Shown piece after piece: positions 1-64,000 of a stretch of DNA of 64,000 nucleotides. Each line of letters starts with the position of its first letter. Position 1 is the stretch's first letter. The notes under the pieces were generated by a model. That model saw only the letters and a program-made list of their open reading frames with translations. It was not told where the DNA came from and ran no database searches. The stretch is from contig JAGBIY010000064.1 in assembly GCA_017934745.1 (NCBI GenBank), forward strand, positions 114,597-178,596, given 5' to 3'. The position numbers and the translations under genes were made by a program. Origin of the DNA: Treponema sp. (GTDB lineage: Bacteria > Spirochaetota > Spirochaetia > Treponematales > Treponemataceae).

Positions 1-1
1 G

Positions 2-379
2 CTTTTGCCAAAACATTGGCGAGACGATTGCATCTTTGATGAAATACAAAATGTATTGGAAGTAATTGTACCTGATGGTGGTGAAAAAAAAGAGAACGTT
101 GAAAAGATGCAAGCTTTCTTAACAGAACATCATATGCCTCATCACTATGGACTAAATGAAAACAACTTCATCTATAGAAAACACAATGAGAAAGAAGTCA
201 TGCAGCTTATGGAAGATTGGTGGATTTTCATTCGTGATTATACAAAAAGAGATCAGCTCTCTTTCGCCTACACGTTATGGAAACACTCTATAAAACCAAG
301 TGATATTGCGATTGACAATCTTCGAAAGAGACCCGACGCAGTGGAATTTGTTCAACATAAATCTAGAAAACAGCAATGA
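2..379 (+). CDS. Glycosyltransferase-like protein (DUF616/MUCI70 type), C-terminal part
   Basis: The reading frame is open to the left edge of the window, so this is the last ~125 residues of a longer protein; the first possible start seen (TTG at 5) is probably not real. The residues PKHWRDDCIFDE near the left end, followed by a helical stretch with a QLSFAYTLWKH segment, resemble the C-terminal half of the DUF616/MUCI70 glycosyltransferase-like domain, which is common in surface-glycan clusters. The stop codon overlaps the start of the flippase gene in an ATGA arrangement, so the two are translationally coupled. The DNA is AT-rich like the next two genes. Family assignment is from memory of the motif pattern and the exact sugar is unknown. 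Confidence 0.6.
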   Translation, partial: LLPKHWRDDCIFDEIQNVLEVIVPDGGEKKENVEKMQAFLTEHHMPHHYGLNENNFIYRKHNEKEVMQLMEDWWIFIRDYTKRDQLSFAYTLWKHSIKPSDIAIDNLRKRPDAVEFVQHKSRKQQ

Positions 380-1914
380 GACTTGACAAAACAAAAAATA
401 CACTAAGAAACACATTTTGGGGATTTGTGCAGCAAATAATACAAATCTTATTACCGTTTTTTACTCGTACATTGCTGATAAAACTTCTCGGCGCTGAATA
501 TCTTGGATTAAACAGTCTTTTTTCTTCTATTCTTCAAGTTCTTAATCTTGCAGAGGCAGGTTTTTCAACAGCCATCGTTTTCAGCATGTACAAACCAATT
601 GCAGATGATAATCATGAAGAAATTTGCGCGCTTCTGTCACTTTACAAAAAAATTTATCGAGTGATAGGAATTGTAGTAACAGTGATAGGAATTTCGCTCA
701 TCCCTTTTTTGCCACATCTCATAAATGGAATTCCTCCAAAAGATGTAAATATCTACACTATATATCTATTATATCTTGCAAATTCTTCATTAAGTTATTT
801 TCTTTTCGCATATAAAAACTCCCTATTTGCGGCTTTTCAGCGAAACGATATCACAAGCAAATTATCAACAATACTTGCCATATTGCAACCATCGATTCAA
901 ATTTTATTGCTCCTGTTTTTTAAGAATCTTATTGTATACACTATTGTCATTCCATTTATTTCTGTAATTCGGAATATTGGTGTTTTCTTTTTGACAAAAA
1001 AATATTTTCCACAATATAAATGCCGAGGAATTTTGTCCTATGATGCAAAAAGAGGAATCTACAAAAGGGTATCAGGTCTTTTTATTGGAAAATTAAGCCA
1101 GACAACAAGAGATTCCTTCGATAGCATTTTTATTTCCACTTTTATCGGATTGAAATCAGTATCCATCTACAGCAACTATTACTACATAATGAATGCGGTT
1201 CATGGCTTTCTACAGATTATAGCGACCAGTATGTCCGCTGGTATCGGAAATAACATTTCATTGGAGACTCCCGAAGAAAACTATTCCCTTTTTTCCACAA
1301 TAAATTTTTTATATATGGTTCTTGCAGGCTGGTGCACCATATGTTTAGTTTGTTTATATCAGCCATTCATGACTTTATGGCTTGGCAAGGATTTTTTGCT
1401 GCCAATGCAAACTGTAGTACTTCTGTCCATTTATTTCTACCTTCTGTGCATGGGGGACATTAGAGGAATTTTTTCCGGTGCTGCAGGATTGTGGTGGGAA
1501 GAACGCTACAAGTCAATTTTAGAATCCATCGCAAATATTATTTTAAACTATCTACTTGTCCAACTTTTTGACATTTTTGGAATAATTCTGGCAACTGTTA
1601 TAACCATTTTGTTTATAAACTTTGGCTACGGCTCATCAATTTTATTTAGGTATTATTTCAAGAATCGAAAAAAATTATTCACTTATTATCTGACCCAAGG
1701 ATATTACATTTTTGCAACAGCTATATGCGGAGTTGCAACATTTTATTCTTGTGACTTTATTTTTTCTGAAAGTTCAATAATAAATTTATTCGGCAGGATA
1801 TTTATTTGCCTCTTTGTTCCAGGAATTATTTTTTTAGCTTTTTACTACAGAAAAATTAAAGAAGAGCGAATCCGAACAATCATAAAAAAGATTATGCGAA
1901 AGCAAGAATTCTAA
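376..1914 (+). CDS. Wzx-type polysaccharide flippase
   Basis: A 512-residue, very hydrophobic protein with roughly 12-14 membrane segments. The N-terminus (NTLRNTFWGF, then LLPFFTRTLLIKLLGAEYLG) is typical of the polysaccharide-transport/MVF-like flippases that move undecaprenyl-linked oligosaccharide units across the inner membrane. Length and topology fit the family. The start overlaps the upstream glycosyltransferase stop by 4 nt, and an acyltransferase follows 17 nt downstream, so this is part of an O-antigen or capsule-type operon. Base composition is markedly AT-rich compared with genes after ~3,000, which suggests horizontal acquisition of this cluster end. Confidence 0.88.
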   Translation: MRLDKTKNTLRNTFWGFVQQIIQILLPFFTRTLLIKLLGAEYLGLNSLFSSILQVLNLAEAGFSTAIVFSMYKPIADDNHEEICALLSLYKKIYRVIGIVVTVIGISLIPFLPHLINGIPPKDVNIYTIYLLYLANSSLSYFLFAYKNSLFAAFQRNDITSKLSTILAILQPSIQILLLLFFKNLIVYTIVIPFISVIRNIGVFFLTKKYFPQYKCRGILSYDAKRGIYKRVSGLFIGKLSQTTRDSFDSIFISTFIGLKSVSIYSNYYYIMNAVHGFLQIIATSMSAGIGNNISLETPEENYSLFSTINFLYMVLAGWCTICLVCLYQPFMTLWLGKDFLLPMQTVVLLSIYFYLLCMGDIRGIFSGAAGLWWEERYKSILESIANIILNYLLVQLFDIFGIILATVITILFINFGYGSSILFRYYFKNRKKLFTYYLTQGYYIFATAICGVATFYSCDFIFSESSIINLFGRIFICLFVPGIIFLAFYYRKIKEERIRTIIKKIMRKQEF

Positions 1915-1931
1915 GCAAAAGAGGAAGAATC

Positions 1932-2945
1932 ATGGACAGACAAAGAAACATCGATTTGCTAAGGATAGTCTCAATATTTTTTATAACAATGCATCATTTG
2001 ACCATAAATGGGATTTTCAATTTGGACGCACTAAGTAATGGCGCTTATCCAACAGAGAGATTGGAAATTACATTTTTTGCATCCATGCTAAATGCATTTT
2101 TAGTAGTTGGTGTTAATATTTTTTTCTTGATTTCTGGATATTTTCAAATCAAACTCTCAATCAAGAAAATATTTTTCCTGATAATATATATTGCACTTTT
2201 TTATGGGATATTGAATTTAACAAATTCAATCTATACTCACAAAAAAATCGACTTTCACTTTTTCACTTCAACAATAATGTCTCTAAGACGATATTGGTTT
2301 GTAAACGTATACATCCTTTTATCACTTGCATCTCCATTTTTAAATAAACTTTTGGAGACTTCATCAAAACTGGAAATTCAAAACTTTTTTATCGGCATCC
2401 TCATAGTATGTTGCGGTTATTATACTTTTATATCTAATAATGATGGAGGAATAAACAAAGGATATTCTTTAGTCAGTGCAATTTACCTCTATATAATCGG
2501 AGGAGAATTCAATCGCATAGGCATTGATGAAAATAAAATCAAAACTGCAAAGCTGCTTTTTCAACTTGCCTTAGCTTATGTTTGCAATTGCCTGCTAGTT
2601 TTTATAACTTTATTTTTATTAAAAGCTCCGAAACGTACATGGAATTTGTTCTCATATACAAATCCATTTGTTTTTGCACAATCGATAATCATATTTACTA
2701 TATTCACATCGATACACGTCAATAAAAAGGTTTTCAAGCTAATAGATTTTTTTACCCCCGCAATTCTATTCTGTTACATAATACAAAGTTCAGGATTTGC
2801 AATAATAAAAGACAACAGAGATTTTCTCATAAATTTTAGCTATGAAAAATTCGGTGCAGTGACAGGCTTGTTTTCCATACCTATAAATGCAATACTCATT
2901 GTCCTTTTTTGTACATTTTGCTACAATTCAAAACCTGAAACGTAA
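1932..2945 (+). CDS. Membrane acyltransferase (acyltransferase 3 family)
   Basis: This 337-residue integral membrane protein begins MDRQRNIDLLRIVSIFFITMHH, the usual first helix of acyltransferase-3/WecH-like O-acetyltransferases, with the conserved histidine pair at about residues 20-21. About ten hydrophobic segments follow. These enzymes O-acetylate sugars of surface glycans using a cytoplasmic acyl donor. A good ribosome-binding site (GAGGAAG) lies 5-10 nt before the ATG. It is the last of the AT-rich genes; the next gene has clearly different composition. It is co-directional with the flippase, so it probably modifies the same glycan. Confidence 0.85.
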   Translation: MDRQRNIDLLRIVSIFFITMHHLTINGIFNLDALSNGAYPTERLEITFFASMLNAFLVVGVNIFFLISGYFQIKLSIKKIFFLIIYIALFYGILNLTNSIYTHKKIDFHFFTSTIMSLRRYWFVNVYILLSLASPFLNKLLETSSKLEIQNFFIGILIVCCGYYTFISNNDGGINKGYSLVSAIYLYIIGGEFNRIGIDENKIKTAKLLFQLALAYVCNCLLVFITLFLLKAPKRTWNLFSYTNPFVFAQSIIIFTIFTSIHVNKKVFKLIDFFTPAILFCYIIQSSGFAIIKDNRDFLINFSYEKFGAVTGLFSIPINAILIVLFCTFCYNSKPET

Positions 2946-3022
2946 ACGGCCATTAGGATTCCAGAAACTACAAAATCAATTCATGCAGACAATTCTAAAA
3001 ATATATGGAGTTTTCTTATACC

Positions 3023-4156
3023 ATGAACACCACAGAAAACCAAATCACCGTCACTTCTCCACTTCTTCCTCCGCTCAAGGATTTTGTCCCTCTTCTTGAG
3101 GACATCTGGAAGCGCAAGTGGATTACAAACAACGGACACTATCACCAGCTGCTTGAAAAAGCTCTCTCGGAATATCTTGGTGTCCCATACATCAGCCTCT
3201 TCACGAACGGTACGATTCCGCTGCTCACGGCTTTTCAGGCTTTGGGCATAAAAGACTGCGAAGTAATCACGACACCGTACAGTTTTGTCGCCACGAGCAA
3301 CGCCGCGATATGGAACGACGTGGAGCCAGTCTTTGTGGACATCGATGAAAAAACAGGTAACCTTGACCCGAACAAAATTGAGGATGCAATATCTCCAAGA
3401 ACTAAGGCTATTCTTCCGGTGCACGTGTACGGAAATCCCTGCGACACAAAGGCTATCCAGGAAATCGCGGACAAACACGGCCTCAAAGTGATTTACGACG
3501 CAGCGCACGCGTTCGGAGTTAAGAAAGACGGAAAGACAATACTGACAGATGGCGATATTTCCACGCTCTCCTTTCATGCGACCAAAACCTACAACACTGT
3601 TGAAGGAGGCGCCCTCATCTGCAAGGACGAAAAGACGAAGGCGTATATCGACTCGCTGAAGAATTTCGGCTATACATCAGAAATCTACATAACAGAGACC
3701 GGCATAAACGGAAAGATGGACGAAATCCGCTCTGCCTACGGTCTTTTGAATCTGCAGAACATTGATGACGCCATCGCAAAAAGAAAGCATGTCGCAGAAA
3801 CTTACAGAAGCGCCCTGAAAAACATCGACGGCATAACGATGTTCTCAGAAGATTCCAGCGTAACCTACAACTATTCATACTTTCCGATTTTCATAGACAA
3901 CAAGAACTTCTGGACAACCAGGGATGACTTGTTCATAAACTTGCGGGCGAACGGAATTTTGAGCAGACGCTATTTTTATCCGCTTATCTCGAATTTCAAA
4001 CCCTACCAGCATATTCCGTCCGCAAGCAGGGAAAATCTTCCTGTCGCTAACAAAATGGCCGATTCTGTGCTCTGCCTGCCAATCCACCACCTTTTGACCG
4101 ACGAGCAGCTCAAACGGATTGTGAGTTTCGTGTTGAATCCGAACGGGGGGTACTGA
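3023..4156 (+). CDS. DegT/DnrJ/EryC1/StrS-type sugar aminotransferase
   Basis: PLP-dependent enzyme of the DegT family, which aminates keto-sugar nucleotides for surface glycans. The N-terminal KWITNNGHYHQLLEKAL block, the FTNGTIPLL cofactor-binding segment, the AHAFG aspartate region and the Schiff-base lysine in SFHATKTYN (Lys188 with this start) are all present; 377 residues is normal. An earlier ATG at 3005 exists, but GGAG at 3007-3010 is placed for the ATG at 3023, so I chose that. The stop overlaps the next start (TGATG), giving translational coupling. GC content rises abruptly at this gene compared with the preceding 3 kb. Confidence 0.9.
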   Translation: MNTTENQITVTSPLLPPLKDFVPLLEDIWKRKWITNNGHYHQLLEKALSEYLGVPYISLFTNGTIPLLTAFQALGIKDCEVITTPYSFVATSNAAIWNDVEPVFVDIDEKTGNLDPNKIEDAISPRTKAILPVHVYGNPCDTKAIQEIADKHGLKVIYDAAHAFGVKKDGKTILTDGDISTLSFHATKTYNTVEGGALICKDEKTKAYIDSLKNFGYTSEIYITETGINGKMDEIRSAYGLLNLQNIDDAIAKRKHVAETYRSALKNIDGITMFSEDSSVTYNYSYFPIFIDNKNFWTTRDDLFINLRANGILSRRYFYPLISNFKPYQHIPSASRENLPVANKMADSVLCLPIHHLLTDEQLKRIVSFVLNPNGGY

Positions 4157-5088
4157 TGTATAGTCCAATTTGCATACCGACTCTATGCAGAGCCGATAAA
4201 TTCAAAAATCTTGTGGAATCGCTGAAAAAATGCAATGAAGCGAAAGATTCAGAACTTTTCGTCGCGCTTGATTATCCGCCCGCTCAGAAATATGAAGAAG
4301 GCTGCAGGCAGATTAACGACTATCTTGAGACACTTACGGGATTCAAAGCCGTAAACGTCATTCGCAGAAGCGAAAATCTGGGCGCAATCGAAAACATAAA
4401 ATCGCTTCTTGCCACTGTATGTGAGAACTACGACCGCTTCATATTCACCGAAGACGACAACATCTTCGCGCCCGCGTTCCTTGAATATGTGAACAGCGGT
4501 CTTGATTATTTTGAGGGCGACAAGAACTGCGAGTCGATTTCGGGCTTCTCTTATCCAGTTCAAATGCCTGAAAGCGGAACGACGGTCATAAAAATGCAGC
4601 GGTATTTCAGCGACTGGGGATTCGGCACCTGGCGTGACAGATATTTTGAAGCGCGCGACACGCTCACCAACGATTTCTTCAAAAAAGTGTACAAGTCTCC
4701 GTCCCTCGCAAAAAAACTCAGAAAAGCGAGCAAAAAGAACTACACAAGGGCATGGGCTTTCATGTCGGCCCCGAACGTGCGCCCCTACGACTACACAAAT
4801 TCCTGCGGGCAAATTCTGCTCGACCGCTATTCCATAATGCCGAAAAAGACGCTCGTGAAGAACACCGGTTGGGACAATTCTGGCGTCCACTGCGATGAAA
4901 CTTCCCCTATAGCGAAACTGTTCATGGAGCAGGAGTTGGATATGAGGGAGCACTTTGAAAATTTTGTTTTCGATGATGCAGAAAGCGAGAAAGTGAACGC
5001 AATCGTTGACAAAAGCATGATAGGCTCTTATGACCGAATCCCGTATCTGAAGACGAGGGTTAAGGAAATACTGTACAGATACAAATAA
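4156..5088 (+). CDS. Family 2-like (GT-A fold) glycosyltransferase
   Basis: A 310-residue soluble protein starting with SPICIPTLCRADKF, a typical GT-A nucleotide-sugar strand, and carrying FTEDDNIFAP at about residues 96-105, where DDN fits the metal-binding DxD motif. A conserved SDWGFGTWRDR segment lies in the acceptor region. It would transfer a sugar to the growing surface glycan at the cytoplasmic membrane face. It starts on the last base of the upstream aminotransferase stop, so the two are co-translated. It is the last gene of the left glycan cluster; the next 148 nt contain no clear terminator. Confidence 0.8.
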   Translation: MYSPICIPTLCRADKFKNLVESLKKCNEAKDSELFVALDYPPAQKYEEGCRQINDYLETLTGFKAVNVIRRSENLGAIENIKSLLATVCENYDRFIFTEDDNIFAPAFLEYVNSGLDYFEGDKNCESISGFSYPVQMPESGTTVIKMQRYFSDWGFGTWRDRYFEARDTLTNDFFKKVYKSPSLAKKLRKASKKNYTRAWAFMSAPNVRPYDYTNSCGQILLDRYSIMPKKTLVKNTGWDNSGVHCDETSPIAKLFMEQELDMREHFENFVFDDAESEKVNAIVDKSMIGSYDRIPYLKTRVKEILYRYK

Positions 5089-5236
5089 AAGGACATGGTG
5101 TCCGTGATAGTAATAGTAGCCAGCGTAGCTATAGCATTTTTGATTGACAAATGTTACAGAATCCGGCTTTCATTCTCTGGGCAAAGGTAAGACAGCAGCG
5201 GTTCAAGACTCCTTGAAAGTGTGATAGACTTCATTC

Positions 5237-6388
5237 ATGGCCACACTCACCTACACTCTCATAAACAAGGAAACTCCTCTCTGCGACTTTGTCATCGAAG
5301 GCGAAGGCGAACTTGAACTTTGCAAAATCGTCAAGGAATACAAGATACTGCCCTTCTGGTGCGAGCCGCTTTCAACATGGGTCGCGAACAGAAGTTCAGC
5401 GAAACACAGAAGCCATGTGAACAAAATCCTTGAAATGTGCGGAGGAAAGACAAAAAGCGGCTTCATCGCCCTCACCCACTGCCTTTCCCTCACCGACACA
5501 CTCTGGGTCAAAAGCGACCGGGAAAATGTCAGCTGGCGGGAAGTGAACCTATACGAAAACAAGTTTGACGAAGTGATTTCCAAGTTGAGTTTCGATGGCA
5601 ACGGACTTTTTGGAATCCAGATGTCCACAACCTCCCCGGAGCTCACCACGGACGGAGCCTACGACAAATGCTGGCTCAACGAAAAGGACGGAATCCACCT
5701 CATCAAGACGGGAAGCGAAGGAGCGAGGAACACAGGTCTGGAGCCTTACGGGGAAGTTCTTGCAAGCCAGGTATTTGAGAGAATCTGCGATTCAGTGCCA
5801 TACACGCTCAGGAGATTTGACGGTCGAGTAGTTTCAGACTGCAAGCTGTTCACAAATCAGGACTTCGGCTACAAACCAATCAGTTTGTTCCTAAAAAACG
5901 GTATTAAATATGGACTGCCTGAGACATTGGAAATCTACCGCGAATTCAACTGCGAGGACGCGTTCCGCCGCATGGTCGTGGCCGACTGCATAACGCTCAA
6001 TTCCGACCGCCACTTCGGGAACTTCGGCTTCCTCGTGAACAACGAGACTTTCGAGCGCACGGCCTTGAATCCCTGCTTCGACTTCAACATGGCGTTCGTT
6101 CCGTTCACCGAGGAAGGCTTCGACTTCGGCAAAGATTCAAACGGAAAAGAGATTGACTTCGACGAATATCTTTCAAGGCGGCCGCCCGTGATTGGAAGCG
6201 ACTATGTAGCCCCCGCCCGCGCGATTCTCACCCCGGAAATCAAAAAATGCGTGGAGGAAATCCGGGAGACTCCGCTTACAGTGCAGTGCGACGAGCGATT
6301 CAGCGAAAAGCGGCTTTCGCAGATGAACATGATAAAAAACGCGCAGTGCGAAAGGATTCTGGGTTTCGACGCAGAATGGGATTTTTAA
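5237..6388 (+). CDS. HipA-like serine/threonine kinase-fold protein, no partner seen
   Basis: A 383-residue protein with the HipA C-terminal kinase core: a lysine in IHLIKTGSEG with a following conserved Glu (EPYGEVLAS), the catalytic loop NSDRHFGNFG (Asp257, Asn262) and a DFN metal-binding site (Asp282). All catalytic positions look intact. Classical HipA is a toxin that phosphorylates glutamyl-tRNA synthetase and is paired with HipB. Here no small HTH antitoxin gene lies on either side, and the N-terminal ~110 residues do not look like the usual HipA N-subdomain. It could be a solitary regulatory kinase. No good Shine-Dalgarno sequence precedes the ATG. Confidence 0.75.
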   Translation: MATLTYTLINKETPLCDFVIEGEGELELCKIVKEYKILPFWCEPLSTWVANRSSAKHRSHVNKILEMCGGKTKSGFIALTHCLSLTDTLWVKSDRENVSWREVNLYENKFDEVISKLSFDGNGLFGIQMSTTSPELTTDGAYDKCWLNEKDGIHLIKTGSEGARNTGLEPYGEVLASQVFERICDSVPYTLRRFDGRVVSDCKLFTNQDFGYKPISLFLKNGIKYGLPETLEIYREFNCEDAFRRMVVADCITLNSDRHFGNFGFLVNNETFERTALNPCFDFNMAFVPFTEEGFDFGKDSNGKEIDFDEYLSRRPPVIGSDYVAPARAILTPEIKKCVEEIRETPLTVQCDERFSEKRLSQMNMIKNAQCERILGFDAEWDF

Positions 6389-6443
6389 GACAGCGGCTCA
6401 TGAAAAAAAACTTGCGCAGGCCTTAGAATTTTGGAGAACAGGA

Positions 6444-6473
6444 TTGAAAAAAGGACTCTGTTAAATATATATT
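6444..6473 (+). promoter_or_regulatory. Candidate sigma-70 promoter of block A, giving an almost leaderless mRNA
   Basis: TTGAAA at 6444-6449 and TATATT at 6468-6473 (spacing 18; TATATA at 6466 gives 16). The ATG at 6480 is only 6 nt past the -10 element and has no Shine-Dalgarno sequence, only A-rich sequence. The transcript would therefore start at or next to the start codon. Confidence 0.45.
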
Positions 6474-6479
6474 AAAAAA

Positions 6480-9293
6480 ATGCAGTTTCTTTACAACATC
6501 ATCATCGCCCCAATCGAGCTGGTCATAGAATTTGTATTCAGTTTCTACAACGCAAAAATCGGCATTGCGGGCATAATGGGCGCAATCGTGGCGGTGAGCC
6601 TCGCCGTCAATTTTCTTGCGCTTCCGCTCTACAACATCGCGGATTCCCTGCAGGAAAAAGAGCGGAACATACAGATGGGCCTTTCAAAATGGGTAAAACA
6701 CATCAAAAAGAATTTCAAAGGCGACGAGCGTTTCATGATGCTCCAGGCCTATTACCGCGAAAACGGCTATCATCCGCTCTATGCGTTGCGCTCAAGCCTC
6801 TCGATTTTGATTGAGATTCCTTTTTTCATCGCGGCATACCAGTTTCTTTCCCATTCTACTTCGCTTCAGGGAGCGGGTTTCGCTTTTTTGCATGACCTTG
6901 GCGCGCCCGACGCTCTTGTGAAAATCTCAACGGGGGTACAGCCGTATAGTATAAATCTTCTCCCGATTTTGATGACGCTCATCAATTTTGTTTCGGGAGC
7001 AATCTACCTTAAAAAAGCGCCGCTCAAAGAAAAAATCCAGCTCTACGCACTCGCGCTTGTATTCCTTTTCATTCTTTACGACTCTCCCTCGGGCCTTGTC
7101 TGCTACTGGATTCTGAACAACACATTCTCGCTTTTCAAAAATCTAGTAAATGCAAAGGTGAAAAATCCCCGTCGACTGGTTCACCTTGTGATTTCTGGAA
7201 TTTTGTTGCTTGCAAGCATTTTTATCCTCGCAAAACCGAATTACGCGCTCGCAAAAAGACTTGCGGTTGTCGGATTTTCGATGCTTGTGGCATTGCTGCC
7301 GGTCTGCATGGGATTCGCGAGACGATTACTGAACAAGAGCGATTTTACAGAAGTTTCAACCTCACACCACGACAGCGGATTTTCGATTTTCATACTCTCC
7401 GCACTTGGTCTCGCTCTTCTTGCGGGATTTTTGCTTCCTTCGGGAATCATCGCCACAAGCCCGGTCGAGTTCTGTTTTGTGGGAAACACCGACTCTCCGC
7501 TCAGCTACATTTTGTCGAGCCTTTCGTTTTTTACGGGACTTTTCCTTTTTTGGCCGCTTGTAATCTACAAGATGTTCGGAGAAAAGGTACAGAAAGTTCT
7601 CTCGCCTTTGTGGGCTCTTATCTTCTTGCTGGCGCTTTTGAACGTCTATGTCTTCAAATACGATTACGGAAACTTCAGCATTTTCTTCCAGCTTGACGAA
7701 GCAAAATGCCTCAAAGACTACTCGGCATTCTTTACACTGCTGCCTGCAGTCGCATTTTTGGGAATCATAATTGTTTTTTGTGCAATCAAAAAATTCAATC
7801 TCAAAAAGTACGCTACGACTTTTCTTCTGGTTCTTTGCGTCGCACAAACAGGGCTTGGAATCAAAAATACTGCTAAAATCAAAAAAGAATTTGTTAAATT
7901 CGCGGAAGTCCACAAAAAAAATTCCGAACTGGAATCGGCTTCTAGCAGCGACAAAATTGAACCGATTTACCATCTTTCCCGAAAGCAGCAAAATGTAGTT
8001 GTTCTTTTCTTGGACAAGGCGATTTCATCATTTCTTCCATATATTGTGAAAGAATTTCCAGAAATGGAAGAGCAGTTTTCTGGATTCACCTATTACCCGA
8101 ACACGCTTTCGTTTGCTGGAAACACAGTAAAGGCGTCACCTTCCCTTATGGGCGGATACGAGTACACCCCGGAAAATGAAAACCTCAGACCGAATGACTT
8201 CTTGCGGGAAAAACACAACGAAGCGACGCTCGTCATGCCAAAGCTTTTTTTGGACGCAGGCTTTGACGTGACCGTGACCGACCCGCCGGCACCGAATTAT
8301 TCCTGGAAAGGGGACTTGTCGGCTTTTGAACAATATCCGGAAATTCATGTGAGTGAAGTTATCGGAAAATACAAGTCAAATTATCTTCGCCTCCATCCGG
8401 AACTTGAAAACAAGGATCTCGACAAATGCATTCGGGCAAATATGCAATCATTCACGCTGCTTGAAATCATGCCTCCTGTTTTAAGATTCACATTTTACGA
8501 TTTCGGCGATTTTTACCGTGCCGAAGTTCCGCATATTCTGTCAAGCGTGGCTGACGATGGATTCCTTTCAAACTACACTACTTTGTTTTTTATGGACAAA
8601 CTCACGGATGCTCAAAATGAAAAAGGCGCGTATCTTTTTATTGATAACGAGGCAACACATGAGTTCGCCATTCTAAAAAACAAGATTTATGAGCCAGGAC
8701 TGAACCTAAATCCAAATCTTGCAGAATGCGGAGAATATGATTTTAAATATCTGCCGGGAGTAGACGGTACTGCAAGCGATTTGGCGGCATACCACTCAAA
8801 TGCGGCTACACTGCTCCAAGTCGCAAAATGGCTCGACAAACTCAAAGAACTTTCTGTTTACGACAACACAAGAATCATAATAGTCGCAGACCACGGTGCG
8901 CCGCTCTCGCTTCCTCCGTTCCGAAACATGGAATACGGCGAGGACATAGCCCGCTACAATCCGCTTTTCATGTTCAAGGATTTTGGCTCAAGCGGAAAAC
9001 TTAAGACCGACAATTCATTCATGACGAACGCGGACACATTGATTTTAGCGACAAAAGATTTGCCTGTTTCAGAAAAAAATCCATTCACAAATAGAAAATA
9101 CTCTGATGTTGTGAACAAAAGCTCTATTCATATTCACCACATTGTTCGGCTGACCGATTTTGATGAGATAAATCCCCTCTATCTAAAAGACACAAAACTT
9201 TGGATTTTGCAGGACGAAAAATACCACACCCCGAGCTACACCGTCCACGACAACATTTTTGAAGAATCGAATTGGGAGAGAATAGTAAAATGA
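6480..9293 (+). CDS. YidC/Oxa1-like membrane domain fused to sulfatase/LtaS-like domain, copy 1
   Basis: A 937-residue fusion. Residues ~1-235 align segment by segment with the YidC/Oxa1 fold: a first conserved helix ending in LPLY, a cytoplasmic hairpin with KGDERFMM, then IEIPFFIAAYQFL and SPSGLVCYWILNN. The arginine normally in the first helix groove (5 before the Pro) is Asn44. Residues ~236-470 add about six membrane helices. Residues ~490-937 form a sulfatase/alkaline-phosphatase-superfamily domain with Asp512, nucleophile candidate Thr549, metal-ligand candidate His727 and Asp804-His805. By analogy with LtaS and MdoB it may transfer phosphoglycerol or phosphoethanolamine on the periplasmic side. 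It overlaps the next gene by 4 nt. The domains are seen; the reaction is inferred. Confidence 0.85.
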   Translation: MQFLYNIIIAPIELVIEFVFSFYNAKIGIAGIMGAIVAVSLAVNFLALPLYNIADSLQEKERNIQMGLSKWVKHIKKNFKGDERFMMLQAYYRENGYHPLYALRSSLSILIEIPFFIAAYQFLSHSTSLQGAGFAFLHDLGAPDALVKISTGVQPYSINLLPILMTLINFVSGAIYLKKAPLKEKIQLYALALVFLFILYDSPSGLVCYWILNNTFSLFKNLVNAKVKNPRRLVHLVISGILLLASIFILAKPNYALAKRLAVVGFSMLVALLPVCMGFARRLLNKSDFTEVSTSHHDSGFSIFILSALGLALLAGFLLPSGIIATSPVEFCFVGNTDSPLSYILSSLSFFTGLFLFWPLVIYKMFGEKVQKVLSPLWALIFLLALLNVYVFKYDYGNFSIFFQLDEAKCLKDYSAFFTLLPAVAFLGIIIVFCAIKKFNLKKYATTFLLVLCVAQTGLGIKNTAKIKKEFVKFAEVHKKNSELESASSSDKIEPIYHLSRKQQNVVVLFLDKAISSFLPYIVKEFPEMEEQFSGFTYYPNTLSFAGNTVKASPSLMGGYEYTPENENLRPNDFLREKHNEATLVMPKLFLDAGFDVTVTDPPAPNYSWKGDLSAFEQYPEIHVSEVIGKYKSNYLRLHPELENKDLDKCIRANMQSFTLLEIMPPVLRFTFYDFGDFYRAEVPHILSSVADDGFLSNYTTLFFMDKLTDAQNEKGAYLFIDNEATHEFAILKNKIYEPGLNLNPNLAECGEYDFKYLPGVDGTASDLAAYHSNAATLLQVAKWLDKLKELSVYDNTRIIIVADHGAPLSLPPFRNMEYGEDIARYNPLFMFKDFGSSGKLKTDNSFMTNADTLILATKDLPVSEKNPFTNRKYSDVVNKSSIHIHHIVRLTDFDEINPLYLKDTKLWILQDEKYHTPSYTVHDNIFEESNWERIVK

Positions 9294-10540
9294 CATTTCT
9301 ACCGCTTTACATAGACCCGGGCACGGGAAGCATGCTCTTCTCGCTTTTCATCGGACTTGCGACGACGGCGATTTTTGGAGCGAGGGCGCTTTCGCTAAAA
9401 ATCAAGGGCATTGTCGGACGCGGAAAGCAGACCGAACTCGACAAATCCCACCTTGGAATCGTGGTTTATTCCGACTCGAAGCGGTACTGGAACGTTTTCG
9501 GACCAATCGCGCGCGAATTTGAAAGCCGAGAACTTCCTCTCGTGTATTACACGCAAAGCCCGGACGACCCGGCGTTGAACGAAAAATTTGAATATGTGAA
9601 GGCCGAGTTCATCGGCGAAGGGAACAAGGGATTCGCAAAGCTCAATCTTTTGAACGCCGACGTATGCCTTTCCACCACGCCGGGACTCGATGTTCTCCAG
9701 TGGAAGAGGAGCAAAAACTGCAAGTTTTATGTGCATGTTCCGCACTCCCTCGACGAGATGATGGGCTACCGCATGTTCGGGCTTGATTTCTATGACTCGG
9801 TGCTTCTCACAGGAGATTTCCAGGGGGAGTACATCCGCAGAATCGAAGAGATGCGAAAGATTCCACGCAAAGAGCTTGCAACTGTGGGCTATCCGCCGAT
9901 GGACGAGCAGAAAAAAAGGCTTGACGCTATGAGAAAAACAGAAAAAACAGAGCCGACAATTCTTGTGGCTCCGAGCTGGGGAAAAGAGGCGATTCTCTCC
10001 AAATTCGGCTCAAGATTTCTGGATGCGATTAAAAAGACTGGATACAAAATCATCGTCCGCCCCCACCCGCAGACCAAGACAAGCGAAAAGGAAATGCTCG
10101 ACTCACTGATGAAGGAATTTCCAGAAAGCGAGAAGTTCAACTGGAATTTCGACAACGACAATTTCGACTGCATGAACGAAGCTTCTATTCTGATTACGGA
10201 TTTTTCAGGAATCATCTTCGACTTCGCCCTTCTCTTTGACAAGCCGCTCATCTATGCCGACACAAAATTCGATTCTGGAGTCTACGATGCCGCATGGTTC
10301 GAGGACGAAAAACTCTGGAGATTCAAGGTGCTCGAAAAAATCGGCATCCCGCTCAAAGAAGAGCAGTTTGACGACATGAAAAGCGTGATTGTAAAAGCCC
10401 TGAACGACACATCGCTCGAAGCCGGCCGGGATGAAACGCGCAAAGAGGCGTGGATGCACAGGGGCGAAAGCGCGAGGCTGATTGCGGATTATTTGATAGA
10501 AAAGCAGAAAAAAATAACTTTCAATGAGGCTACAAAATGA
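9290..10540 (+). CDS. CDP-glycerol:glycerophosphotransferase-like protein (TagB/TagF family), copy 1
   Basis: 416 residues. An N-terminal YIDPGTGSMLF segment and a membrane helix are followed by a GT-B-like glycerophosphotransferase domain. Family signatures are VRPHPQTKTSEKEM and ITDFSGIIFDFALL with a following KPLIY, the positions used by TagB/TagF to bind CDP-glycerol. The family adds glycerol-phosphate (or ribitol-phosphate) units to a lipid-linked acceptor at the inner membrane face. The ATG at 9290 overlaps the fusion protein stop (ATGA); an earlier TTG was rejected. It is paralogous to the gene at 23975, with the same N-terminal nine residues MTFLPLYID. Substrate is inferred. Confidence 0.85.
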   Translation: MTFLPLYIDPGTGSMLFSLFIGLATTAIFGARALSLKIKGIVGRGKQTELDKSHLGIVVYSDSKRYWNVFGPIAREFESRELPLVYYTQSPDDPALNEKFEYVKAEFIGEGNKGFAKLNLLNADVCLSTTPGLDVLQWKRSKNCKFYVHVPHSLDEMMGYRMFGLDFYDSVLLTGDFQGEYIRRIEEMRKIPRKELATVGYPPMDEQKKRLDAMRKTEKTEPTILVAPSWGKEAILSKFGSRFLDAIKKTGYKIIVRPHPQTKTSEKEMLDSLMKEFPESEKFNWNFDNDNFDCMNEASILITDFSGIIFDFALLFDKPLIYADTKFDSGVYDAAWFEDEKLWRFKVLEKIGIPLKEEQFDDMKSVIVKALNDTSLEAGRDETRKEAWMHRGESARLIADYLIEKQKKITFNEATK

Positions 10541-11622
10541 TAAATTTTACAGTCGGTCCTGTGCAGATGGACAAAGAGACAAGAGAACTTGGACAGAATC
10601 AGATTCCGTATTTTCGTACACCAGAGTTCTCTACAATAATGAAAGAAAACGAGAAACTCCTGTGCAGTTTTTTTGACGCGCCAGAAAATTCCAGGGTCGT
10701 CTTCATGACCGGGAGCGGAACGGCCTCGATGGAAGGCGGCGTGATGAATTTCTTCACAAAAGACGACAAGGTTCTCATCGTGAACGGAGGAAGCTTCGGA
10801 CATCGCCTTGTTGAACTTTGCGGAATCCACGGGATTCCTTTCACGGAAATAAAGCTGGATTATGGCACGCCACTTGCACAAGAAAATCTTGCGAAGTTCG
10901 AAAATGCTGGCTACACGGGATTTTTAGTTCAGCTGTGCGAGACTTCCACTGGCGTTCTCTACGACATGAACCTAATCGGGGATTTCTGCCAGCGAAACGG
11001 CATTTTCCTTTTCGTGGACGCTGTGAGCGGATTCATGGCGGACAGGTTCTCGATGAAAGAAATGCACGTGAACGCCGCTATCACAGGAAGCCAGAAAGCG
11101 CTGGCTTTGCCGCCTTCAATGAGCTTCACGATTCTTGACGAAAAAGCGATTGAACGGTGCCAGAAAATCAATCCAAGAAGCCTCTACTTCAACTATCCGA
11201 GCTACCTGAAAGACGGCGAGCGCGGTCAGACTCCGTTCACTCCGGCAGTCGGCACTCTTTTGCAGCTCAATCAAAAGCTCAAGAGGATTGAAGCTAGTGG
11301 CGGAATCGAACATCAGAACAAACTCGCAAGGGAACGCGCTGAATATTTCAGGAACGCGATAAAAGACCTGCCGTTCAAGTTGTTTTGTGCAGAAAAAGAT
11401 TCGTCGAACTGTGTTACGGCACTCTGCCCAACGAAGCCAGGAGTCAACGCGCATAAGATTTTTGAAATCATCAAGGACGAATACGGGATTTGGATTTGTC
11501 CCAACGGCGGCGACATGGCGGAAAAAGTTTTCCGGGTCGGCCATATCGGCTCAATCTCAAAAGAGGAAATCGACACGCTCGTGGACGCATTCAAGGATTT
11601 GGTAAAAAGGGGGATTCTATGA
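10537..11622 (+). CDS. Class V PLP aminotransferase (PhnW/serine-glyoxylate aminotransferase-like)
   Basis: 361 residues opening with INFTVGPVQM, like the GPG/TPGP opening of class V small-molecule aminotransferases (PhnW, SGAT). TGSGTASMEGG is the phosphate-binding segment, FVDAVSGF holds the cofactor aspartate, and ITGSQKALALPPS holds the Schiff-base lysine. PhnW converts phosphonoacetaldehyde to 2-aminoethylphosphonate, but no PEP mutase or decarboxylase gene is in the window, so the substrate is open. It overlaps both neighbours by 4 nt and sits before a cytidylyltransferase, suggesting it makes the amino-bearing head group that is then activated. Confidence 0.8.
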   Translation: MINFTVGPVQMDKETRELGQNQIPYFRTPEFSTIMKENEKLLCSFFDAPENSRVVFMTGSGTASMEGGVMNFFTKDDKVLIVNGGSFGHRLVELCGIHGIPFTEIKLDYGTPLAQENLAKFENAGYTGFLVQLCETSTGVLYDMNLIGDFCQRNGIFLFVDAVSGFMADRFSMKEMHVNAAITGSQKALALPPSMSFTILDEKAIERCQKINPRSLYFNYPSYLKDGERGQTPFTPAVGTLLQLNQKLKRIEASGGIEHQNKLARERAEYFRNAIKDLPFKLFCAEKDSSNCVTALCPTKPGVNAHKIFEIIKDEYGIWICPNGGDMAEKVFRVGHIGSISKEEIDTLVDAFKDLVKRGIL

Positions 11623-12080
11623 TAGCAGGAAAAACAGTCGTGTACACAAGCGGAACATTCGACATGCTCCACGCGAACCACATAAAGATGATTGAGTACG
11701 CGCGCTCACTCGGAGACATACTGATTGTTGGCGTGAACACGGACGAGCTTGTGGAGAGCTACAAGAGTCAGCCGATTATTCCATTCGACGAAAGAATCGC
11801 CCTCGTGAAGGCCTTGAAGTACCCGGACATCGTGATTCCCCAGCGTTCGCTCAACCACGCCGACAAGGTGAAGAAACTGAATTTCGATGTCTTTGTCGTG
11901 GGCGACGACTGGGCTGGAAAATACGACTATCTCAAAGAACAGGGCGTGGACGTGGTGTATTTTCCTTACGGAGCGGGAGTCAGCTCGACCAACCTGAAGC
12001 AGCGCATTTACGAGCGCTACGAGAAGCTGCAGCGCGAGGCGAACAGCCACTTTCCACAGGATGCTGACACGGGAAAGTGA
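11619..12080 (+). CDS. TagD-like cytidylyltransferase with altered motifs
   Basis: A 153-residue nucleotidyltransferase-alpha/beta-phosphodiesterase-fold protein, close in length and layout to glycerol-3-phosphate cytidylyltransferase TagD (GTFDMLHANH near the start, DVFVVGDDWAGK in the middle). Two signatures differ from TagD: HxGH reads HANH, and the RTEGIST nucleotide-binding motif reads YGAGVSST, losing the arginine. It probably activates a phospho-alcohol with CTP, but the substrate may not be glycerol-3-phosphate. The ATG at 11619 overlaps the aminotransferase stop; a longer in-frame start at 11490 lies inside the upstream gene and was rejected. It is the last gene of block A. Confidence 0.78.
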   Translation: MIAGKTVVYTSGTFDMLHANHIKMIEYARSLGDILIVGVNTDELVESYKSQPIIPFDERIALVKALKYPDIVIPQRSLNHADKVKKLNFDVFVVGDDWAGKYDYLKEQGVDVVYFPYGAGVSSTNLKQRIYERYEKLQREANSHFPQDADTGK

Positions 12081-12151
12081 TTTTTACCGCCAGCATACAG
12101 ATTGCAAAACAGAGGCCGACAAGGGAACAGAACAGGTCAAGGAAGCAGTTT

Positions 12152-13705
12152 TCAATACTGCGCGTACATAAATCCCGCATCGCCTGCGCTGAAGCTGAAG
12201 CTCAGGATTATCAGGAGCAGCGGCACATAGTAGCAGAGCCAGCGCACGGCGATGTTCTTTTTCTGGATGGACGCATACACGTCAACCTTGTTTTCCTTCA
12301 AAAGGCTCACCACAAAAACAATCATGCACCCCAAAGCAATCAGCACAATGTGGCTCTGGAAATCCGAGATGTTGCCCAAGATTTGGTTCATGTAGTCCTT
12401 CGAGGCGAGAACGAGCGGATTGCCGAACCGCGTGAATGAATTTCTGAGGTAGGCGAAGGACTTCGGCACATCAACGATTCTGTCAAAATACCAGCCAATG
12501 TTCACGATGACGAATGTACGAACGATTTGAAAAAGACGCCAGCCTCGACTTTTTGCATTCACATGGAATTTTTCGTTCACCTTCTCGAAAAGAGGCTTAA
12601 AAATGTCGCTCAAGGCAATCACAAGTCCGTTGTACAAACCCCAGACAAAAAAGTGCAGTTCAGGCCCATGCCAAATGCCGACCAGCATGAAGACCAAAAT
12701 GTTCGCTATGCAAGCGGGGAGCGTTCTGCCGAAATGCTTTCCGAAGCGGGCGGTGCACCACTTGCCCAGATTCTGCGTGATTTTTGTCAGCGCGAAGGGA
12801 TAGAAGACGTAATCGCGCATCCACTGTCCGAGACTGATGTGCCAACGCTGCCAGAAATTCGCAAGGCTTGTCGAAAAATACGGCTGCTTGAAATTCTGCG
12901 CCATCTTTACGCCGAACAGCTCCGCGATTCCAAGCACCATGTCCGTACCGCCTGAAAAATCCGCATACTGATAGGCCGAGTACATCAAGATTCCAGCCAC
13001 AAGCACGCAGCCCGGATAATCAGTGTAAACGCCGTCAAAAATACTGCCCACATGATTCACCAGCAAATCAGCGACAAGGTATTTTTTCAGTGCGCCGTAG
13101 AGAATCAGCATGACGCCGTGCTTGATATTCTCGAAGTCAAACACGCGCTCCGCCTTTAGCTGGACGCCTGTCTGGTTGTAGCGGTTTATCGGCCCCAAAA
13201 CAAGCTGTGGAAAAAACGACACGAAGACGAAGTATTTGAAGAAATTATGCTCGCGCTCGTATTTTCCGTTGTAGATGTCCATGAAGTATCCGATTGACGA
13301 GAGCGTATAGTAGGAAATACCGAGGGGAAGAAGGAGAGTCTTTGAACCGACAAGGACGCGCCAGTATTTGAGATAGAAGAGGACTCCCACGTTCAGCGCG
13401 AGCATTCCGAGCAGAACGAGCCGTTTTCTCGTCTGAACCCGTTTTTTCTCAATCTTGAAGTCGTCCTTTGGAAGTTCAGCTTTTTTCGACTTGAGGGCGA
13501 CATTGAAATCGGAAATGAATTTCGCTCCGAAGAAGGTTACCAGGGAACTAAAAAGGATGAACGCCAGATTCCCAACACCGCTGCAGGCATAAAAAACAGT
13601 GTTTGAAAGCAAAAGCACAATCCACTGGAAACGCTTTGGAGCCAAATAATAGAAAAGAAGAGAAATCAAAAGAAAAATAGCGAATGTGAAAGAAAGAAAA
13701 TTCAT
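12152..13705 (-). CDS. MBOAT-family O-acyltransferase (DltB/AlgI-like)
   Basis: A 517-residue polytopic membrane protein. It carries the MBOAT signatures: FFPQLVLGPINRY at ~164-176, NFWQRWHISL (His289) and the invariant catalytic histidine in GIWHGPELHF (His346). MBOATs such as AlgI, PatA and DltB move acyl groups across the membrane to an extracellular acceptor, working with an SGNH or DltD-type partner, which is encoded 15 nt upstream here. The gene runs against block A and its end lies 71 nt from the end of the TagD-like gene, with no clear terminator in between. Expected role: acetylation or D-alanylation-like decoration of the local polymer. Confidence 0.9.
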   Translation of the reverse strand: MNFLSFTFAIFLLISLLFYYLAPKRFQWIVLLLSNTVFYACSGVGNLAFILFSSLVTFFGAKFISDFNVALKSKKAELPKDDFKIEKKRVQTRKRLVLLGMLALNVGVLFYLKYWRVLVGSKTLLLPLGISYYTLSSIGYFMDIYNGKYEREHNFFKYFVFVSFFPQLVLGPINRYNQTGVQLKAERVFDFENIKHGVMLILYGALKKYLVADLLVNHVGSIFDGVYTDYPGCVLVAGILMYSAYQYADFSGGTDMVLGIAELFGVKMAQNFKQPYFSTSLANFWQRWHISLGQWMRDYVFYPFALTKITQNLGKWCTARFGKHFGRTLPACIANILVFMLVGIWHGPELHFFVWGLYNGLVIALSDIFKPLFEKVNEKFHVNAKSRGWRLFQIVRTFVIVNIGWYFDRIVDVPKSFAYLRNSFTRFGNPLVLASKDYMNQILGNISDFQSHIVLIALGCMIVFVVSLLKENKVDVYASIQKKNIAVRWLCYYVPLLLIILSFSFSAGDAGFMYAQY

Positions 13706-13720
13706 TGTCTGCCCCCCGCC

Positions 13721-15046
13721 CTAGAACGCCGCGAAATTTTCCATGCAGTCGTTCTGCTTGATTCCGTCAAGATAACTTACGACCCGGATTTTGCCGGATT
13801 TTCCCAAAGGGAGGCTGACGGTCGTGCCTCCAGAATCTTTCGCAAGAACTGTCTCCTCCCCGCCCGATATCGCGTACACATCGTAGGTGATGCGACCAGG
13901 GTCCGCAATGTTCGTCACTGGCGTGATTTCAAGCGTCTTTTTGTCACCGCTTTCAATCATGTACAGCCCGAAAACCCTTTCGCCGACATTTTTCATTTTT
14001 TCCGCATAGGACGGATAGAAATACTTTTCAACCACATTCTCTTCCTTATATTTTTCCGAAAAGAAATCGCAGAATACGTCCGTCCATTTGTACACGCCCT
14101 TTTTACTGAGATGGTTGTCGTCGTGATAGTCGGAATCAGAAAGAAAAAGCAGTTCGGGCTTCGCAAGGTTGAAATCATAATAGGCAAAACCATGCTCGTT
14201 GATGAAATTCTTGCAAAAACCATAGTACGAATCATAGTTTCCCTTTTGGTTCAGGTAAAAATCGCTGTTCGGCATGGCGTAGAAAATCAATTCGACACCA
14301 TTTTCCCGACAAAGCGATATGATTTTTTCGACAGTGCCCTTCCAGTCATCGCTCACCCGCTCAACGGGGATTGCCGACTCCAGTTTGTAGTCAGAAAAAC
14401 CGCCATCGGGGATTTCCTCGAAATCAAGGACACAGCCACGCCCGGCATATTCGGAACCGTCATCGTGGTACGAATACTCAAAATAGCTTCCGTCCGCGAC
14501 AGAAGCCAGCTTCCGCGCGATTTTCTTCGGATTCAGAGTTATAAGCTTGTCCTTGCCGATTGGCAGAAAGGAATTCAAATAATGGCTAGGCGCGGAACAA
14601 TGAAGCAGAAAATCATATTTCACGCCAAAATCACGCAGGTTCTCGCTTACGATGTACTCGGACGTCAAGCCGGTGCGCTCAGAAAAAGCCGGTGCGCAAG
14701 CAACAGCAAAATCAAGCTCCAAAAAGACTTTCTCTATTTTGTAGAGCTTCAACGCCTGGCGCAAAATCGCGTAAGTTCCATCAATTTTCTGGGAAGGAGT
14801 CCCTGTATTGAAGACGCTTTTTCCGAAACGCACACCCGCGGTGTTGGCTTCCACTCCGTGGGAAACGTGGGAAGCCCCGCATATCAAGTAGTCGATTCTC
14901 TCCTGCGCGTAAAACTCGTGGAAAAGGGCCCGTGCATACGAATTCGAATCGTCTCGGAAAAAGAACGACGCGCACACTGAAAGCAAGAAAAAGAACACAA
15001 AGAACAGAAAGATTTTCAGCGGAATTTTCACTTTTACAGACATCAT
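13721..15046 (-). CDS. SGNH/DltD-like exported acyl-transfer partner
   Basis: 441 residues. One N-terminal membrane anchor (residues ~8-28) is followed by an SGNH-type domain with a serine in YLICGASH (Ser59) and a C-terminal Asp-His pair in YHDDNHLSKKG (around residue 310), so the catalytic set looks complete. The last ~100 residues form an extra beta-rich domain. DltD and AlgX/AlgJ proteins play this role beside MBOAT enzymes, receiving or placing the acyl group on a cell-envelope polymer. It is the first gene of a two-gene minus-strand operon and is divergent from fusion copy 2. No D-alanine ligase (DltA) or carrier gene is visible. Confidence 0.8.
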   Translation of the reverse strand: MMSVKVKIPLKIFLFFVFFFLLSVCASFFFRDDSNSYARALFHEFYAQERIDYLICGASHVSHGVEANTAGVRFGKSVFNTGTPSQKIDGTYAILRQALKLYKIEKVFLELDFAVACAPAFSERTGLTSEYIVSENLRDFGVKYDFLLHCSAPSHYLNSFLPIGKDKLITLNPKKIARKLASVADGSYFEYSYHDDGSEYAGRGCVLDFEEIPDGGFSDYKLESAIPVERVSDDWKGTVEKIISLCRENGVELIFYAMPNSDFYLNQKGNYDSYYGFCKNFINEHGFAYYDFNLAKPELLFLSDSDYHDDNHLSKKGVYKWTDVFCDFFSEKYKEENVVEKYFYPSYAEKMKNVGERVFGLYMIESGDKKTLEITPVTNIADPGRITYDVYAISGGEETVLAKDSGGTTVSLPLGKSGKIRVVSYLDGIKQNDCMENFAAF

Positions 15047-15154
15047 TAAGAAAATATAACGGAAAGCGACAGTTTCATAAAGGCATCTTAAAAAGATACG
15101 GAGAAAACAGAAAATACAGAAACATACATGAAAACAATTTGTTGTTTTTGGTGT

Positions 15155-15160
15155 AAAATA
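15155..15160 (+). promoter_or_regulatory. Possible -10 element (TGTAAAAT) for block C
   Basis: TAAAAT directly preceded by TG, 32 nt before the ATG at 15193 in the 146-nt divergent gap between the SGNH gene and fusion copy 2. No convincing -35 is seen. The same TGTAAAATAGAA string occurs before the gene at 29172. GGAG about 8 nt before the ATG is the ribosome-binding site. Confidence 0.35.
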
Positions 15161-15192
15161 GAAAACTCATTCAAAAACATGGAGAAAGACGA

Positions 15193-17889
15193 ATGTTTTT
15201 ATACAATCTGGTTATATATCCGATAAAGCAGCTCCTTGAGATTTGCTACATATTTTTCAGCGAGGTGACTTCAAGCCCCGGAATCTCCGTCATAGCGTTG
15301 AGTTTCGCGGTAACTCTGTGCTGTCTTCCGCTGTACATAGTCGCGGAAAGATGGCAGGAAAAGGAAAGGCTCATCCAGAAGAGGCTCAAGCCCGGAATCG
15401 AGAGGATAAAGAAGGCTTTCAAAGGCGACGAGCGTTTCATGATGACGACGACCTTCTACAAACAGAACCGCTACCACCCGATGATGGCTCTCAGATCCTC
15501 GTTCGGGCTTTTGATACAGATTCCTTTCTTCATCGCGGCATACTCTTTTCTGTCCCACCTGCAGGCATTGAAGGGGCAGCCCTTCCTTTTCATCAGCGAC
15601 ATGGGATCTCCTGATGCCATGTTCAGCATAGGAGGGTTCAAAATCAACATACTCCCGATAGCGATGACCATCATAAACTGCGTTTCAGGAGCGATTTATT
15701 CACACGGCCACGACAGCATTCGCGAGAAAATCCAGATTTACGTCTCGGCGGCGCTCTTTCTCGTCCTGCTCTACGCATCCCCTGCGGGTCTCGTCATGTA
15801 TTGGACGATGAACAATCTTCTCTCGCTCGTTAAAAACGTCTTCTACAAGATGAAGAATCCGCTCAAGACCTTCTATTTTGTGGCTTCGTTCTTCAGCCTG
15901 ATTGGAATTTTCGCCTCCATATTCGCATTGAAGGAGGCGAAAATGGAGCTGAGAACCATGTTCTCTCTGCTTTGCGTTGCCGTCATACTCTCCCCCTTCT
16001 TCGTAAAAGCGGTGGTCACATTCGCTGACAAATTCCTAAAGGACATAACGGAAAAAACAGGAAGGAGGGCGGCAGTTTTCGTACTGTCTGCACTTCTTCT
16101 GGCGGTTCTCACCGGCTTCACGATTCCTTCAATGCTCATCGAAAGCGAAGTTCAGGAATTCAGCTTCGTCGACAATTACAAATCGCCGTTCATCTTTCTT
16201 TGGACGCCGTTCTTCCAGGCATTGGGGCTTTACGTTTTCTGGCCGACGTGCTTCTACGCACTGTTCGGTACAAGAATAAAGAAACTGCTCACGGTTGCGA
16301 TGGTCTTCATGGCCACATACGCGCTGATAAACAACTTCGCTTTCTCAGGTTCGTACGGGCCGCTGCAGCCGAATCTGGATTTCATGGAAGCCCAGTTCTT
16401 CAAAGACACATTGCCTAGAATCATCGTCAACTCTATTCTTGCGGTACTGACGTTCACGGCGACCGTTCTCCTGCTCACGAAAAAATCGTATCCGCTGATT
16501 CCATACTCGCTCATACTGCTGTTCGGTCTCACCACGGTCTCAATCAGGAATGTCGCCATAATATCCAGTTCGTACAGCAAAATGACACCCCCAAAAACTA
16601 TGGCATCGATTGAGCCCGTCTACCACCTTTCAAAGACGGGGAAGAACGTAATAGTCTTCATGCAGGACAGGCTATTCTCACCACTCATAGACGAAGTATT
16701 CGAGGAGAAGCCGGACTTGGCGGAACATTTCGACGGCTTCACGTTCTATCCGAACACGGTTTCGCTGGGTCACCTGACCATGCTTGGAGTGCCAGGAATT
16801 TTCGGCGGCTACAGCTACACGCCGGCGGAAAGCAACAAGAGAACGGACAAATCGATAAAGCAGAAGCACAACGAAGCTATTCTGTCCATGCCGGTGAATT
16901 TCCACGAGGCGGGATTCGACGTCACAGTGTCCGACATGCCGTACGAGAATTTCGACAAAGAGCCTCTCACATCTATGTACGAAGATTACCCGTACATAAA
17001 CAGGATTTGGACGCAGGGAGTCTATTCTGACTACTGGTACAAGCAGAACGGAATCGAGAAGACATCCTACATAAGCGACAGCATAAAACACAATTTCATA
17101 ATGTTCGGAATCTTCAAGACGTTTCCACCTGTTCTCCGCAGGCTGGTCCACCACAAACGCTGGTGGAACACGGACGGAAGAAAGGACCATTTCTCCCAGT
17201 TCATCGACAACTACAGCTGTCTGATTTATTTCCCCCAGCTTTTCGACGGAGACGCCGAAAAAAGCACGTTCACGATGATAGACAATCTCGCCACGCACGA
17301 ACCGAGTCTTCTCCAGTGGCCCGACTATGTTCCCGTAAAGGAAGTAACGCAGTTCGGGGAGAGCAAATGGTCGAGGAACGCCCAGTACAACACGCAGGCA
17401 GGAACTCTCAGGTGCTACGCGAAATTCTTCGACTATCTGAAGGAAAACGGGCTATACGACAACACCAGAATCATCATAGTCTCCGACCACGGAGCCAGCA
17501 TAGAGACCGGGAAATTCAACAGCGACGAGATGCCGTTTTTGAAGGAGCACGTCACCGCAAGCCTCCTTGTGAAAGACTTCAACGACAGGACTCCAAGTCC
17601 GGACGGAGTGCACCTCAGAAAGGACATGAGATTCATGACGAACGCCGACACCCCGGCTCTTGCATTGGAAGGAATCAACGATGAAGCAGAGAACCCCTTC
17701 ACAAACATGAAGTACAAACTATCGGCCGAGGAGAAAAAAGATTACACGAAAATCTGCAAGCCGCAAGCGGAAAGCACAAGGAACAGGGAAAACAAGAAGT
17801 ATACAATTCCAAACGATGTCTGGTGGACGGTAAGCGACGACATCTACAAAGACGAGAATTGGAAGCAGATTTTTCCATTCGGAAAGTAG
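15193..17889 (+). CDS. YidC/Oxa1-like membrane domain fused to sulfatase/LtaS-like domain, copy 2
   Basis: 898 residues with the same three-part layout as copy 1: YidC-like domain (~1-230), about six extra helices (~230-455) and a periplasmic alkaline-phosphatase-superfamily domain (~470-898). The groove arginine position is Thr41. The sulfatase site keeps Asp492, Thr529 (again exactly 37 residues after the Asp), His702 and Asp765-His766. The YidC part retains the hairpin KGDERFMM and IQIPFFIAAYSFL. A CotH gene follows after 12 nt with a strong AGGAGG-type site. Likely role: an extracytoplasmic phospho-substituent transferase for the local polymer. A 28-nt stretch at about 15416-15443 matches copy 1 exactly. 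Confidence 0.85.
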   Translation: MFLYNLVIYPIKQLLEICYIFFSEVTSSPGISVIALSFAVTLCCLPLYIVAERWQEKERLIQKRLKPGIERIKKAFKGDERFMMTTTFYKQNRYHPMMALRSSFGLLIQIPFFIAAYSFLSHLQALKGQPFLFISDMGSPDAMFSIGGFKINILPIAMTIINCVSGAIYSHGHDSIREKIQIYVSAALFLVLLYASPAGLVMYWTMNNLLSLVKNVFYKMKNPLKTFYFVASFFSLIGIFASIFALKEAKMELRTMFSLLCVAVILSPFFVKAVVTFADKFLKDITEKTGRRAAVFVLSALLLAVLTGFTIPSMLIESEVQEFSFVDNYKSPFIFLWTPFFQALGLYVFWPTCFYALFGTRIKKLLTVAMVFMATYALINNFAFSGSYGPLQPNLDFMEAQFFKDTLPRIIVNSILAVLTFTATVLLLTKKSYPLIPYSLILLFGLTTVSIRNVAIISSSYSKMTPPKTMASIEPVYHLSKTGKNVIVFMQDRLFSPLIDEVFEEKPDLAEHFDGFTFYPNTVSLGHLTMLGVPGIFGGYSYTPAESNKRTDKSIKQKHNEAILSMPVNFHEAGFDVTVSDMPYENFDKEPLTSMYEDYPYINRIWTQGVYSDYWYKQNGIEKTSYISDSIKHNFIMFGIFKTFPPVLRRLVHHKRWWNTDGRKDHFSQFIDNYSCLIYFPQLFDGDAEKSTFTMIDNLATHEPSLLQWPDYVPVKEVTQFGESKWSRNAQYNTQAGTLRCYAKFFDYLKENGLYDNTRIIIVSDHGASIETGKFNSDEMPFLKEHVTASLLVKDFNDRTPSPDGVHLRKDMRFMTNADTPALALEGINDEAENPFTNMKYKLSAEEKKDYTKICKPQAESTRNRENKKYTIPNDVWWTVSDDIYKDENWKQIFPFGK

Positions 17890-17901
17890 AGCGGAGGAAA
17901 A

Positions 17902-19173
17902 ATGGGAATTCAACGTCATTCAACATTTTTCACAGCGTTCTTCTCTGCCTGCACGCTGATAATTGCCTTCAGCGCGTATGCGAGTTTGTCCTCTAATATA
18001 ACATTGCAGTCCGTCCTCGAGAAGGGGCTTCCCGTGCTCGCGATAGACACGGAGGGCGGGAAAAAAATAAAGTCGAGAGACGAATATCTGAAAGCGACAT
18101 ATCTCTATTTTGAAGCAGGTTCATCATCCGCCTCTCTCGGCGGAAGCTGCAAAATACGAGGAAGAGGCAACACGACATGGGAGACGAGGGAACTTTACAA
18201 GAAGCCGTATCTTCTGAAACTGGACGAGGCGGCTTCATTTTCAAGTTTTCCTGCGGCCGAAAAGTGGGTCTTGATGGCGAACACGGCAGACAAGACGCAG
18301 CTAAGGAATTCCTACGCCACTCATTTGTCAAAAACAGCATTTAGCGGAGGAATTTGGCAGTCTTCGTGCAGTTTCATAAATCTTTTCGTAAACGGAAGCT
18401 ACAACGGCCTGTACGCAATCACGGAAAAAATCGAGATGACGCCCGAAAGGATTCCGCTCGAAGAAGAGAAAGGCTCGTTCCTGTTCGAGGTGAACACAAG
18501 GCAGGACCAGGACTGGAATTTCCGCACGAAAAACGGAGTGCCGTTCAGCATACGAACGTCTCTCACGCCTGAAAAAAGACGGTTCGTGGCACAGCAGGAA
18601 AAGATACAGAAGGCAGAGTGCATTCTTTTCGGGGAAGAATTCACGGACGGGGAAAGAGGCTGGAGGACAGTTCTCGACGAAGTGAGTTTCGCCGACTGGT
18701 ACCTTTTGAACGAGTTGACGAAGAACCACGACGCAAAATTCCAATCATCCTGCTACATGTACTACAACAGCGAGAATGGAAAAATCCACATGGGGCCGGC
18801 TTGGGATTTCGACATATCGTGCGGGAACATAAGCTGGGACGACTGCGACAAGCCTGAAGGCTTCTGGGTGGCGAAGGCCAGCTGGTACGAACGACTGTTC
18901 GAGGACCCGAAGTTCGTTGAGTTCGTCCAAAAAAGATGGACAGAGGAAAGGGGAAAAATCGAAGAAAGCCTGAACTGGTTGGACGAACAAGCGGAAAATC
19001 TTGAGGACGAAATAATGCTCAACGATGCCGTGTGGAAAAACATCGGCCGGAGACAGTGGCCCCACGCCCCCGGATGGCGAAGTAGAAAAACACACGGCGA
19101 TGAGATAACGTATATGAAAGATTGGCTGAAAAAGCGAATTGCTTGGTTGGACGAAGAGCTTTTCAAACTATAA
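17902..19173 (+). CDS. CotH-family atypical kinase, exported or membrane-anchored, copy 1
   Basis: 423 residues with an N-terminal hydrophobic signal or anchor (~10-28). CotH signatures are KIRGRGNTTW, KKPYLLKL, KWVLMANTADKTQLRN, YNGLYAITEKIE, KNHDAKFQ and the metal-binding MGPAWDFDISCGN. CotH proteins are ATP-dependent kinases of unusual fold, first known from spore coats, but also present beside polyphosphate-polymerase genes in many bacteria. Here it lies between YidC-sulfatase copies 2 and 3 with gaps of 12 and 15 nt, so it belongs to the same operon and probably the same process. How an exported kinase-fold protein would get ATP is unclear, and its substrate is unknown. Confidence 0.88.
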   Translation: MGIQRHSTFFTAFFSACTLIIAFSAYASLSSNITLQSVLEKGLPVLAIDTEGGKKIKSRDEYLKATYLYFEAGSSSASLGGSCKIRGRGNTTWETRELYKKPYLLKLDEAASFSSFPAAEKWVLMANTADKTQLRNSYATHLSKTAFSGGIWQSSCSFINLFVNGSYNGLYAITEKIEMTPERIPLEEEKGSFLFEVNTRQDQDWNFRTKNGVPFSIRTSLTPEKRRFVAQQEKIQKAECILFGEEFTDGERGWRTVLDEVSFADWYLLNELTKNHDAKFQSSCYMYYNSENGKIHMGPAWDFDISCGNISWDDCDKPEGFWVAKASWYERLFEDPKFVEFVQKRWTEERGKIEESLNWLDEQAENLEDEIMLNDAVWKNIGRRQWPHAPGWRSRKTHGDEITYMKDWLKKRIAWLDEELFKL

Positions 19174-19188
19174 AAAGAAGGAACTGAC

Positions 19189-21912
19189 ATGAATTTTCTC
19201 TACACACTGATAATCTACCCTCTCTATTCGATAATCGAGGTCGCATACACGCTCGTGGACAAGGTGACGAGCAACGAAGGAATCGCCGTCATAGGAGTCA
19301 GCGTCGCTATCACCCTGCTCTGCCTTCCCCTCTATGCCGTAGCCGAGCACTGGCAGGAAGTCGAGCGCGACAAGCAAAACAAGATGAAGAGCGGACTCGA
19401 CCGCATCAAAAAGGCGTTCTCAGGCGACGAACGCTACATGATGACGACCACCTTCTACAAGCAGCACCACTACAGCCCGATTATGGGACTGCGCTCTTCG
19501 TTCGGCCTCCTGATCCAGATTCCGTTCTTCCTAGCGGCATACGCGTACCTCTCGCACCTCACGGACTTGCAGGGGGAATCGTTCCTGTTCATACGCGACA
19601 TGGGAAGCCCGGACGTATTGTTCTCGATAGGCTCGTTCAAGGTGAACGTCCTTCCAATCGCGATGACGCTCATCAACTGCGTGTCTGGAATCATCTACTC
19701 GAAGGGGCACGGACTCCGCGAGAAAGTGCAGATTTTCGGCATGGCGGCGATTTTCTTGGTCGTCCTCTACAACTCTCCGGCGGGACTCGTCCTCTACTGG
19801 ACGTTCAACAACATCTTCTCGCTCGTGAAGAACGTGTTCTACAAGCTCAAGAACCCGCTCAAGTCGTTCTGGATTTTCTGCTGCATAGTCTGCGTTCCAG
19901 TCTTCATCTTCACGATGTTCTTCTTCAAGACGAAGACCGCTTACAAGCTCATCTTCGCTTTTGCGGTGGCGGCCGTCTACGCGCTTCCATTCATGCTCAA
20001 AGGAACGAAAGCGGTCTTCCACAAATTCCTGACCCCGATTTTCGAGCACGGAAAGACAAGGACGACAATCTACCTTCTTTCGTGCGCCCTCCTCTTCATA
20101 CTCGCGGGATTCACAATCCCCACTTCGCTCATTTCGTCGTCGCCAGTGGAATTCTCAGGAATCGGCTCGAACCCAGACCCGCTCGGCTACGTCCAGCTCA
20201 CATTGATGCAGGCGGCGGGATTCTTCCTCTTCTGGCCAATCTGCGTCTATTTTCTGTTCAACAGGAAAGTCCAGTCCATACTCGCGGCCGCGATGGCGTT
20301 CCTCTCGATTTCCGCGCTGCTGAACTCGTTCGTCTTCATGCTCGACTACGGAGACGTTTCGGCGACGCTCACGTTCTTGAATTCGGTGGACTTCAAGCCG
20401 CTGTCGGCAATATCGCTCCTGAACGTTCTCGTACATCTGGCGGTTCTCGCATTGGTCGCGCTGACAATCGGAAAACTCAACGGAAGAGTCTTCACATACT
20501 CGTTCGCGATAGTCTGCTTCGCGATGGTTGCGTTCGGCTTCATGAACATCGGAACTATAAGAAGCGAATACAAGGCGTTCGTCGCGAGCGGAAACCTGAA
20601 CGACGTGGAGATAAAGCCGATTTTCCATCTGTCCAAGGACAAGCCGAACGTCGTCCTCTTCATGCTCGACCGCTCGGAAAGCCAATATATAGAAGAGATG
20701 CTCAAGGAAGACCCGAAATTGAAGGACAGCTTCTCAGGCTTCACGTTCTACCCGAACACGGTCTCGTTCAACGGCCACACTTTCATGGGCGCGCCCCTGG
20801 TCTACGGCGGCTACGAGTACCAGCCGCTTGAGATGAACAAGAGAAAGGACGAGCTCCTCTACAAAAAAACGAACGAGGCTCTCCTGATGCTGCCGAGAAT
20901 CTTCACGGAGCAGGCTGATTTCCACGCGGCGATAACGGATCCCTCGTGGGCGAACTATTCAGCCTACGCCGATTTGACAATCACCGACGGCTACGAAAAA
21001 ATCGACGGCTTCCAGACAATCGGAAAATACTCGACGGCATGGTACAAAAGGCAGAGTGGAGACAACAAACTCGACAACACGGACGAAATCCTCAAGCACA
21101 ACCTGATTGTCTTCAGCATTTTCAGGGAGTGCCCAATTGTGCTGAGGGAAATCGTCTACCTGAAGGGGAAATACTGGAACTCGAACGACAACGTAACGTC
21201 GTACACGAACGTGATAAACAACCTTGCGCCGCTGGAATTTCTTCCAGAACTCACAGATTTCAAAAGCGAGAACGGCTCATACGTCTGCATGGTCAACGAA
21301 CTCACCCACTCAAGCATCTTCATGCAGGCCCCCGACTACACGCCGGTCGAGAAGGTGACGGACTACGGAACGTCGGCGTTCAGGAAGGAGGAGGCCTACC
21401 ACACGAACATGGCGGCAATCAAGCGCGTGGCGAAATGGCTGGACTATCTCAAAGCGAACGGAGTCTACGACAACACGAGAATCATCATCGCGGCCGACCA
21501 CGGAAGGGCGACGACAGAGAAATGCATAGAGAAGGACGACGAGCTCGACGACCTCCTTGCCGGCGACAGGTACAAGGGACGCGGCCATTTCCATCCGCTT
21601 CTTCTGGTGAAGGACTTCAACGAAAGCGGAGAGTTCAAGGAGGACATGACATTCATGACGAACGGAGACGTGCCTTCCATCGCGCTCAAGGGACTTGTCG
21701 AAAAGCCGGTCAATCCGTTCACCAAAAAGGAGATTCCTTTGGACACCACGGAAATCAAGAAGGACGGAGTCGTCGTCACCCCGAACGACCTGCACCAGGC
21801 ATGGCTCTACAAGGACTGGTACACCTACCCCGTCAGGGACGACCAATGGTGGCGGGTCAAGGGCAGCATCTTCAAGGCTTCGAGCTGGAGCCGGGAGAAA
21901 ATCAAAGATTGA
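19189..21912 (+). CDS. YidC/Oxa1-like membrane domain fused to sulfatase/LtaS-like domain, copy 3
   Basis: 907 residues, third copy of the fusion. The YidC-like part (~1-230) has LCLPLY, SGDERYMM, IQIPFFLAAYAYL and SPAGLVLYWTFNN, with Thr42 at the groove-arginine position. Extra helices run from ~230 to 465. The sulfatase domain keeps Asp494, Thr531 (37 residues later), His707 and Asp770-His771, and has an added GHFHP segment before LLLVKDF not seen in the other two. It follows CotH by 15 nt with a GAAGGA ribosome-binding site. Codon use is more C-ending than in copy 1. Same inferred periplasmic transferase role, possibly with a different substituent. Confidence 0.85.
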   Translation: MNFLYTLIIYPLYSIIEVAYTLVDKVTSNEGIAVIGVSVAITLLCLPLYAVAEHWQEVERDKQNKMKSGLDRIKKAFSGDERYMMTTTFYKQHHYSPIMGLRSSFGLLIQIPFFLAAYAYLSHLTDLQGESFLFIRDMGSPDVLFSIGSFKVNVLPIAMTLINCVSGIIYSKGHGLREKVQIFGMAAIFLVVLYNSPAGLVLYWTFNNIFSLVKNVFYKLKNPLKSFWIFCCIVCVPVFIFTMFFFKTKTAYKLIFAFAVAAVYALPFMLKGTKAVFHKFLTPIFEHGKTRTTIYLLSCALLFILAGFTIPTSLISSSPVEFSGIGSNPDPLGYVQLTLMQAAGFFLFWPICVYFLFNRKVQSILAAAMAFLSISALLNSFVFMLDYGDVSATLTFLNSVDFKPLSAISLLNVLVHLAVLALVALTIGKLNGRVFTYSFAIVCFAMVAFGFMNIGTIRSEYKAFVASGNLNDVEIKPIFHLSKDKPNVVLFMLDRSESQYIEEMLKEDPKLKDSFSGFTFYPNTVSFNGHTFMGAPLVYGGYEYQPLEMNKRKDELLYKKTNEALLMLPRIFTEQADFHAAITDPSWANYSAYADLTITDGYEKIDGFQTIGKYSTAWYKRQSGDNKLDNTDEILKHNLIVFSIFRECPIVLREIVYLKGKYWNSNDNVTSYTNVINNLAPLEFLPELTDFKSENGSYVCMVNELTHSSIFMQAPDYTPVEKVTDYGTSAFRKEEAYHTNMAAIKRVAKWLDYLKANGVYDNTRIIIAADHGRATTEKCIEKDDELDDLLAGDRYKGRGHFHPLLLVKDFNESGEFKEDMTFMTNGDVPSIALKGLVEKPVNPFTKKEIPLDTTEIKKDGVVVTPNDLHQAWLYKDWYTYPVRDDQWWRVKGSIFKASSWSREKIKD

Positions 21913-21976
21913 AAAAATCCTTATCAAGGATAAAATCATATTCGAAGCAAAAACAATATTTTATGGAGATTATTTT

Positions 21977-23971
21977 ATGACAGAGCAGGAATTCGACTAC
22001 ATCATGGCAGTCAGAAGGAAAGAGGACGTGTCGGGATTTTCAAAGGACACGGTACTTTCCTGCACGAAGGCCGGTTGGGTCAAGAACGGAAAGGTGACGG
22101 CCGAGGGAATGGAAGCCCTTGCCCCATACAAAGTTGACAACGCCATCATCATGGCGGCAGGAAGGAGCAGGAGGTGCATGCCGCTCTCGAACTACCTTCC
22201 GAAAGGGCTTTTCGAGATAAAGGGCGACACAATGGTGGAGAGGCAGATAAAGCAGCTCCACGACGCTGGAATCAAGCAGATTGTCCTCGTCGTGGGCTAC
22301 TTGAAGGACAGGTACTACGAGATGGCGAAGAAATACCCGGACCTCATCGTCATCGACAACACGGAGTGGGAAGAGAAGAACAACATGTCTTCTCTCTACG
22401 CCGCCAAGGACTACATCAAGGCGTCATACATCTGCTGCTCGGACAACTGGTTCGCGCACAATGTCTACCGCGACTACGTTTACGACTCGTACTACGGCTG
22501 CCTCTACTCCGACGAATTCTGCAACGAATACTGCGTGAAGGGACTCGACGACAGGGGATACATGACGGAGGTCAAGAAGGGCGGAGAGAAGGCCTGGTAC
22601 ACAATCGGAGAGGCGTTCTTCTCAAAGTCGTTCAGCCAGAAATTCGTTGACCTTATGGTGAAGGAGTACTACGACCCCGACATGAAATACATGCTCTGGG
22701 ACGACTTCCAGATAAAGCACATCACGGAACTTTTGATGAAAATCAAGAGATACGACGACAGTGAATGCAAGGAATTCGACACGACCGACGACATCCTCCA
22801 GTTCTATCCGAATTTCAAGGAATTCATCGACCAGTTCTTCCAGGAGGACGAGCTGATAAATTCCACGCAAAGAATCTCGTACCTCTCGAACTACTCGGAC
22901 ACCAAGCAGTATTCCGTCGTGGCGACAGAGCAGCTCACCGGAAGGATGCACGTGAACGAGAACCTTTTCGGACCAAGCCCCAAATGCCTCGACGTGCTCC
23001 ACAACGCAACGATGGAGGATTTGTACCTCTACGATTTGACGAGGGAGGACGACCTTGCCATAGAGGTCTCCAAGGCCACCGAAATTTCGACGGACTCGAT
23101 TTTCATCCACTCAGGCTCGTCAGACGTAATCAAGACCATAATGACAATCGTCTTGAACAAGGACGACACGGTTCTCATCTCGAATCCGGCGTGGAACTAC
23201 TACAAGTCGGTCTGCGAACTTCGGCACGCGAAAGTCGCCCACTACGACGTGAAGCCCGGCAAGGACGCATACGAATTCGACATCAAGGGACTGCTCTCGG
23301 AAGCCAAGAAGACGAACCCGAGAATCATCATCATCACGACCCCGCACAATCCGACCGGAGCCGTCATCTCAAGGAACGATTTGGAGAAGGTCATCAAGGA
23401 GAACCCGACCGCGCTCGTCATCGTCGACGAGGCATACCTCGGACTCTCGACAGTCACATACGACGCGAAGTATCTTTTGAACGCGTACAACAACGTCGTC
23501 TTCTGTCGCACGTTCTCGAAGCTCTACGGACTGGCCGGAATCAGGATGGGATACGGACTCTGCACTCCAATGGCCAAGCAGGTCTTCAAGCTCGACTTGA
23601 ATCCGTTCAGGGTCTCGAACATCGGACGCAAGGTCTGCATCGCCGCGCTCAAGGACAAGGAATACTACTCGAACCTCACGAAGACAATCATCAAGCTCAA
23701 GGACGACTTCATCGCCGAAATCAACAAGATAAAGGGAATCAAGGCATACAAGTCGGCCGCGAACTTCATCTTCATCCGCTTCAACGAGAATCTTGGCGAG
23801 AACGACAAGGAAATCGACGTGCAGGCCCTCAAGGACTACCTTTCGAGCAACGGCTACCTCACCCGCCTCTGGACGGAGGGAAGCCACCTGTCGATGAGAA
23901 TCACAGTCGCTCCGAAAGCCGACATGGACAAAGTGCTCGGCCTCATAAAGGAATTCGTGGAGAAGCAGTAA
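21977..23971 (+). CDS. HTH / LicC-like nucleotidyltransferase / class I-II PLP enzyme fusion
   Basis: 664 residues. Residues ~1-50 look like a small helix-turn-helix. Residues ~55-290 are a LicC/PntC-like NTP transferase, with AIIMAAGRSRR at 56-66, Lys76 and CCSDNWF as the metal-binding strand. Residues ~320-664 are a HisC-like fold-type-I PLP domain, with ITTPHNPTG, VDEAYLG and the Schiff-base lysine in RTFSKLYG (Lys515). The start at 21977 has GGAG 8 nt upstream. It may make and activate an amino-alcohol phosphate: aminotransfer or serine-phosphate decarboxylation, then CDP-linking (CDP-ethanolamine, CDP-aminoethylphosphonate or CDP-choline-like). Substrate is inferred. It is fourth in block C. 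Confidence 0.8.
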   Translation: MTEQEFDYIMAVRRKEDVSGFSKDTVLSCTKAGWVKNGKVTAEGMEALAPYKVDNAIIMAAGRSRRCMPLSNYLPKGLFEIKGDTMVERQIKQLHDAGIKQIVLVVGYLKDRYYEMAKKYPDLIVIDNTEWEEKNNMSSLYAAKDYIKASYICCSDNWFAHNVYRDYVYDSYYGCLYSDEFCNEYCVKGLDDRGYMTEVKKGGEKAWYTIGEAFFSKSFSQKFVDLMVKEYYDPDMKYMLWDDFQIKHITELLMKIKRYDDSECKEFDTTDDILQFYPNFKEFIDQFFQEDELINSTQRISYLSNYSDTKQYSVVATEQLTGRMHVNENLFGPSPKCLDVLHNATMEDLYLYDLTREDDLAIEVSKATEISTDSIFIHSGSSDVIKTIMTIVLNKDDTVLISNPAWNYYKSVCELRHAKVAHYDVKPGKDAYEFDIKGLLSEAKKTNPRIIIITTPHNPTGAVISRNDLEKVIKENPTALVIVDEAYLGLSTVTYDAKYLLNAYNNVVFCRTFSKLYGLAGIRMGYGLCTPMAKQVFKLDLNPFRVSNIGRKVCIAALKDKEYYSNLTKTIIKLKDDFIAEINKIKGIKAYKSAANFIFIRFNENLGENDKEIDVQALKDYLSSNGYLTRLWTEGSHLSMRITVAPKADMDKVLGLIKEFVEKQ

Positions 23972-23974
23972 ACC

Positions 23975-25234
23975 ATGACATTTTTACCACTCTACATAGA
24001 CCCCGGCACGGGTTCGATGCTGTTCTCGATACTCATCGGAGCCGCCGCCACCCTCTTCTTCCTCGCGAAAGCCCTTCTTTTGAAGCTCAAGCTCGTCTTC
24101 GCGGGAAAGAAAGGGGCGCAGGAGGACAAATCGTACAAGAAATACGTCGTCTACTGCGAGGACAAGCGGTACTGGACAGTCTTCCAGCCGGTCATAGAAG
24201 AATTCGAGAAGCGCAAAATCGAGTTGACATACTACACCGGAAGCAAGGACGACGCAGTATTCGAAAAGAACTACGAGTTCATAAAGAGCGAGTTCATAGG
24301 AACCGGGAACGTCGCCTACGCGAAGCTCAACATGCTCTCGGCGGGAATCGTTCTCATGACGACTCCCGGAATCCAGGTCTACCAGCTAAAGCGCAGCAAG
24401 AACGTGAAGCACTACAGCCACATCTTCCACTCGTGCACCGACTCCACCATGTACAGGCTCTTCGGCTTGGACTATTTCGACTCGGTGCTAATGACGGGCG
24501 ACTACCAGGCGGACGACATTCGGCTGCTTGAGAAACAGAGGGAGCTTCCCGCGAAGGAGCTTGTGACGGTAGGCTGCACATATCTCGACGTACTCAAGGA
24601 GAAGATGGCCGCGATACCGGAAGAGGAGAACCACGAATTCACTGTCCTCGTCTCTCCGTCGTGGGGAAAGAGCGCGCTCCTTGGACTCTACGGAGAAAAG
24701 CTCCTCGACCCGCTCGTGAAAAGCGGCATGAAGGTCATCGTGCGCCCGCATCCGCAGAGCCGCATCTCCGAGAAGGAAATGCTCGACCGCCTGCACGAAC
24801 GCTACAAGGATGCATCGAACCTTTCGTGGGACAACGAGAGGGACAACATCTACTCGCTCAAGAAAGCGGACATAATGATTTCGGATTTTTCGGGAATCGT
24901 GTACGACTACACGTTCCTCTGCGACAAGCCGGTCATGTACGCGAACGCCGAGATGGATCTGCTTCCTTACGACATCTACGACACCGGGCACCAGCCGTGG
25001 GCGGTCACGACGCTGCAGAAAATCGGAATTCCGATAAAGGAAGAGGATTTTGAAAACATAGCGGAAGTGATAAAGAACGCCTCCGACAGCCCGAAACTCG
25101 CGAAGCTCCGAGCGCACTACAAGGCGGAGGCGTGGCAGCACATCGGCGAGGCCGGAAAGCGCACCGCCGACTACATGATTTCCAAAATGGAAGAAATCGA
25201 AAGGAACGAAAAGGGGACGGAATCTAGTAAGTGA
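23975..25234 (+). CDS. CDP-glycerol:glycerophosphotransferase-like protein (TagB/TagF family), copy 2
   Basis: 419 residues, clearly paralogous to the gene at 9290. It has the same YIDPGTGSMLF N-terminus with one membrane helix, then VRPHPQSRISEKEM and ISDFSGIVYDYTFL followed by DKPVMY. It would transfer glycerol-phosphate or a related CDP-activated unit to a membrane acceptor. The ATG lies 3 nt after the fused transferase stop, with GGAG inside the end of that gene. It ends block C, and its last 11 nt overlap the end of the convergent DUF4956 gene, leaving no room for a separate terminator. Confidence 0.85.
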   Translation: MTFLPLYIDPGTGSMLFSILIGAAATLFFLAKALLLKLKLVFAGKKGAQEDKSYKKYVVYCEDKRYWTVFQPVIEEFEKRKIELTYYTGSKDDAVFEKNYEFIKSEFIGTGNVAYAKLNMLSAGIVLMTTPGIQVYQLKRSKNVKHYSHIFHSCTDSTMYRLFGLDYFDSVLMTGDYQADDIRLLEKQRELPAKELVTVGCTYLDVLKEKMAAIPEEENHEFTVLVSPSWGKSALLGLYGEKLLDPLVKSGMKVIVRPHPQSRISEKEMLDRLHERYKDASNLSWDNERDNIYSLKKADIMISDFSGIVYDYTFLCDKPVMYANAEMDLLPYDIYDTGHQPWAVTTLQKIGIPIKEEDFENIAEVIKNASDSPKLAKLRAHYKAEAWQHIGEAGKRTADYMISKMEEIERNEKGTESSK

Positions 25235-25904
25235 CCTCTCCATCGTGCCTTAGGAGACTTGAAGAAGTTATCCCCTTCAAAGCCGCGACTTCCTGGACAA
25301 GCTTGGACTCGAACGCCTTGAGCGTCCTGACCTCAATCACGAGGTCGGTCCTGTTGTTCGAGAGGCTGCGGCTTTTCACCGTGTAGTAGGCGCAGCAGTT
25401 CTTGACGATTTCCAAGACATCATTTTCGATGTCGTATCCGTCGGCGCTCACCATCAGAATCTGGGGGGCGCGCCCGACCGGAATCCTGTCCAAAACGAAA
25501 AGCCCGATTGAGAGCACGAACGCGAGAACGCAGGCGATTTCGGCGAGTCCCGCGCCGCAGATGATGCCGGTGCTTATCGCCCAGAAAAGGAACGCCAAAT
25601 CCATAGGCTCCTTCACAGCCGTCCTGAAGCGGACGATTGAGAGCGCACCGACCATACCGAGGGAAATGACGACGCTCGACTGAATCGTGAGGATTATGGC
25701 CGTCGTTATCACAGTGACAGCGGCGAGCGAAATGTTGAACGACTTTGAATAAAAAGTCTTCCTCGTCAAAAGCCTGTACGCCATGAAGATGTACAGAGCG
25801 AAACCGGTTGCTATCGCCATGACGATTATTATGTTCGTCGGCGACATGTCGTAGCGGGAGAAACCTTCCAGGAACGACTTTTTGAAGATGTCCTTGAATG
25901 TCAT
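25224..25904 (-). CDS. DUF4956 membrane protein of the VTC/CotH module
   Basis: 226 residues with about four membrane segments in the first 140 residues, including the conserved GMVGALSIVRFRTAVKEPMDLAFLFWAI block, and a C-terminal cytoplasmic alpha/beta domain. This matches DUF4956, whose function is not established but which is often encoded beside VTC-domain polyphosphate polymerases and CotH proteins, as here. The start at 25904 was chosen because AAGGAG stands just upstream; the longer in-frame start at 25961 overlaps the end of the VTC gene. It is co-transcribed with the VTC gene, whose stop is 20 nt upstream. Confidence 0.85.
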   Translation of the reverse strand: MTFKDIFKKSFLEGFSRYDMSPTNIIIVMAIATGFALYIFMAYRLLTRKTFYSKSFNISLAAVTVITTAIILTIQSSVVISLGMVGALSIVRFRTAVKEPMDLAFLFWAISTGIICGAGLAEIACVLAFVLSIGLFVLDRIPVGRAPQILMVSADGYDIENDVLEIVKNCCAYYTVKSRSLSNNRTDLVIEVRTLKAFESKLVQEVAALKGITSSSLLRHDGEVTY

Positions 25905-25924
25905 AAAAACTCCTTGATTTTGTT

Positions 25925-26641
25925 TTATAAAGTTTCCGAAGCCAAGTTGTATTTCCGGCACAGATAATACTTCGAGAACGACGTCTGCGAAAGCCTTCCC
26001 GTCTGGAGAACCTCGTTGATGAAATCCGGGAGGAATTCGTCGAATTTCACCTCTATCATGTTAGTTCCAGCCGGCAGTATCGGCCTGCAGGCGAGTTTCG
26101 GGTCGAAAAACGAAGCGATGTCGGAACTGCTCCTGATGTTCCTGTCGAATGTCACGCGGACATTGCCGGCTTTCCAAATGAGGGGCACCCTCTCATAGGA
26201 CACTATTACGCAGGGGCGCAGCAGGCGGCTCCTCATCTGCATCACGAGTTTCTTCAATAGATACGGGGAGTCGTCGGAAACTTCCGGGATGCCACCGTCG
26301 ATTATCGTCCTGCAGTCGTCGAACGAAATCGGCGTGGAAATCTTGTGGCACCTGGACTTCTCACGCTGCTTCAACTCAAGGGAGATTCTGTCGATCGAAC
26401 AGTTGTAGATTCGTATGCGGAATTTCTCGCGGGGGTCGGTTCCCGATTCGTTCTCATAGTAGCAGGTGTTGTACATGTCATCGAAATAGACGGAACGGAT
26501 GGCGTAGCAGCCACTCTTCCCCACATGCTTGTCGTGGAGCATGACGGCTCCGGTTCTTTTTTCCAGATAGGAAAGGATATATTCAGGCGAGAGATACTTG
26601 AATTCATGCCGCCATTTCACGTTCTTAGGTGAATCGCTCAT
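25925..26641 (-). CDS. VTC-domain polyphosphate polymerase-like protein
   Basis: 238 residues forming a single VTC (triphosphate tunnel metalloenzyme) domain. The expected basic and acidic residues line up: HEFKYL at the start, RSVYFDD, REKFRIRIY, LELKQRE, ERVPL, RVTFDRNI and the C-terminal IEVKFDEFLPDFI. In yeast Vtc4 this fold makes polyphosphate from ATP. The bacterial stand-alone form usually travels with DUF4956 and CotH, and both are adjacent here. The ATG has no Shine-Dalgarno sequence; it lies 4 nt from the edge of a perfect palindrome shared with the divergent CotH gene. Confidence 0.88.
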   Translation of the reverse strand: MSDSPKNVKWRHEFKYLSPEYILSYLEKRTGAVMLHDKHVGKSGCYAIRSVYFDDMYNTCYYENESGTDPREKFRIRIYNCSIDRISLELKQREKSRCHKISTPISFDDCRTIIDGGIPEVSDDSPYLLKKLVMQMRSRLLRPCVIVSYERVPLIWKAGNVRVTFDRNIRSSSDIASFFDPKLACRPILPAGTNMIEVKFDEFLPDFINEVLQTGRLSQTSFSKYYLCRKYNLASETL

Positions 26642-26644
26642 ATA

Positions 26645-26680
26645 ATTGACAAGTTACCGACTGTTCGGTAACTTGTCAAT
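26645..26680. promoter_or_regulatory. Perfect 16-4-16 palindrome between divergent start codons
   Basis: Positions 26645-26660 and 26665-26680 are exact reverse complements around CTGT. Each arm begins ATTGACA, so both strands carry TTGACA followed 17 nt later by TAACTT, a symmetrical two-way promoter candidate. The VTC ATG and the CotH ATG are each 9 nt beyond the putative -10 element, and neither has a Shine-Dalgarno sequence. It could instead, or in addition, be an operator for a dimeric regulator. Confidence 0.65.
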
Positions 26681-26683
26681 ACC

Positions 26684-28027
26684 ATGCAAGAAAAAGCGAA
26701 AACACTCAAAAAAATTCACACAGCCCGACCACGGATATGGAGACTCCCCCTCTCCTTTTCGTTCATATTCGTTCTTTTGACTGTGACATTCATAGACAAT
26801 TTCAGACGCTCTTCGGAGGAGAAACTGAATTCGTTCATGATCATAAAAGACTCGAAACTCCCGGTAGTCGCCATCAGCACCGACGCGAAAAAAGCGATAA
26901 AGTCAAAAGAGGACTACAGGAAATGCGACGCCTACACATTCGACACGTTCGGGGAACTGGTGGAAAAATCCAGACAGGAAAAAAAGGACGGGCATGAAAA
27001 GACGAAGGCGAAGATAAGAGGAAGGGGGAATTCCACATGGACGACCTTCGACACAAGCAAACGCTCATATCTCCTGAAATTCGAAGAGCCAAGGGAAATG
27101 TTCGGTCTGCCTTCGGCAAGGAAGTGGATTCTGCAGGGAAACGTCACAGACAAGACATCCCTCAGAAACGCGTACGCCTACAAACTCGGAAGGGAAACAT
27201 TCACGAACGCGGGCTGGGCTCCCGACACCCGGTTCATCCATCTGGTCGTCAACGAAAAGTACCTGGGCCTGTACCTTTTGATGGAGAAAGCCGAGATAGC
27301 GCCCAACAGACTGCCGCTGAATCCAGACCCGTCCGACGAATCCTTCCTCGCGGAAGTGAACTCAAGGCTCAACCGCGCGTGGAATTTCAGGAGCGATGCG
27401 GGGGTCGCGTTCAGCATACGGGAAAAGGAGAACGCGAAGCAGGAATATTACAGGAACGCCGAAAACGTTCTGCAGAATTTCGAGAACGTGCTGTTCAGCG
27501 AGAATTTCACGGACGAGAACACAGGCTACAGGGCCTACATTGACATTGAAAGTTTCGTGGACTGGTACATCGTCAACGAATACACGAAGAACCACGACGC
27601 GAGGTTCCAGGACTCCTGCTTTCTGACATATTCCTCGGCAGACAAGAAAATCCGCATGGGGCCAATCTGGGACTTCGACATCTCATGCGGCAACAACAAG
27701 GACGAGTGCGCGAATCCGGAAGGTCTTTTCATAGAGAGCCGCCACTGGTTCAAAAGGCTGTGGCAGGACCCGTTCTTCAGGGAAAAAGTCGCCGAACGCT
27801 GGCGGGAATGCAGGCCGCAAATCGAAGAGAGCCTCGGCTGGATTGAGAGAGCGGCGGAGGAACTTGAGACGGACGCGAACCTGGACGACAAGATTTGGCA
27901 GAGGTTCGGCTACAGGCAGTGGCCCAACGCCCCCGGCTACAAGAACAGGAAGACGTACAAGGCCGAAGTCGAATACATGACGGACTGGCTCAAAAAGCGC
28001 GCGGCCTGGCTGGATTCAGAGTGGTGA
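26684..28027 (+). CDS. CotH-family atypical kinase, membrane-anchored, copy 2
   Basis: 447 residues. A basic N-terminus and one membrane helix (~23-42) precede the CotH domain: KIRGRGNSTW, KRSYLLKF, KWILQGNVTDKTSLRN, YLGLYLLMEKAE, KNHDARFQ and MGPIWDFDISCGN. It is a paralogue of the gene at 17902, with similar spacing throughout and a matching C-terminus (RQWPNAPGY, then DWLKKRAAWLD). It is divergent from the VTC and DUF4956 genes across the 36-nt palindrome and leads the run of glycosyltransferase genes. Its target is unknown; by neighbourhood it acts on polyphosphate or glycopolymer metabolism in the envelope. Confidence 0.88.
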   Translation: MQEKAKTLKKIHTARPRIWRLPLSFSFIFVLLTVTFIDNFRRSSEEKLNSFMIIKDSKLPVVAISTDAKKAIKSKEDYRKCDAYTFDTFGELVEKSRQEKKDGHEKTKAKIRGRGNSTWTTFDTSKRSYLLKFEEPREMFGLPSARKWILQGNVTDKTSLRNAYAYKLGRETFTNAGWAPDTRFIHLVVNEKYLGLYLLMEKAEIAPNRLPLNPDPSDESFLAEVNSRLNRAWNFRSDAGVAFSIREKENAKQEYYRNAENVLQNFENVLFSENFTDENTGYRAYIDIESFVDWYIVNEYTKNHDARFQDSCFLTYSSADKKIRMGPIWDFDISCGNNKDECANPEGLFIESRHWFKRLWQDPFFREKVAERWRECRPQIEESLGWIERAAEELETDANLDDKIWQRFGYRQWPNAPGYKNRKTYKAEVEYMTDWLKKRAAWLDSEW

Positions 28028-28045
28028 AAAAGGTGGAATTTGAGA

Positions 28046-29137
28046 ATGGAAACGTTATATCCTAACAGAATGATTTTGATTAACGGAAACTTCCTCTGCA
28101 GGAACCTCACAGGAATAGAAAGATTCGCATGGGAAATATGCAAGCGGCTGGACAAACTCGTGTCCGGCGAGAAAATATCGATTCTGGTGCCGAAGAACGC
28201 AAAAGAGACACCGGAATTCGAGAACATAAAAACCATCTGGTCGGAAAAAGAAATCCACGGATTCCCGAAATGGGACTTGCTCGACTTCAGGAAGGCGTGC
28301 GGAAAACTCAACGCGACAGGGCTCAACTTCTCGAACACGGCTCCGCTCGGAAAAAACTGCGGCTACGCATTCATCCACGACATATACGCACGGGACTTTC
28401 CAGAGGACTTCACCTCAAGAAAGGAGATTCTCATAAAAATCTACTCGCGCCTGAACTATTGGAACATCGCGAGGAACGCGAAGAAAATCCTCACAGTGTC
28501 GAATTTCAGCAAGAAGCAGATTCAAAAGGCATACGGCGTGGACGAAAGCAGAATCGAAGTCATTCCGAACGGCTATGACCATTTCAAGACGATTGAGGAG
28601 GACGACAGAATCTTCGAGAGATTCCCAAACTTGACGGAAAACGCTTTCTTCTTCACGCTCGGCTCATTGCAGAAAAGAAAAAACCTCAAATGGATAGCGG
28701 AACACGCTTCGAACCACCCTGACGAACAGTTCGCGATTTCGGGGAAAGTGATTTCAGGGCTTGAGTCGAACGAAATCTCGGAACTCCAAAGAATGGATAA
28801 CGTGACCCTGCTCGGCTACGTCTCGGACGGAGAGGTGAAAGCATTGATGAAAAAATGCAGGGCATTCGTCTTCCCCTCGTACTACGAAGGCTTCGGCATT
28901 CCGCCGCTGGAAGCCCTCTCCATCGGCGCGAAAATCATCGTCGCGAAGGCTGCCAGCCTGCCTGAAATCTACGGAAACGCCGCCGGCTACATCGACCCGG
29001 AAAACGCGGACTGCGACCTGGACGACATACTCGGCAAAATAGACAAAAACGAAGCGGAAAAAGTGCTTTCGGAATACACATACCAGAACTCAGCCGAGAA
29101 ACTCTTCAATGTCCTATTCAAAAATCCGCTTTGTTGA
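28046..29137 (+). CDS. GT4-family glycosyltransferase 1
   Basis: 363 residues with a GT-B fold. The acceptor half has LTGIERFAWE; the donor half has FTLGSLQKRKN and the family signature PSYYEGFGIPPLEA, where the two glutamates bind the nucleotide sugar. I chose the ATG at 28046, 9 nt after AGGTGG, over the TTG at 28040, which sits too close to it. The enzyme would transfer a sugar such as mannose or glucose to a lipid-linked glycan. It is 18 nt after CotH copy 2 and is followed by two more GT4 enzymes. Confidence 0.87.
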   Translation: METLYPNRMILINGNFLCRNLTGIERFAWEICKRLDKLVSGEKISILVPKNAKETPEFENIKTIWSEKEIHGFPKWDLLDFRKACGKLNATGLNFSNTAPLGKNCGYAFIHDIYARDFPEDFTSRKEILIKIYSRLNYWNIARNAKKILTVSNFSKKQIQKAYGVDESRIEVIPNGYDHFKTIEEDDRIFERFPNLTENAFFFTLGSLQKRKNLKWIAEHASNHPDEQFAISGKVISGLESNEISELQRMDNVTLLGYVSDGEVKALMKKCRAFVFPSYYEGFGIPPLEALSIGAKIIVAKAASLPEIYGNAAGYIDPENADCDLDDILGKIDKNEAEKVLSEYTYQNSAEKLFNVLFKNPLC

Positions 29138-29162
29138 AAACGCACTATTTTATTTGTAAAAT
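29134..29162 (+). promoter_or_regulatory. Sigma-70-type promoter before GT4 gene 2
   Basis: TTGAAA at 29134-29139 and TAAAAT at 29157-29162 are spaced by exactly 17 nt. The -35 element overlaps the stop codon of GT4 gene 1. The ATG at 29172 lies 9 nt beyond the -10 element with no clear Shine-Dalgarno sequence, so the transcript would be almost leaderless. Confidence 0.6.
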
Positions 29163-29171
29163 AGAAGAATT

Positions 29172-30287
29172 ATGAAAGTTGCGATTGTACATGATTGGCT
29201 GGTGAACTACGGAGGCGCGGAAAGGGTCGTCGAGGCGATGCTCTCGATTTACCCGGACGCGGACATCTTCACGCTTGTTTATGACGAGAAGAAAATGGGA
29301 AAGATTTTTCCAAAAGAGAAAGTCCACCCCTCGTTCATCCAAAAATGGCCAATGGCGACGAAACTCTACACGAAATTCCTCAAATTCATGCCGAAAGCGT
29401 TCGAGTCGTTCGATTTCTCAGGATACGACCTGGTGCTCTGCTCGTCGTCGAGCTGCGCGAAAGGCGTGATAACCCCGCCGTCGGTGCCGCACATCGCATA
29501 CATCCACACGCCCATGAGATACGCATGGGACCAGTATTTCGAGTACAAAAAGAGAAGCGGAAAGCTCACGAGATTCTTCATGGACAAGTGGATGTCTGAA
29601 ATAAGGCTCTGGGACTTCGTGTCAAGCCAAAGAATCGACTCGATAGCGGCGAATTCCTCGTACATCTCAAGGCGAATAGAAAAATACTGGAACCGGAAGT
29701 CCACGGTGATTTTTCCGCCGGTGGACACCGACCGTCTTTCCCCGAACGGAAAAGACAGCGAGGACTTCTATGTGGTCTTCTCCAGGTTCGTGCCGTACAA
29801 GAGAATAGACCTCGCCATAAAAGCCTGCGGAGAGCTGAACAGGAAGCTCGTCGTGATAGGAAGCGGCTCACAGGAGAAAGAGCTGAAGGAGCTGGCAGCA
29901 GAATACAAGGGAACTGAAATCACTTTCACGGGAAGGATTTCGGACGAGGAAGTGAAGGACTACCTGCAGCGCTGCCGCGCCCTGCTCTTCTGCGCGGAGG
30001 AGGACTTCGGAATAATCCCGGTGGAGGCGCAAGCGTGCGGGCGGCCGGTCATAGCGTTCAAAAAAGGCGGCGCGCTTGAGACGGTCGTTGAGGGAAAGAC
30101 GGGGACATTCTTTTCGGAGCAGACAAGCGAATCCCTCAAAAGCGCGATTGAACGGTTCGAGAGGATGACGTTCGACACGGAAAAAATCGTGGAGCACGCG
30201 AAAACTTTTTCGACAAGCAGATTCTGCGTCCAGCTGAAGCAGTTCATCGACGAAACGCTTGCGAAACAAGGACAGAAAAGACAATAA
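29172..30287 (+). CDS. GT4-family glycosyltransferase 2 (WbaZ-like)
   Basis: 371 residues. The N-terminal VAIVHDWLVNYGGAERV and the HIAYIHTPMRYAWD block are typical of WbaZ-type GT4 mannosyltransferases in O-antigen pathways. The donor half contains FSRFVPYKRIDLAI and the EEDFGIIPVEAQACGRPVIAF nucleotide-sugar site. It is expected to add one sugar to the lipid-linked repeat unit at the cytoplasmic membrane face. It has its own promoter candidate and is followed 21 nt later by another GT4 gene. The sugar identity cannot be read from sequence. Confidence 0.87.
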   Translation: MKVAIVHDWLVNYGGAERVVEAMLSIYPDADIFTLVYDEKKMGKIFPKEKVHPSFIQKWPMATKLYTKFLKFMPKAFESFDFSGYDLVLCSSSSCAKGVITPPSVPHIAYIHTPMRYAWDQYFEYKKRSGKLTRFFMDKWMSEIRLWDFVSSQRIDSIAANSSYISRRIEKYWNRKSTVIFPPVDTDRLSPNGKDSEDFYVVFSRFVPYKRIDLAIKACGELNRKLVVIGSGSQEKELKELAAEYKGTEITFTGRISDEEVKDYLQRCRALLFCAEEDFGIIPVEAQACGRPVIAFKKGGALETVVEGKTGTFFSEQTSESLKSAIERFERMTFDTEKIVEHAKTFSTSRFCVQLKQFIDETLAKQGQKRQ

Positions 30288-30308
30288 AAACGGAAAGACG
30301 GAAGAATT

Positions 30309-31394
30309 ATGAAAATCGCAATCGACTGCAGAATGATAGGCTCAGGTGGAATCGGCTCGTATGTTTCGGAACTGGTTCCGCACTTTTTGGAAAACAACGA
30401 ATGCCTTTTGCTCGGAACGCACGAGCAGTGCATGGATTTCGTCAGGATGGCGAACGTGGAATTCTGCTACTGCGACGTGAAGCCGTTCTCGTTCGAGGAA
30501 ATGTTCAGCTTCCCGAAGGAGGTTCTGGACAAGATACACCAGTACGACTTCTATTTCACGCCGTACTGCAACATCCCCGGAGGAATCAGAATCCCGGTGT
30601 TCTCCACGATACACGACGTAGTTTTCCTGGACGTTCCAGGGCTGACAGGATTCTTTGGAAAACTCGGACGAAAGTTCTTCTACAAACGGGCGGCAAGGCT
30701 CTCGGAGGAGATTTTCACAGTCTCACAGTTCTCGAAAGAGAGAATCATAGAAAACCTCAAGTGCAGGAAGCCGATTTCGATAACATACAACGCGGCTCCC
30801 AGCTACCTGAGAAAGAACGACGACGAAGAAGCCGACGAGAAAGAATCCACGGAAAAGGACACGGTTCTGTTCGTGGGGAACATAAAGAAGCACAAGGGAT
30901 TGAAGACGCTACTGGACGCATACGAGAAGGCGGTGGCGGACGGATTCGACAAGAAGCTCGTCATAGTCGGAAACGCCGAGAACTTCAGGACGGGGGACGA
31001 GGAGACCGTGGCGAGGCTCAAGAAACTTTCGGAGAAGATGGAAGGAAGGATACAGTTCACAGGCCGGATAACGAACAGGAAATTGAAGATCTGGTACAAA
31101 AAATCTGCATTCATCGTCCAGCCGTCGCTCTACGAGGGATTCGGAATGCCGCCCCTGGAAGCCATGACGGTCGGGACACCGGCGATAGTATCGGACATCG
31201 ACGTCTTCAAGGAGATATACGGGGATTTGCCGGTGACGTTCTTCAAGGCGGGGGACGCAGACGACCTTGCGGAAAAAATGGCCGTGTTCGAACCTCCAAA
31301 GGAAATAGACTTGAGGAAAATCGAGGAAAAATACTCGTACAGGAATTCGGCGGAGACGATAATCAACGCGATGAAAAGGCATCAGAAGGACTGA
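30309..31394 (+). CDS. GT4-family glycosyltransferase 3
   Basis: 361 residues with a GT-B fold. It starts IAIDCRMIGSGGIGSYV, the glycine-rich acceptor-side loop of GT4 enzymes, and carries VQPSLYEGFGMPPLEAM as the donor-binding signature near residue 280. Like its two upstream neighbours it should extend a lipid-linked glycan in the cytoplasm. A GACGGAAGAATT stretch lies before the ATG with only weak Shine-Dalgarno character. The order GT4, GT4, GT4, initiating transferase and outer-membrane protein suggests a complete small pathway for one glycan. Confidence 0.87.
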   Translation: MKIAIDCRMIGSGGIGSYVSELVPHFLENNECLLLGTHEQCMDFVRMANVEFCYCDVKPFSFEEMFSFPKEVLDKIHQYDFYFTPYCNIPGGIRIPVFSTIHDVVFLDVPGLTGFFGKLGRKFFYKRAARLSEEIFTVSQFSKERIIENLKCRKPISITYNAAPSYLRKNDDEEADEKESTEKDTVLFVGNIKKHKGLKTLLDAYEKAVADGFDKKLVIVGNAENFRTGDEETVARLKKLSEKMEGRIQFTGRITNRKLKIWYKKSAFIVQPSLYEGFGMPPLEAMTVGTPAIVSDIDVFKEIYGDLPVTFFKAGDADDLAEKMAVFEPPKEIDLRKIEEKYSYRNSAETIINAMKRHQKD

Positions 31395-31434
31395 CAGGGC
31401 AAACTGCGGCTGCCTTTTTAGGAGGAGACGAAAA

Positions 31435-32871
31435 ATGACGAAAAAGAGAGAGAATTCAAAGTTCAGGACATATCTGAACAAGAATTTTTGGAGAACAAGC
31501 TCGTTCACATCAGGAGCTGCGCTCATGGTATCGGACTGTCTGATGGTCATGCTGTCGATTGGAATATCGTTCTTCATAATCAACTTCATAAACCACCATT
31601 GGATAAATTTCCGTTCGTTCTACACATACGGAATATACCTTCCGCCCATGATAGCTGTCTTCTACGCGGCGGGTCTCTATCCGGGACTGGTGCTTCCTCC
31701 AGAGGACGAAGTGAAGAAGTTCACAATCTGCTCGTTCTTCGTCTTCGTGGGCATCGCACTCTCAATAACGGTGGAGGAAGCCGACGACAAGTGGCCTCTC
31801 GTAATCGCGCTGATACTCGCGACACCGTTCGCCGCCATACTGCTTCCATCGGGAAGGGAACTCGCCAGGCACCATCTCGGAAAGCGCAAGTGGTACGGAG
31901 TTCCGGCAGTCATCTATGTGACGGGGAACAGCGGAGACACGATAATAGACAGACTCCTGAAAAGGCCGGACTTCGGCTACAAACCGGCAATCGTAATCGA
32001 CAGCGCGGCGACAGAACAGTACGAAAAATTCGGGCTTCTCGTCTTTCCTCCATCGGATGTCATATTCAATGAAATAAAATCAGAGGGAATAAAAGTCGCG
32101 ATAATCTGCGACTACAAAGAGGACACGACTGAAATCAACTCGTACTACCGATACACGATACAGATTCCGCGTCTGCAGGACACCAACACGATATCGATGA
32201 ACGTCAGGGACTTTGGCGGCATTCTGGGATTCTCGTCCACGCACAACCTAACCAAAGGGTTCAGCCTGCTGCTGAAAAGGCTCATGGACCTATCCCTCCT
32301 TTTGGTTTCCGCTCCTGTAACGATTCCCCTCACCATATTCGTCTCCATACTCGTCAAGCTCACGAGCAAGGGACCGATTTTCTACGGCCACAAGAGAATC
32401 GGCCGTGACGGCAAGGAATTCAAATGCTGGAAGTTCAGGTCGATGGTCATAGACGCGGACAAGCAGCTTGAGAAGATTCTCGCGGAGAACCCGGAGATGC
32501 GCGCGGAATGGGAGAAGGACAGGAAATTCACGAACGACCCGCGCGTCACGAAAATCGGGAAGATTCTCAGACGCACGAGCATCGACGAGATTCCGCAGTT
32601 CTTCAACGTGCTCATCGGCGAGATGAGCTTCATCGGCCCGCGTCCCGTCACGGAGCCGGAGCTAGACAAATACGGAAAGAAAAGGGACTTCATCCTCTCG
32701 GTGCAGCCGGGCTTGAGCGGCATGTGGCAGATATCGGGAAGAAGCGACACGGGATACGAAGAGAGAATCACGCTCGACTCGTACTACATACAGAATTGGT
32801 CGGTGTGGCTCGACATGTGGATAATCATAAAGACAGTGTACGTCGTCCTCAGAGGAAAGGGCGCATATTGA
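31435..32871 (+). CDS. Polyprenyl-phosphate sugar-1-phosphate transferase (WbaP/WcaJ type)
   Basis: 478 residues. Four or five N-terminal helices (~25-140) and a Rossmann-like middle region (~150-240) precede the catalytic domain. That domain has KRLMDL, then GPIFYGHKRIGRDG, WKFRSMV, LRRTSIDEIPQFFNVL (the catalytic Asp-Glu) and SFIGPRPVTEPE. The enzyme attaches the first sugar phosphate to undecaprenyl phosphate and so starts glycan assembly. A strong AGGAGG site precedes the ATG. The stop codon overlaps the start of the next gene, coupling it to an outer-membrane barrel protein, which is not usual for this family. Confidence 0.92.
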   Translation: MTKKRENSKFRTYLNKNFWRTSSFTSGAALMVSDCLMVMLSIGISFFIINFINHHWINFRSFYTYGIYLPPMIAVFYAAGLYPGLVLPPEDEVKKFTICSFFVFVGIALSITVEEADDKWPLVIALILATPFAAILLPSGRELARHHLGKRKWYGVPAVIYVTGNSGDTIIDRLLKRPDFGYKPAIVIDSAATEQYEKFGLLVFPPSDVIFNEIKSEGIKVAIICDYKEDTTEINSYYRYTIQIPRLQDTNTISMNVRDFGGILGFSSTHNLTKGFSLLLKRLMDLSLLLVSAPVTIPLTIFVSILVKLTSKGPIFYGHKRIGRDGKEFKCWKFRSMVIDADKQLEKILAENPEMRAEWEKDRKFTNDPRVTKIGKILRRTSIDEIPQFFNVLIGEMSFIGPRPVTEPELDKYGKKRDFILSVQPGLSGMWQISGRSDTGYEERITLDSYYIQNWSVWLDMWIIIKTVYVVLRGKGAY

Positions 32872-34454
32872 TGAGAAGAACCATTCTGGCCGTCCTTTCT
32901 TCATTCGCCTTTCTCGCATCGGCTTTCGCGCAGGAGACTTCTGGAAAATTCAGGATATCAAAAGTCGAATACGAGCTGGACGGAACGAAAGAGTCGGCTG
33001 TCAGAAGGAACATCCCGATTTCCACGAAGCGCGTATTCGGCTCAAGGGAGGAGCTGGACACATACATCGCCGACCTACGGAAAAGGTTCCAGAACGAGAG
33101 AATCTTCCAGGAAACGAAAATCGAATACGAAACCGGAGAGACGGAAGAGGTCGGCGACAGCGGCGAAAGAATCAACCTGGTAAAGGTGAGCGTGCTGGCG
33201 AAGGACTCAAAGAGCCTGCTCATCCTTCCATACCCCAAATACTCATCCAGCGACGGATTCAGCGCGAAGCTCAAGATGAAGGACGCGAATTTTCTCGGCA
33301 CGATGAGCGAACTGTCCGCAGACGCGTACTTTTCCATGAAGACGGACGAAGACGACGAAAACACCACGCACAAGGCAGTAGGAATCGATTTCGAATACGA
33401 CTTTCCGTTCCAGGCAGGTCCCTTCAACGCAAGCTGGAACAACGACTACTTTTTCGAATACACGCTGGACACGAAGGAAGCGGAATTCGACACGAAGACG
33501 GGACTGACGCTGGAGCTTCCGCTGGACACATACTCGTTCGTCTTAGACGTGTCACAAAGCGTCGTCAGGGACAACGAGTTCGAATTCTACGGCGACGAAT
33601 TCCATTTTTCGACAGAGGCGAAACTTTCCATGCCGATAAAGGTAGCCGAGATAGACAACTGGGGCGACATAAAATGGACGCCATACGCCGACTACACAGT
33701 GAACTACAGACAGGACGGAGAAATCGACAGCGAAGACATCGACCTCTCAAGCCCGCTTATCACGTTCGCCCACGAAGCGTCCACGGGGAGAGTCGACTGG
33801 ATCGGGAATTTCAGGAACGGACTCAAAGCGACGGCAGGACAATCCATATCGTACAATTTCCAGAGAAGAGAATACGACCCGAAAATCCATGCGGAAATAC
33901 AGGCGTTCAAGTCGGCAAAACGCATCGGCTTGGCGGCGAGGCTCTACGCTTTCGCGAGTTACGGACGCTACGAAAAAATCGGAGAGAGAATCAGGGGCGC
34001 GATAGACGAGCAGAAGTACCGAGACTCAAGGGAAATGGCGTTGAAAGTCCCGTCCGCCGTCGTGCTGAACGTCGACCTGCCCATCCACATCGTCACAACG
34101 GACTGGAACGGCTGGACGGGAAGCGTTTTCGGGCAGGATTCGTGGATTGCGAGGCACACGGCGTGGTTCAGGCACTTCGACTTCGAGATGCAGATTTCCC
34201 CGTTCATCGACATCGCTCTCACAAAGAACGCCGCGACAGGAAGCACGTTCGCGATAAAGGACGGCTGGTACACGGGAGGAATCGAAGTCCTAGTCTTCCC
34301 CAAACGGTGGAGGAGCGTTGTCGTGCGGGGGAGCATTGGATTCGATCTCGGAAGAAAAATGCTGGAGAAAATCGCGCCGGGCTCGTTCGACGAAAGCTGG
34401 AGGAAGGACGTGTCCGAAAAAGAGGTCTACATCGGAATCGGACTTTTCTACTGA
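32871..34454 (+). CDS. Exported outer-membrane beta-barrel protein with POTRA-like N-terminus
   Basis: 527 residues. A clear signal peptide (RRTILAVLSSFAFLASAFAQ) is followed by a region of about 100 residues that resembles a POTRA domain, then many alternating amphipathic strands rich in aromatic residues. It ends in IGIGLFY, a C-terminal aromatic as expected for an outer-membrane barrel. This suggests a BamA/TamA-like or export-type barrel, but I cannot name the family. The start lies on the last base of the sugar-phosphate transferase stop, so it is co-translated with that enzyme and may help place or export the glycan. Confidence 0.65.
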   Translation: MRRTILAVLSSFAFLASAFAQETSGKFRISKVEYELDGTKESAVRRNIPISTKRVFGSREELDTYIADLRKRFQNERIFQETKIEYETGETEEVGDSGERINLVKVSVLAKDSKSLLILPYPKYSSSDGFSAKLKMKDANFLGTMSELSADAYFSMKTDEDDENTTHKAVGIDFEYDFPFQAGPFNASWNNDYFFEYTLDTKEAEFDTKTGLTLELPLDTYSFVLDVSQSVVRDNEFEFYGDEFHFSTEAKLSMPIKVAEIDNWGDIKWTPYADYTVNYRQDGEIDSEDIDLSSPLITFAHEASTGRVDWIGNFRNGLKATAGQSISYNFQRREYDPKIHAEIQAFKSAKRIGLAARLYAFASYGRYEKIGERIRGAIDEQKYRDSREMALKVPSAVVLNVDLPIHIVTTDWNGWTGSVFGQDSWIARHTAWFRHFDFEMQISPFIDIALTKNAATGSTFAIKDGWYTGGIEVLVFPKRWRSVVVRGSIGFDLGRKMLEKIAPGSFDESWRKDVSEKEVYIGIGLFY

Positions 34455-34470
34455 CGGGGTACAAAAAAAA

Positions 34471-34489
34471 GCGGCACAAAAAGTGCCGC
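34471..34489 (-). terminator. Intrinsic terminator of the ispG operon
   Basis: A 7-bp perfect stem (GCGGCAC with GTGCCGC) and an AAAAA loop, followed on the minus strand by a run of eight T (plus-strand A at 34463-34470). It lies 26 nt after the stop of the helical-repeat gene and between convergent genes. Confidence 0.85.
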
Positions 34490-34514
34490 CCGCAACACGG
34501 AAGAATTCCGAATG

Positions 34515-35615
34515 TCATCTGAGTTTGGAAGAAGCCTCCGCCTGCCAGTAAGCGTCCGGCATGGACGAGCGAATCTTCTCGAAGAAGCTGTCTGAAAGGA
34601 CAGTGTTTCCGCTTTCCCTGACGCGATCCGCCATCTGGAACATGATTTCCCAGACATGGTTCGACTCGCACCACTCCATTATGTCGTCGTACTTTCCGCA
34701 CTTCTCAAGGAAATCCGCATAAGTCGTATATGAGTAGCTCGTGTCCCTCTCGCAAATCGTCTCGTATATATGGGTGAAAGCCTCGATAGCGCCGAGGGAC
34801 GAAGCCATGAGCGCACCCCTCAAGTCGCCACTCTTGTACCTGAAATTGCCGTACTCATAGAGGGCTTCCAGAGAATTCTTCGAATCCGCGCGGAACAGCA
34901 GGAAAAACCTGTCGGCATTCTCAGCCTTCGGACTTTCCAAAATCCTCATGAAAGCGTTCTGGAACGTCTTGTTCTTGAAGTTGGCGTCGGAATCAAGAAT
35001 CAAAATCAAGGCTTCCTCATAGTTCTTGAAATTCTTCTCCTCGCGGGCCAAATCCACCATCGCATACAGGATGTCGTAGTGCATGTCTGGAATCTCGAGG
35101 AATTCACGCTCCCGCCTCGCCTTCTCGAAAAAATTGTATGCGGTGCGGAATTCCCCCTCAAGCTGGTAGATTTTCCCGATGAGGAAATCGGCCTCTGGAT
35201 AGACGGACTTCGCCTTGACCCAGGAGACCAGCTCGGAAACTGAATTGTGATAGAAGGACTCGCCGTTCAACCTCAGGTAACGCTCGATTATGGCCACGGC
35301 CTCGTTCTCGTCCCTCTCGCGGAGTATGTTCAGGACATCGCTGAAGAAATCCCCGACACGGCGAACAGCCAAAGGAGAAAGCGCGCTTTCGAGGATGTAG
35401 TTCTCCCATGCGATTTCCGCCCTGCGCGACTCCTTCGCCTTGTTGGCGAGATTCAAAGCCTCCCCGTACATGGTCGAGTCATACGCGACCTGGGCATTCT
35501 CAAGGACACGCCAAGAGACGTTCATGCTGTCGGGATGCTTCGGAGCCGTCGCTGGGAACGCAAATGAGAAAGCGAGCGAAAACGCGCAAGCGAAAAATGT
35601 TTTCCTAATATTCAT
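34515..35615 (-). CDS. Exported helical-repeat (TPR-like) protein, function unknown
   Basis: 366 residues with an N-terminal signal peptide (about residues 1-22, ending near AFPATA) and an otherwise almost wholly helical sequence. Pairs of amphipathic helices of about 35 residues, such as PEADFLIGKIYQLEGEFRTAYNFFEKA, look like tetratricopeptide repeats. Such periplasmic proteins usually act as scaffolds for envelope complexes. The start overlaps the ispG stop by 4 nt (ATGA), so it is translated together with ispG, and a terminator follows. No specific function can be assigned. Confidence 0.75.
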   Translation of the reverse strand: MNIRKTFFACAFSLAFSFAFPATAPKHPDSMNVSWRVLENAQVAYDSTMYGEALNLANKAKESRRAEIAWENYILESALSPLAVRRVGDFFSDVLNILRERDENEAVAIIERYLRLNGESFYHNSVSELVSWVKAKSVYPEADFLIGKIYQLEGEFRTAYNFFEKARREREFLEIPDMHYDILYAMVDLAREEKNFKNYEEALILILDSDANFKNKTFQNAFMRILESPKAENADRFFLLFRADSKNSLEALYEYGNFRYKSGDLRGALMASSLGAIEAFTHIYETICERDTSYSYTTYADFLEKCGKYDDIMEWCESNHVWEIMFQMADRVRESGNTVLSDSFFEKIRSSMPDAYWQAEASSKLR

Positions 35616-36709
35616 AAAGACATCAATTCCTTTCTGAATTCATTATCGGCATCTTTCATGTCGATTGTTCGGACTATTTTTCCCTTCTTGAAGATGATGG
35701 CCTTGTTCCCCGCCCCTGCGATTCCGATGTCGGCGTGCTTGCCCTCACCAGGTCCGTTGACGACGCAACCCATGACGGCGACAGTTATGTCCTTCTTCAT
35801 CGAAAGAAGCTCGTTCTGCCACCTGTCCATGAAGCCGTGCACGTCGAAGCCGAGCCTGCCGCAGCGTGGACAGGAGACGAGCTTAACTCCGCCGGACCGT
35901 TTCCCACATTCCCGGAGGATTTCAAGGCCGGTTATGACTTCGTTTTCAGGAGAGGAAGAAAGGGACACACGGATTGTAGAGCCGATTCCCTCGCGCAAAA
36001 GGTGAGAGAACGCCAGTGTTGATTTCACAACGCCCGTAATCAGCGGTCCTGCCTCCGTCACACCGACATGGAGGGGGATGTCGAATCTCGACGCGAAATC
36101 CTCGTTCGCTTCGATTGTCTCCTGCACCGACGAAGCCTTCATGCTCACGACAAACTGGTCGAATTTTAACTCCTCGAAAACGGAACACTCGCGCGCGGCA
36201 GTCTCGCTCAACGCCACGGCCCGGCTCAACTCCCCTTTCTCGACCCGCTCCTCCAAATCCTTGGGAAGGCTTCCCGTGTTCACGCCGATTCGGATTGCGA
36301 CTCCCTTCTCGCGGCAACCGTTCACGACAGCCTCTACACGCTCCCTCGCGCCTATGTTGCCCGGATTTATCCTGATGGCACCGACAGGCCCCTCAAGGCA
36401 CTTGAGAGCAAGCCTATAGTCGAAATGGATGTCGGCCACGAGAGGCATACTAGTCGCCTTGCAGATTTCGATGAAACTTTCCGCACTCTTCATGTCCGGA
36501 ACCGCGAACCGTATTATGTCGCAGCCGAGCATCTTCAACTCGGCGATTTTGTTCCGTATCGATTCCAAATGGGAAGGATTCTCCTTCACGTCAAGAATCG
36601 ACTCCTTCCACATTGTCTGGATTGTCACGGGATTGTCCCCGCCGATTCCTATCCGCTCGACATTTCCGTTTCCACCGATGAAAACTTCCCTAGGTTTGTA
36701 GAATTTCAT
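35612..36709 (-). CDS. ispG: IspG, (E)-4-hydroxy-3-methylbut-2-enyl-diphosphate synthase
   Basis: 365-residue iron-sulfur enzyme of the MEP isoprenoid pathway. It reduces methylerythritol cyclodiphosphate to HMBPP, feeding undecaprenyl phosphate synthesis among other things. The barrel half has IQTMWKESI, VADIHFDYRLAL and AIRINPGNIG. The C-terminal half carries the cluster cysteines in SCPRCGRLGFD and MGCVVNGPGEG. I set the start at 36709 (MKFYKPREV), which has AAGGAAG just upstream; the longer frame to 36787 adds residues unlike the family. The helical-repeat gene follows with a 4-nt overlap. A terminator separates it from the ATPase operon upstream. Confidence 0.96.
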   Translation of the reverse strand: MKFYKPREVFIGGNGNVERIGIGGDNPVTIQTMWKESILDVKENPSHLESIRNKIAELKMLGCDIIRFAVPDMKSAESFIEICKATSMPLVADIHFDYRLALKCLEGPVGAIRINPGNIGARERVEAVVNGCREKGVAIRIGVNTGSLPKDLEERVEKGELSRAVALSETAARECSVFEELKFDQFVVSMKASSVQETIEANEDFASRFDIPLHVGVTEAGPLITGVVKSTLAFSHLLREGIGSTIRVSLSSSPENEVITGLEILRECGKRSGGVKLVSCPRCGRLGFDVHGFMDRWQNELLSMKKDITVAVMGCVVNGPGEGKHADIGIAGAGNKAIIFKKGKIVRTIDMKDADNEFRKELMSL

Positions 36710-36826
36710 ACCGCTTCCTTGAATCAAAAAAAATTGGAGCTTTCCCGTCCCGCCCGGAAAAGCAAATTTTGGACAGAACGCCTCCATATTGAGAAAAAGT
36801 ATAGCACAAACGGCAAGACAAAAAAA

Positions 36827-36854
36827 ATCGTCCGCAAAAAAACGCGGACGATTT
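36827..36854 (-). terminator. Intrinsic terminator of the V-ATPase operon
   Basis: Positions 36827-36837 and 36844-36854 form a perfect 11-bp stem around a 6-nt A-rich loop. On the minus strand it is followed by a T run (plus-strand A at 36822-36829, overlapping the stem foot). It lies between the end of the K subunit gene and ispG. Confidence 0.9.
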
Positions 36855-36913
36855 CCGTCATCAAAAAGGAACCTCCCGGAATGCGAGAGATTCCTTGCGC
36901 ATTCAAAAGCGCA

Positions 36914-37345
36914 TTAGGCGATCATTCCGAATACCATCGCGAACAAAGCGACAGTTTCGCAAAGACCGACGACCATGATGTAGTTGGAGAATCCCTTTCC
37001 AGTCTCTCCGAGAGCGTCAGAACCAGCGGCACCTGCCTTTCCCTGAGCAATTGCAGAGAAGCACATCGCCAAACCGGCGGCGATTCCCAAGCCGAGGGCC
37101 ATCGCAGGAGAGAGGTCTCCACTGGCGACCTTTCCCTTCATTGAGTTCATCAAGAGGAATCCGTAGATTGTCTGTGTCAAAGGGGCACCAGCGAAAACAG
37201 TCAAGATGAAAGGAGCCGGCTTGTTAGCCAAGAAGCAGCGTTTCCAAGCTCCAATCGCACCCTGTCCAGCGGCACCGATTCCGATAGCAGAACCGATAGC
37301 GGCGATACCCATAACAAGACCAGCACCAAGCATTCCAAAATCCAT
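36914..37345 (-). CDS. atpK: V-type ATP synthase subunit K (membrane rotor ring)
   Basis: 143 residues, four membrane helices in two hairpins with glycine-rich first helices (GIAAIGSAIGIGAAGQGAIG and a repeat in the second half). The ion-binding glutamate is in VGLCETVALFAMVF near the C-terminus. It forms the rotating ring that carries H+ or Na+ through the membrane. The start at 37345 has AAAAGGAGAAAA upstream. The 95-nt gap from the I subunit gene is the longest in the operon and may allow separate control of this high-copy subunit. It is the last gene of the operon. Confidence 0.94.
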   Translation of the reverse strand: MDFGMLGAGLVMGIAAIGSAIGIGAAGQGAIGAWKRCFLANKPAPFILTVFAGAPLTQTIYGFLLMNSMKGKVASGDLSPAMALGLGIAAGLAMCFSAIAQGKAGAAGSDALGETGKGFSNYIMVVGLCETVALFAMVFGMIA

Positions 37346-37440
37346 AATTTTTCTCCTTTTGACCCGCACCCAAGCAGGACGGGCCAATATATTTTATTTT
37401 TTTGAATACGAACCAGTGATTTTTCGATTACAGCATCGAA

Positions 37441-39459
37441 TTATTTTTCACTGAACGGCTCGTATTTGAAACCTGACCAAGACATTCCCAAGTGGTTTGA
37501 GAATTCCAAAGTGTTCAAGCGGACACCGTGAACGATGACAGAAAGCAAGTTCAAAATCATGTTCAAACCGTGACCGAAGACGAGCAGCACGACGACGAGG
37601 ATGAAGAAAATCGCGTGGACAACCACTGTCGACGCCTCACCTCCGACAATGCCGGCTGCCATCGTGTTGACGGTTCCGCTGATTGCGGCACCCGCCAAAC
37701 CGACCGCCCAAAGACGAATGTATGAAACGATATCCGAGAAGACGTTCACGACACCAAGCAACACCGAGATGATGTTCTTCACGCTCTCCAATATCGACGC
37801 ACCTACGCTTCCGTCATAGTTCGCGAAGACGAAACTGAACAAGAATCCGACACCGACAAGCGCCAATGATATTGTTCCCCACGGAAGACCGTAGACGTCC
37901 CCGCCAACCAACGGGAAGATACCGCCGTTGACGACCATCGAAAGAACGACCCAATACATTCCGACAAGTTCTATGAGGGAGCCGAACTCTCCGAGAGCCT
38001 TCAGACTCTGCTTTCTGTAGTTCTTGTCGAACGCATAACGCCCGATACCCTTCAAATGCGCCACACACAACTGCAAAAGCGCCAGCGTGAAGCAGAATAT
38101 CTGGAGGTTGTTGGCCGTAGTCAAAGTGCCGTTCGAGGCGTCATTCGTCCAGAACGGTAGCCATTCGACACCTTCATAAGCGTTGGAAAGAGGCGCGACG
38201 GAAATCGTCTTGAAGAAGTCCGGCAGCAAGTCCGGCGAAATACCGAACCAAGTGCAGGTGACAGCCCCCCAGACCATCGTAGCGACACCGAGCAGCAGCA
38301 CAAGGCTGAGCATCGGAGACGCCTTCTTTCCACTAGATGCGCCCTTCAAAATTGCGAACAGCGCGCCGACCGTCACGAGCGCTCCATAACCGCCGTCTCC
38401 AAAAATCATTCCGAAGAAGATTGTGAAGAAAGCGAGGAACCACCCGGAAATGTCGTACTCGCGGTAACCTGGAACAGTGCCCAAGAAGTCCGTGAGCGGA
38501 TAAATCAAGCTTACGACCTTGTTGTTCTTCAACTTTGTCGGAACTGCATCGTCCTCGCCCGGATCCGAAACACCGTAAGCCCATTTCTGAGACTTTGCGG
38601 CCTTCTCGAAATCCGCCATCGAGTCGACAGGCACGAAACCTGTAAGCCAAGCCAAAGGAACAGAAGAAGATGCCTTTTCGGAAACCACTTCACCATTCTC
38701 AGGCTCGACCTTGCCCTCATAGCCCATTCCGCTGTAGAGGTTCTCAAGCTCGATGTCCTTCGCGATGACCGAAATAGAATCCTTCATGGACGGAACGTAT
38801 TTCGCATCAGACCGAAGTTCATTGTCGATTTCCGCAATGCGTTTTCTGCTGGCGGATACAGACTCCGCAAGCTCCTTTGTCGAACAACGCGGAAGCACGA
38901 CCTGGTACGCCTCCGCAGGAAGCCCCTCAGGACGCTCGTTGGCAGCGAGAGGAGTCTCGGACACAAGGACGAACCTTGTCTGGGACTTGTCCTTGCCGAC
39001 AAGCACGGTGCGGACGTTGTCGCCAATCAACTGATACTTGTCCGACGGAATCTCGAACATCGAAAGATGGATGTTCTTCTTCTGCAAATCGGCAAAATCA
39101 GCGGGAACAACCTCGCCCCACTTAGAAAGCCTTTCAAGTTCGACAGAATCGGCCGTGATTTTGTCGAAGCAGGACTTCTTCTCCTCGACCAAGGACAGGA
39201 CAGACTTCGCGACCTCGACCGCCTTTTCACGGTCGATTCGTACAGCGTCGCCCTTCGACTTCTTGTCGAGCTTAATCTCCTCAAGAACGCTTATCGCCTT
39301 CTCCATCTGGGTGTTCTGGGCCTTGTACGAAGCAAGCGCATCGCTGGAGCCCTGAACCTCCTCTACATGGAGGACACCAAGCTTCCTCAAAGACTTGAGG
39401 GCCTCTTTTCTTTCATTCTGCAGAACGACCAAAGAAACTTTTTTCATCTGCACAATCAT
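37441..39459 (-). CDS. atpI: V-type ATP synthase subunit I (membrane stator)
   Basis: 672 residues. A long cytoplasmic N-terminal part (~1-330, with coiled-coil segments such as YKAQNTQMEKAISVLEEI) forms the peripheral stalk link. About seven C-terminal helices follow, including the GDGGYGALVTVGALF region and the DIVSYIRLWAVGLAGAAI block that holds the stator arginine facing the K ring. The start overlaps the D subunit stop (TAATG) with AGGGGG before it. The length is typical for the bacterial a/I subunit. Confidence 0.94.
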   Translation of the reverse strand: MIVQMKKVSLVVLQNERKEALKSLRKLGVLHVEEVQGSSDALASYKAQNTQMEKAISVLEEIKLDKKSKGDAVRIDREKAVEVAKSVLSLVEEKKSCFDKITADSVELERLSKWGEVVPADFADLQKKNIHLSMFEIPSDKYQLIGDNVRTVLVGKDKSQTRFVLVSETPLAANERPEGLPAEAYQVVLPRCSTKELAESVSASRKRIAEIDNELRSDAKYVPSMKDSISVIAKDIELENLYSGMGYEGKVEPENGEVVSEKASSSVPLAWLTGFVPVDSMADFEKAAKSQKWAYGVSDPGEDDAVPTKLKNNKVVSLIYPLTDFLGTVPGYREYDISGWFLAFFTIFFGMIFGDGGYGALVTVGALFAILKGASSGKKASPMLSLVLLLGVATMVWGAVTCTWFGISPDLLPDFFKTISVAPLSNAYEGVEWLPFWTNDASNGTLTTANNLQIFCFTLALLQLCVAHLKGIGRYAFDKNYRKQSLKALGEFGSLIELVGMYWVVLSMVVNGGIFPLVGGDVYGLPWGTISLALVGVGFLFSFVFANYDGSVGASILESVKNIISVLLGVVNVFSDIVSYIRLWAVGLAGAAISGTVNTMAAGIVGGEASTVVVHAIFFILVVVLLVFGHGLNMILNLLSVIVHGVRLNTLEFSNHLGMSWSGFKYEPFSEK

Positions 39460-40112
39460 TATTCAGCCCCCTTTTCAGAATTTTCAGCTGCGGCCTGAGC
39501 CTCAGCGGCAGCCCTGTTGCGCGCGTCAATCTTCTTCTTGGAGATTTTCGAACGGACAACTTCGCTGACCTGCTGGTCGCCAAGATACACTGAAATCTTT
39601 TTAATATTCGCTTTCGCCTCAGGAATCTTAACCTTCTCAAAAAGGTTGACGCGCTGCGATGTAGTGCGAAGCTCCTGAGAAAGCAGCCTTACCTGCTCAT
39701 CAAGAACGCTGGCTTCCAAATCCAAAGAAAGAGCCTTCTCCATTCTGTCGGCAGCCAAATCAATCCAAAGCGGGGTCGAGTACAAATCGTAGTCTCCCCT
39801 GCTGAAATCGGCTCCCTCGTATACCGGAATCGTGACTCCGGCGATATTTCCGACACCTTTCTTTATGTTGCGGACAGTAACCATTCCAGGCTTGAAGGCC
39901 TCTTCCTCGCCAAAAACGCCGATCCAAACTTTGAATTCCTTCTCAAGTTCGACGCGCTGCTGGCGGACTTCCTTAGCCTTCAGCTCGATAGTTCTGATTT
40001 CAGATTGAAGCTGCTGTTTTTTGAGCGTAAGAGTCGGAAGATAACGCTGATACATTTTCAGCGCGTCTTTCTGAACCTTCTGCTCATTCTTAGTCAACTT
40101 TAATTTTGCCAT
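39459..40112 (-). CDS. atpD: V-type ATP synthase subunit D (central stalk)
   Basis: 217 residues, largely two long helices as expected for the rotor shaft: KLKLTKNEQKVQKDALKMYQ at the N-terminus and a long helix with VLDEQVRLLSQELRTTSQRVNLFEKVKIPEA. The C-terminal tail is rich in Lys, Ala and Glu. It couples ATP turnover in the A3B3 head to K-ring rotation. It lies 31 nt after the B subunit gene and is joined to subunit I by an overlapping stop and start. Confidence 0.94.
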   Translation of the reverse strand: MAKLKLTKNEQKVQKDALKMYQRYLPTLTLKKQQLQSEIRTIELKAKEVRQQRVELEKEFKVWIGVFGEEEAFKPGMVTVRNIKKGVGNIAGVTIPVYEGADFSRGDYDLYSTPLWIDLAADRMEKALSLDLEASVLDEQVRLLSQELRTTSQRVNLFEKVKIPEAKANIKKISVYLGDQQVSEVVRSKISKKKIDARNRAAAEAQAAAENSEKGAE

Positions 40113-40143
40113 TAACAGCTCCTGAAATTAAATTCCGCTTACT

Positions 40144-41439
40144 TTACTTGTTCGGCCAGAATTCTGCAATCAACTCAGACTTGATACCGGTCTCGTCCTT
40201 GTCGAAACAATCGGCAAGAATCTTCCAACCAAGATCAAGAGCGCCTTCCAACGAAAGATTAACGGACAAGTCCATCATCTCCTTCTCGAACAACGCGCCG
40301 TACTTGAGCAATTTTTCATCCCAGTTCGACATCATGAATCCCATCGATTTCTTTTCGAGGGTGTCCTTGTATGACGAATAAAGACGAATCATGGCGTCCA
40401 TCAAAGCGCGGTGGTCTTTTCTAGTCTTTCCGTTGACGTTCTGCTTCAAGCGGGAGAGCGAACCGAACGGCTCGATTCTTCCACCCTTCAAGTAGTACTG
40501 GCCTTCTGTGATGTATCCAGTGTTGTCAGGAACAGGATGCGTAACGTCGTCGCCAGGCATCGTCGTGACGGCCAAAACCGTGACGGAACCAGCACCGTCG
40601 AAGTCTACAGCCTTCTCATAGCGGGCGGCCAACTGAGAGTACAAATCTCCAGGATAACCGCGGTTCGAAGGTACCTGCTCCTGCGTGATGGCGATTTCCT
40701 TCATGGAATCGGCGTAAGACGTCATGTCCGTAAGGAGGACGAGAACGTCCTTTCCCTGCAATGCGAACTGCTCAGCGACAGCGAGCGACATATCAGGAAT
40801 CTTGATACATTCTACAGTCGGGTCGGCAGCCGTATGGATGAACATGACGGTCTTGGAAAGCGAGCCGCCTTCCTCCAAAGTCTTCCTGAAGTAGAGGAAG
40901 TCGTCGTATTTCAAGCCCATTCCACCAAGGACGATTACGTCGGCCTCAGCCTGCATGGCGATTCTAGCGAGCAACTGGTTGTAAGGCTCGCCGGAAATTG
41001 AGAAGATAGGAAGTTTCTGCGAAACGACGAGCGTGTTGAACATGTCGATCATAGGAATGTTCGTGCGCATCATGCGGGTCGCGAGAATACGCTTTGAAGG
41101 GTTTACAGAAGGACCTCCGATAGGCTTCAAATTCTCAGAAAGAGAAGTTCCGTTGTCGCGAGGCTCGCCGGAACCGTTGAAGATTCTTCCGAGCAAATCG
41201 TCGCTGAACGAAATCTGCATTTCGTGTCCCAAGAAACGGATCTGGTCACCTGTCGAGACACCGCGTCCACCAGCGAATACCTGCAAAGAAACAGTGTCGC
41301 CGTCGATTTTGTTGACCTCGGCCAACGATTTTCCGAAGCGAGTCGTAATCTCGGCAAGCTCGTTGTATTTCACGCCATCAGCCTTGACAGTAATTACAGA
41401 ACCCGTAATAGATTCGATTTTGCTATATACTTTGTTCAT
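40144..41439 (-). CDS. atpB: V-type ATP synthase subunit B (non-catalytic head subunit)
   Basis: 431 residues with the regulatory nucleotide-binding fold but no canonical Walker A lysine motif: the site reads [15 protein letters not shown], as is normal for B subunits. [18 protein letters not shown] and PGYPGD-like [17 protein letters not shown] are family signatures. Together with subunit A it forms the alternating A3B3 hexamer. It starts 18 nt after the A subunit gene. Length and spacing match other spirochete operons. Confidence 0.95.
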
Positions 41440-41457
41440 TTTTCACCGTCCTCTGCC

Positions 41458-43221
41458 CTACGCCTTGAGAAGCCCTTCGACAGCAGCCGAAAGTTTTCCG
41501 TTCTTAGATGCATACAATTCATCGATTTCACTCTCAAGTTTCTTGAAGCTGTCGCTCTGGAATTCCGTGTAGTTCCAGTCGAGGAACTTCTGACGAAGCT
41601 GGTTGAAATAAGTTCTTGCCTCGTCCTTCTCCGAAAGGGCGAAATCCGAACCAAGAATGGTGAGAAGTTTGTCGAGATCGTACTTCTGCCTCTCAACAGT
41701 CGCGTTCGCATCGATAGCGTCGAACGAGTTCTGCTGGAAGTAGACGGCATCGAGCATCTCTTCCTTCAAATAGACGAGATAGTCAGCGAGGGAAGTACCC
41801 TCTTCACCGACGACCTTCATCATCGAACCGACATCGACGCCCTTTCTCATTATGTCGAAGCAGTAGTTGACTTTTTTGGAATCGATTACGCCAGAGTACT
41901 TGGACCAAGACTGGATCGGGTCGATTGCAGGATACTTGCGTGCGTCAGAACGCGCGCGCGAAAGTCCGTGGAACGCACCGACGACCTTCAATGTAGCCTG
42001 AGTGACAGGCTCCTCGAAGTTTCCACCAGCAGGAGAAACTGTACCGCCGATTGTAACAGAGCCCTTTGAGCCGTCCGACATGACGACCTGGCCTGCGCGC
42101 TCGTAGAATGCTGCGATGTAAGACTCCATGTAGGCAGGGAAGGCTTCCTCTCCAGGGATTTCCTCCAAGCGTCCAGACATTTCGCGCAAAGCCTGTGCCC
42201 AGCGTGATGTTGAGTCCGCAAGAAGAAGGACGTTCAATCCCATCTGGCGGTAGTACTCGGCCAAAGTGACCGACGTGTAGACCGAAGCTTCGCGGGAAGC
42301 GACCGGCATCGAAGATGTGTTACAAATGATGATTGTTCGCTCCATCAAAGACTTTCCAGTTTTCGGGTCCTTCAATTCCGGGAACTCCGTCAAAGTCTCT
42401 ACGACTTCACCGGCGCGCTCTCCACAAGCCGCGATGATTACGATGTCCACATCTGCGTATTTCGATGTAGTGTGTTGCAAAACCGTCTTTCCAGCTCCGA
42501 AAGGTCCTGGAATACAGTATGTACCGCCCTTCGCGACAGGGAAGAACGTATCGATGAGGCGGACTTTCGTGACCATGGTCTCCGTAGGGGCGAGTCGCTC
42601 CTTGTAGCAAGTCACGGCGCGCTTTACCGGCCACTTGAAAGAAAGTCCGATTTCTACATCGTTGCCCTTCTCGTCAGTGAGAACGGCGATTTTGTCCTTG
42701 AGTGTGTACTCGCCCTTCTCGGCCACGGACTTCACAGTGTAGTTTCCGAGCAAATAGAAAGGAACGAAAATCTTGTGCGTGAACGGTCCCTCTGGAACAG
42801 TTCCAACGTATTCTCCGGCCTTGAGAACATCGCCGACTTTCGCAGTCGGTGTGAATTCCCACTTCTTCTCCTTGTTGAGAGGATCGACATAGATTCCCCT
42901 CTCAAGGAACCAGCCAGCCTTCTCGGCAAGCAAAGGCAAAGGGTTCTGCAAACCGTCATAAACCTGACCCAAAAGTCCAGGTCCAAGTTCGGCAGAAAGA
43001 AGGTCGCCTGTGAACTCGACTTCGTCACCGGCTTTTATGCCCTTTGTCATTTCATAGACCTGCATCTGGGCGACATTTCCGCGGATACGGATTACTTCGC
43101 TCTTGAGGCTAGAACCTTCAACTTTTACATAGGCAACTTCGTTCATGGAAATGTTTCCGTCAAATTCGACAGAAACCATGTTTCCATTAACTCCGACTAC
43201 CTTACCTTTTGTATCCGTCAT
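41458..43221 (-). CDS. atpA: V-type ATP synthase subunit A (catalytic)
   Basis: 587 residues. The catalytic P-loop reads GPFGAGKTVLQH, followed by IIAACGERAGEV with the catalytic glutamate and LLADSTSRWAQALREMSGRL. The subunit-A-specific bulge domain (residues ~110-190) is present. It hydrolyses or makes ATP in the head of the rotary enzyme. In host-associated spirochetes such enzymes are thought to pump ions at the expense of ATP. It lies 33 nt downstream of the DUF2764 gene. Confidence 0.96.
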   Translation of the reverse strand: MTDTKGKVVGVNGNMVSVEFDGNISMNEVAYVKVEGSSLKSEVIRIRGNVAQMQVYEMTKGIKAGDEVEFTGDLLSAELGPGLLGQVYDGLQNPLPLLAEKAGWFLERGIYVDPLNKEKKWEFTPTAKVGDVLKAGEYVGTVPEGPFTHKIFVPFYLLGNYTVKSVAEKGEYTLKDKIAVLTDEKGNDVEIGLSFKWPVKRAVTCYKERLAPTETMVTKVRLIDTFFPVAKGGTYCIPGPFGAGKTVLQHTTSKYADVDIVIIAACGERAGEVVETLTEFPELKDPKTGKSLMERTIIICNTSSMPVASREASVYTSVTLAEYYRQMGLNVLLLADSTSRWAQALREMSGRLEEIPGEEAFPAYMESYIAAFYERAGQVVMSDGSKGSVTIGGTVSPAGGNFEEPVTQATLKVVGAFHGLSRARSDARKYPAIDPIQSWSKYSGVIDSKKVNYCFDIMRKGVDVGSMMKVVGEEGTSLADYLVYLKEEMLDAVYFQQNSFDAIDANATVERQKYDLDKLLTILGSDFALSEKDEARTYFNQLRQKFLDWNYTEFQSDSFKKLESEIDELYASKNGKLSAAVEGLLKA

Positions 43222-43254
43222 TTATTCTTCTCCATAAAAAACCAACGAAAAAAC

Positions 43255-43809
43255 TTACTCAGCAGTTTCGCCAGCCTTAAGTATACCATCGTAGATTTTT
43301 CTGTATGATTCCAAACCCTTGTCGGCGTTGAATTTCTTCATGCGGGCGGCAAGCTTCAGACGCAGACCGTAACTGAACACGGCATCGACAGAAAAACTGT
43401 CCAATGGACGCATACTCTCTATGACATCAAGCCTGTACTGGTTCAAGAACTGCTCCGCGGCGAGCGGAGAATCCATTCCCGAAGCGGTTCGAGCGGCCTG
43501 CACAGCATCGGGCGCAATCGCCTCGTTGTTTGTGCTGAACTTCTTCTTCATGCGGAGGGCACGGATTTGCCCAAGCGCAAGACGAAGGCTCTTCTCCTTC
43601 TCATTCCAGGAATCGACCAGTTTGGAACCTGTCTTTCCAGTCTCCATCGGAGGCTCCAAAGAAAGCCCATCAAGAATCCCCAGACTTTTTTTGTCAAGAA
43701 AACGCGAACAGAGGTCGTAATAGTATTCGTAAGTGATTGGCAAAGCCGTCCTGTCGGCACTGACCGTGAATTCAGGAAGCTGAGACACAAGGTAATACTG
43801 ACTACCCAC
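43255..43809 (-). CDS. DUF2764 protein of the V-ATPase operon (probable C-like subunit)
   Basis: 184 residues starting GSQYYLVSQLPEF, the usual opening of DUF2764 proteins, which are found between the E and A subunit genes of V-ATPase operons in spirochetes and Bacteroidetes. It is mostly helical. Since no separate subunit C or F gene is present in this operon, it may take the place of the C subunit, which links the stalk to the rotor. This role is inferred from position, not shown. Confidence 0.82.
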   Translation of the reverse strand: MGSQYYLVSQLPEFTVSADRTALPITYEYYYDLCSRFLDKKSLGILDGLSLEPPMETGKTGSKLVDSWNEKEKSLRLALGQIRALRMKKKFSTNNEAIAPDAVQAARTASGMDSPLAAEQFLNQYRLDVIESMRPLDSFSVDAVFSYGLRLKLAARMKKFNADKGLESYRKIYDGILKAGETAE

Positions 43810-43827
43810 GATTCACCTCCGATTCGA

Positions 43828-44439
43828 TTAGTTAGCAGCGTTTTTCATTATCGAAGCTACTTTTGGATTCAAATAGGCGCTGAACAACTCCGCCACCGCC
43901 TCGTCAGAGATGTCGATGAAGGCGGCTCCGTTGTCGATTCCGATTCTAAATCCTTTGTTGATTGTCTTGTCGACTTTGAGGGTGAGACCTTTGGCGATTT
44001 CGGCATTGAGAGCCGACTTCAAGGAAGACTCAAGCGCCGCAAGGTCGGATTCGTTGAGGAGGACGGAAACATCGGCGGCATCGGACTTAGCGGTCCAGGC
44101 CTTGACGGTCTCCGGAATAAGTTTTGAAAGCAAATCAGCAGAATAAGCCTTCTCCGTCTCGGAACTGACCAAAGCGGAAAGCTCCTTAGTCACGCTCTCC
44201 CTGAACGAGAGAACAAGATTGCGGCTCGCCTGGCGGATTGCGTCTTCGCTAGCCTTCTCCATACGTGCAGTCTCGTCTTTTGCTGTCTTTATGATTTTAT
44301 CAGCTTCTTCTTTCGCATCGGCGATAATCTTCGAGGCTTTTGCCTCAGCCTCGGCGATCTTCTCAGAAGCGGATTTCTCAGCAGCGGCGACACCATCTTT
44401 CTTGATCCTGTCGATCAATTCATTTACCTGGATGTCCAT
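43828..44439 (-). CDS. atpE: V-type ATP synthase subunit E (peripheral stalk)
   Basis: 203 residues. A long N-terminal helix (residues ~1-85) with many Ala, Glu and Lys residues forms the stalk (AEAKASKIIADAKEEADKII), and a compact C-terminal domain would hold the A3B3 head. This is the normal E subunit plan. It is the first gene of the operon, about 30 nt after the predicted transcription start, with GCGAGG before the ATG. Confidence 0.9.
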   Translation of the reverse strand: MDIQVNELIDRIKKDGVAAAEKSASEKIAEAEAKASKIIADAKEEADKIIKTAKDETARMEKASEDAIRQASRNLVLSFRESVTKELSALVSSETEKAYSADLLSKLIPETVKAWTAKSDAADVSVLLNESDLAALESSLKSALNAEIAKGLTLKVDKTINKGFRIGIDNGAAFIDISDEAVAELFSAYLNPKVASIMKNAAN

Positions 44440-44476
44440 GAAAACCTCGCTTAAAATAGTATTAGTTATAATGATA

Positions 44477-44505
44477 ATTATATTTTAGGGATTTTCAAAA
44501 ATCAA
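44477..44505 (-). promoter_or_regulatory. Strong sigma-70 promoter of the V-ATPase operon
   Basis: On the minus strand TTGATT (44505-44500) is followed after exactly 17 nt by a perfect TATAAT (44482-44477). Transcription would start near 44470, giving a leader of about 30 nt before the atpE ATG. The surrounding sequence is AT-rich. Confidence 0.85.
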
Positions 44506-44568
44506 ATAGAATTTATTAAGTTACTGATAATTTTCTGTTACAAAAATACCGACAATGGCAAAAAAAAA

Positions 44569-44588
44569 GCCAGTCCAAAAGAACTGGC
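44569..44588 (-). terminator. Intrinsic terminator after tRNA-Thr
   Basis: Minus-strand GCCAGTTC and GGACTGGC form an 8-bp stem (one G-U pair) around a TTTT loop, followed by nine or more T. It starts 8 nt after the tRNA 3' end and separates the tRNA from the V-ATPase promoter. Confidence 0.88.
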
Positions 44589-44596
44589 CTAAAAAA

Positions 44597-44668
44597 GCTG
44601 CCTGTAGGACTTGGACCCACGACCCCGAGATTACAAATCACGTGCTCTACCAACTGAGCTAAGGCAGC
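44597..44668 (-). tRNA. tRNA-Thr, anticodon UGU
   Basis: A 72-nt cloverleaf: the acceptor arms GCTGCCT and AGGCAGC pair perfectly, the D arm is GCTC/GAGC with an AGTTGGTA loop, and the T arm is GTGGG/CCTAC. The anticodon loop TTTGTAA gives UGU, which reads ACA threonine codons. There is one T-T mismatch in the middle of the anticodon stem. The CCA end is not encoded, so it is added after transcription. A terminator follows directly. Confidence 0.95.
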
Positions 44669-44707
44669 GAATATGTTTTTAATTGTATTCCAGAACCGGC
44701 ATGGAGG

Positions 44708-45658
44708 TCAAGGGATTTCCTCAACTTCTTCAATTATTTTTTCCAACTCGTTCATGACGCGTTTTTTGTCTGAAGTCCACGAAGGAGCCAAAAGAATCGA
44801 CTTCGGCGGGTCGCCGGTGAGACGGTGGATTACAGTTCCAGGCGGAAGGATTCTCAAGGCGTGCGACACCAGGTCATAATACTCGCTCTTTCCAAGACAG
44901 GAGAATTCGCCGTTTTCGTACATCTGCGCAAGGACGGTGTTTCTCACGACGTACAAAACTGTAATTTTCAAGCCGAATGGATGGAACGATTTTCCGCCCG
45001 ATGAGCAGTTGTCGACGACGAAGCGGACGGATTCCATCATGTCGCCACGGTTTTCACGAGGAAGCCCGAAAATCAAATGCGTCACGATGTGGATTTTTGG
45101 AGCCGCCGACTTTATGGAGCGGACGGCATTTTCATAGTCGATGTCAGTGTAGCAGCGGTTTATGAGTCGTCCGGTCACCTCGTTCGATGTCTGGAGGCCA
45201 AGCTCCAATTGGACGAAGCTCTCCTCGCTGATTTTCGCGATTCTTCCGAGGATGTCGGCTCCGAGGCAGTCTGGGCGGGTCGCAATGGCGATTCCGACCA
45301 CCCCATCGCAAGACAGGGCCTCTCGGTATTTCTCCTCAAGCTCGTCCGCATCTCCGTAAGTCGAAGTGAAATTCTGGAAATAGGCGATGAATTTCCCATC
45401 GCGCTTTCCACTCCTCCCCGCCAGTTTCGACAAGACCAGAGCCTTTCCGCGCTCGATTTGCTCTTTTATGGAAAGATTTCTGTCCGAGGCGAAGTCGCCG
45501 GAGCCGCTCCCGCTGCAGAAGACGCAGCCGCCGACTCCCTTGCTTCCGTCCCTGTTCGGACATGTGCATCCGGCATCGATTGCCACTTTGTAGACTTTGC
45601 ATCCAAAAACAGACTTGTAGAATTCCGAAATCCGAACCAATTGAATCTCCAAAAACAA
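44708..45658 (-). CDS. Radical SAM protein, TIGR01212/YhcC family
   Basis: 316 residues with the family's spaced cysteine motif: CTCPNRDGSKGVGGCVFC, where Cys31, Cys45 and Cys48 would hold the 4Fe-4S cluster. Other family blocks are YFQNFTSTYGD, VGIAIATRPDCL and VQLELGLQTSNE, with IHIVTHLIFGLPRE in the C-terminal half. The reaction of this family is not firmly established; some members have been linked to tRNA or archaeosine-type chemistry. It stands alone between the tRNA gene and the flgE terminator. Confidence 0.88.
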   Translation of the reverse strand: MFLEIQLVRISEFYKSVFGCKVYKVAIDAGCTCPNRDGSKGVGGCVFCSGSGSGDFASDRNLSIKEQIERGKALVLSKLAGRSGKRDGKFIAYFQNFTSTYGDADELEEKYREALSCDGVVGIAIATRPDCLGADILGRIAKISEESFVQLELGLQTSNEVTGRLINRCYTDIDYENAVRSIKSAAPKIHIVTHLIFGLPRENRGDMMESVRFVVDNCSSGGKSFHPFGLKITVLYVVRNTVLAQMYENGEFSCLGKSEYYDLVSHALRILPPGTVIHRLTGDPPKSILLAPSWTSDKKRVMNELEKIIEEVEEIP

Positions 45659-45664
45659 AAAAAA

Positions 45665-45694
45665 GAAGGCCCGCCGGGCAGTTGGCGAACCTTC
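45665..45694 (-). terminator. Intrinsic terminator after flgE
   Basis: The arms 45665-45675 and 45684-45694 form an 11-bp stem with two G-U pairs and an 8-nt loop, followed on the minus strand by an almost pure T run (45654-45664). It lies 36 nt past the flgE stop, so flgE ends the transcript and the usual downstream genes (flbD, motA, motB) are not linked here. Confidence 0.9.
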
Positions 45695-45729
45695 TGAAAC
45701 ATTTTTAACTAGCTATCGACAAATCAAAC

Positions 45730-47121
45730 TTAGCGCTTCAGGCTCAAGACAGTCTCAAGGAGAGTGTCGGCTGTCTGGATTGTCTTTGCGTTCGACTGGA
45801 AGCCGCGCTGAGTGACAATCATGTCCGTGAACTGCTCAGTGAGGTCGACGTTCGACATTTCAAGGGCTCCGGCGAGCAGAGTTCCCTTTCCAGCCACGCC
45901 CGACACGCCGATGTTAGCGACGCCGGAGTTGATGCTCTCGACGTAAGTGTTGTCGCCGGCCTTCTCCAAACCGCCCTGGTTCGTGAAAGTCGCCATGGCG
46001 AGCTGTCCGATTGTGCGGTTCGTTCCGTTCGAGTAGACACCCGTGATTACACCGGAAGAGTCAATCTTGAAGTTCTCAAGATATCCCATCGTGTATCCGT
46101 CCTGGTAGAACGCCTTCGTGGAGCTCTGTGACGCGCTCTGCGTGATTGTGTTTATCTGGCTTCCGATTGTTCCCAAGTTGATGTTGAGTGTCTGCCTCAA
46201 TGGGTTTCCGTCTGCATCAGCGTTCGACTCTGGGACAGTGAAGGAGGTCTGGAGGATGATTTCGCCAGTCTCGTTGGATACGTTTCCGGCAGTGTCGGTC
46301 ACTGACTGCAAAGTTCCGGTGTTGTCGAAATTCACGAGGAAGGAGTTCTCCATTCCGTCCGTGGTTCCGAGTCCTACGCGAGTCTGTGTATAGTCGGCGT
46401 TGTCGGGATCGACCTGGACAGTGGCTCTCCACTGGTTTGGATTGTCAGGCACGCGCTCGAAATTGACCGCCAAGTTGTGGGCGTTTCCGAACGAATCGTA
46501 GATTTTGAATTCAGTAGCCCATGTTCCCTTCGTCCTTTCAGCCTCTGTGGCGTTTTCCGGGATGACAGGGGTGTTCTTGTTCAAGTTGCAGGCGAAGTTT
46601 ACGTTCTGGGTCGCTTTCGCGGGGTCTTTAGAACCTACTGGGATAATCAAGTCCTCCGTGCTGGCGGATGTCCTCAAGACCATCTCTCCGTCGATTTCCC
46701 TCGCCATCCATCCCTGAACCTTGTATCCGTTGGCGGGATTCACGAGCGTGCCGTCGCGGTCGAGGCCGAACGCACCGGCGCGAGTGTAGAAGCTTCTTTC
46801 GCCGTTCTTCTCAAGGAAGAAACCATTTCCCTGGATGGCGACATCAGTTGAGATACCTGTAGACTGGAGGTTTCCCTGTGTGAAAACAGTGTCGATTGCC
46901 GCGACCGTCATTCCGAGTCCGACTTCCTTAGGGTTCACACCACCCTTCTCCTCTGTAGGACGTGCTGAGCCGGAAAGCTGCTGGCTTATCATGTCCTGGA
47001 AATTGACGCGTCCGCGCTTGAAACCTGTCGTGTTGACGTTGGAAATGTTGTTTCCGATAACGTCCATTCTTGTCTGGTGGTTCTGCAATCCAGAAACTCC
47101 AGAATAAAGTGATCTCATCAT
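45730..47121 (-). CDS. flgE: FlgE, flagellar hook protein
   Basis: 463 residues. The N-terminal [29 protein letters not shown] and C-terminal [37 protein letters not shown] are the D0 helices of axial flagellar proteins. The hook joins the motor to the periplasmic filaments. Lys165 and Cys178 (in NFACNLN) sit at exactly the positions reported for the lysinoalanine cross-link in Treponema denticola FlgE, which makes spirochete hooks a covalent polymer. GAGGG precedes the ATG. It is the second gene after flgD and is closed by a terminator. Confidence 0.97.
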
Positions 47122-47158
47122 AATACTACCCTCTTTATGATTTTCTTTTTATTTATTT

Positions 47159-47599
47159 TTATTCGCCATACACGGACAAAACCTTGTCCATGTCGTAATA
47201 CATTCCGTTCACCTTCACCTGTGGATGAGCGCCGCGCGTCGTAGCCTCGACCACGCCTTTCGTGGTTGTGTCGCCCAAATCAATCTCCACAGTGCGTCCG
47301 AGCGTGCTCTGGGCTTCCGTCGTGTTCATGAGGGAAGCGAGCTTCTCGAAACTGTTGCTCATGTTCGTCATCTGTTCGAGTGTCGAGAACTGAGCCATCT
47401 GGGCTATGAATTCAGTGTTTTCAAGCGGGCTGGTCGGATCCTGATTTGTCATCTGCGCAATCAGAATTTTGAGAAAGTCGTCCTTGCCGAGTTCGTGGCT
47501 TGGCTGGCGACCATCGACTGCGAGAGTCTTGTTGAACATGTCGACTGCGTTCTGCGTCTGCAATTTCTCCGATGCGCTCATCGTGGTGTTAATATCCAT
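47159..47599 (-). CDS. flgD: FlgD, hook cap/assembly protein
   Basis: 146 residues. The family core is LGKDDFLKILIAQMTNQDPTSPLENTEFIAQMAQFSTLEQM, as seen in all FlgD proteins. The C-terminal part (~95-146) is short, so the Tudor/FnIII region found in enterobacterial FlgD is largely missing, as in other spirochetes. It caps the growing hook while FlgE is added. The start at 47599 has GGAGGAAGAGAA directly upstream; the longer frame to 47629 was rejected. It leads a two-gene unit with a sigma-28-like promoter. Confidence 0.94.
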   Translation of the reverse strand: MDINTTMSASEKLQTQNAVDMFNKTLAVDGRQPSHELGKDDFLKILIAQMTNQDPTSPLENTEFIAQMAQFSTLEQMTNMSNSFEKLASLMNTTEAQSTLGRTVEIDLGDTTTKGVVEATTRGAHPQVKVNGMYYDMDKVLSVYGE

Positions 47600-47670
47600 T
47601 TCTCTTCCTCCGGTGAAAAAGCCGCTCAAACGGCAAACCGACCGCGAAACTTTTCAACCGTATACTTTAT

Positions 47671-47697
47671 AAATCGGCAAAATCAATTTTCGACTTA
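47671..47697 (-). promoter_or_regulatory. Sigma-28 (FliA)-like promoter before flgD-flgE
   Basis: The minus strand reads TAAG, 15 nt, then GCCGATTT, close to the flagellar consensus TAAA-N15-GCCGATAA. A sigma-70 alternative (TTGATT, 16 nt, TATACG) overlaps it. It lies between the fliK terminator and flgD, so flgD and flgE form their own transcription unit. Confidence 0.55.
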
Positions 47698-47758
47698 AAG
47701 AATTTCAAAGCGAATTCACCAAGATTTCACAGCAAATTCGCCTTTCCGCAATAAAAAA

Positions 47759-47804
47759 CGCCTTGGAATTCAAGACTAAATTCCAAGTCTCAAAATCCAA
47801 GGCG
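47759..47804 (-). terminator. Intrinsic terminator after fliK
   Basis: CGCCTTGGA (47759-47767) pairs perfectly with TCCAAGGCG (47796-47804); an inner AGACT/AGTCT pair extends the fold. On the minus strand the stem is followed by a run of six T. It lies 22 nt beyond the fliK stop. Confidence 0.85.
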
Positions 47805-47825
47805 ATTGCGCGATTGAAAAACGAA

Positions 47826-49391
47826 TCAAGCCACAATGTTCACGTGGCCGTCGCCGGAAGACGCGGCCTCCGACCCCGACTCCGACACCACGAGGTCGCC
47901 GTAGGAACTGTCGGCGTGGGCGATCGCGTTCCGCTCGTTCATTCCGCGGGAATCGGAATTGTCGCCGTTCTGCGCGAAATTCTGCTGGTTGTTCGAAAAA
48001 TCCAAATCGAAACTTCCGGTGTCGAACCCGCTCTGGGTGAAGGCCTGCTTTATGGACTCGATGTTGTCGCGGAAGGCGTCGTAGGCCTCTTTCGAAGCGA
48101 CGAGAATCTGACCGGAAATGGTCTTGTCGGAAAGCGACAGGCTGATTTTCACGTTGCCGAGGCTCTCAGGCTTCAAAATCAAGTTGATTGTGCCTTGGTT
48201 CGCGTCCTTCAATATTATGTTCCCGGCCTTGACGAACTCGGCGGCGTTGTGCTGGACGGTGTTCGAAAGCATCTGCTGGAAGTCCGAGCCGTTGGCGGCG
48301 GCGGCCTGCGCGGACGACGAAGTGATGTTCTGGTTGGCTTTGGCGGCCAGCTCCATCGTCAACTGCACGGAGTCCTGCGACTCCTGCCTGTACGCCACTT
48401 TCAGCTCGTTCTGGGAAACATTCTTGCTCTTGGCGGCGAGATTCTGGTTCAAGTTCAAAATCCTTTCGCTTTTCGCGTCCTTTTCGTCCTTGCCGCTTTT
48501 CTTCGCGACTTTCGCCGTCTGCTGCCCAACATTGCCGGCATTCGCGACTTTCGCCTTGGCGACCGATTTTGCAGGCTGATTGTCCAAATCAACCTTGCGC
48601 TCTGTCCTCAAGTCGTGGACATTGAGTTTTTCAAAGCCGTTTTTGGCAGATTTCTCTTTCCTGTCTTTTTCAGCGGCATTCGACGCCATTTTTCCGCCAT
48701 TGTCGTGGAGCAAATCCTCGAAATTGTCGGGAAGGCTGTTCTCTTCGGGAGTCTCAACGGAATCATTCTTTCCTGCAAGTTCAGCCATTTTTGACTTGAC
48801 GAGGGAATCCACATCCACATCGGAAGAATCCGAAAGTTCCGCATTTTCCTGGGCGACCGCGGCAATTTTTGAACCGGCATCGATTTTTGAAACATCGATT
48901 TCCGAATCAAGTTCGGCATCATCATTTGAAAGGGCGACATTCTCGGCGGTTCTTTCAGCCTTCACAGAAGCGGCCGACGCTATTTCTGAATTGGCGGAAC
49001 CAGCGTCATCTGAAATTTCCTCGGCATTTTCGCCCTCGTCATTTCCCGACTTGGCATCGGCCACCTTCTTGTCGTCGTCACCGTTTTCACCGACTTTCGA
49101 ATCGTCTTTTGCGAGTCTCTCCCCTGTCTTTTCCGCATTACCTGCCACTCCGTCACTTTCGACAGAGGCATCCTTCGCAAGCTCCTTTTTCTCCGACGAA
49201 TATGAAGCCTCCGCCCTTTCTGGAGCGGACTCTTCTTTTCTTTCGCTTGCGAACCTGTCGTTCTTGTAGGCGGCCTTCAAGGCTTCGGCGAAAGACAAAT
49301 CCGCGAAAGGCTTGTCCTGGCTCTGCGCGCTGGGCTTCGAAAATCCGAAATCGTTCGTGTTCATGCTGATGTTTGGCTGTATGTAGTTCAT
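47826..49391 (-). CDS. fliK: FliK, hook-length control protein
   Basis: 521 residues. The first ~330 residues are a low-complexity, Ala/Ser/Glu/Asp/Lys-rich, probably unfolded ruler region. The C-terminal domain (~380-480) has the FliK/Flg_hook core NLILKPESLGNVKISLSLSDKTISG and the AYDAFRDNIESIKQAFTQSG helix. FliK measures hook length and switches export specificity from hook to filament. It lies 9 nt after flbB in the same operon and is closed by its own terminator. Confidence 0.93.
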   Translation of the reverse strand: MNYIQPNISMNTNDFGFSKPSAQSQDKPFADLSFAEALKAAYKNDRFASERKEESAPERAEASYSSEKKELAKDASVESDGVAGNAEKTGERLAKDDSKVGENGDDDKKVADAKSGNDEGENAEEISDDAGSANSEIASAASVKAERTAENVALSNDDAELDSEIDVSKIDAGSKIAAVAQENAELSDSSDVDVDSLVKSKMAELAGKNDSVETPEENSLPDNFEDLLHDNGGKMASNAAEKDRKEKSAKNGFEKLNVHDLRTERKVDLDNQPAKSVAKAKVANAGNVGQQTAKVAKKSGKDEKDAKSERILNLNQNLAAKSKNVSQNELKVAYRQESQDSVQLTMELAAKANQNITSSSAQAAAANGSDFQQMLSNTVQHNAAEFVKAGNIILKDANQGTINLILKPESLGNVKISLSLSDKTISGQILVASKEAYDAFRDNIESIKQAFTQSGFDTGSFDLDFSNNQQNFAQNGDNSDSRGMNERNAIAHADSSYGDLVVSESGSEAASSGDGHVNIVA

Positions 49392-49400
49392 CGCTCTCTC

Positions 49401-50084
49401 CTATTCGTTTCCTTCCTGAGGAAGTTCAGTTTCGGCAGAATCGTCATCGCTGTAGGAATTCTCGAAATTCGTAGGCTTGTTCGCCATTTTCCTTTGGACA
49501 ACGGCGGCCCTGTCGGCAGGCATGTTCATGAGCCATACCGAAGTCATCGACGTGGTTCTGGAAATCTCGGCAAGCTCGTCCGTCTTCCTGAATATATCTA
49601 TGACATCCTGATCGTCCATAGAAACGAGCTGGTCGACAGCCGTCTTAGGAGGCATTGCCGAAAGATACTTTGAAATCTGGGTGATGTTGGCGTCCCTGTC
49701 CTCCGTCTTCTTGAGCTGGTTGTTGAAAGTCTTCTCCCTCTCGTCCTGCGAAATCTTCCTCTCCTCAAGCTCCTTCGCTATGGCCTCGTTCTGGGTCTCG
49801 ACTTTTGAGATGTCCTCCTCGCGCTTGTCGAGTTCCTGTGTGCGGACATCCAAAGCCTCTATCCTTTTCGCGAATCGGTCGTCGTCGAGATCGCCAGAAA
49901 ACGGATTCGACTTCGTGGCCGTCTCGGAAGTCTGTGGAGCGAGCCCGAACGCGCTGTAGACCGGCGCGAACACTTTTTTGGCGCGGATTACACCGAGGTA
50001 GTCGAACCAGATGAGACCTCCAAGGACAAGAATTATTATGAGTATGAGCAAAACAATTGTCTTTCCAACACTGCCTTTAGCCAT
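49401..50084 (-). CDS. flbB: FlbB, flagellar motor collar protein
   Basis: 227 residues. A single N-terminal membrane helix (~8-28, KTIVLLILIIILVLGGLIW) is followed by a coiled coil (~70-125, EALDVRTQELDKREEDISKVE) and a MotE/MgtE-N-like C-terminal domain with AMPPKTAVDQLVSMDDQDVIDIFRK. In spirochetes FlbB builds the base of the periplasmic collar around the motor. The start at 50084 gives the membrane helix at the N-terminus; the long frame to 50246 runs into the upstream gene and was rejected. It precedes fliK, the usual spirochete order. Confidence 0.9.
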   Translation of the reverse strand: MAKGSVGKTIVLLILIIILVLGGLIWFDYLGVIRAKKVFAPVYSAFGLAPQTSETATKSNPFSGDLDDDRFAKRIEALDVRTQELDKREEDISKVETQNEAIAKELEERKISQDEREKTFNNQLKKTEDRDANITQISKYLSAMPPKTAVDQLVSMDDQDVIDIFRKTDELAEISRTTSMTSVWLMNMPADRAAVVQRKMANKPTNFENSYSDDDSAETELPQEGNE

Positions 50085-50164
50085 TTTTGTTATCCCCTTA
50101 ATGTTTTCTATTTCTATTCTTCTATGTTCGGCATTTTCAAAACATATATGAACCAATTTTTGAT

Positions 50165-52981
50165 TCAGTAGGAAGCGTTGAGTGAAAGCCCGAACGAAAA
50201 ATCGTCTTTTCCGACAGCGGGATTCGGGCGGTACACGAAATCGCACTGAAGCCCGACTTTGACGGCGGAGACGAAATAGCTCGTGTTCGGAGAGACGGCA
50301 AGGCAGACGGAAAGCGCGGCCGCGTCGGAATAATCGCTTCGGCGAACGTCCCTCGCGATTTCGAAAATTCTCCCAATATCGAAAAGCTCCCCGCCGGCAT
50401 ACGACACCTTCGGAGAATACGACGCGGCGAGCGAAAGCCTGTTTGCATAGACGGAAAGCGCGGGAACGCCCTTCTGTATCTCGAACGAAAAAAGAATGAC
50501 GGACGCGCTCCCGGCAAGGAAAACGCCCTCCTCCGGGAATGCGGACGCGCCAAGGGAAATCGGGAAAGGGCCGGGAATTCTCGCGGAGAACGTCCCACCT
50601 GCGTTCAGGTACTTTTTCTCGACCTTGTTCTCAAGCCCCACATAGCCGAGATTCTTGAAATCGAAGACGACGAAGGGCGTGAACGAGAATCCGGCAATCT
50701 GGTCGACCTCCGGGCGGAATTTCCGCTTCGTGGAAAAGGTGAGATACGCGTTCGACTTGGAGCGCAGCCCAGTCTTTGCGAAACCCGACGAAACATGCTC
50801 GTCGCCATAGAAGAACGACGACGCGCCACCGAAAGAGAGGAATCCCGCCAGAAACCTGTGGAGGACTTTCGAAACGGAAACTGAATCGACAGTCTGCAAA
50901 AAACCGCCGGAATCGAAGCTCCCGGACGCGGAGAGCGCATAGGAGAGCGAGTCGTCTCCGCCGTTCAGGGACAGCGAGAAGCCGCAAGTCTTTGAGAAAG
51001 GACTGTAGCCCGACGAAAAAATCGTTATCTTGTCGGTCCAGGGAGTCGACGACGCGAAAGTGGCGCCGAGGAATTCATAGGCGGACGGAGAGAAGTCCGA
51101 ATCGTAGACGCACGAAAGGGAAAACGGCAGGAAGGCTCCGTGCAAAAAATATGGAACCGGATTGTAGTCTATTTTTTCCGATTCGGCTGGAGCTGCCGAA
51201 TCTTCACCGGAAGAGCCGACCTCCGAAACAGAACGCTCATCATTTTTAAAGACAGATTTTTCGGCCGGTTCAAAAAGCGGATTTTCCTCGAACGGAATTT
51301 CCCCGGCGAAACAAAGAGGCTTGGAAACGTATTTCTCCCCCACAAAAACAAAACCGGACTCTCCGAACGAGAAATCGACCACGCCGAACGGAAGAGGAAC
51401 GGATTGGGACAAAATTTCCAAACCTTCGTCTTTCAATTCGGCAAAGGCCATTTTCGAGAGGCTTCCAATTTTTTCTCCGAGAGTGGCATAGGAAAAAGCA
51501 AGGAAGACTTTTTCGGAAGAGCGGACTACGTGCAGGTTGTGGACTATGTTTTTTCCGAAATCGTAATCTACCGACGAGCCGTTCGAAAAATCTACGACGC
51601 GGATTTTCCAAGAGAGGGAATTCTTCACGACGAGGGCGGTTCTTGAAGAATCTATGTCCGAAATCGAATACGCTGTCTCGCAATCGGAAAGCGGAAAAGA
51701 TTTTTCAACAGAGAAATCAAAAGAAGAAGAAAACACGTCTCCGAAGCGGAAGCGGACAACTCTTTTCTCCGCAGACTTGAAATCGAAAGCGGTCACGAAG
51801 AAGCCGCCGCCGGAAGCGCACACGGAAGCGTTCTTCACGCCTGAAAGCTTGAGCCGCCTGTATTTTTTTTCAGAGAGGCCGTAGATGCCGATTTCGCTTT
51901 TCACATTGTCCTTCGACACGACACGGCTCACGGCCAAGTATTTTCCGTCCGGCGAGAACCTGATTTTTCTCACGCCCGTGACGGAAAAGAGCCTTTTGCT
52001 TTTTTTCAAGTCCGACGACCAAAGGAAAACAGCGGAAGAAAGAGAGTCGAAATAGGCGACAAAGGTTCGGCCGTCGACATCGACAGAATCGAATGCCGTC
52101 ACAACGGAATTTTTTCGGGAAACAAGGGAATAGTCGATTTCGACGAATTCGGAAGGGACTTCAATCGAATCGTAAAAATCCTGCCAAGCCCTGCTCATCT
52201 TCAATCCGTAGACTTTCTTGAAGACTCCCGCGCAGAAACTCAGCGTAGTCGATTTTCCAGCCCTCTTCCAGAATTCTCCGTACTTTTCCATTCCGTAAGT
52301 CTTCTGTAGATACTTCGCGAACGCTCCGCCAAAATAGTAGGCGACGGAGCCAGATGGGTAAACGTCCCTCGCGCCAGTCACGTCTCGCCACGAAGGAAAT
52401 TTCCCGTCGATTTTCGCCTGGGCCACGACCTGCGTGAAGAACGGCGAATTCAAGCGGCCGCCCTCTCCAAGGCTCTCGAACGAAACAGCCGCGCCCTCGT
52501 ACCAGAACGACGTGAGAGAAATCCCCGGCAGCGTGAACAAATCAGCCATGACGGAAAGCCCCCGCCAGAAGGGGCTTTTCATGTTGAGAGTGACCGCGTG
52601 CGTGAGCTCGTGGTAGAAGACGCTCTCGATGCCCTCGGAAGAATCGAGATTCTCGTCGAGGGCGGTGTCGTAGAGGCAAATCATGTTGTAGGGGGCGGGA
52701 GAGAAAAAGGCGTTCAAATCTTCTATTGAAGACGTTATGGACACGGGGAAGCGCTGGTACGGCTCCGTCCCAAGCTTCGACGAGATTTCCGAATAGTAGG
52801 AGTCGGCCACGGAGGCGATTTTCCTTGCGGTCGGTTCGCACTTTTCCGGAAAAATTATGTCGAACCATTCTGTCTTGACCACCCGAAGGCTCTTCTCCCC
52901 GGACATGAAACCGCCATAGGAGAAGGCGAACGGGAGGCAGAAAAAGATGATGAACAGAGAAACGAATCTTCTCATCGACAT
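50165..52981 (-). CDS. Exported peptidase / beta-propeller / outer-membrane barrel fusion protein
   Basis: About 938 residues. A signal peptide (~3-22) is followed by a gluzincin-type metallopeptidase domain with YHELTHA (HExxH at ~124-128) and a third-ligand candidate Glu162 in FWYEGAAV. A TolB/WD40-like propeller (~280-590) has blocks such as IRFSPDGKYLAVSRV. The last ~320 residues are short amphipathic strands ending in LSLNASY, like an outer-membrane barrel. It may be a surface or periplasmic protease held in the outer membrane. The start at 52981 was chosen to give a signal peptide; its ribosome-binding site is weak. It follows the hexokinase gene by 13 nt. Confidence 0.75.
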   Translation of the reverse strand: MSMRRFVSLFIIFFCLPFAFSYGGFMSGEKSLRVVKTEWFDIIFPEKCEPTARKIASVADSYYSEISSKLGTEPYQRFPVSITSSIEDLNAFFSPAPYNMICLYDTALDENLDSSEGIESVFYHELTHAVTLNMKSPFWRGLSVMADLFTLPGISLTSFWYEGAAVSFESLGEGGRLNSPFFTQVVAQAKIDGKFPSWRDVTGARDVYPSGSVAYYFGGAFAKYLQKTYGMEKYGEFWKRAGKSTTLSFCAGVFKKVYGLKMSRAWQDFYDSIEVPSEFVEIDYSLVSRKNSVVTAFDSVDVDGRTFVAYFDSLSSAVFLWSSDLKKSKRLFSVTGVRKIRFSPDGKYLAVSRVVSKDNVKSEIGIYGLSEKKYRRLKLSGVKNASVCASGGGFFVTAFDFKSAEKRVVRFRFGDVFSSSFDFSVEKSFPLSDCETAYSISDIDSSRTALVVKNSLSWKIRVVDFSNGSSVDYDFGKNIVHNLHVVRSSEKVFLAFSYATLGEKIGSLSKMAFAELKDEGLEILSQSVPLPFGVVDFSFGESGFVFVGEKYVSKPLCFAGEIPFEENPLFEPAEKSVFKNDERSVSEVGSSGEDSAAPAESEKIDYNPVPYFLHGAFLPFSLSCVYDSDFSPSAYEFLGATFASSTPWTDKITIFSSGYSPFSKTCGFSLSLNGGDDSLSYALSASGSFDSGGFLQTVDSVSVSKVLHRFLAGFLSFGGASSFFYGDEHVSSGFAKTGLRSKSNAYLTFSTKRKFRPEVDQIAGFSFTPFVVFDFKNLGYVGLENKVEKKYLNAGGTFSARIPGPFPISLGASAFPEEGVFLAGSASVILFSFEIQKGVPALSVYANRLSLAASYSPKVSYAGGELFDIGRIFEIARDVRRSDYSDAAALSVCLAVSPNTSYFVSAVKVGLQCDFVYRPNPAVGKDDFSFGLSLNASY

Positions 52982-52994
52982 TCTTTTTTTGTTT

Positions 52995-54308
52995 TCAGAC
53001 GACAGCGGCGACGGCTGTTCCGATTGTGATGTCGTTCTCGGCCGAGACAATCTCGAAGTGCACGCCCATGCGCTTTGTCAAGCAGTCTTCAAGATAGGAC
53101 TCGATTCTTGAGCGGAGCTTGTGCGTCTTGAAGAAGGTCGTTCCGTTGCAGAGGATTGCGACAGGGCGGATTGGGCTTTTTCCACCGCCGGTCTGGATTG
53201 CGGTGGCGGTCAATATGGCGGCGGCGTACCTCGCCACTCTGTCCACGGCGGAATCGAACAGTTCGTAAATTGTCTGCCTGTCCGTGTCGTCCTGGCAGAG
53301 GTCGGAGATTTTGCCGCTCTTGAAAGGGGCGTAGAGGAAGGAGTCGAGCTCAATCAGGCTCACATCGTCGAGTTTCGCAATTTTCTGGGCGCATTCGGAA
53401 GAGAAAAGGCCGTCCTTGGCTCCCGCCAAAAGAAGCTCGAAGCCGAGTTTTCCGAGATACGCCCCTGAGCAGCCCTTCTCCAAAAGGTACTGTCCCGGAA
53501 TGTTCGTCTTTCTGTCCACTTCCCTGTCGAAATCAGAAAGCGGAATCCGGTCGCACTTCCCCGACTCGCAGACGATTATCTGCTTCTCGATTTTCTCTCC
53601 CCCCTCTTTCCCATCATTGTCATTGCGGATTCCAGAAACCACGCAGTCAGGCTGCACATAGGCGGCGTTCATGCCAGTCCCCAGAATGAAGCCGATGTAG
53701 GCCGAATAATCCGTTCCCTCCTTGGAGAACGCCTTTCCAGCGAGGAGAGCCGCCACGGTGTCGTTCAACAGCGTAATCCGCTTGATTCGGTTCCAGCCCC
53801 TGCCCTCAAGCACCTCCACCAGCGTCTTCCCGACGGGAACGCCAATCACCTCGGGTGCCTTCACTTCCTTGCTGAACGCGTTCGGAATTCCGTCCCCGTC
53901 CTTCGTTATCTCCATCGCGTACGAGAAGCAGAACCCGATTTTGTCCGATTTGTTCTTCAGATAGTCTATGTTGTCGGCGATTTGGTCGAAGAATTCCTTC
54001 TTTGAAAGCTCCCTCTCCACACCCGGCATCTTCGTCTTCCTGAAGTCCGTTATGGAAGCCGCCCCTGCAGCGTCGAAGAACACCAGGCACGAGCGGAAAT
54101 TCGTCCCCCCTGCGTCAATCACAATCACGCTCTCGTTTTTCGGAGCGGATTCGGGTGGAAGGAGCCAGGTCTTGAACATGTCCTCGCCCGACTCAAGCCC
54201 CGCCAAGCCGTCCCTCATGTCGTCGAGTATCGAAGAGGCGGTGGAAGCCACGTCCATCGCCAGTGGAAAATTGTGCCTAAGCAGAAATGAAGTTGCCTTC
54301 GTCGTCAT
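52995..54308 (-). CDS. Hexokinase (eukaryotic-type fold)
   Basis: 437 residues. It resembles the hexokinase found in treponemes: an N-terminal phosphate-binding loop VIVIDAGGTNFRSCLVFF, the sugar-site region IGFCFSYAMEI, the catalytic aspartate in TLLNDTVAALLAGKA and the adenosine loop GFILGTGMNAAYV. It phosphorylates glucose (probably other hexoses) for glycolysis. GAGGAG precedes the ATG. It is divergent from the uvrD/pcrA gene and is the first gene of a minus-strand run leading into the barrel protein and flagellar genes. Confidence 0.93.
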   Translation of the reverse strand: MTTKATSFLLRHNFPLAMDVASTASSILDDMRDGLAGLESGEDMFKTWLLPPESAPKNESVIVIDAGGTNFRSCLVFFDAAGAASITDFRKTKMPGVERELSKKEFFDQIADNIDYLKNKSDKIGFCFSYAMEITKDGDGIPNAFSKEVKAPEVIGVPVGKTLVEVLEGRGWNRIKRITLLNDTVAALLAGKAFSKEGTDYSAYIGFILGTGMNAAYVQPDCVVSGIRNDNDGKEGGEKIEKQIIVCESGKCDRIPLSDFDREVDRKTNIPGQYLLEKGCSGAYLGKLGFELLLAGAKDGLFSSECAQKIAKLDDVSLIELDSFLYAPFKSGKISDLCQDDTDRQTIYELFDSAVDRVARYAAAILTATAIQTGGGKSPIRPVAILCNGTTFFKTHKLRSRIESYLEDCLTKRMGVHFEIVSAENDITIGTAVAAVV

Positions 54309-54429
54309 AAAAAACGCTCCTCGTTTTCAGTCTAAAATTCGACATACATTCTATCATGACATTCAAAAAACGGCGAAAAACCCTAAAAAAAATCGCTTGA
54401 AGTCGGTTTTTAGAGCGGTGGTTATCATT

Positions 54430-54435
54430 TATAAT
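54430..54435 (+). promoter_or_regulatory. Perfect -10 element next to the helicase start codon
   Basis: TATAAT ends 6 nt before the ATG at 54442, so transcription would start at or beside the start codon; there is no good Shine-Dalgarno sequence. No convincing -35 is visible at 16-18 nt. Confidence 0.45.
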
Positions 54436-54441
54436 GAAGAA

Positions 54442-56559
54442 ATGACAGACTTATCTGATTTGAAGAACGAACTGAACCCTGAGCAGTACGAGGCCGTCAT
54501 GACGACGGAGGGCGCGATTCTCATAATAGCGGGCGCCGGAAGCGGAAAAACGAGGGTCATCACATACAGGATAGCGAACATGCTCAACAAGGGCATACCG
54601 CAGAGCGCGATTCTCGCGCTCACGTTCACGAACAAGGCGGCCAAGGAAATGGAGAGCCGAATAAAGGAGATGACGCAGAAGAAGCTGCAGAACCTCACTG
54701 TCTCGACTTTCCACGCGTTCGGAGTGAAGGTGCTCAGGCAGGACATCGACAAGCTCGGCTGGAGGGACAACTTTTCGATATACGACGAGACAGACAGGAA
54801 CTCGCTCATAAAGGAGACGGGCCGGGAGCTGAAGTACACGGACGAGGCTCTGGACATCTACAAAATCGGGGGGCTTTTCTCCGACATAAAGACCGGAAGG
54901 AAGACGTGGAACAGCGAGAATTCCATGTACAAGGAACTCTACGAAGGCTACCAGGAGGGGCTCAAGCTCTTCAACGCGGTGGACTTCGACGACCTCATAA
55001 CGCTCCCCATACAGCTCTTCCGAGAGCATCCCGACATCCTCCAGAAGTACAAGGACCGCTACAAGTACATCATGGTGGACGAATTCCAGGACACGAGCCA
55101 CCAGCAGTACGAGTTCATGCGACTCCTCTCCGACAAGAACGTGGCTGTCGTCGGCGACGACGACCAGTCGATATACTCGTGGCGGGGCGCGGACTACCTG
55201 AACATCGTGAATTTCGAGAAGGACTTCCCGAACGTGAAGGAAATCAAGCTCGAACAGAACTACCGCTCCACCGGAACGATTCTGGAGGCAGCGAACGGAG
55301 TCATCCAGCACAACACGAACAGGAAGGAGAAGAAGCTCTGGAGCGGAAACGGAGAGGGAAAGCCCATCGAAGTCTACTATCCAGACAACGAGGCCACGGA
55401 AGCCGACTTCATCATCGAATGCATAAACTCAATCGCGCTCACAGAGAAGAGGAAATACTCGGACTTCTGCGTCCTCATGCGCTCGAACTCGCAGAGCAGG
55501 CCGATTGAGGAGGCGTTCCTCTCCGAGAACATTCCGTACACGATGAGCGGAGGAACGAGCTTTTTCCAGCGCAAGGAAATCAAGGACATCATAAGCTACC
55601 TGCGCGTAATCTCGAACCACGACGACGACGTGAACCTGCTCCGAATAATCAACACCCCCAGGCGCGGAATCGGACGGGTCACTCTGGAGAAGCTCAACGA
55701 GATAGCGAAGGAGAATTCCTGCTCTCTCTGGGACGCGATGAAGTCGAATTTCACGGTGGACGAGGAGAACGCGGAAGTGGACCTCTTCGGGGAAGTGCTC
55801 ACCGAAATCGAAAGCGACGACTTTTCAGACGACGCGATGGACGGCATGAGGGAATTCATCGAGATAATCGAAGGCGGAAAGAACATGCTCGGAGGCCACG
55901 GACTTGCGAAAAAGGTTAAGGCGTTCGTGGACGAGATAAGATACTACGACCACCTTCTAGGAGAATCACCGAAAAGCCCGAAGGCCGCGCAGTACAAGAT
56001 GATGAACATCGAAAGCCTCATCAAGTCAATCGACGTGTGGGAGAGCAACCCCGACACCACGGACGCGACCCTCTACAACTACCTGAACCGCATAACGCTC
56101 CTGTCGCGCGACGACTACGAGGAGGAGGACACGGGAAAGGTGAACCTCATGACAATACACGCCTCGAAAGGACTTGAGTTCCCGGTCGTCTTCATAGCGG
56201 GCGCCGAGGACGACATCATCCCGCACGCGCGCGCCGTCGAGGAAGGCGGGGACGCGGCCGTGGAGGAGGAGCGGAGGCTCTTCTACGTGGCGATAACGAG
56301 GGCGCGCGACAAACTCTACATATCGGCATGCCAGAGGAGAAGACGGCACTCGTTCGCCCAAAAAGACGGCGACGCGCAAGGCCCGGTCCAGGACGCTGGC
56401 AACGAGTGCAAGCCCAGCCGCTTCCTGGACGAAATCCCGAAGTCGCTCGTCCAGTACCACGAGCCGGCGAAAGTCGTGGAGGCCGACGAGGCGAAGAAGA
56501 TACTCGACGACATGATAAAGAAATTCCGAAAACCGATAGTTCCGGGATTCGCAAGATAG
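54442..56559 (+). CDS. UvrD/PcrA/Rep-type superfamily 1 DNA helicase
   Basis: 705 residues with all SF1A motifs in order: Walker A AGAGSGKTR (30-38), ALTFTNKAAKEM (Ia), VDEFQDTSHQQY (II), VGDDDQSIYSWRGAD (III), LEQNYRST (IV), MTIHASKGLEFPVVF (V) and RRLFYVAITRARDKLYIS (VI). It unwinds DNA 3' to 5' in repair and in clearing replication forks. The start is the ATG at 54442; the open frame continues upstream for 158 codons but lacks family similarity and overlaps hexokinase. I leave the symbol open because UvrD, PcrA and Rep cannot be separated safely here. Confidence 0.95.
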   Translation: MTDLSDLKNELNPEQYEAVMTTEGAILIIAGAGSGKTRVITYRIANMLNKGIPQSAILALTFTNKAAKEMESRIKEMTQKKLQNLTVSTFHAFGVKVLRQDIDKLGWRDNFSIYDETDRNSLIKETGRELKYTDEALDIYKIGGLFSDIKTGRKTWNSENSMYKELYEGYQEGLKLFNAVDFDDLITLPIQLFREHPDILQKYKDRYKYIMVDEFQDTSHQQYEFMRLLSDKNVAVVGDDDQSIYSWRGADYLNIVNFEKDFPNVKEIKLEQNYRSTGTILEAANGVIQHNTNRKEKKLWSGNGEGKPIEVYYPDNEATEADFIIECINSIALTEKRKYSDFCVLMRSNSQSRPIEEAFLSENIPYTMSGGTSFFQRKEIKDIISYLRVISNHDDDVNLLRIINTPRRGIGRVTLEKLNEIAKENSCSLWDAMKSNFTVDEENAEVDLFGEVLTEIESDDFSDDAMDGMREFIEIIEGGKNMLGGHGLAKKVKAFVDEIRYYDHLLGESPKSPKAAQYKMMNIESLIKSIDVWESNPDTTDATLYNYLNRITLLSRDDYEEEDTGKVNLMTIHASKGLEFPVVFIAGAEDDIIPHARAVEEGGDAAVEEERRLFYVAITRARDKLYISACQRRRRHSFAQKDGDAQGPVQDAGNECKPSRFLDEIPKSLVQYHEPAKVVEADEAKKILDDMIKKFRKPIVPGFAR

Positions 56560-56596
56560 AGCAAAAAAAACAAAAAACAAAAAAACGGAGAAGAAA

Positions 56597-57697
56597 TTGA
56601 AAATAGCAAAACTAATTCCAACAGCCGTATCGGCTTTGTTCATCCTCACGTCGTTCTCGTGCCAGTCGTCAAAAGAGCTGGAAGAGACCTTAGAAACAAT
56701 GGAGTCCGAAGACGCGAACAGCGGAGCGGAAACGGAGAGTGCCAAGGAGACGGTCTCTTTCGAAGAAGAGGAAGAGCTGCAGAAAGAGGCCGACAGCATA
56801 GAAAGGCTGGACTTCAAGGAGATATGGGGATATGTGATGGGAGGACGCGAGCACGAGTTCTCCGCGAAATTTCCCATAACGGACGTGGGCTACTTCTGCG
56901 ACGCGGTGAACACGTTCAGCGAGATGCCGCAGGTGCCGCCGCGCTCCAAATTCTTCAAGGACTACAAGGGGCGAGTCCATCTGACCACGAGCGTGGACTC
57001 GAAAAGCCAGACCCACCTGCTCCTCCAGCCCGATCTGCCGCTCAGGGACAGGATAATAAAGCAGATGGTCAAGGCGGCTGAGACATACGACGGTCTCCAG
57101 ATAGACTGGGAATCGGTTCCGAAGGAGGACGACGAGAATTTCTGGGAATTCCTGAAAAAGCTGAAGGAAGAGTTGAAGGGCAAGCCGCTCTCGATGGCCA
57201 TCCCCGCGAGGACCAAGACGCTGCAGAGGGACGCGTACAACTACGAGAAGCTCTCCGCCATCGCCGACAGGATAATCATCATGGCGTACGACGAGCACTG
57301 GTCCACGAGCAAGCCGGGGGCGATAGCGTCGACGGACTGGTGCAGGAGAATCGCCGAGTACACCAAGACGCAGATTCCGGCGGAGAAGCTCGTGATGGGG
57401 CTTTCACTCTACGGAAGGACATGGATGAGCGCGCCGGTGAAGGCGCAGGCCTGGTACAACAGCGGCATAGAGCGCATAAAGAGGGAGCAGAACGTCACGG
57501 AAGTGCAGCGCGACAGCTACGGAACCCCGCATTTCACGTTCAAGGAGGAAGTGACGATAACGGGCTGGTACGACGACATAGAATCCCTAAAAATCAGGTG
57601 CAAGATGTACGGGGATGTCGGAATCGAAAAAATCGCGTTCTGGAGGGTCGGCTTCGAGGATCCCGAATTCTGGAAATACCTCGGAATAAAAAAGTAG
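56597..57697 (+). CDS. GH18-family glycoside hydrolase-like lipoprotein
   Basis: 366 residues. A signal sequence ending in LTSFSC is a plausible lipobox (Cys22). An acidic linker (~25-70) is followed by a GH18 barrel with the catalytic DxxDxDxE-type motif YDGLQIDWE, IIIMAYDEHW and MGLSLYGRTW. It resembles YaaH-like enzymes that act on peptidoglycan or related amino sugars. It starts with TTG, supported by CGGAG 6 nt upstream. The gene follows the helicase by 37 nt and may share its transcript. Confidence 0.85.
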   Translation: MKIAKLIPTAVSALFILTSFSCQSSKELEETLETMESEDANSGAETESAKETVSFEEEEELQKEADSIERLDFKEIWGYVMGGREHEFSAKFPITDVGYFCDAVNTFSEMPQVPPRSKFFKDYKGRVHLTTSVDSKSQTHLLLQPDLPLRDRIIKQMVKAAETYDGLQIDWESVPKEDDENFWEFLKKLKEELKGKPLSMAIPARTKTLQRDAYNYEKLSAIADRIIIMAYDEHWSTSKPGAIASTDWCRRIAEYTKTQIPAEKLVMGLSLYGRTWMSAPVKAQAWYNSGIERIKREQNVTEVQRDSYGTPHFTFKEEVTITGWYDDIESLKIRCKMYGDVGIEKIAFWRVGFEDPEFWKYLGIKK

Positions 57698-57700
57698 GAT

Positions 57701-57750
57701 GACAGGCGGCGGCGAGAGCGTCTTCAAGAATCGAGGAAGACGGCGCCGTC
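57701..57750. other. GC-rich imperfect hairpin between convergent genes
   Basis: GTCTTC (57720-57725) and GAAGAC (57736-57741) pair around a 10-nt loop, and outer GC-rich stretches pair partly. It lies between the GH18 gene and the PIN toxin gene and may end transcription from both sides, although no T run follows on either strand. Confidence 0.4.
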
Positions 57751-57768
57751 AGTTCTGAAGCACGCAAT

Positions 57769-58185
57769 TCACTTGAACGGATTTACGATTCTCACGCCGT
57801 CTACGACCTGTCCGTCGTTCAAATCCTCGGAATAGACGATTTCGCATTTTTCCGCCTTCGCCGCAGCCAAAACGAGAGAGTCATAAATCGTGAACTGAGT
57901 CTTTATGCTGATTTTTATCGCATCGAGCACGTCTTTTACGGTATTTGCATGGACCGGGAAAGCGGTGACAAAATCTTCGACATCCTTCTGAGCCGCCTCT
58001 TTGCTTCGCTTCAATTTTTTTACAGAAACATTGAAAAACTCCTGCAAAGTTTGCGTAGAGATTATCCCTGTTCGTGTTTTTATAAGCGAAGAAACCAAAT
58101 TCCGCGCTAAATTTTGTTTTTGCAAGTCGCTTTCATCAACGCAATACAAAAAGATATTCGAATCAAGAAACGCTTTACCGCCCAT
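57769..58185 (-). CDS. PIN-domain RNase toxin (VapC-like)
   Basis: 138 residues with the PIN-domain acidic set: FLDSNIFLYCVDE (first Asp), TQTLQEFFNV (Glu), FTIYDSLVLAAA (Asp) and IVYSEDLNDG (last Asp). PIN toxins cut RNA with Mg2+; VapC types often cut initiator tRNA or rRNA. Its start lies inside the last 11 nt of the upstream small gene, the usual antitoxin-toxin overlap. No terminator follows except the GC-rich hairpin near the convergent GH18 gene. Confidence 0.88.
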   Translation of the reverse strand: MGGKAFLDSNIFLYCVDESDLQKQNLARNLVSSLIKTRTGIISTQTLQEFFNVSVKKLKRSKEAAQKDVEDFVTAFPVHANTVKDVLDAIKISIKTQFTIYDSLVLAAAKAEKCEIVYSEDLNDGQVVDGVRIVNPFK

Positions 58186-58417
58186 TCATTTCCTCACGAG
58201 TCCATCTCACACCATTTGACGAAAAATGCTCGGCATCTGCCCTCGCAAAAAATGATTGTATCGCCATTTCCTCTCTTGAATTTTTCTTTTTCTCGATTTC
58301 ATCCTTGACGAAAACTTTTTTCAGTTTTTCCGTGAGAATGGAAATCGCAGAAACGAGTTCCTCGCCCGAAAAAGAATCCGTAATCCTGTTGAAATCAGCC
58401 ATCATCGCATCTGACAT
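58175..58417 (-). CDS. Probable antitoxin of the PIN toxin
   Basis: 80 residues, charged and helical (SGEELVSAISILTEKLKKVF, then a Lys/Glu-rich stretch), of the size and position of VapB-like antitoxins. Its end overlaps the PIN gene by 11 nt, and GAGGTG precedes the ATG. The N-terminal half has no obvious ribbon-helix-helix or AbrB pattern, so the DNA-binding type is uncertain. It is assigned mainly from context. Confidence 0.7.
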   Translation of the reverse strand: MSDAMMADFNRITDSFSGEELVSAISILTEKLKKVFVKDEIEKKKNSREEMAIQSFFARADAEHFSSNGVRWTREEMNGR

Positions 58418-58489
58418 GCTTCACCTCCTCGACCTCCATCCTACCGCAAAAATCCGTATTCGTACACTTTCGCCCCTACCCTGGGAAAA

Positions 58490-58526
58490 AAGCCGGTTCC
58501 AGAACATAAAGTTCCAGAACCGGCTT
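58490..58526 (-). terminator. Intrinsic terminator after the alcohol dehydrogenase gene
   Basis: AAGCCGGTTC (58490-58499) pairs with GAACCGGCTT (58517-58526), and an inner GAAC/GTTC stem continues it around ATAAA. On the minus strand a T run follows. It lies 26 nt past the dehydrogenase stop. Confidence 0.9.
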
Positions 58527-58551
58527 CCTCTCACATTGGACGGCTTCTCAA

Positions 58552-59703
58552 TCACAAAGCAGACTTGTAGATGTCCACGATGTCCGCCTTCGACGGCTCC
58601 CTCGGATTTCCAGGGGTGCACGCGTCGGCCATCGCGGAGTCGGCGAGGAAGTCGATGTCGGACTCCTTCACGCCCTCAGGCCCGATTTTGCGCGGGATTC
58701 CAACCTCGTCGGCGAGAGCCTGGATGGCATCGAGGGTCGCGTTGACAGCGGCATTCCTGTCCATGGTCTCGATTCCGGGAACGCCCATCGCCTTTCCGAT
58801 TTCCTTGTACCTGCCGCCAGCGACGCTCGCGTTGTACTTGAGAACCGGGACGAGGAGCATAGCGCACGCCTTTCCGTGGGGAATGTCGTACAAGGCCGAG
58901 AGCGGATGCGCCATAGAGTGCACGATTCCAAGACCAACGTTCGAGAAGCCCATTCCGGCGATGTACTGGCCGAGAGCCATCTTCTCCCTGGCCTCGATGT
59001 CGCCCTTGACCGATTTTGGAAGCCAATGGGAAATGATTTCGATGGCCTTCAGGTGCATCATGTCCGTCATCTCCCACGCGCCCTTGGTGATGTAGCCCTC
59101 GATTGCGTGAACGAGAGCGTCCATTCCGGTCGAAGCGGCGAGGCCGGCCGGCATCGAGGCGACCATGTCCGGATCGACGACCGCGACCACGGGGATGTCG
59201 TGCGGGTCAACGCACACGAATTTCCTGTTCTTCTCGGTATCTGTGATTACATAGTTGATTGTGACCTCGGCGGCCGTTCCAGAAGTCGTGGAGACGGCGA
59301 TTATCGGAAGACACGGCTTCTTTGTGGGGGCGACGCCCTCAAGTGAGCGGACATCGGCGAATTCCGGGTTCGTGATGATGATTCCGATGGCCTTGGAAGT
59401 GTCGATCGCCGAACCGCCTCCGACAGCCACGATGATGTCGGCTCCGGCCTTCTTGCAGGCCTCCACGCCGTCCTTCACGTTCTCGATTGTCGGGTTCGGC
59501 TTTATCCTGTCGTAAATCTCGTAGTCGATTTTGGCGGCGGCGAGTATGTCGGCGATTTTCGTGGCGACCTTGAATTTCACAAGGCTTTCGTCAGTCACGA
59601 GAAGGACCTTCTTCGCGCCGCGGTTCTTCACCTCAGCTGCTATCTCGTTGATGGCCCCCTTTCCAAAATACGAAGTCTGATTGAGCATTATCCTGTTTGC
59701 CAT
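58552..59703 (-). CDS. fucO: Iron-containing alcohol dehydrogenase, lactaldehyde reductase (FucO) type
   Basis: 383 residues, the same length as E. coli FucO. The NAD site is VAVGGGSAIDTSKAIG, and the iron ligands lie in MDALVHAIEG and the HSMAHPLSALYDIPHGKACA block. FucO reduces lactaldehyde from fucose or rhamnose breakdown to 1,2-propanediol; close relatives act on 1,3-propanediol or ethanol. The start at 59703 has AGGAGG 8-13 nt upstream; the longer frame to 59796 was rejected. It stands alone, closed by a terminator, with no sugar-isomerase or aldolase gene beside it, so the substrate is likely but not certain. Confidence 0.9.
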   Translation of the reverse strand: MANRIMLNQTSYFGKGAINEIAAEVKNRGAKKVLLVTDESLVKFKVATKIADILAAAKIDYEIYDRIKPNPTIENVKDGVEACKKAGADIIVAVGGGSAIDTSKAIGIIITNPEFADVRSLEGVAPTKKPCLPIIAVSTTSGTAAEVTINYVITDTEKNRKFVCVDPHDIPVVAVVDPDMVASMPAGLAASTGMDALVHAIEGYITKGAWEMTDMMHLKAIEIISHWLPKSVKGDIEAREKMALGQYIAGMGFSNVGLGIVHSMAHPLSALYDIPHGKACAMLLVPVLKYNASVAGGRYKEIGKAMGVPGIETMDRNAAVNATLDAIQALADEVGIPRKIGPEGVKESDIDFLADSAMADACTPGNPREPSKADIVDIYKSAL

Positions 59704-59803
59704 TCGTGTACCTCCTTTTGGCATTCTACAGTCTGTTATAAATTGTAAACCCCAAATCCAAAAAAGTAAAACGAAAAACGCGCAACCGATTGCCAACAGC
59801 CCA

Positions 59804-61138
59804 TCAGCGGAGACGCTTTCTCATGAAGACGGCGAACGCAATCCCCATGCAGACTATCGTTATCACCCACGTTATGGGGTATATGTAGAGGAGAGTCTCC
59901 CAGGAGTGGTTGGACGGCACGACGAACCATATCCAGACGAGGCGCAGGAAGCAGGAGCCGACGAGGATTATGACGGTCGGAACGATGGAGACGCCCAGAG
60001 CCCTCATGCATCCGGCTGGAACCTCGTATAGCCCAGGCATGTACTCGAAAAACTCCACGCACATCGTCCTGCGCTCGGCGAAGTCCAGGGCGACGGGGTC
60101 GTTGGTGTAGACGGACATGAAGAAATGCCTGAAGAGGGAGAAGACCATGGCCTCGGAGAACGTTATCGCGAACGAGCCGAGAACGCACAGAAGGGCGACA
60201 CGGCGGCAACGGGCGAATTCGTGCGCGCCGTAGTTCTGGCTCACGAAAGTCACGGCCGTCTGGGAGAACGCCGAGGTCACGAAGAAAGTGAAGTACTCGT
60301 AGTTCAAGGCAGCGGCCGAACCGGCCATGGCGGAGCTTCCGAAAGTGTTTATCGAAGACTGGATGCAGATGTTCGAGAACGAGAAGACCATGCCCTGCAC
60401 GCCGGAGGGAATCCCTATCCTCATCATCCAGAGGAGGTACTTTCTCCTGATTCGGAGCTTCCTGAAACTGAAGCGGAGTGCTCCGTCTTCCCCCAGAAGA
60501 AAGAAAAGCACGAGGGATGCCGAGACACCCTGGGCCACCACAGTGGCCACCGCGACCCCCGCCACGCCCATGTCGAAGACAACGACCAGGAGGAGGTTCA
60601 ACGCCACGTTCACGACTCCGGAGACGACCAGCGCAAAAAGCGGCCTTTTCGTATCGCCCTTGCTCCTCAAAATGGCGGAGCCGAAGTTGTAGAACATGGA
60701 GAACGGCATTCCGAGAAAGAAAATCCTCAAGTACAGGGAAGCGAGCGGAAGAACGTCTTCTGGCGTCGAAATCCACACGAGAATAGGACGCGTCAGGAAA
60801 AAGCCGAAGAACACAAGGGCGAAGCCGCTTGCGATGGCGACGGTCAGGACAGTGTGGACGGCATCCTCAAGCTCCCCCGTCTTCCTCTGCCCCAGAAGTG
60901 TCGCCACGACGACATTGCCGCCGACCGACAGCCCAACGAAAAGGTTTATGATGATGTTGATTATGGGTCCGTTTGACCCCACAGCCGCCAGTGCCTCAGG
61001 CCCCACATACCGTCCGACGACCGCCACGTCCGCCGAGTTGAAGAGCTGCTGCAGAATCGACGTCATCGCGAGCGGCAGAGCCACCATCAATATTTTCGAA
61101 AGAAGAGGACCATGCACCATGTCCATCTGCCTTGCCAT
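59804..61138 (-). CDS. MATE-family multidrug/solute efflux transporter
   Basis: 444 residues with twelve membrane segments in two similar halves. The opening MVHGPLLSKILMVALPLAMTSILQQLFNSADVAVVG is characteristic of bacterial MATE (DinF/NorM-related) transporters, which export organic cations or drugs using a Na+ or H+ gradient. The start at 61138 has GGAGG before it; the longer frame to 61207 was rejected. It is divergent from the 653-residue gene across a 116-nt gap. The substrate is unknown. Confidence 0.92.
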   Translation of the reverse strand: MARQMDMVHGPLLSKILMVALPLAMTSILQQLFNSADVAVVGRYVGPEALAAVGSNGPIINIIINLFVGLSVGGNVVVATLLGQRKTGELEDAVHTVLTVAIASGFALVFFGFFLTRPILVWISTPEDVLPLASLYLRIFFLGMPFSMFYNFGSAILRSKGDTKRPLFALVVSGVVNVALNLLLVVVFDMGVAGVAVATVVAQGVSASLVLFFLLGEDGALRFSFRKLRIRRKYLLWMMRIGIPSGVQGMVFSFSNICIQSSINTFGSSAMAGSAAALNYEYFTFFVTSAFSQTAVTFVSQNYGAHEFARCRRVALLCVLGSFAITFSEAMVFSLFRHFFMSVYTNDPVALDFAERRTMCVEFFEYMPGLYEVPAGCMRALGVSIVPTVIILVGSCFLRLVWIWFVVPSNHSWETLLYIYPITWVITIVCMGIAFAVFMRKRLR

Positions 61139-61238
61139 AAAAACCTCCAAAAAATGAAATTTTCCAGAATCCCCACACTCCCCACATAGAGATTTTAGAG
61201 ATTCCAAGCGTCTTCAACTATCAATTTTCGTCTTCCTC

Positions 61239-61247
61239 TGTTAAAAT
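61239..61247 (+). promoter_or_regulatory. Extended -10 element (TGTTAAAAT) next to a start codon
   Basis: TG-T-TAAAAT ends 7 nt before the ATG at 61255. There is no Shine-Dalgarno sequence and no good -35 element, so the mRNA may begin at the start codon. Confidence 0.45.
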
Positions 61248-61254
61248 CGAAATC

Positions 61255-63216
61255 ATGGCAACAACTACAAACATATTAGCATTATTGAAATTCTTCGCAT
61301 CGAAACAGAAGAGCGGCGTTGTCGATCAGAATGAATTCTGCACATATCTCAGAAAGTATTCAGAACATCATCTTGAGGAGCAACCGTCTCTTTCAGTCTA
61401 TCTCGAAGACACGCAGGGAGTTCTCAAGACGGAACTTGAGAAACTCGTGGAAGCAAAGCAGGTGGTCATAACGGAGGCTCCGGGGACGAAGACCGTCATC
61501 ATCGTCGTCCCATACTTCATCGACTACTACACGGGAAAATACAACGACATAGAGAAGACACCTTCGCTGCCATTCCCCACGATAGCCGACCTTCCGAAAG
61601 GCACACCGAAGAGCATAGTCACAGTCAGGGACGGAAAGGAGCTGATTGAGAAACTCCTCTCGAAACAGGACTTGAACGACAAGACTCTCTACGGGCTCCA
61701 GCTTCCGAACGACGAGCCCGCCATTCTCCTCCCGTCCACGATATCGGTGAGGGACCTCGTGGAGAACAGCCTCGGAAAAATCCAGTACATGCTCAAGAAA
61801 GAGGGATACCACGACTACTTCCTCAAAAAGCTCACGGCGACGAACCCGGGAAAGGAGCTGGCGTCGAAGAACTTCTTCAACAGGTTCGTCGACAAGCCCG
61901 ACCACGGAATAGAGACGCTCAGCGAGTCGAGCGACGACTACTACCTCTGGCACCAGCTCTGCTACTTCATCAAGCAGGACTACAAGAAGGTCAAGGTCGA
62001 CTACACGCTGGAGGACATGTCGACGATACAGGCCATCCTCATCACGGAAATCGCGGCCGACTTCTACAAGGTCAAGAACATGGACAAAATCCGCAAGGAA
62101 AACGCCCTGAAAACCCTCGAACAGCTCATCAACAAGCCTCCGTACTATTTCTCGTACGAGTCCATAACGAAATTCACGGACAGCCAGGACCACCTCCTCA
62201 TCGGGCAGTACACGGAGGAGGACCTCAAGGAGTGGCTCCACGAGAAGACCACGGGCGGAGACGCGAGGGAGCTTCCAGAAATCCTCATATTCAAGATGGA
62301 CGACGAGAGGAAGTACTTCATCTGCAAGTCCAAGGTGCTCCAGCTCGTCATAAGGCTCTGCACGGACACGAGGGACATGGTGAGGCAGGCGATAATCGAG
62401 CACTGGTACAAGATTCTCAAGAACTACGGCTCGCTCCCGGAAATGCACGAATCGAACGCGTTCGAGACAAGGCTCCAGCTTGAGGTCAAGGAGCAGTCCC
62501 CGGTCCTCCACGCCCTCCTCTCGGCATCGTTCCTCCCCCTCCTCACATACGAGAAGTTCGGAGACGACGACGAGGGCAAGGTCACATTGTTCGTGAACGG
62601 CGCGCTCATCCCATACAGCGAGCTTCTCCTGACAAGCCGCCAGGACCTCCTCTCGGACGCGAAGATAAAGCTTCCGTTCTGGTACACGATGCCGGTGATT
62701 TCATGGATAGCGAAGCTGCTGTTCCAGCCGTCCAAGAAGCAGCGCGACAAGAAGCCGAAGACTGAGGCGCAGAAGTACCACGACAAGGAGAAGGAAAACA
62801 GCATAGAGGAAATGGAGATGAATTCCATGATAAGCAAGAATTCGAACCTTTCCAAGAAATTCCAGCTCAAGGAGGCGGCGCGCGAGGCCGAGAAGCACTT
62901 CGTCACGGAAAGTTCCACGATAGACAGGGAACTCGACACGTACGAGCAGATTTGGAACAAGAAAATCGGACAGAGCCGGCAGAACCTCCACGAGGATGTG
63001 AACGTCCTAATCAGGGACTACATGAGGACAGTGCTCAGGACGCTTCCCGCTTCGAGTTTCACGCTCGAAAGGATAAGGGGGCTGTCGTCCACGCTCGTCA
63101 AGACGCCTTCGTTGATGAAAATCGGGGAGCAGGATGCGCTTGAGAGGTACATCCAGCTCTACATAATCAAGCTCGTCAAGAACCTCCCGACATTCAAGCA
63201 GGTTGGAGAGCCGTGA
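61255..63216 (+). CDS. 653-residue cytoplasmic protein of unknown function
   Basis: I do not recognise this protein. It has no signal peptide. It starts ATTTNILALLKFFASKQKSG and is mainly helical, with a mixed region at ~70-150. A short hydrophobic stretch near ~470-495 could bind a membrane but is weak. Residues ~495-565 are a highly charged, probably coiled-coil segment (KKQRDKKPKTEAQKYHDKEK, then Met/Glu-rich). Nothing suggests a nucleotide-binding or catalytic motif. It is divergent from the MATE gene and followed by ssb after 169 nt containing two hairpins. It may be a treponeme-restricted protein. Confidence 0.8.
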   Translation: MATTTNILALLKFFASKQKSGVVDQNEFCTYLRKYSEHHLEEQPSLSVYLEDTQGVLKTELEKLVEAKQVVITEAPGTKTVIIVVPYFIDYYTGKYNDIEKTPSLPFPTIADLPKGTPKSIVTVRDGKELIEKLLSKQDLNDKTLYGLQLPNDEPAILLPSTISVRDLVENSLGKIQYMLKKEGYHDYFLKKLTATNPGKELASKNFFNRFVDKPDHGIETLSESSDDYYLWHQLCYFIKQDYKKVKVDYTLEDMSTIQAILITEIAADFYKVKNMDKIRKENALKTLEQLINKPPYYFSYESITKFTDSQDHLLIGQYTEEDLKEWLHEKTTGGDARELPEILIFKMDDERKYFICKSKVLQLVIRLCTDTRDMVRQAIIEHWYKILKNYGSLPEMHESNAFETRLQLEVKEQSPVLHALLSASFLPLLTYEKFGDDDEGKVTLFVNGALIPYSELLLTSRQDLLSDAKIKLPFWYTMPVISWIAKLLFQPSKKQRDKKPKTEAQKYHDKEKENSIEEMEMNSMISKNSNLSKKFQLKEAAREAEKHFVTESSTIDRELDTYEQIWNKKIGQSRQNLHEDVNVLIRDYMRTVLRTLPASSFTLERIRGLSSTLVKTPSLMKIGEQDALERYIQLYIIKLVKNLPTFKQVGEP

Positions 63217-63260
63217 CGGACTGAGCGAGCGATATAACAAAAAATTATCCATGTTTCGCC

Positions 63261-63291
63261 CCCGAATTTTGCAGAAAACGAAAAATTCGGG
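63261..63291. repeat. Perfect 10-bp inverted repeat (hairpin 1) before ssb
   Basis: CCCGAATTTT (63261-63270) and AAAATTCGGG (63282-63291) are exact reverse complements around an 11-nt loop. It lies 45 nt after the stop of the 653-residue gene. No T run follows, so it is a weak terminator at best. Confidence 0.7.
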
Positions 63292-63292
63292 A

Positions 63293-63370
63293 TAAGTAGA
63301 TAGTGTTGGCGGCGGCAGTGGGACGCATAGGAAAATCTTCCCCCGCAACCGCGCAAACACTATCTACTTA
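63293..63370 (+). promoter_or_regulatory. Perfect 15-bp inverted repeat (hairpin 2) enclosing 48 nt, in front of ssb
   Basis: TAAGTAGATAGTGTT (63293-63307) and its exact reverse complement (63356-63370) enclose 48 mostly GC-rich nt. The right arm ends one base before the AAGGAGG ribosome-binding site of ssb. As RNA it would form a long stem beside the ribosome-binding site, which suggests a regulatory leader; as DNA it could be a protein-binding site. Confidence 0.6.
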
Positions 63371-63385
63371 CAAGGAGGCGCGAAA

Positions 63386-63862
63386 ATGAGCGCATTGAAT
63401 CAAATCATTCTTGAGGGGAACGCAGTCAAGGACGCAGAGGTCAGGACAAAGCCGTGGGGCACAAGGTTCGGGGCACTCTCCCTCGCAAACAACCACTACT
63501 ACAAAGACAAGAAGGGGAATTTCGCGGACGAGGTGAGCTACTTCGACGTCGTTGTGTTCGGGGAAGGAAGCCTTTCCAATCTCGTCAAGAACGCGAAGAA
63601 AGGCTCTTCGATAAGGGTCATCGGAAGGATAAAGCAGGAAAGGTGGGAATCGAAGGACGGAAAGAAAGTAAGCCGGAACGTGATTATCGCCCAGCACATC
63701 GACTTCCTCAAAAAGCCAAAGAACCAAGAAAACCTCGAATACACAAAGACCAACGAGAAAAAGATACTCGCGGACCTCGTCGAGTCGTACTCCGGCATAA
63801 TGAAAGAGCTGGACGACACTGAAGAGTCCATAACAGTCGACGAGGAGGAAGCCACTTTCTAA
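63386..63862 (+). CDS. ssb: Single-stranded DNA-binding protein (SSB)
   Basis: 158 residues. The OB fold runs from ~3 to 112: LNQIILEGNAVKDAEVR, then GALSLANNHYY, SYFDVVVFGEG and IRVIGRIKQERWESKDGKKVSRNVIIAQHI. The acidic C-terminal tail (DDTEESITVDEEEATF) is typical for recruiting repair and replication partners, although it lacks the strict DDDIPF end. A strong AAGGAGG precedes the ATG. In most bacteria ssb lies between rpsF and rpsR; here it does not, so this may be a second SSB or a relocated one. Confidence 0.92.
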   Translation: MSALNQIILEGNAVKDAEVRTKPWGTRFGALSLANNHYYKDKKGNFADEVSYFDVVVFGEGSLSNLVKNAKKGSSIRVIGRIKQERWESKDGKKVSRNVIIAQHIDFLKKPKNQENLEYTKTNEKKILADLVESYSGIMKELDDTEESITVDEEEATF

Positions 63863-63894
63863 AAGGGCGAAAGTCGAGTTTTCACAGTGCAATG

Positions 63895-63998
63895 GCAGAA
63901 ACGAGCGGAAGCGGGGTTCCGCCCATCAAAACACTCAGCCACCGCGAAGCGGTACTGCCGTTTTGATGGGCGGGTTCCCGCTGGGAGCTTGTTTCTGC
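63895..63998. repeat. Long imperfect palindrome (~104 nt) after ssb
   Basis: The outer arms GCAGAAAC and GTTTCTGC, the inner CCGCCCATCAAAAC and GTTTTGATGGGCGG, and the tip ACCGC-GAA-GCGGT all pair, with small mismatched bulges between them. The whole piece would fold into one hairpin about 50 bp tall. No open reading frame is seen in it. It may be a dispersed palindromic element or a large transcript-end structure; the window ends just after it. Confidence 0.75.
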
Positions 63999-64000
63999 AA

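Follow-up and report, generated by a model that had tools for sequence, protein, structure and literature searches.

A family of YidC/Oxa1 and alkaline-phosphatase-superfamily fusion proteins in Treponema, and a possible two-protein headgroup relay

Fusion genes at a Treponema locus

The window (the whole stretch of 64,000 nucleotides of Treponema sp. contig JAGBIY010000064.1 that was analysed) contains three forward-strand genes whose products join a YidC/Oxa1 domain, membrane helices and an alkaline-phosphatase-superfamily domain in a single chain: copy A (6480..9293, 937 amino acids), copy B (15193..17889, 898 amino acids) and copy C (19189..21912, 907 amino acids). They belong to one protein family, here called FUS, in which the N-terminal YidC/Oxa1 domain is followed by seven more membrane helices and, outside the cytoplasm, an alkaline-phosphatase-superfamily domain. 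The genome encodes a fourth fusion 7.5 kb upstream of the window, on the same contig as the other three, and has one normal YidC elsewhere. Copy A is 37% identical to each of copies B and C, and a recent local triplication was rejected because each copy has closer relatives in other genomes (49%, 77% and 79% identity) than B and C have in A.

An earlier note on this DNA had proposed three YidC/Oxa1 and alkaline-phosphatase-superfamily fusions at the locus, and this was confirmed by PF02096 matches, an AlphaFold2 model and structure comparison. PF02096 scored 77-79 bits in all three copies (cut-off 35) and was present in all 29 family members scanned. PF00884 scored 17.6, 41.4 and 20.3 bits in copies A, B and C against a cut-off of 25, so that the sulfatase model recognised one copy and stayed below its cut-off in the other two. 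At E <= 0.001 the genome has three PF00884 matches, every one a fusion copy; the match in copy A is weaker than that threshold.

Copy B was modelled with AlphaFold2 (mean pLDDT 92). Its YidC/Oxa1 domain (15193..15846, residues 1-218) consists of an amphipathic helix (residues 2-26), five transmembrane helices and a cytoplasmic hairpin (residues ~52-91), and the model helices (29-75, 78-91, 96-121, 153-170, 176-194 and 198-218) have the same register as the sequence match to YidC structures. Two linking transmembrane helices (15859..16035, residues 223-281) lead to five further ones (16057..16578, residues 289-462) that stand immediately ahead of the extracytoplasmic domain with its alkaline-phosphatase fold (16600..17886, residues 470-898, including D492, T529, H702, D765 and H766). 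Helices were counted by eye from overlapping windows and then verified against the model; the earlier note's estimate of about six extra helices thus becomes seven, two linking and five PbgA-like. In structure searches the C-terminal half resembled LtaS, EptA/MCR and PbgA. The alignment with PbgA/YejM (6xlp) covers residues 283-898 of the model and so takes in the last five helices as well as the C-terminal domain, which places the YidC domain ahead of a whole EptA/LtaS-like enzyme; the whole-chain Foldseek superposition is loose (PbgA TM-score 0.22/0.32, rmsd 16.1). YidC was absent among the 50 matches listed in two structure searches with this model, which is no counter-evidence because the phosphatase-fold domain fills the list. 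The superfamily membership that the earlier note proposed for the C-terminus holds.

The two halves of the fusion and its distribution

Relatives were found by a genome scan with two short YidC-hairpin peptides, whose best 80 of 303 matches gave 78 loci, 49 from Spirochaetes and 29 from Clostridia. With the window these make 79 loci carrying 135 fusion genes or pieces. The family alignment holds 124 fusions of at least 850 amino acids with locus L085 and 123 without it; the structure alignment holds 103 of 112 non-redundant fusions (L085 and eight others were excluded), and the domain alignments used 48 of 60 (A4) and 29 of 45 (A5) prepared stretches.

In the organism's own Treponema genus, which also takes in genomes of T. 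zioleckii, T. berlinense and T. bryantii, 75 of 99 genomes carry the fusion, its own included. It occurs in 68 of 296 Spirochaetota genomes (20 of 138 genera) and in two of 299 genomes of the phylum of a Butyrivibrio carrier, both of them previously known carriers; up to three candidates were scored per genome in these two surveys. Carriers are gut and oral spirochaetes and some clostridia, the fusion being present in few Clostridia, and the fusion tree has two changes between Spirochaetes and Clostridia. Genomes of the genus coded g50, for example G481, have a longer fusion (an open frame of ~1000 amino acids) that seems to carry an insert behind the YidC domain; it stands beside shorter copies, with up to five matches per genome, and loci L090 and L091 carry the shorter form. 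A description of such a fusion was not found in the portions of the literature retrieved on YidC together with sulfatase, phosphonate, phosphoglycerol transferase, the alkaline phosphatase superfamily or spirochete teichoic acid. In that literature PMC7868338 names YidC in an MCR-1 co-precipitation list, a weak link that we do not use.

Within the fusion, conservation is highest in the YidC domain: mean pairwise identity across the 123-member family alignment is 0.588 there, 0.391 in the phosphatase domain and 0.278 in the middle helices. Its hairpin scores 0.535, below the whole YidC domain, though the sample was gathered with hairpin peptides. A profile of 29 fusion YidC domains retrieved seven PDB sequences at E <= 0.01, all of them YidC (best 5e-13). 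The fusion domains form one clade separate from the normal YidC of the compared genomes (SH-aLRT 97) in a tree that omits two rows, L097 (a wrong fragment) and L101 (a very long branch); with these included the tree needs two changes. At the position that we take to correspond to E. coli YidC R366, the positive residue of the hydrophilic groove, the fusions have N, T, S or Q: R or K occurs in none of the 123 (one gap; best 80 of 303 matches) and in none of the 49 in the YidC-tree set. Normal YidC has K or R there in eight of ten cases and N in two clostridial ones, so that the absence of a positive groove residue is only suggestive and makes no strict family criterion. A separate normal YidC was found in all ten genomes checked, and the idea that FUS is the cell's sole YidC was rejected on this ground.

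The C-terminal half has a conserved active site. A profile of 48 fusion C-terminal domains retrieved 22 PDB sequences at E <= 0.01, LtaS, sulfatases and phosphonate monoester hydrolases among them; searched singly, 42 of these domains match PF00884 at E <= 0.001. In copy B numbering, 123 of 123 fusions share D492, T529, H702 and D765, and 122 have H766 (best 80 of 303 matches); all five are also present in eight of eight additional copies, drawn from T. denticola-type genomes, from low-GC spirochaetes and, with the fourth fusion, from this genome. One T. denticola-type copy (L088) matches only PF02096 in Pfam, yet it aligns and keeps the active-site residues. From the alignment context and from the motifs of LtaS, to which we liken T529, D765 and H766, T529 is the presumed nucleophile and the Asp and His residues are presumed metal ligands. 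The nucleophile of a sulfatase is a Cys or Ser that is converted to formylglycine. Sulfatase function was rejected, the nucleophile position being Thr in 123 of 123 fusions and in eight more, and a threonine here points instead to an LtaS/EptA-like transferase or phosphodiesterase.

The partner transferase and the headgroup genes

Downstream of copy A, and again downstream of copy C, stands a gene for a membrane-anchored TagF/TarL-like (PF04464) transferase, here called GLY. The start codon of GLY1 (9290..10540, forward strand) overlaps the stop of copy A (ATGA); GLY2 (23975..25234) is also on the forward strand. They score 45.5 and 32.0 bits with PF04464 (cut-off 22.1) and are the genome's only two PF04464 matches at E <= 0.001, so that the earlier note's association of the fusions with glycerophosphotransferase genes holds: both lie beside fusions. 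The catalytic part of GLY matches TarL (8va1, E 4e-4), making it a putative CDP-alditol-type phosphotransferase. Its N-terminus is a short tail and one helix with a positive inner end, and the motif YIDPGTGS, with which GLY1 also begins this helix, is invariant in 64 of 64 sequences; mean pairwise identity is 0.953 at residues 7-18 vs 0.39-0.55 past residue 40.

FUS and GLY go together. In the 99 genomes of the genus 71 have both, 23 neither, four FUS alone and one GLY alone (Fisher p 2e-17, kinship ignored). A GLY-type PF04464 protein is present in 59 of the 79 loci (window included; best 80 of 303 matches) and is the next downstream same-strand gene for 40 of 135 fusions; 13 of the 135 are cut off by a contig edge. 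In turn, 61 of the 65 GLY genes in the GLY-tree set have a fusion at most two genes away. When each GLY in the tree is labelled with the clade of its neighbouring fusion, five changes are needed vs 27.4 on shuffles, with a few exceptions; window GLY1 sits on a long branch without a starred placement. GLY1 and GLY2 are 46% identical. In other genomes, four GLYs that neighbour non-A fusions share 61-65% identity with GLY2, and four that neighbour A-type fusions share 44-47%. The neighbour of copy B is a CotH-type kinase and not a GLY, and a low-GC spirochaete genome has two fusion loci without a GLY within ~6 kb; the pairing is thus not universal.

Around these genes lie others that could make or activate a headgroup. 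Behind GLY1 are a class V aminotransferase (10537..11622, forward strand), whose nearest NCBIfam model is PhnW-AepZ (179.1 bits, below the cut-off of 360.8), and a TagD-like cytidylyltransferase (11619..12080, forward strand), nearest to glycerol-3-phosphate cytidylyltransferase (114.3 bits, below 165.4). On the reverse strand follow an MBOAT O-acyltransferase (12152..13705) and a protein without a Pfam match (13721..15046), which may be an exported partner of the MBOAT enzyme, of the DltD or AlgX type; their labels recur in 11 and 10 of 79 loci respectively (window included; best 80 of 303 matches). The CotH-type kinase (17902..19173, forward strand) lies between copies B and C, and between copy C and GLY2 is a 664-residue protein (21977..23971, forward strand) in which a LicC-like cytidylyltransferase is joined to a HisC/CobD-like PLP domain (213.7 bits, below the NCBIfam cut-off of 276.55). 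Campylobacter can form ethanolamine phosphate with a HisC/CobD-like PLP enzyme.

Neighbour labels were assigned by single-sequence phmmer at E <= 1e-8. A headgroup-activation label is present in 46 of 79 loci and a GLY or headgroup label in 64 of 79 (best 80 of 303 matches); cross-matching between LicC-like and HddC-like proteins may have raised the first count by some sugar nucleotidyltransferases, and many short contigs lower the GLY and headgroup counts. Recurrent neighbours include PEP mutase with a cytidylyltransferase domain, phosphonopyruvate-decarboxylase-like proteins, GDP-heptose-type genes, and LicC-like domains that carry a class V aminotransferase, HisC/CobD-like or choline-kinase-like partner. 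The LicC-like domains with different partners at L044:6516-8351, L082:6794-8581 and window 21977-23971 form a modular headgroup-making series, and the LicC-aminotransferase of L044 has a 914-bit match to 6pd1. Across 52 fusions that have a single kind of cassette nearby, the kind changes at least 14 times on the fusion tree (mean 20.2 and minimum 13 after shuffling), and with these repeated changes FUS and GLY seem to be a shared device that works with interchangeable headgroup cassettes. This gene context across the 79 loci (best 80 of 303 matches) supports the putative dedicated polymer-modifying machine of the earlier note. The headgroup need not be glycerol phosphate, because related loci carry 2-aminoethylphosphonate (AEP) or LicC/LicA-like activation genes.

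No match to PEP mutase PF13714 was found in this genome (96% complete), while 11 of 14 control genomes were positive. AEP is thus not supported as the headgroup of this organism: its own cassettes must serve another headgroup, or AEP comes from outside, and the phosphonate link rests on the relatives. Literature on Treponema lipoteichoic-acid-like glycolipids and on serine-phosphate decarboxylase yielded nothing decisive.

Several other neighbours were recorded. At 25224-28027 of the window a DUF4956 membrane protein, a VTC domain protein and a CotH kinase adjoin one another, which we regard as a familiar neighbour set. A gene at 5237-6388, immediately upstream of copy A, matches HipA_C below threshold (24.9 bits, cut-off 30.5). 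The upstream region of the fourth fusion (L085:1770-7070) has an MBOAT-like gene split over two frames, then genes for an AMP-binding enzyme and a PLP decarboxylase- or racemase-like protein, which may form a dlt-like cassette; an AMP-binding label occurs in seven of 50 spirochaete loci (best 80 of 303 matches). GDP-heptose-type genes (GHMP kinase, GmhA-like SIS, HddC-like) lie near fusions in L043, L044, L049, L051, L062, L074, L079 and L081, hinting at a heptose-containing acceptor.

A possible headgroup relay and its alternatives

Bacteria decorate their surfaces with phosphonates, phosphocholine and similar groups, and the fusion may perform a missing step in such decoration. We tentatively favour a relay, a proposal that could well be right but that we stop short of calling probable, in which FUS is an extracytoplasmic phospho- or phosphono-headgroup transferase paired with GLY and its lipid-linked donor crosses the membrane via the YidC-like domain. 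Cytoplasmic enzymes would make a CMP- or CDP-linked headgroup, which in the relatives would be 2-aminoethylphosphonate or a choline- or ethanolamine-like alcohol; an amino alcohol or a glycerol-like group is the likelier product here. With its YIDPGTGS helix as anchor, GLY would move the headgroup onto a membrane lipid or lipid-linked acceptor at the inner face, and the YidC-like domain of FUS would let this polar-headed intermediate cross; the EptA/LtaS-like half would then take the headgroup onto its threonine and pass it to a surface polysaccharide outside. We infer the reaction and its direction, the lipid-linked donor and the route of crossing from the placement of the parts: with GLY resembling a cytoplasmic-side enzyme that uses a CDP- or CMP-headgroup, FUS resembling one that handles phospho- or phosphono-esters outside, and both found with headgroup genes, the simplest need for both would be a membrane-bound intermediate. 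The YidC-like domain suggests itself as the route, because E. coli YidC and other Oxa1 proteins scramble lipids in liposomes, according to PMC10491306. If the YidC-like domain does pass lipids, it would be a natural case of insertase lipid scrambling serving biosynthesis.

The main rival needs no lipid passage at all: the YidC-like domain of an EptA/LtaS-like FUS would dock or insert the GLY helix and so build one inner-outer complex. YidC handles N-out/C-in proteins, and the GLY N-terminus is of that type; docking would also explain why the YIDPGTGS motif is invariant and the most conserved part of GLY, and it fits the matching of GLY and FUS clades. We nevertheless consider it unlikely, since there are fusions without a GLY neighbour and since a complete, strongly conserved YidC domain seems, in our judgement, excessive for docking a single helix.

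Rather improbable, in our estimation, is an independent donor, in which FUS would use phosphatidylglycerol or phosphatidylethanolamine like LtaS or EptA while GLY, in the cytoplasm, separately modifies a polymer with CDP-headgroups as donors. Phospholipids are the donors for LtaS and EptA, the FUS C-terminal half resembles LtaS, EptA/MCR and PbgA, and some fusions have no GLY nearby; however, such a scheme explains neither the association of FUS with GLY and headgroup-activation cassettes nor the YidC domain. A working insertase whose phosphatase-fold domain decorates the membrane or surface proteins it inserts would suit the clear PF02096 match and the presence of the five YidC helices and cytoplasmic hairpin, but is very improbable given recurrent neighbours that are headgroup and polysaccharide genes and a separate YidC in the ten genomes checked.

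Several findings also weigh against the relay. In this genome the aminotransferase, the cytidylyltransferase and the HisC-like domain all fall below the cut-offs of their nearest models, and PEP mutase has no match; copy B lacks a GLY neighbour, as do the low-GC loci, and four of 99 genomes have FUS without GLY. The GLY tree has its exceptions and GLY1 its long branch, and an ordinary phospholipid could be the donor for FUS.

The relay can be set beside a T. denticola-type phosphonate locus (genome G565, 1,455,650 to 1,482,350) that carries PEP mutase, decarboxylase, PntC-AEPT, an ABC-2 exporter, GLY and FUS. Its PntC-AEPT aligns over 616 of 616 residues (1407 bits) with 6pd1, presumably Tde1415, the PntC-AEPT of Rice et al. 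2019. The exporter means that the polymer there may be finished inside the cell. In PMC6697681, Rice et al. (2019) report the solved structure of the T. denticola PntC-AEPT and 31P signals from T. denticola cells that are consistent with phosphonates; they term the Pnt steps after C-P bond formation enigmatic and then identify the nucleotidyl step. LicD-like phosphotransferases or glycosyltransferases are named there near AEP genes, and the words YidC and sulfatase have no occurrence in that paper's main text. FUS and GLY are concrete candidates for the steps that follow the nucleotidyl step, in a locus of the cultured T. denticola. The wider claim, that an Oxa1/YidC member has been turned from a protein insertase into a conveyor of lipid-linked headgroups, joined in one chain to the enzyme using them, within a two-protein relay that draws on interchangeable cassettes and supplies the missing Pnt transfer step in T. 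denticola and its relatives, is possible and more doubtful than the relay itself.

Each part of the system has a known counterpart from which it departs. FUS shares with the YidC/Oxa1/Alb3 insertases (PF02096) the five-helix core, the cytoplasmic hairpin and the N-terminal amphipathic helix, and differs from them in its seven extra helices, its phosphatase-fold domain and its recurrent headgroup-gene neighbours. Like LtaS, EptA/MCR and PbgA/YejM it has five transmembrane helices followed by an extracytoplasmic alkaline-phosphatase fold with a conserved threonine and Asp/His residues, but a YidC domain and two linking helices stand in front and its genes are tied to those for CDP/CMP-headgroups. 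LtaS and EptA have Glu as the first metal ligand, whereas the corresponding position is Asp in FUS. GLY shares with the TagF/TarL phosphotransferases, which use CDP-glycerol or CDP-ribitol, a PF04464 score above the cut-off and a match to TarL; it differs in its length of ~415 amino acids and its invariant N-terminal YIDPGTGS membrane helix. The FUS-GLY loci of the relatives have the same activation enzymes as the Pnt (CMP-AEP) and Lic (CDP-choline) pathways, namely PEP mutase, decarboxylase-like proteins, PntC-AEPT, and LicC-like and kinase-like domains. They differ in having FUS, whereas PMC6697681 names LicD-like phosphotransferases or glycosyltransferases near the AEP genes.
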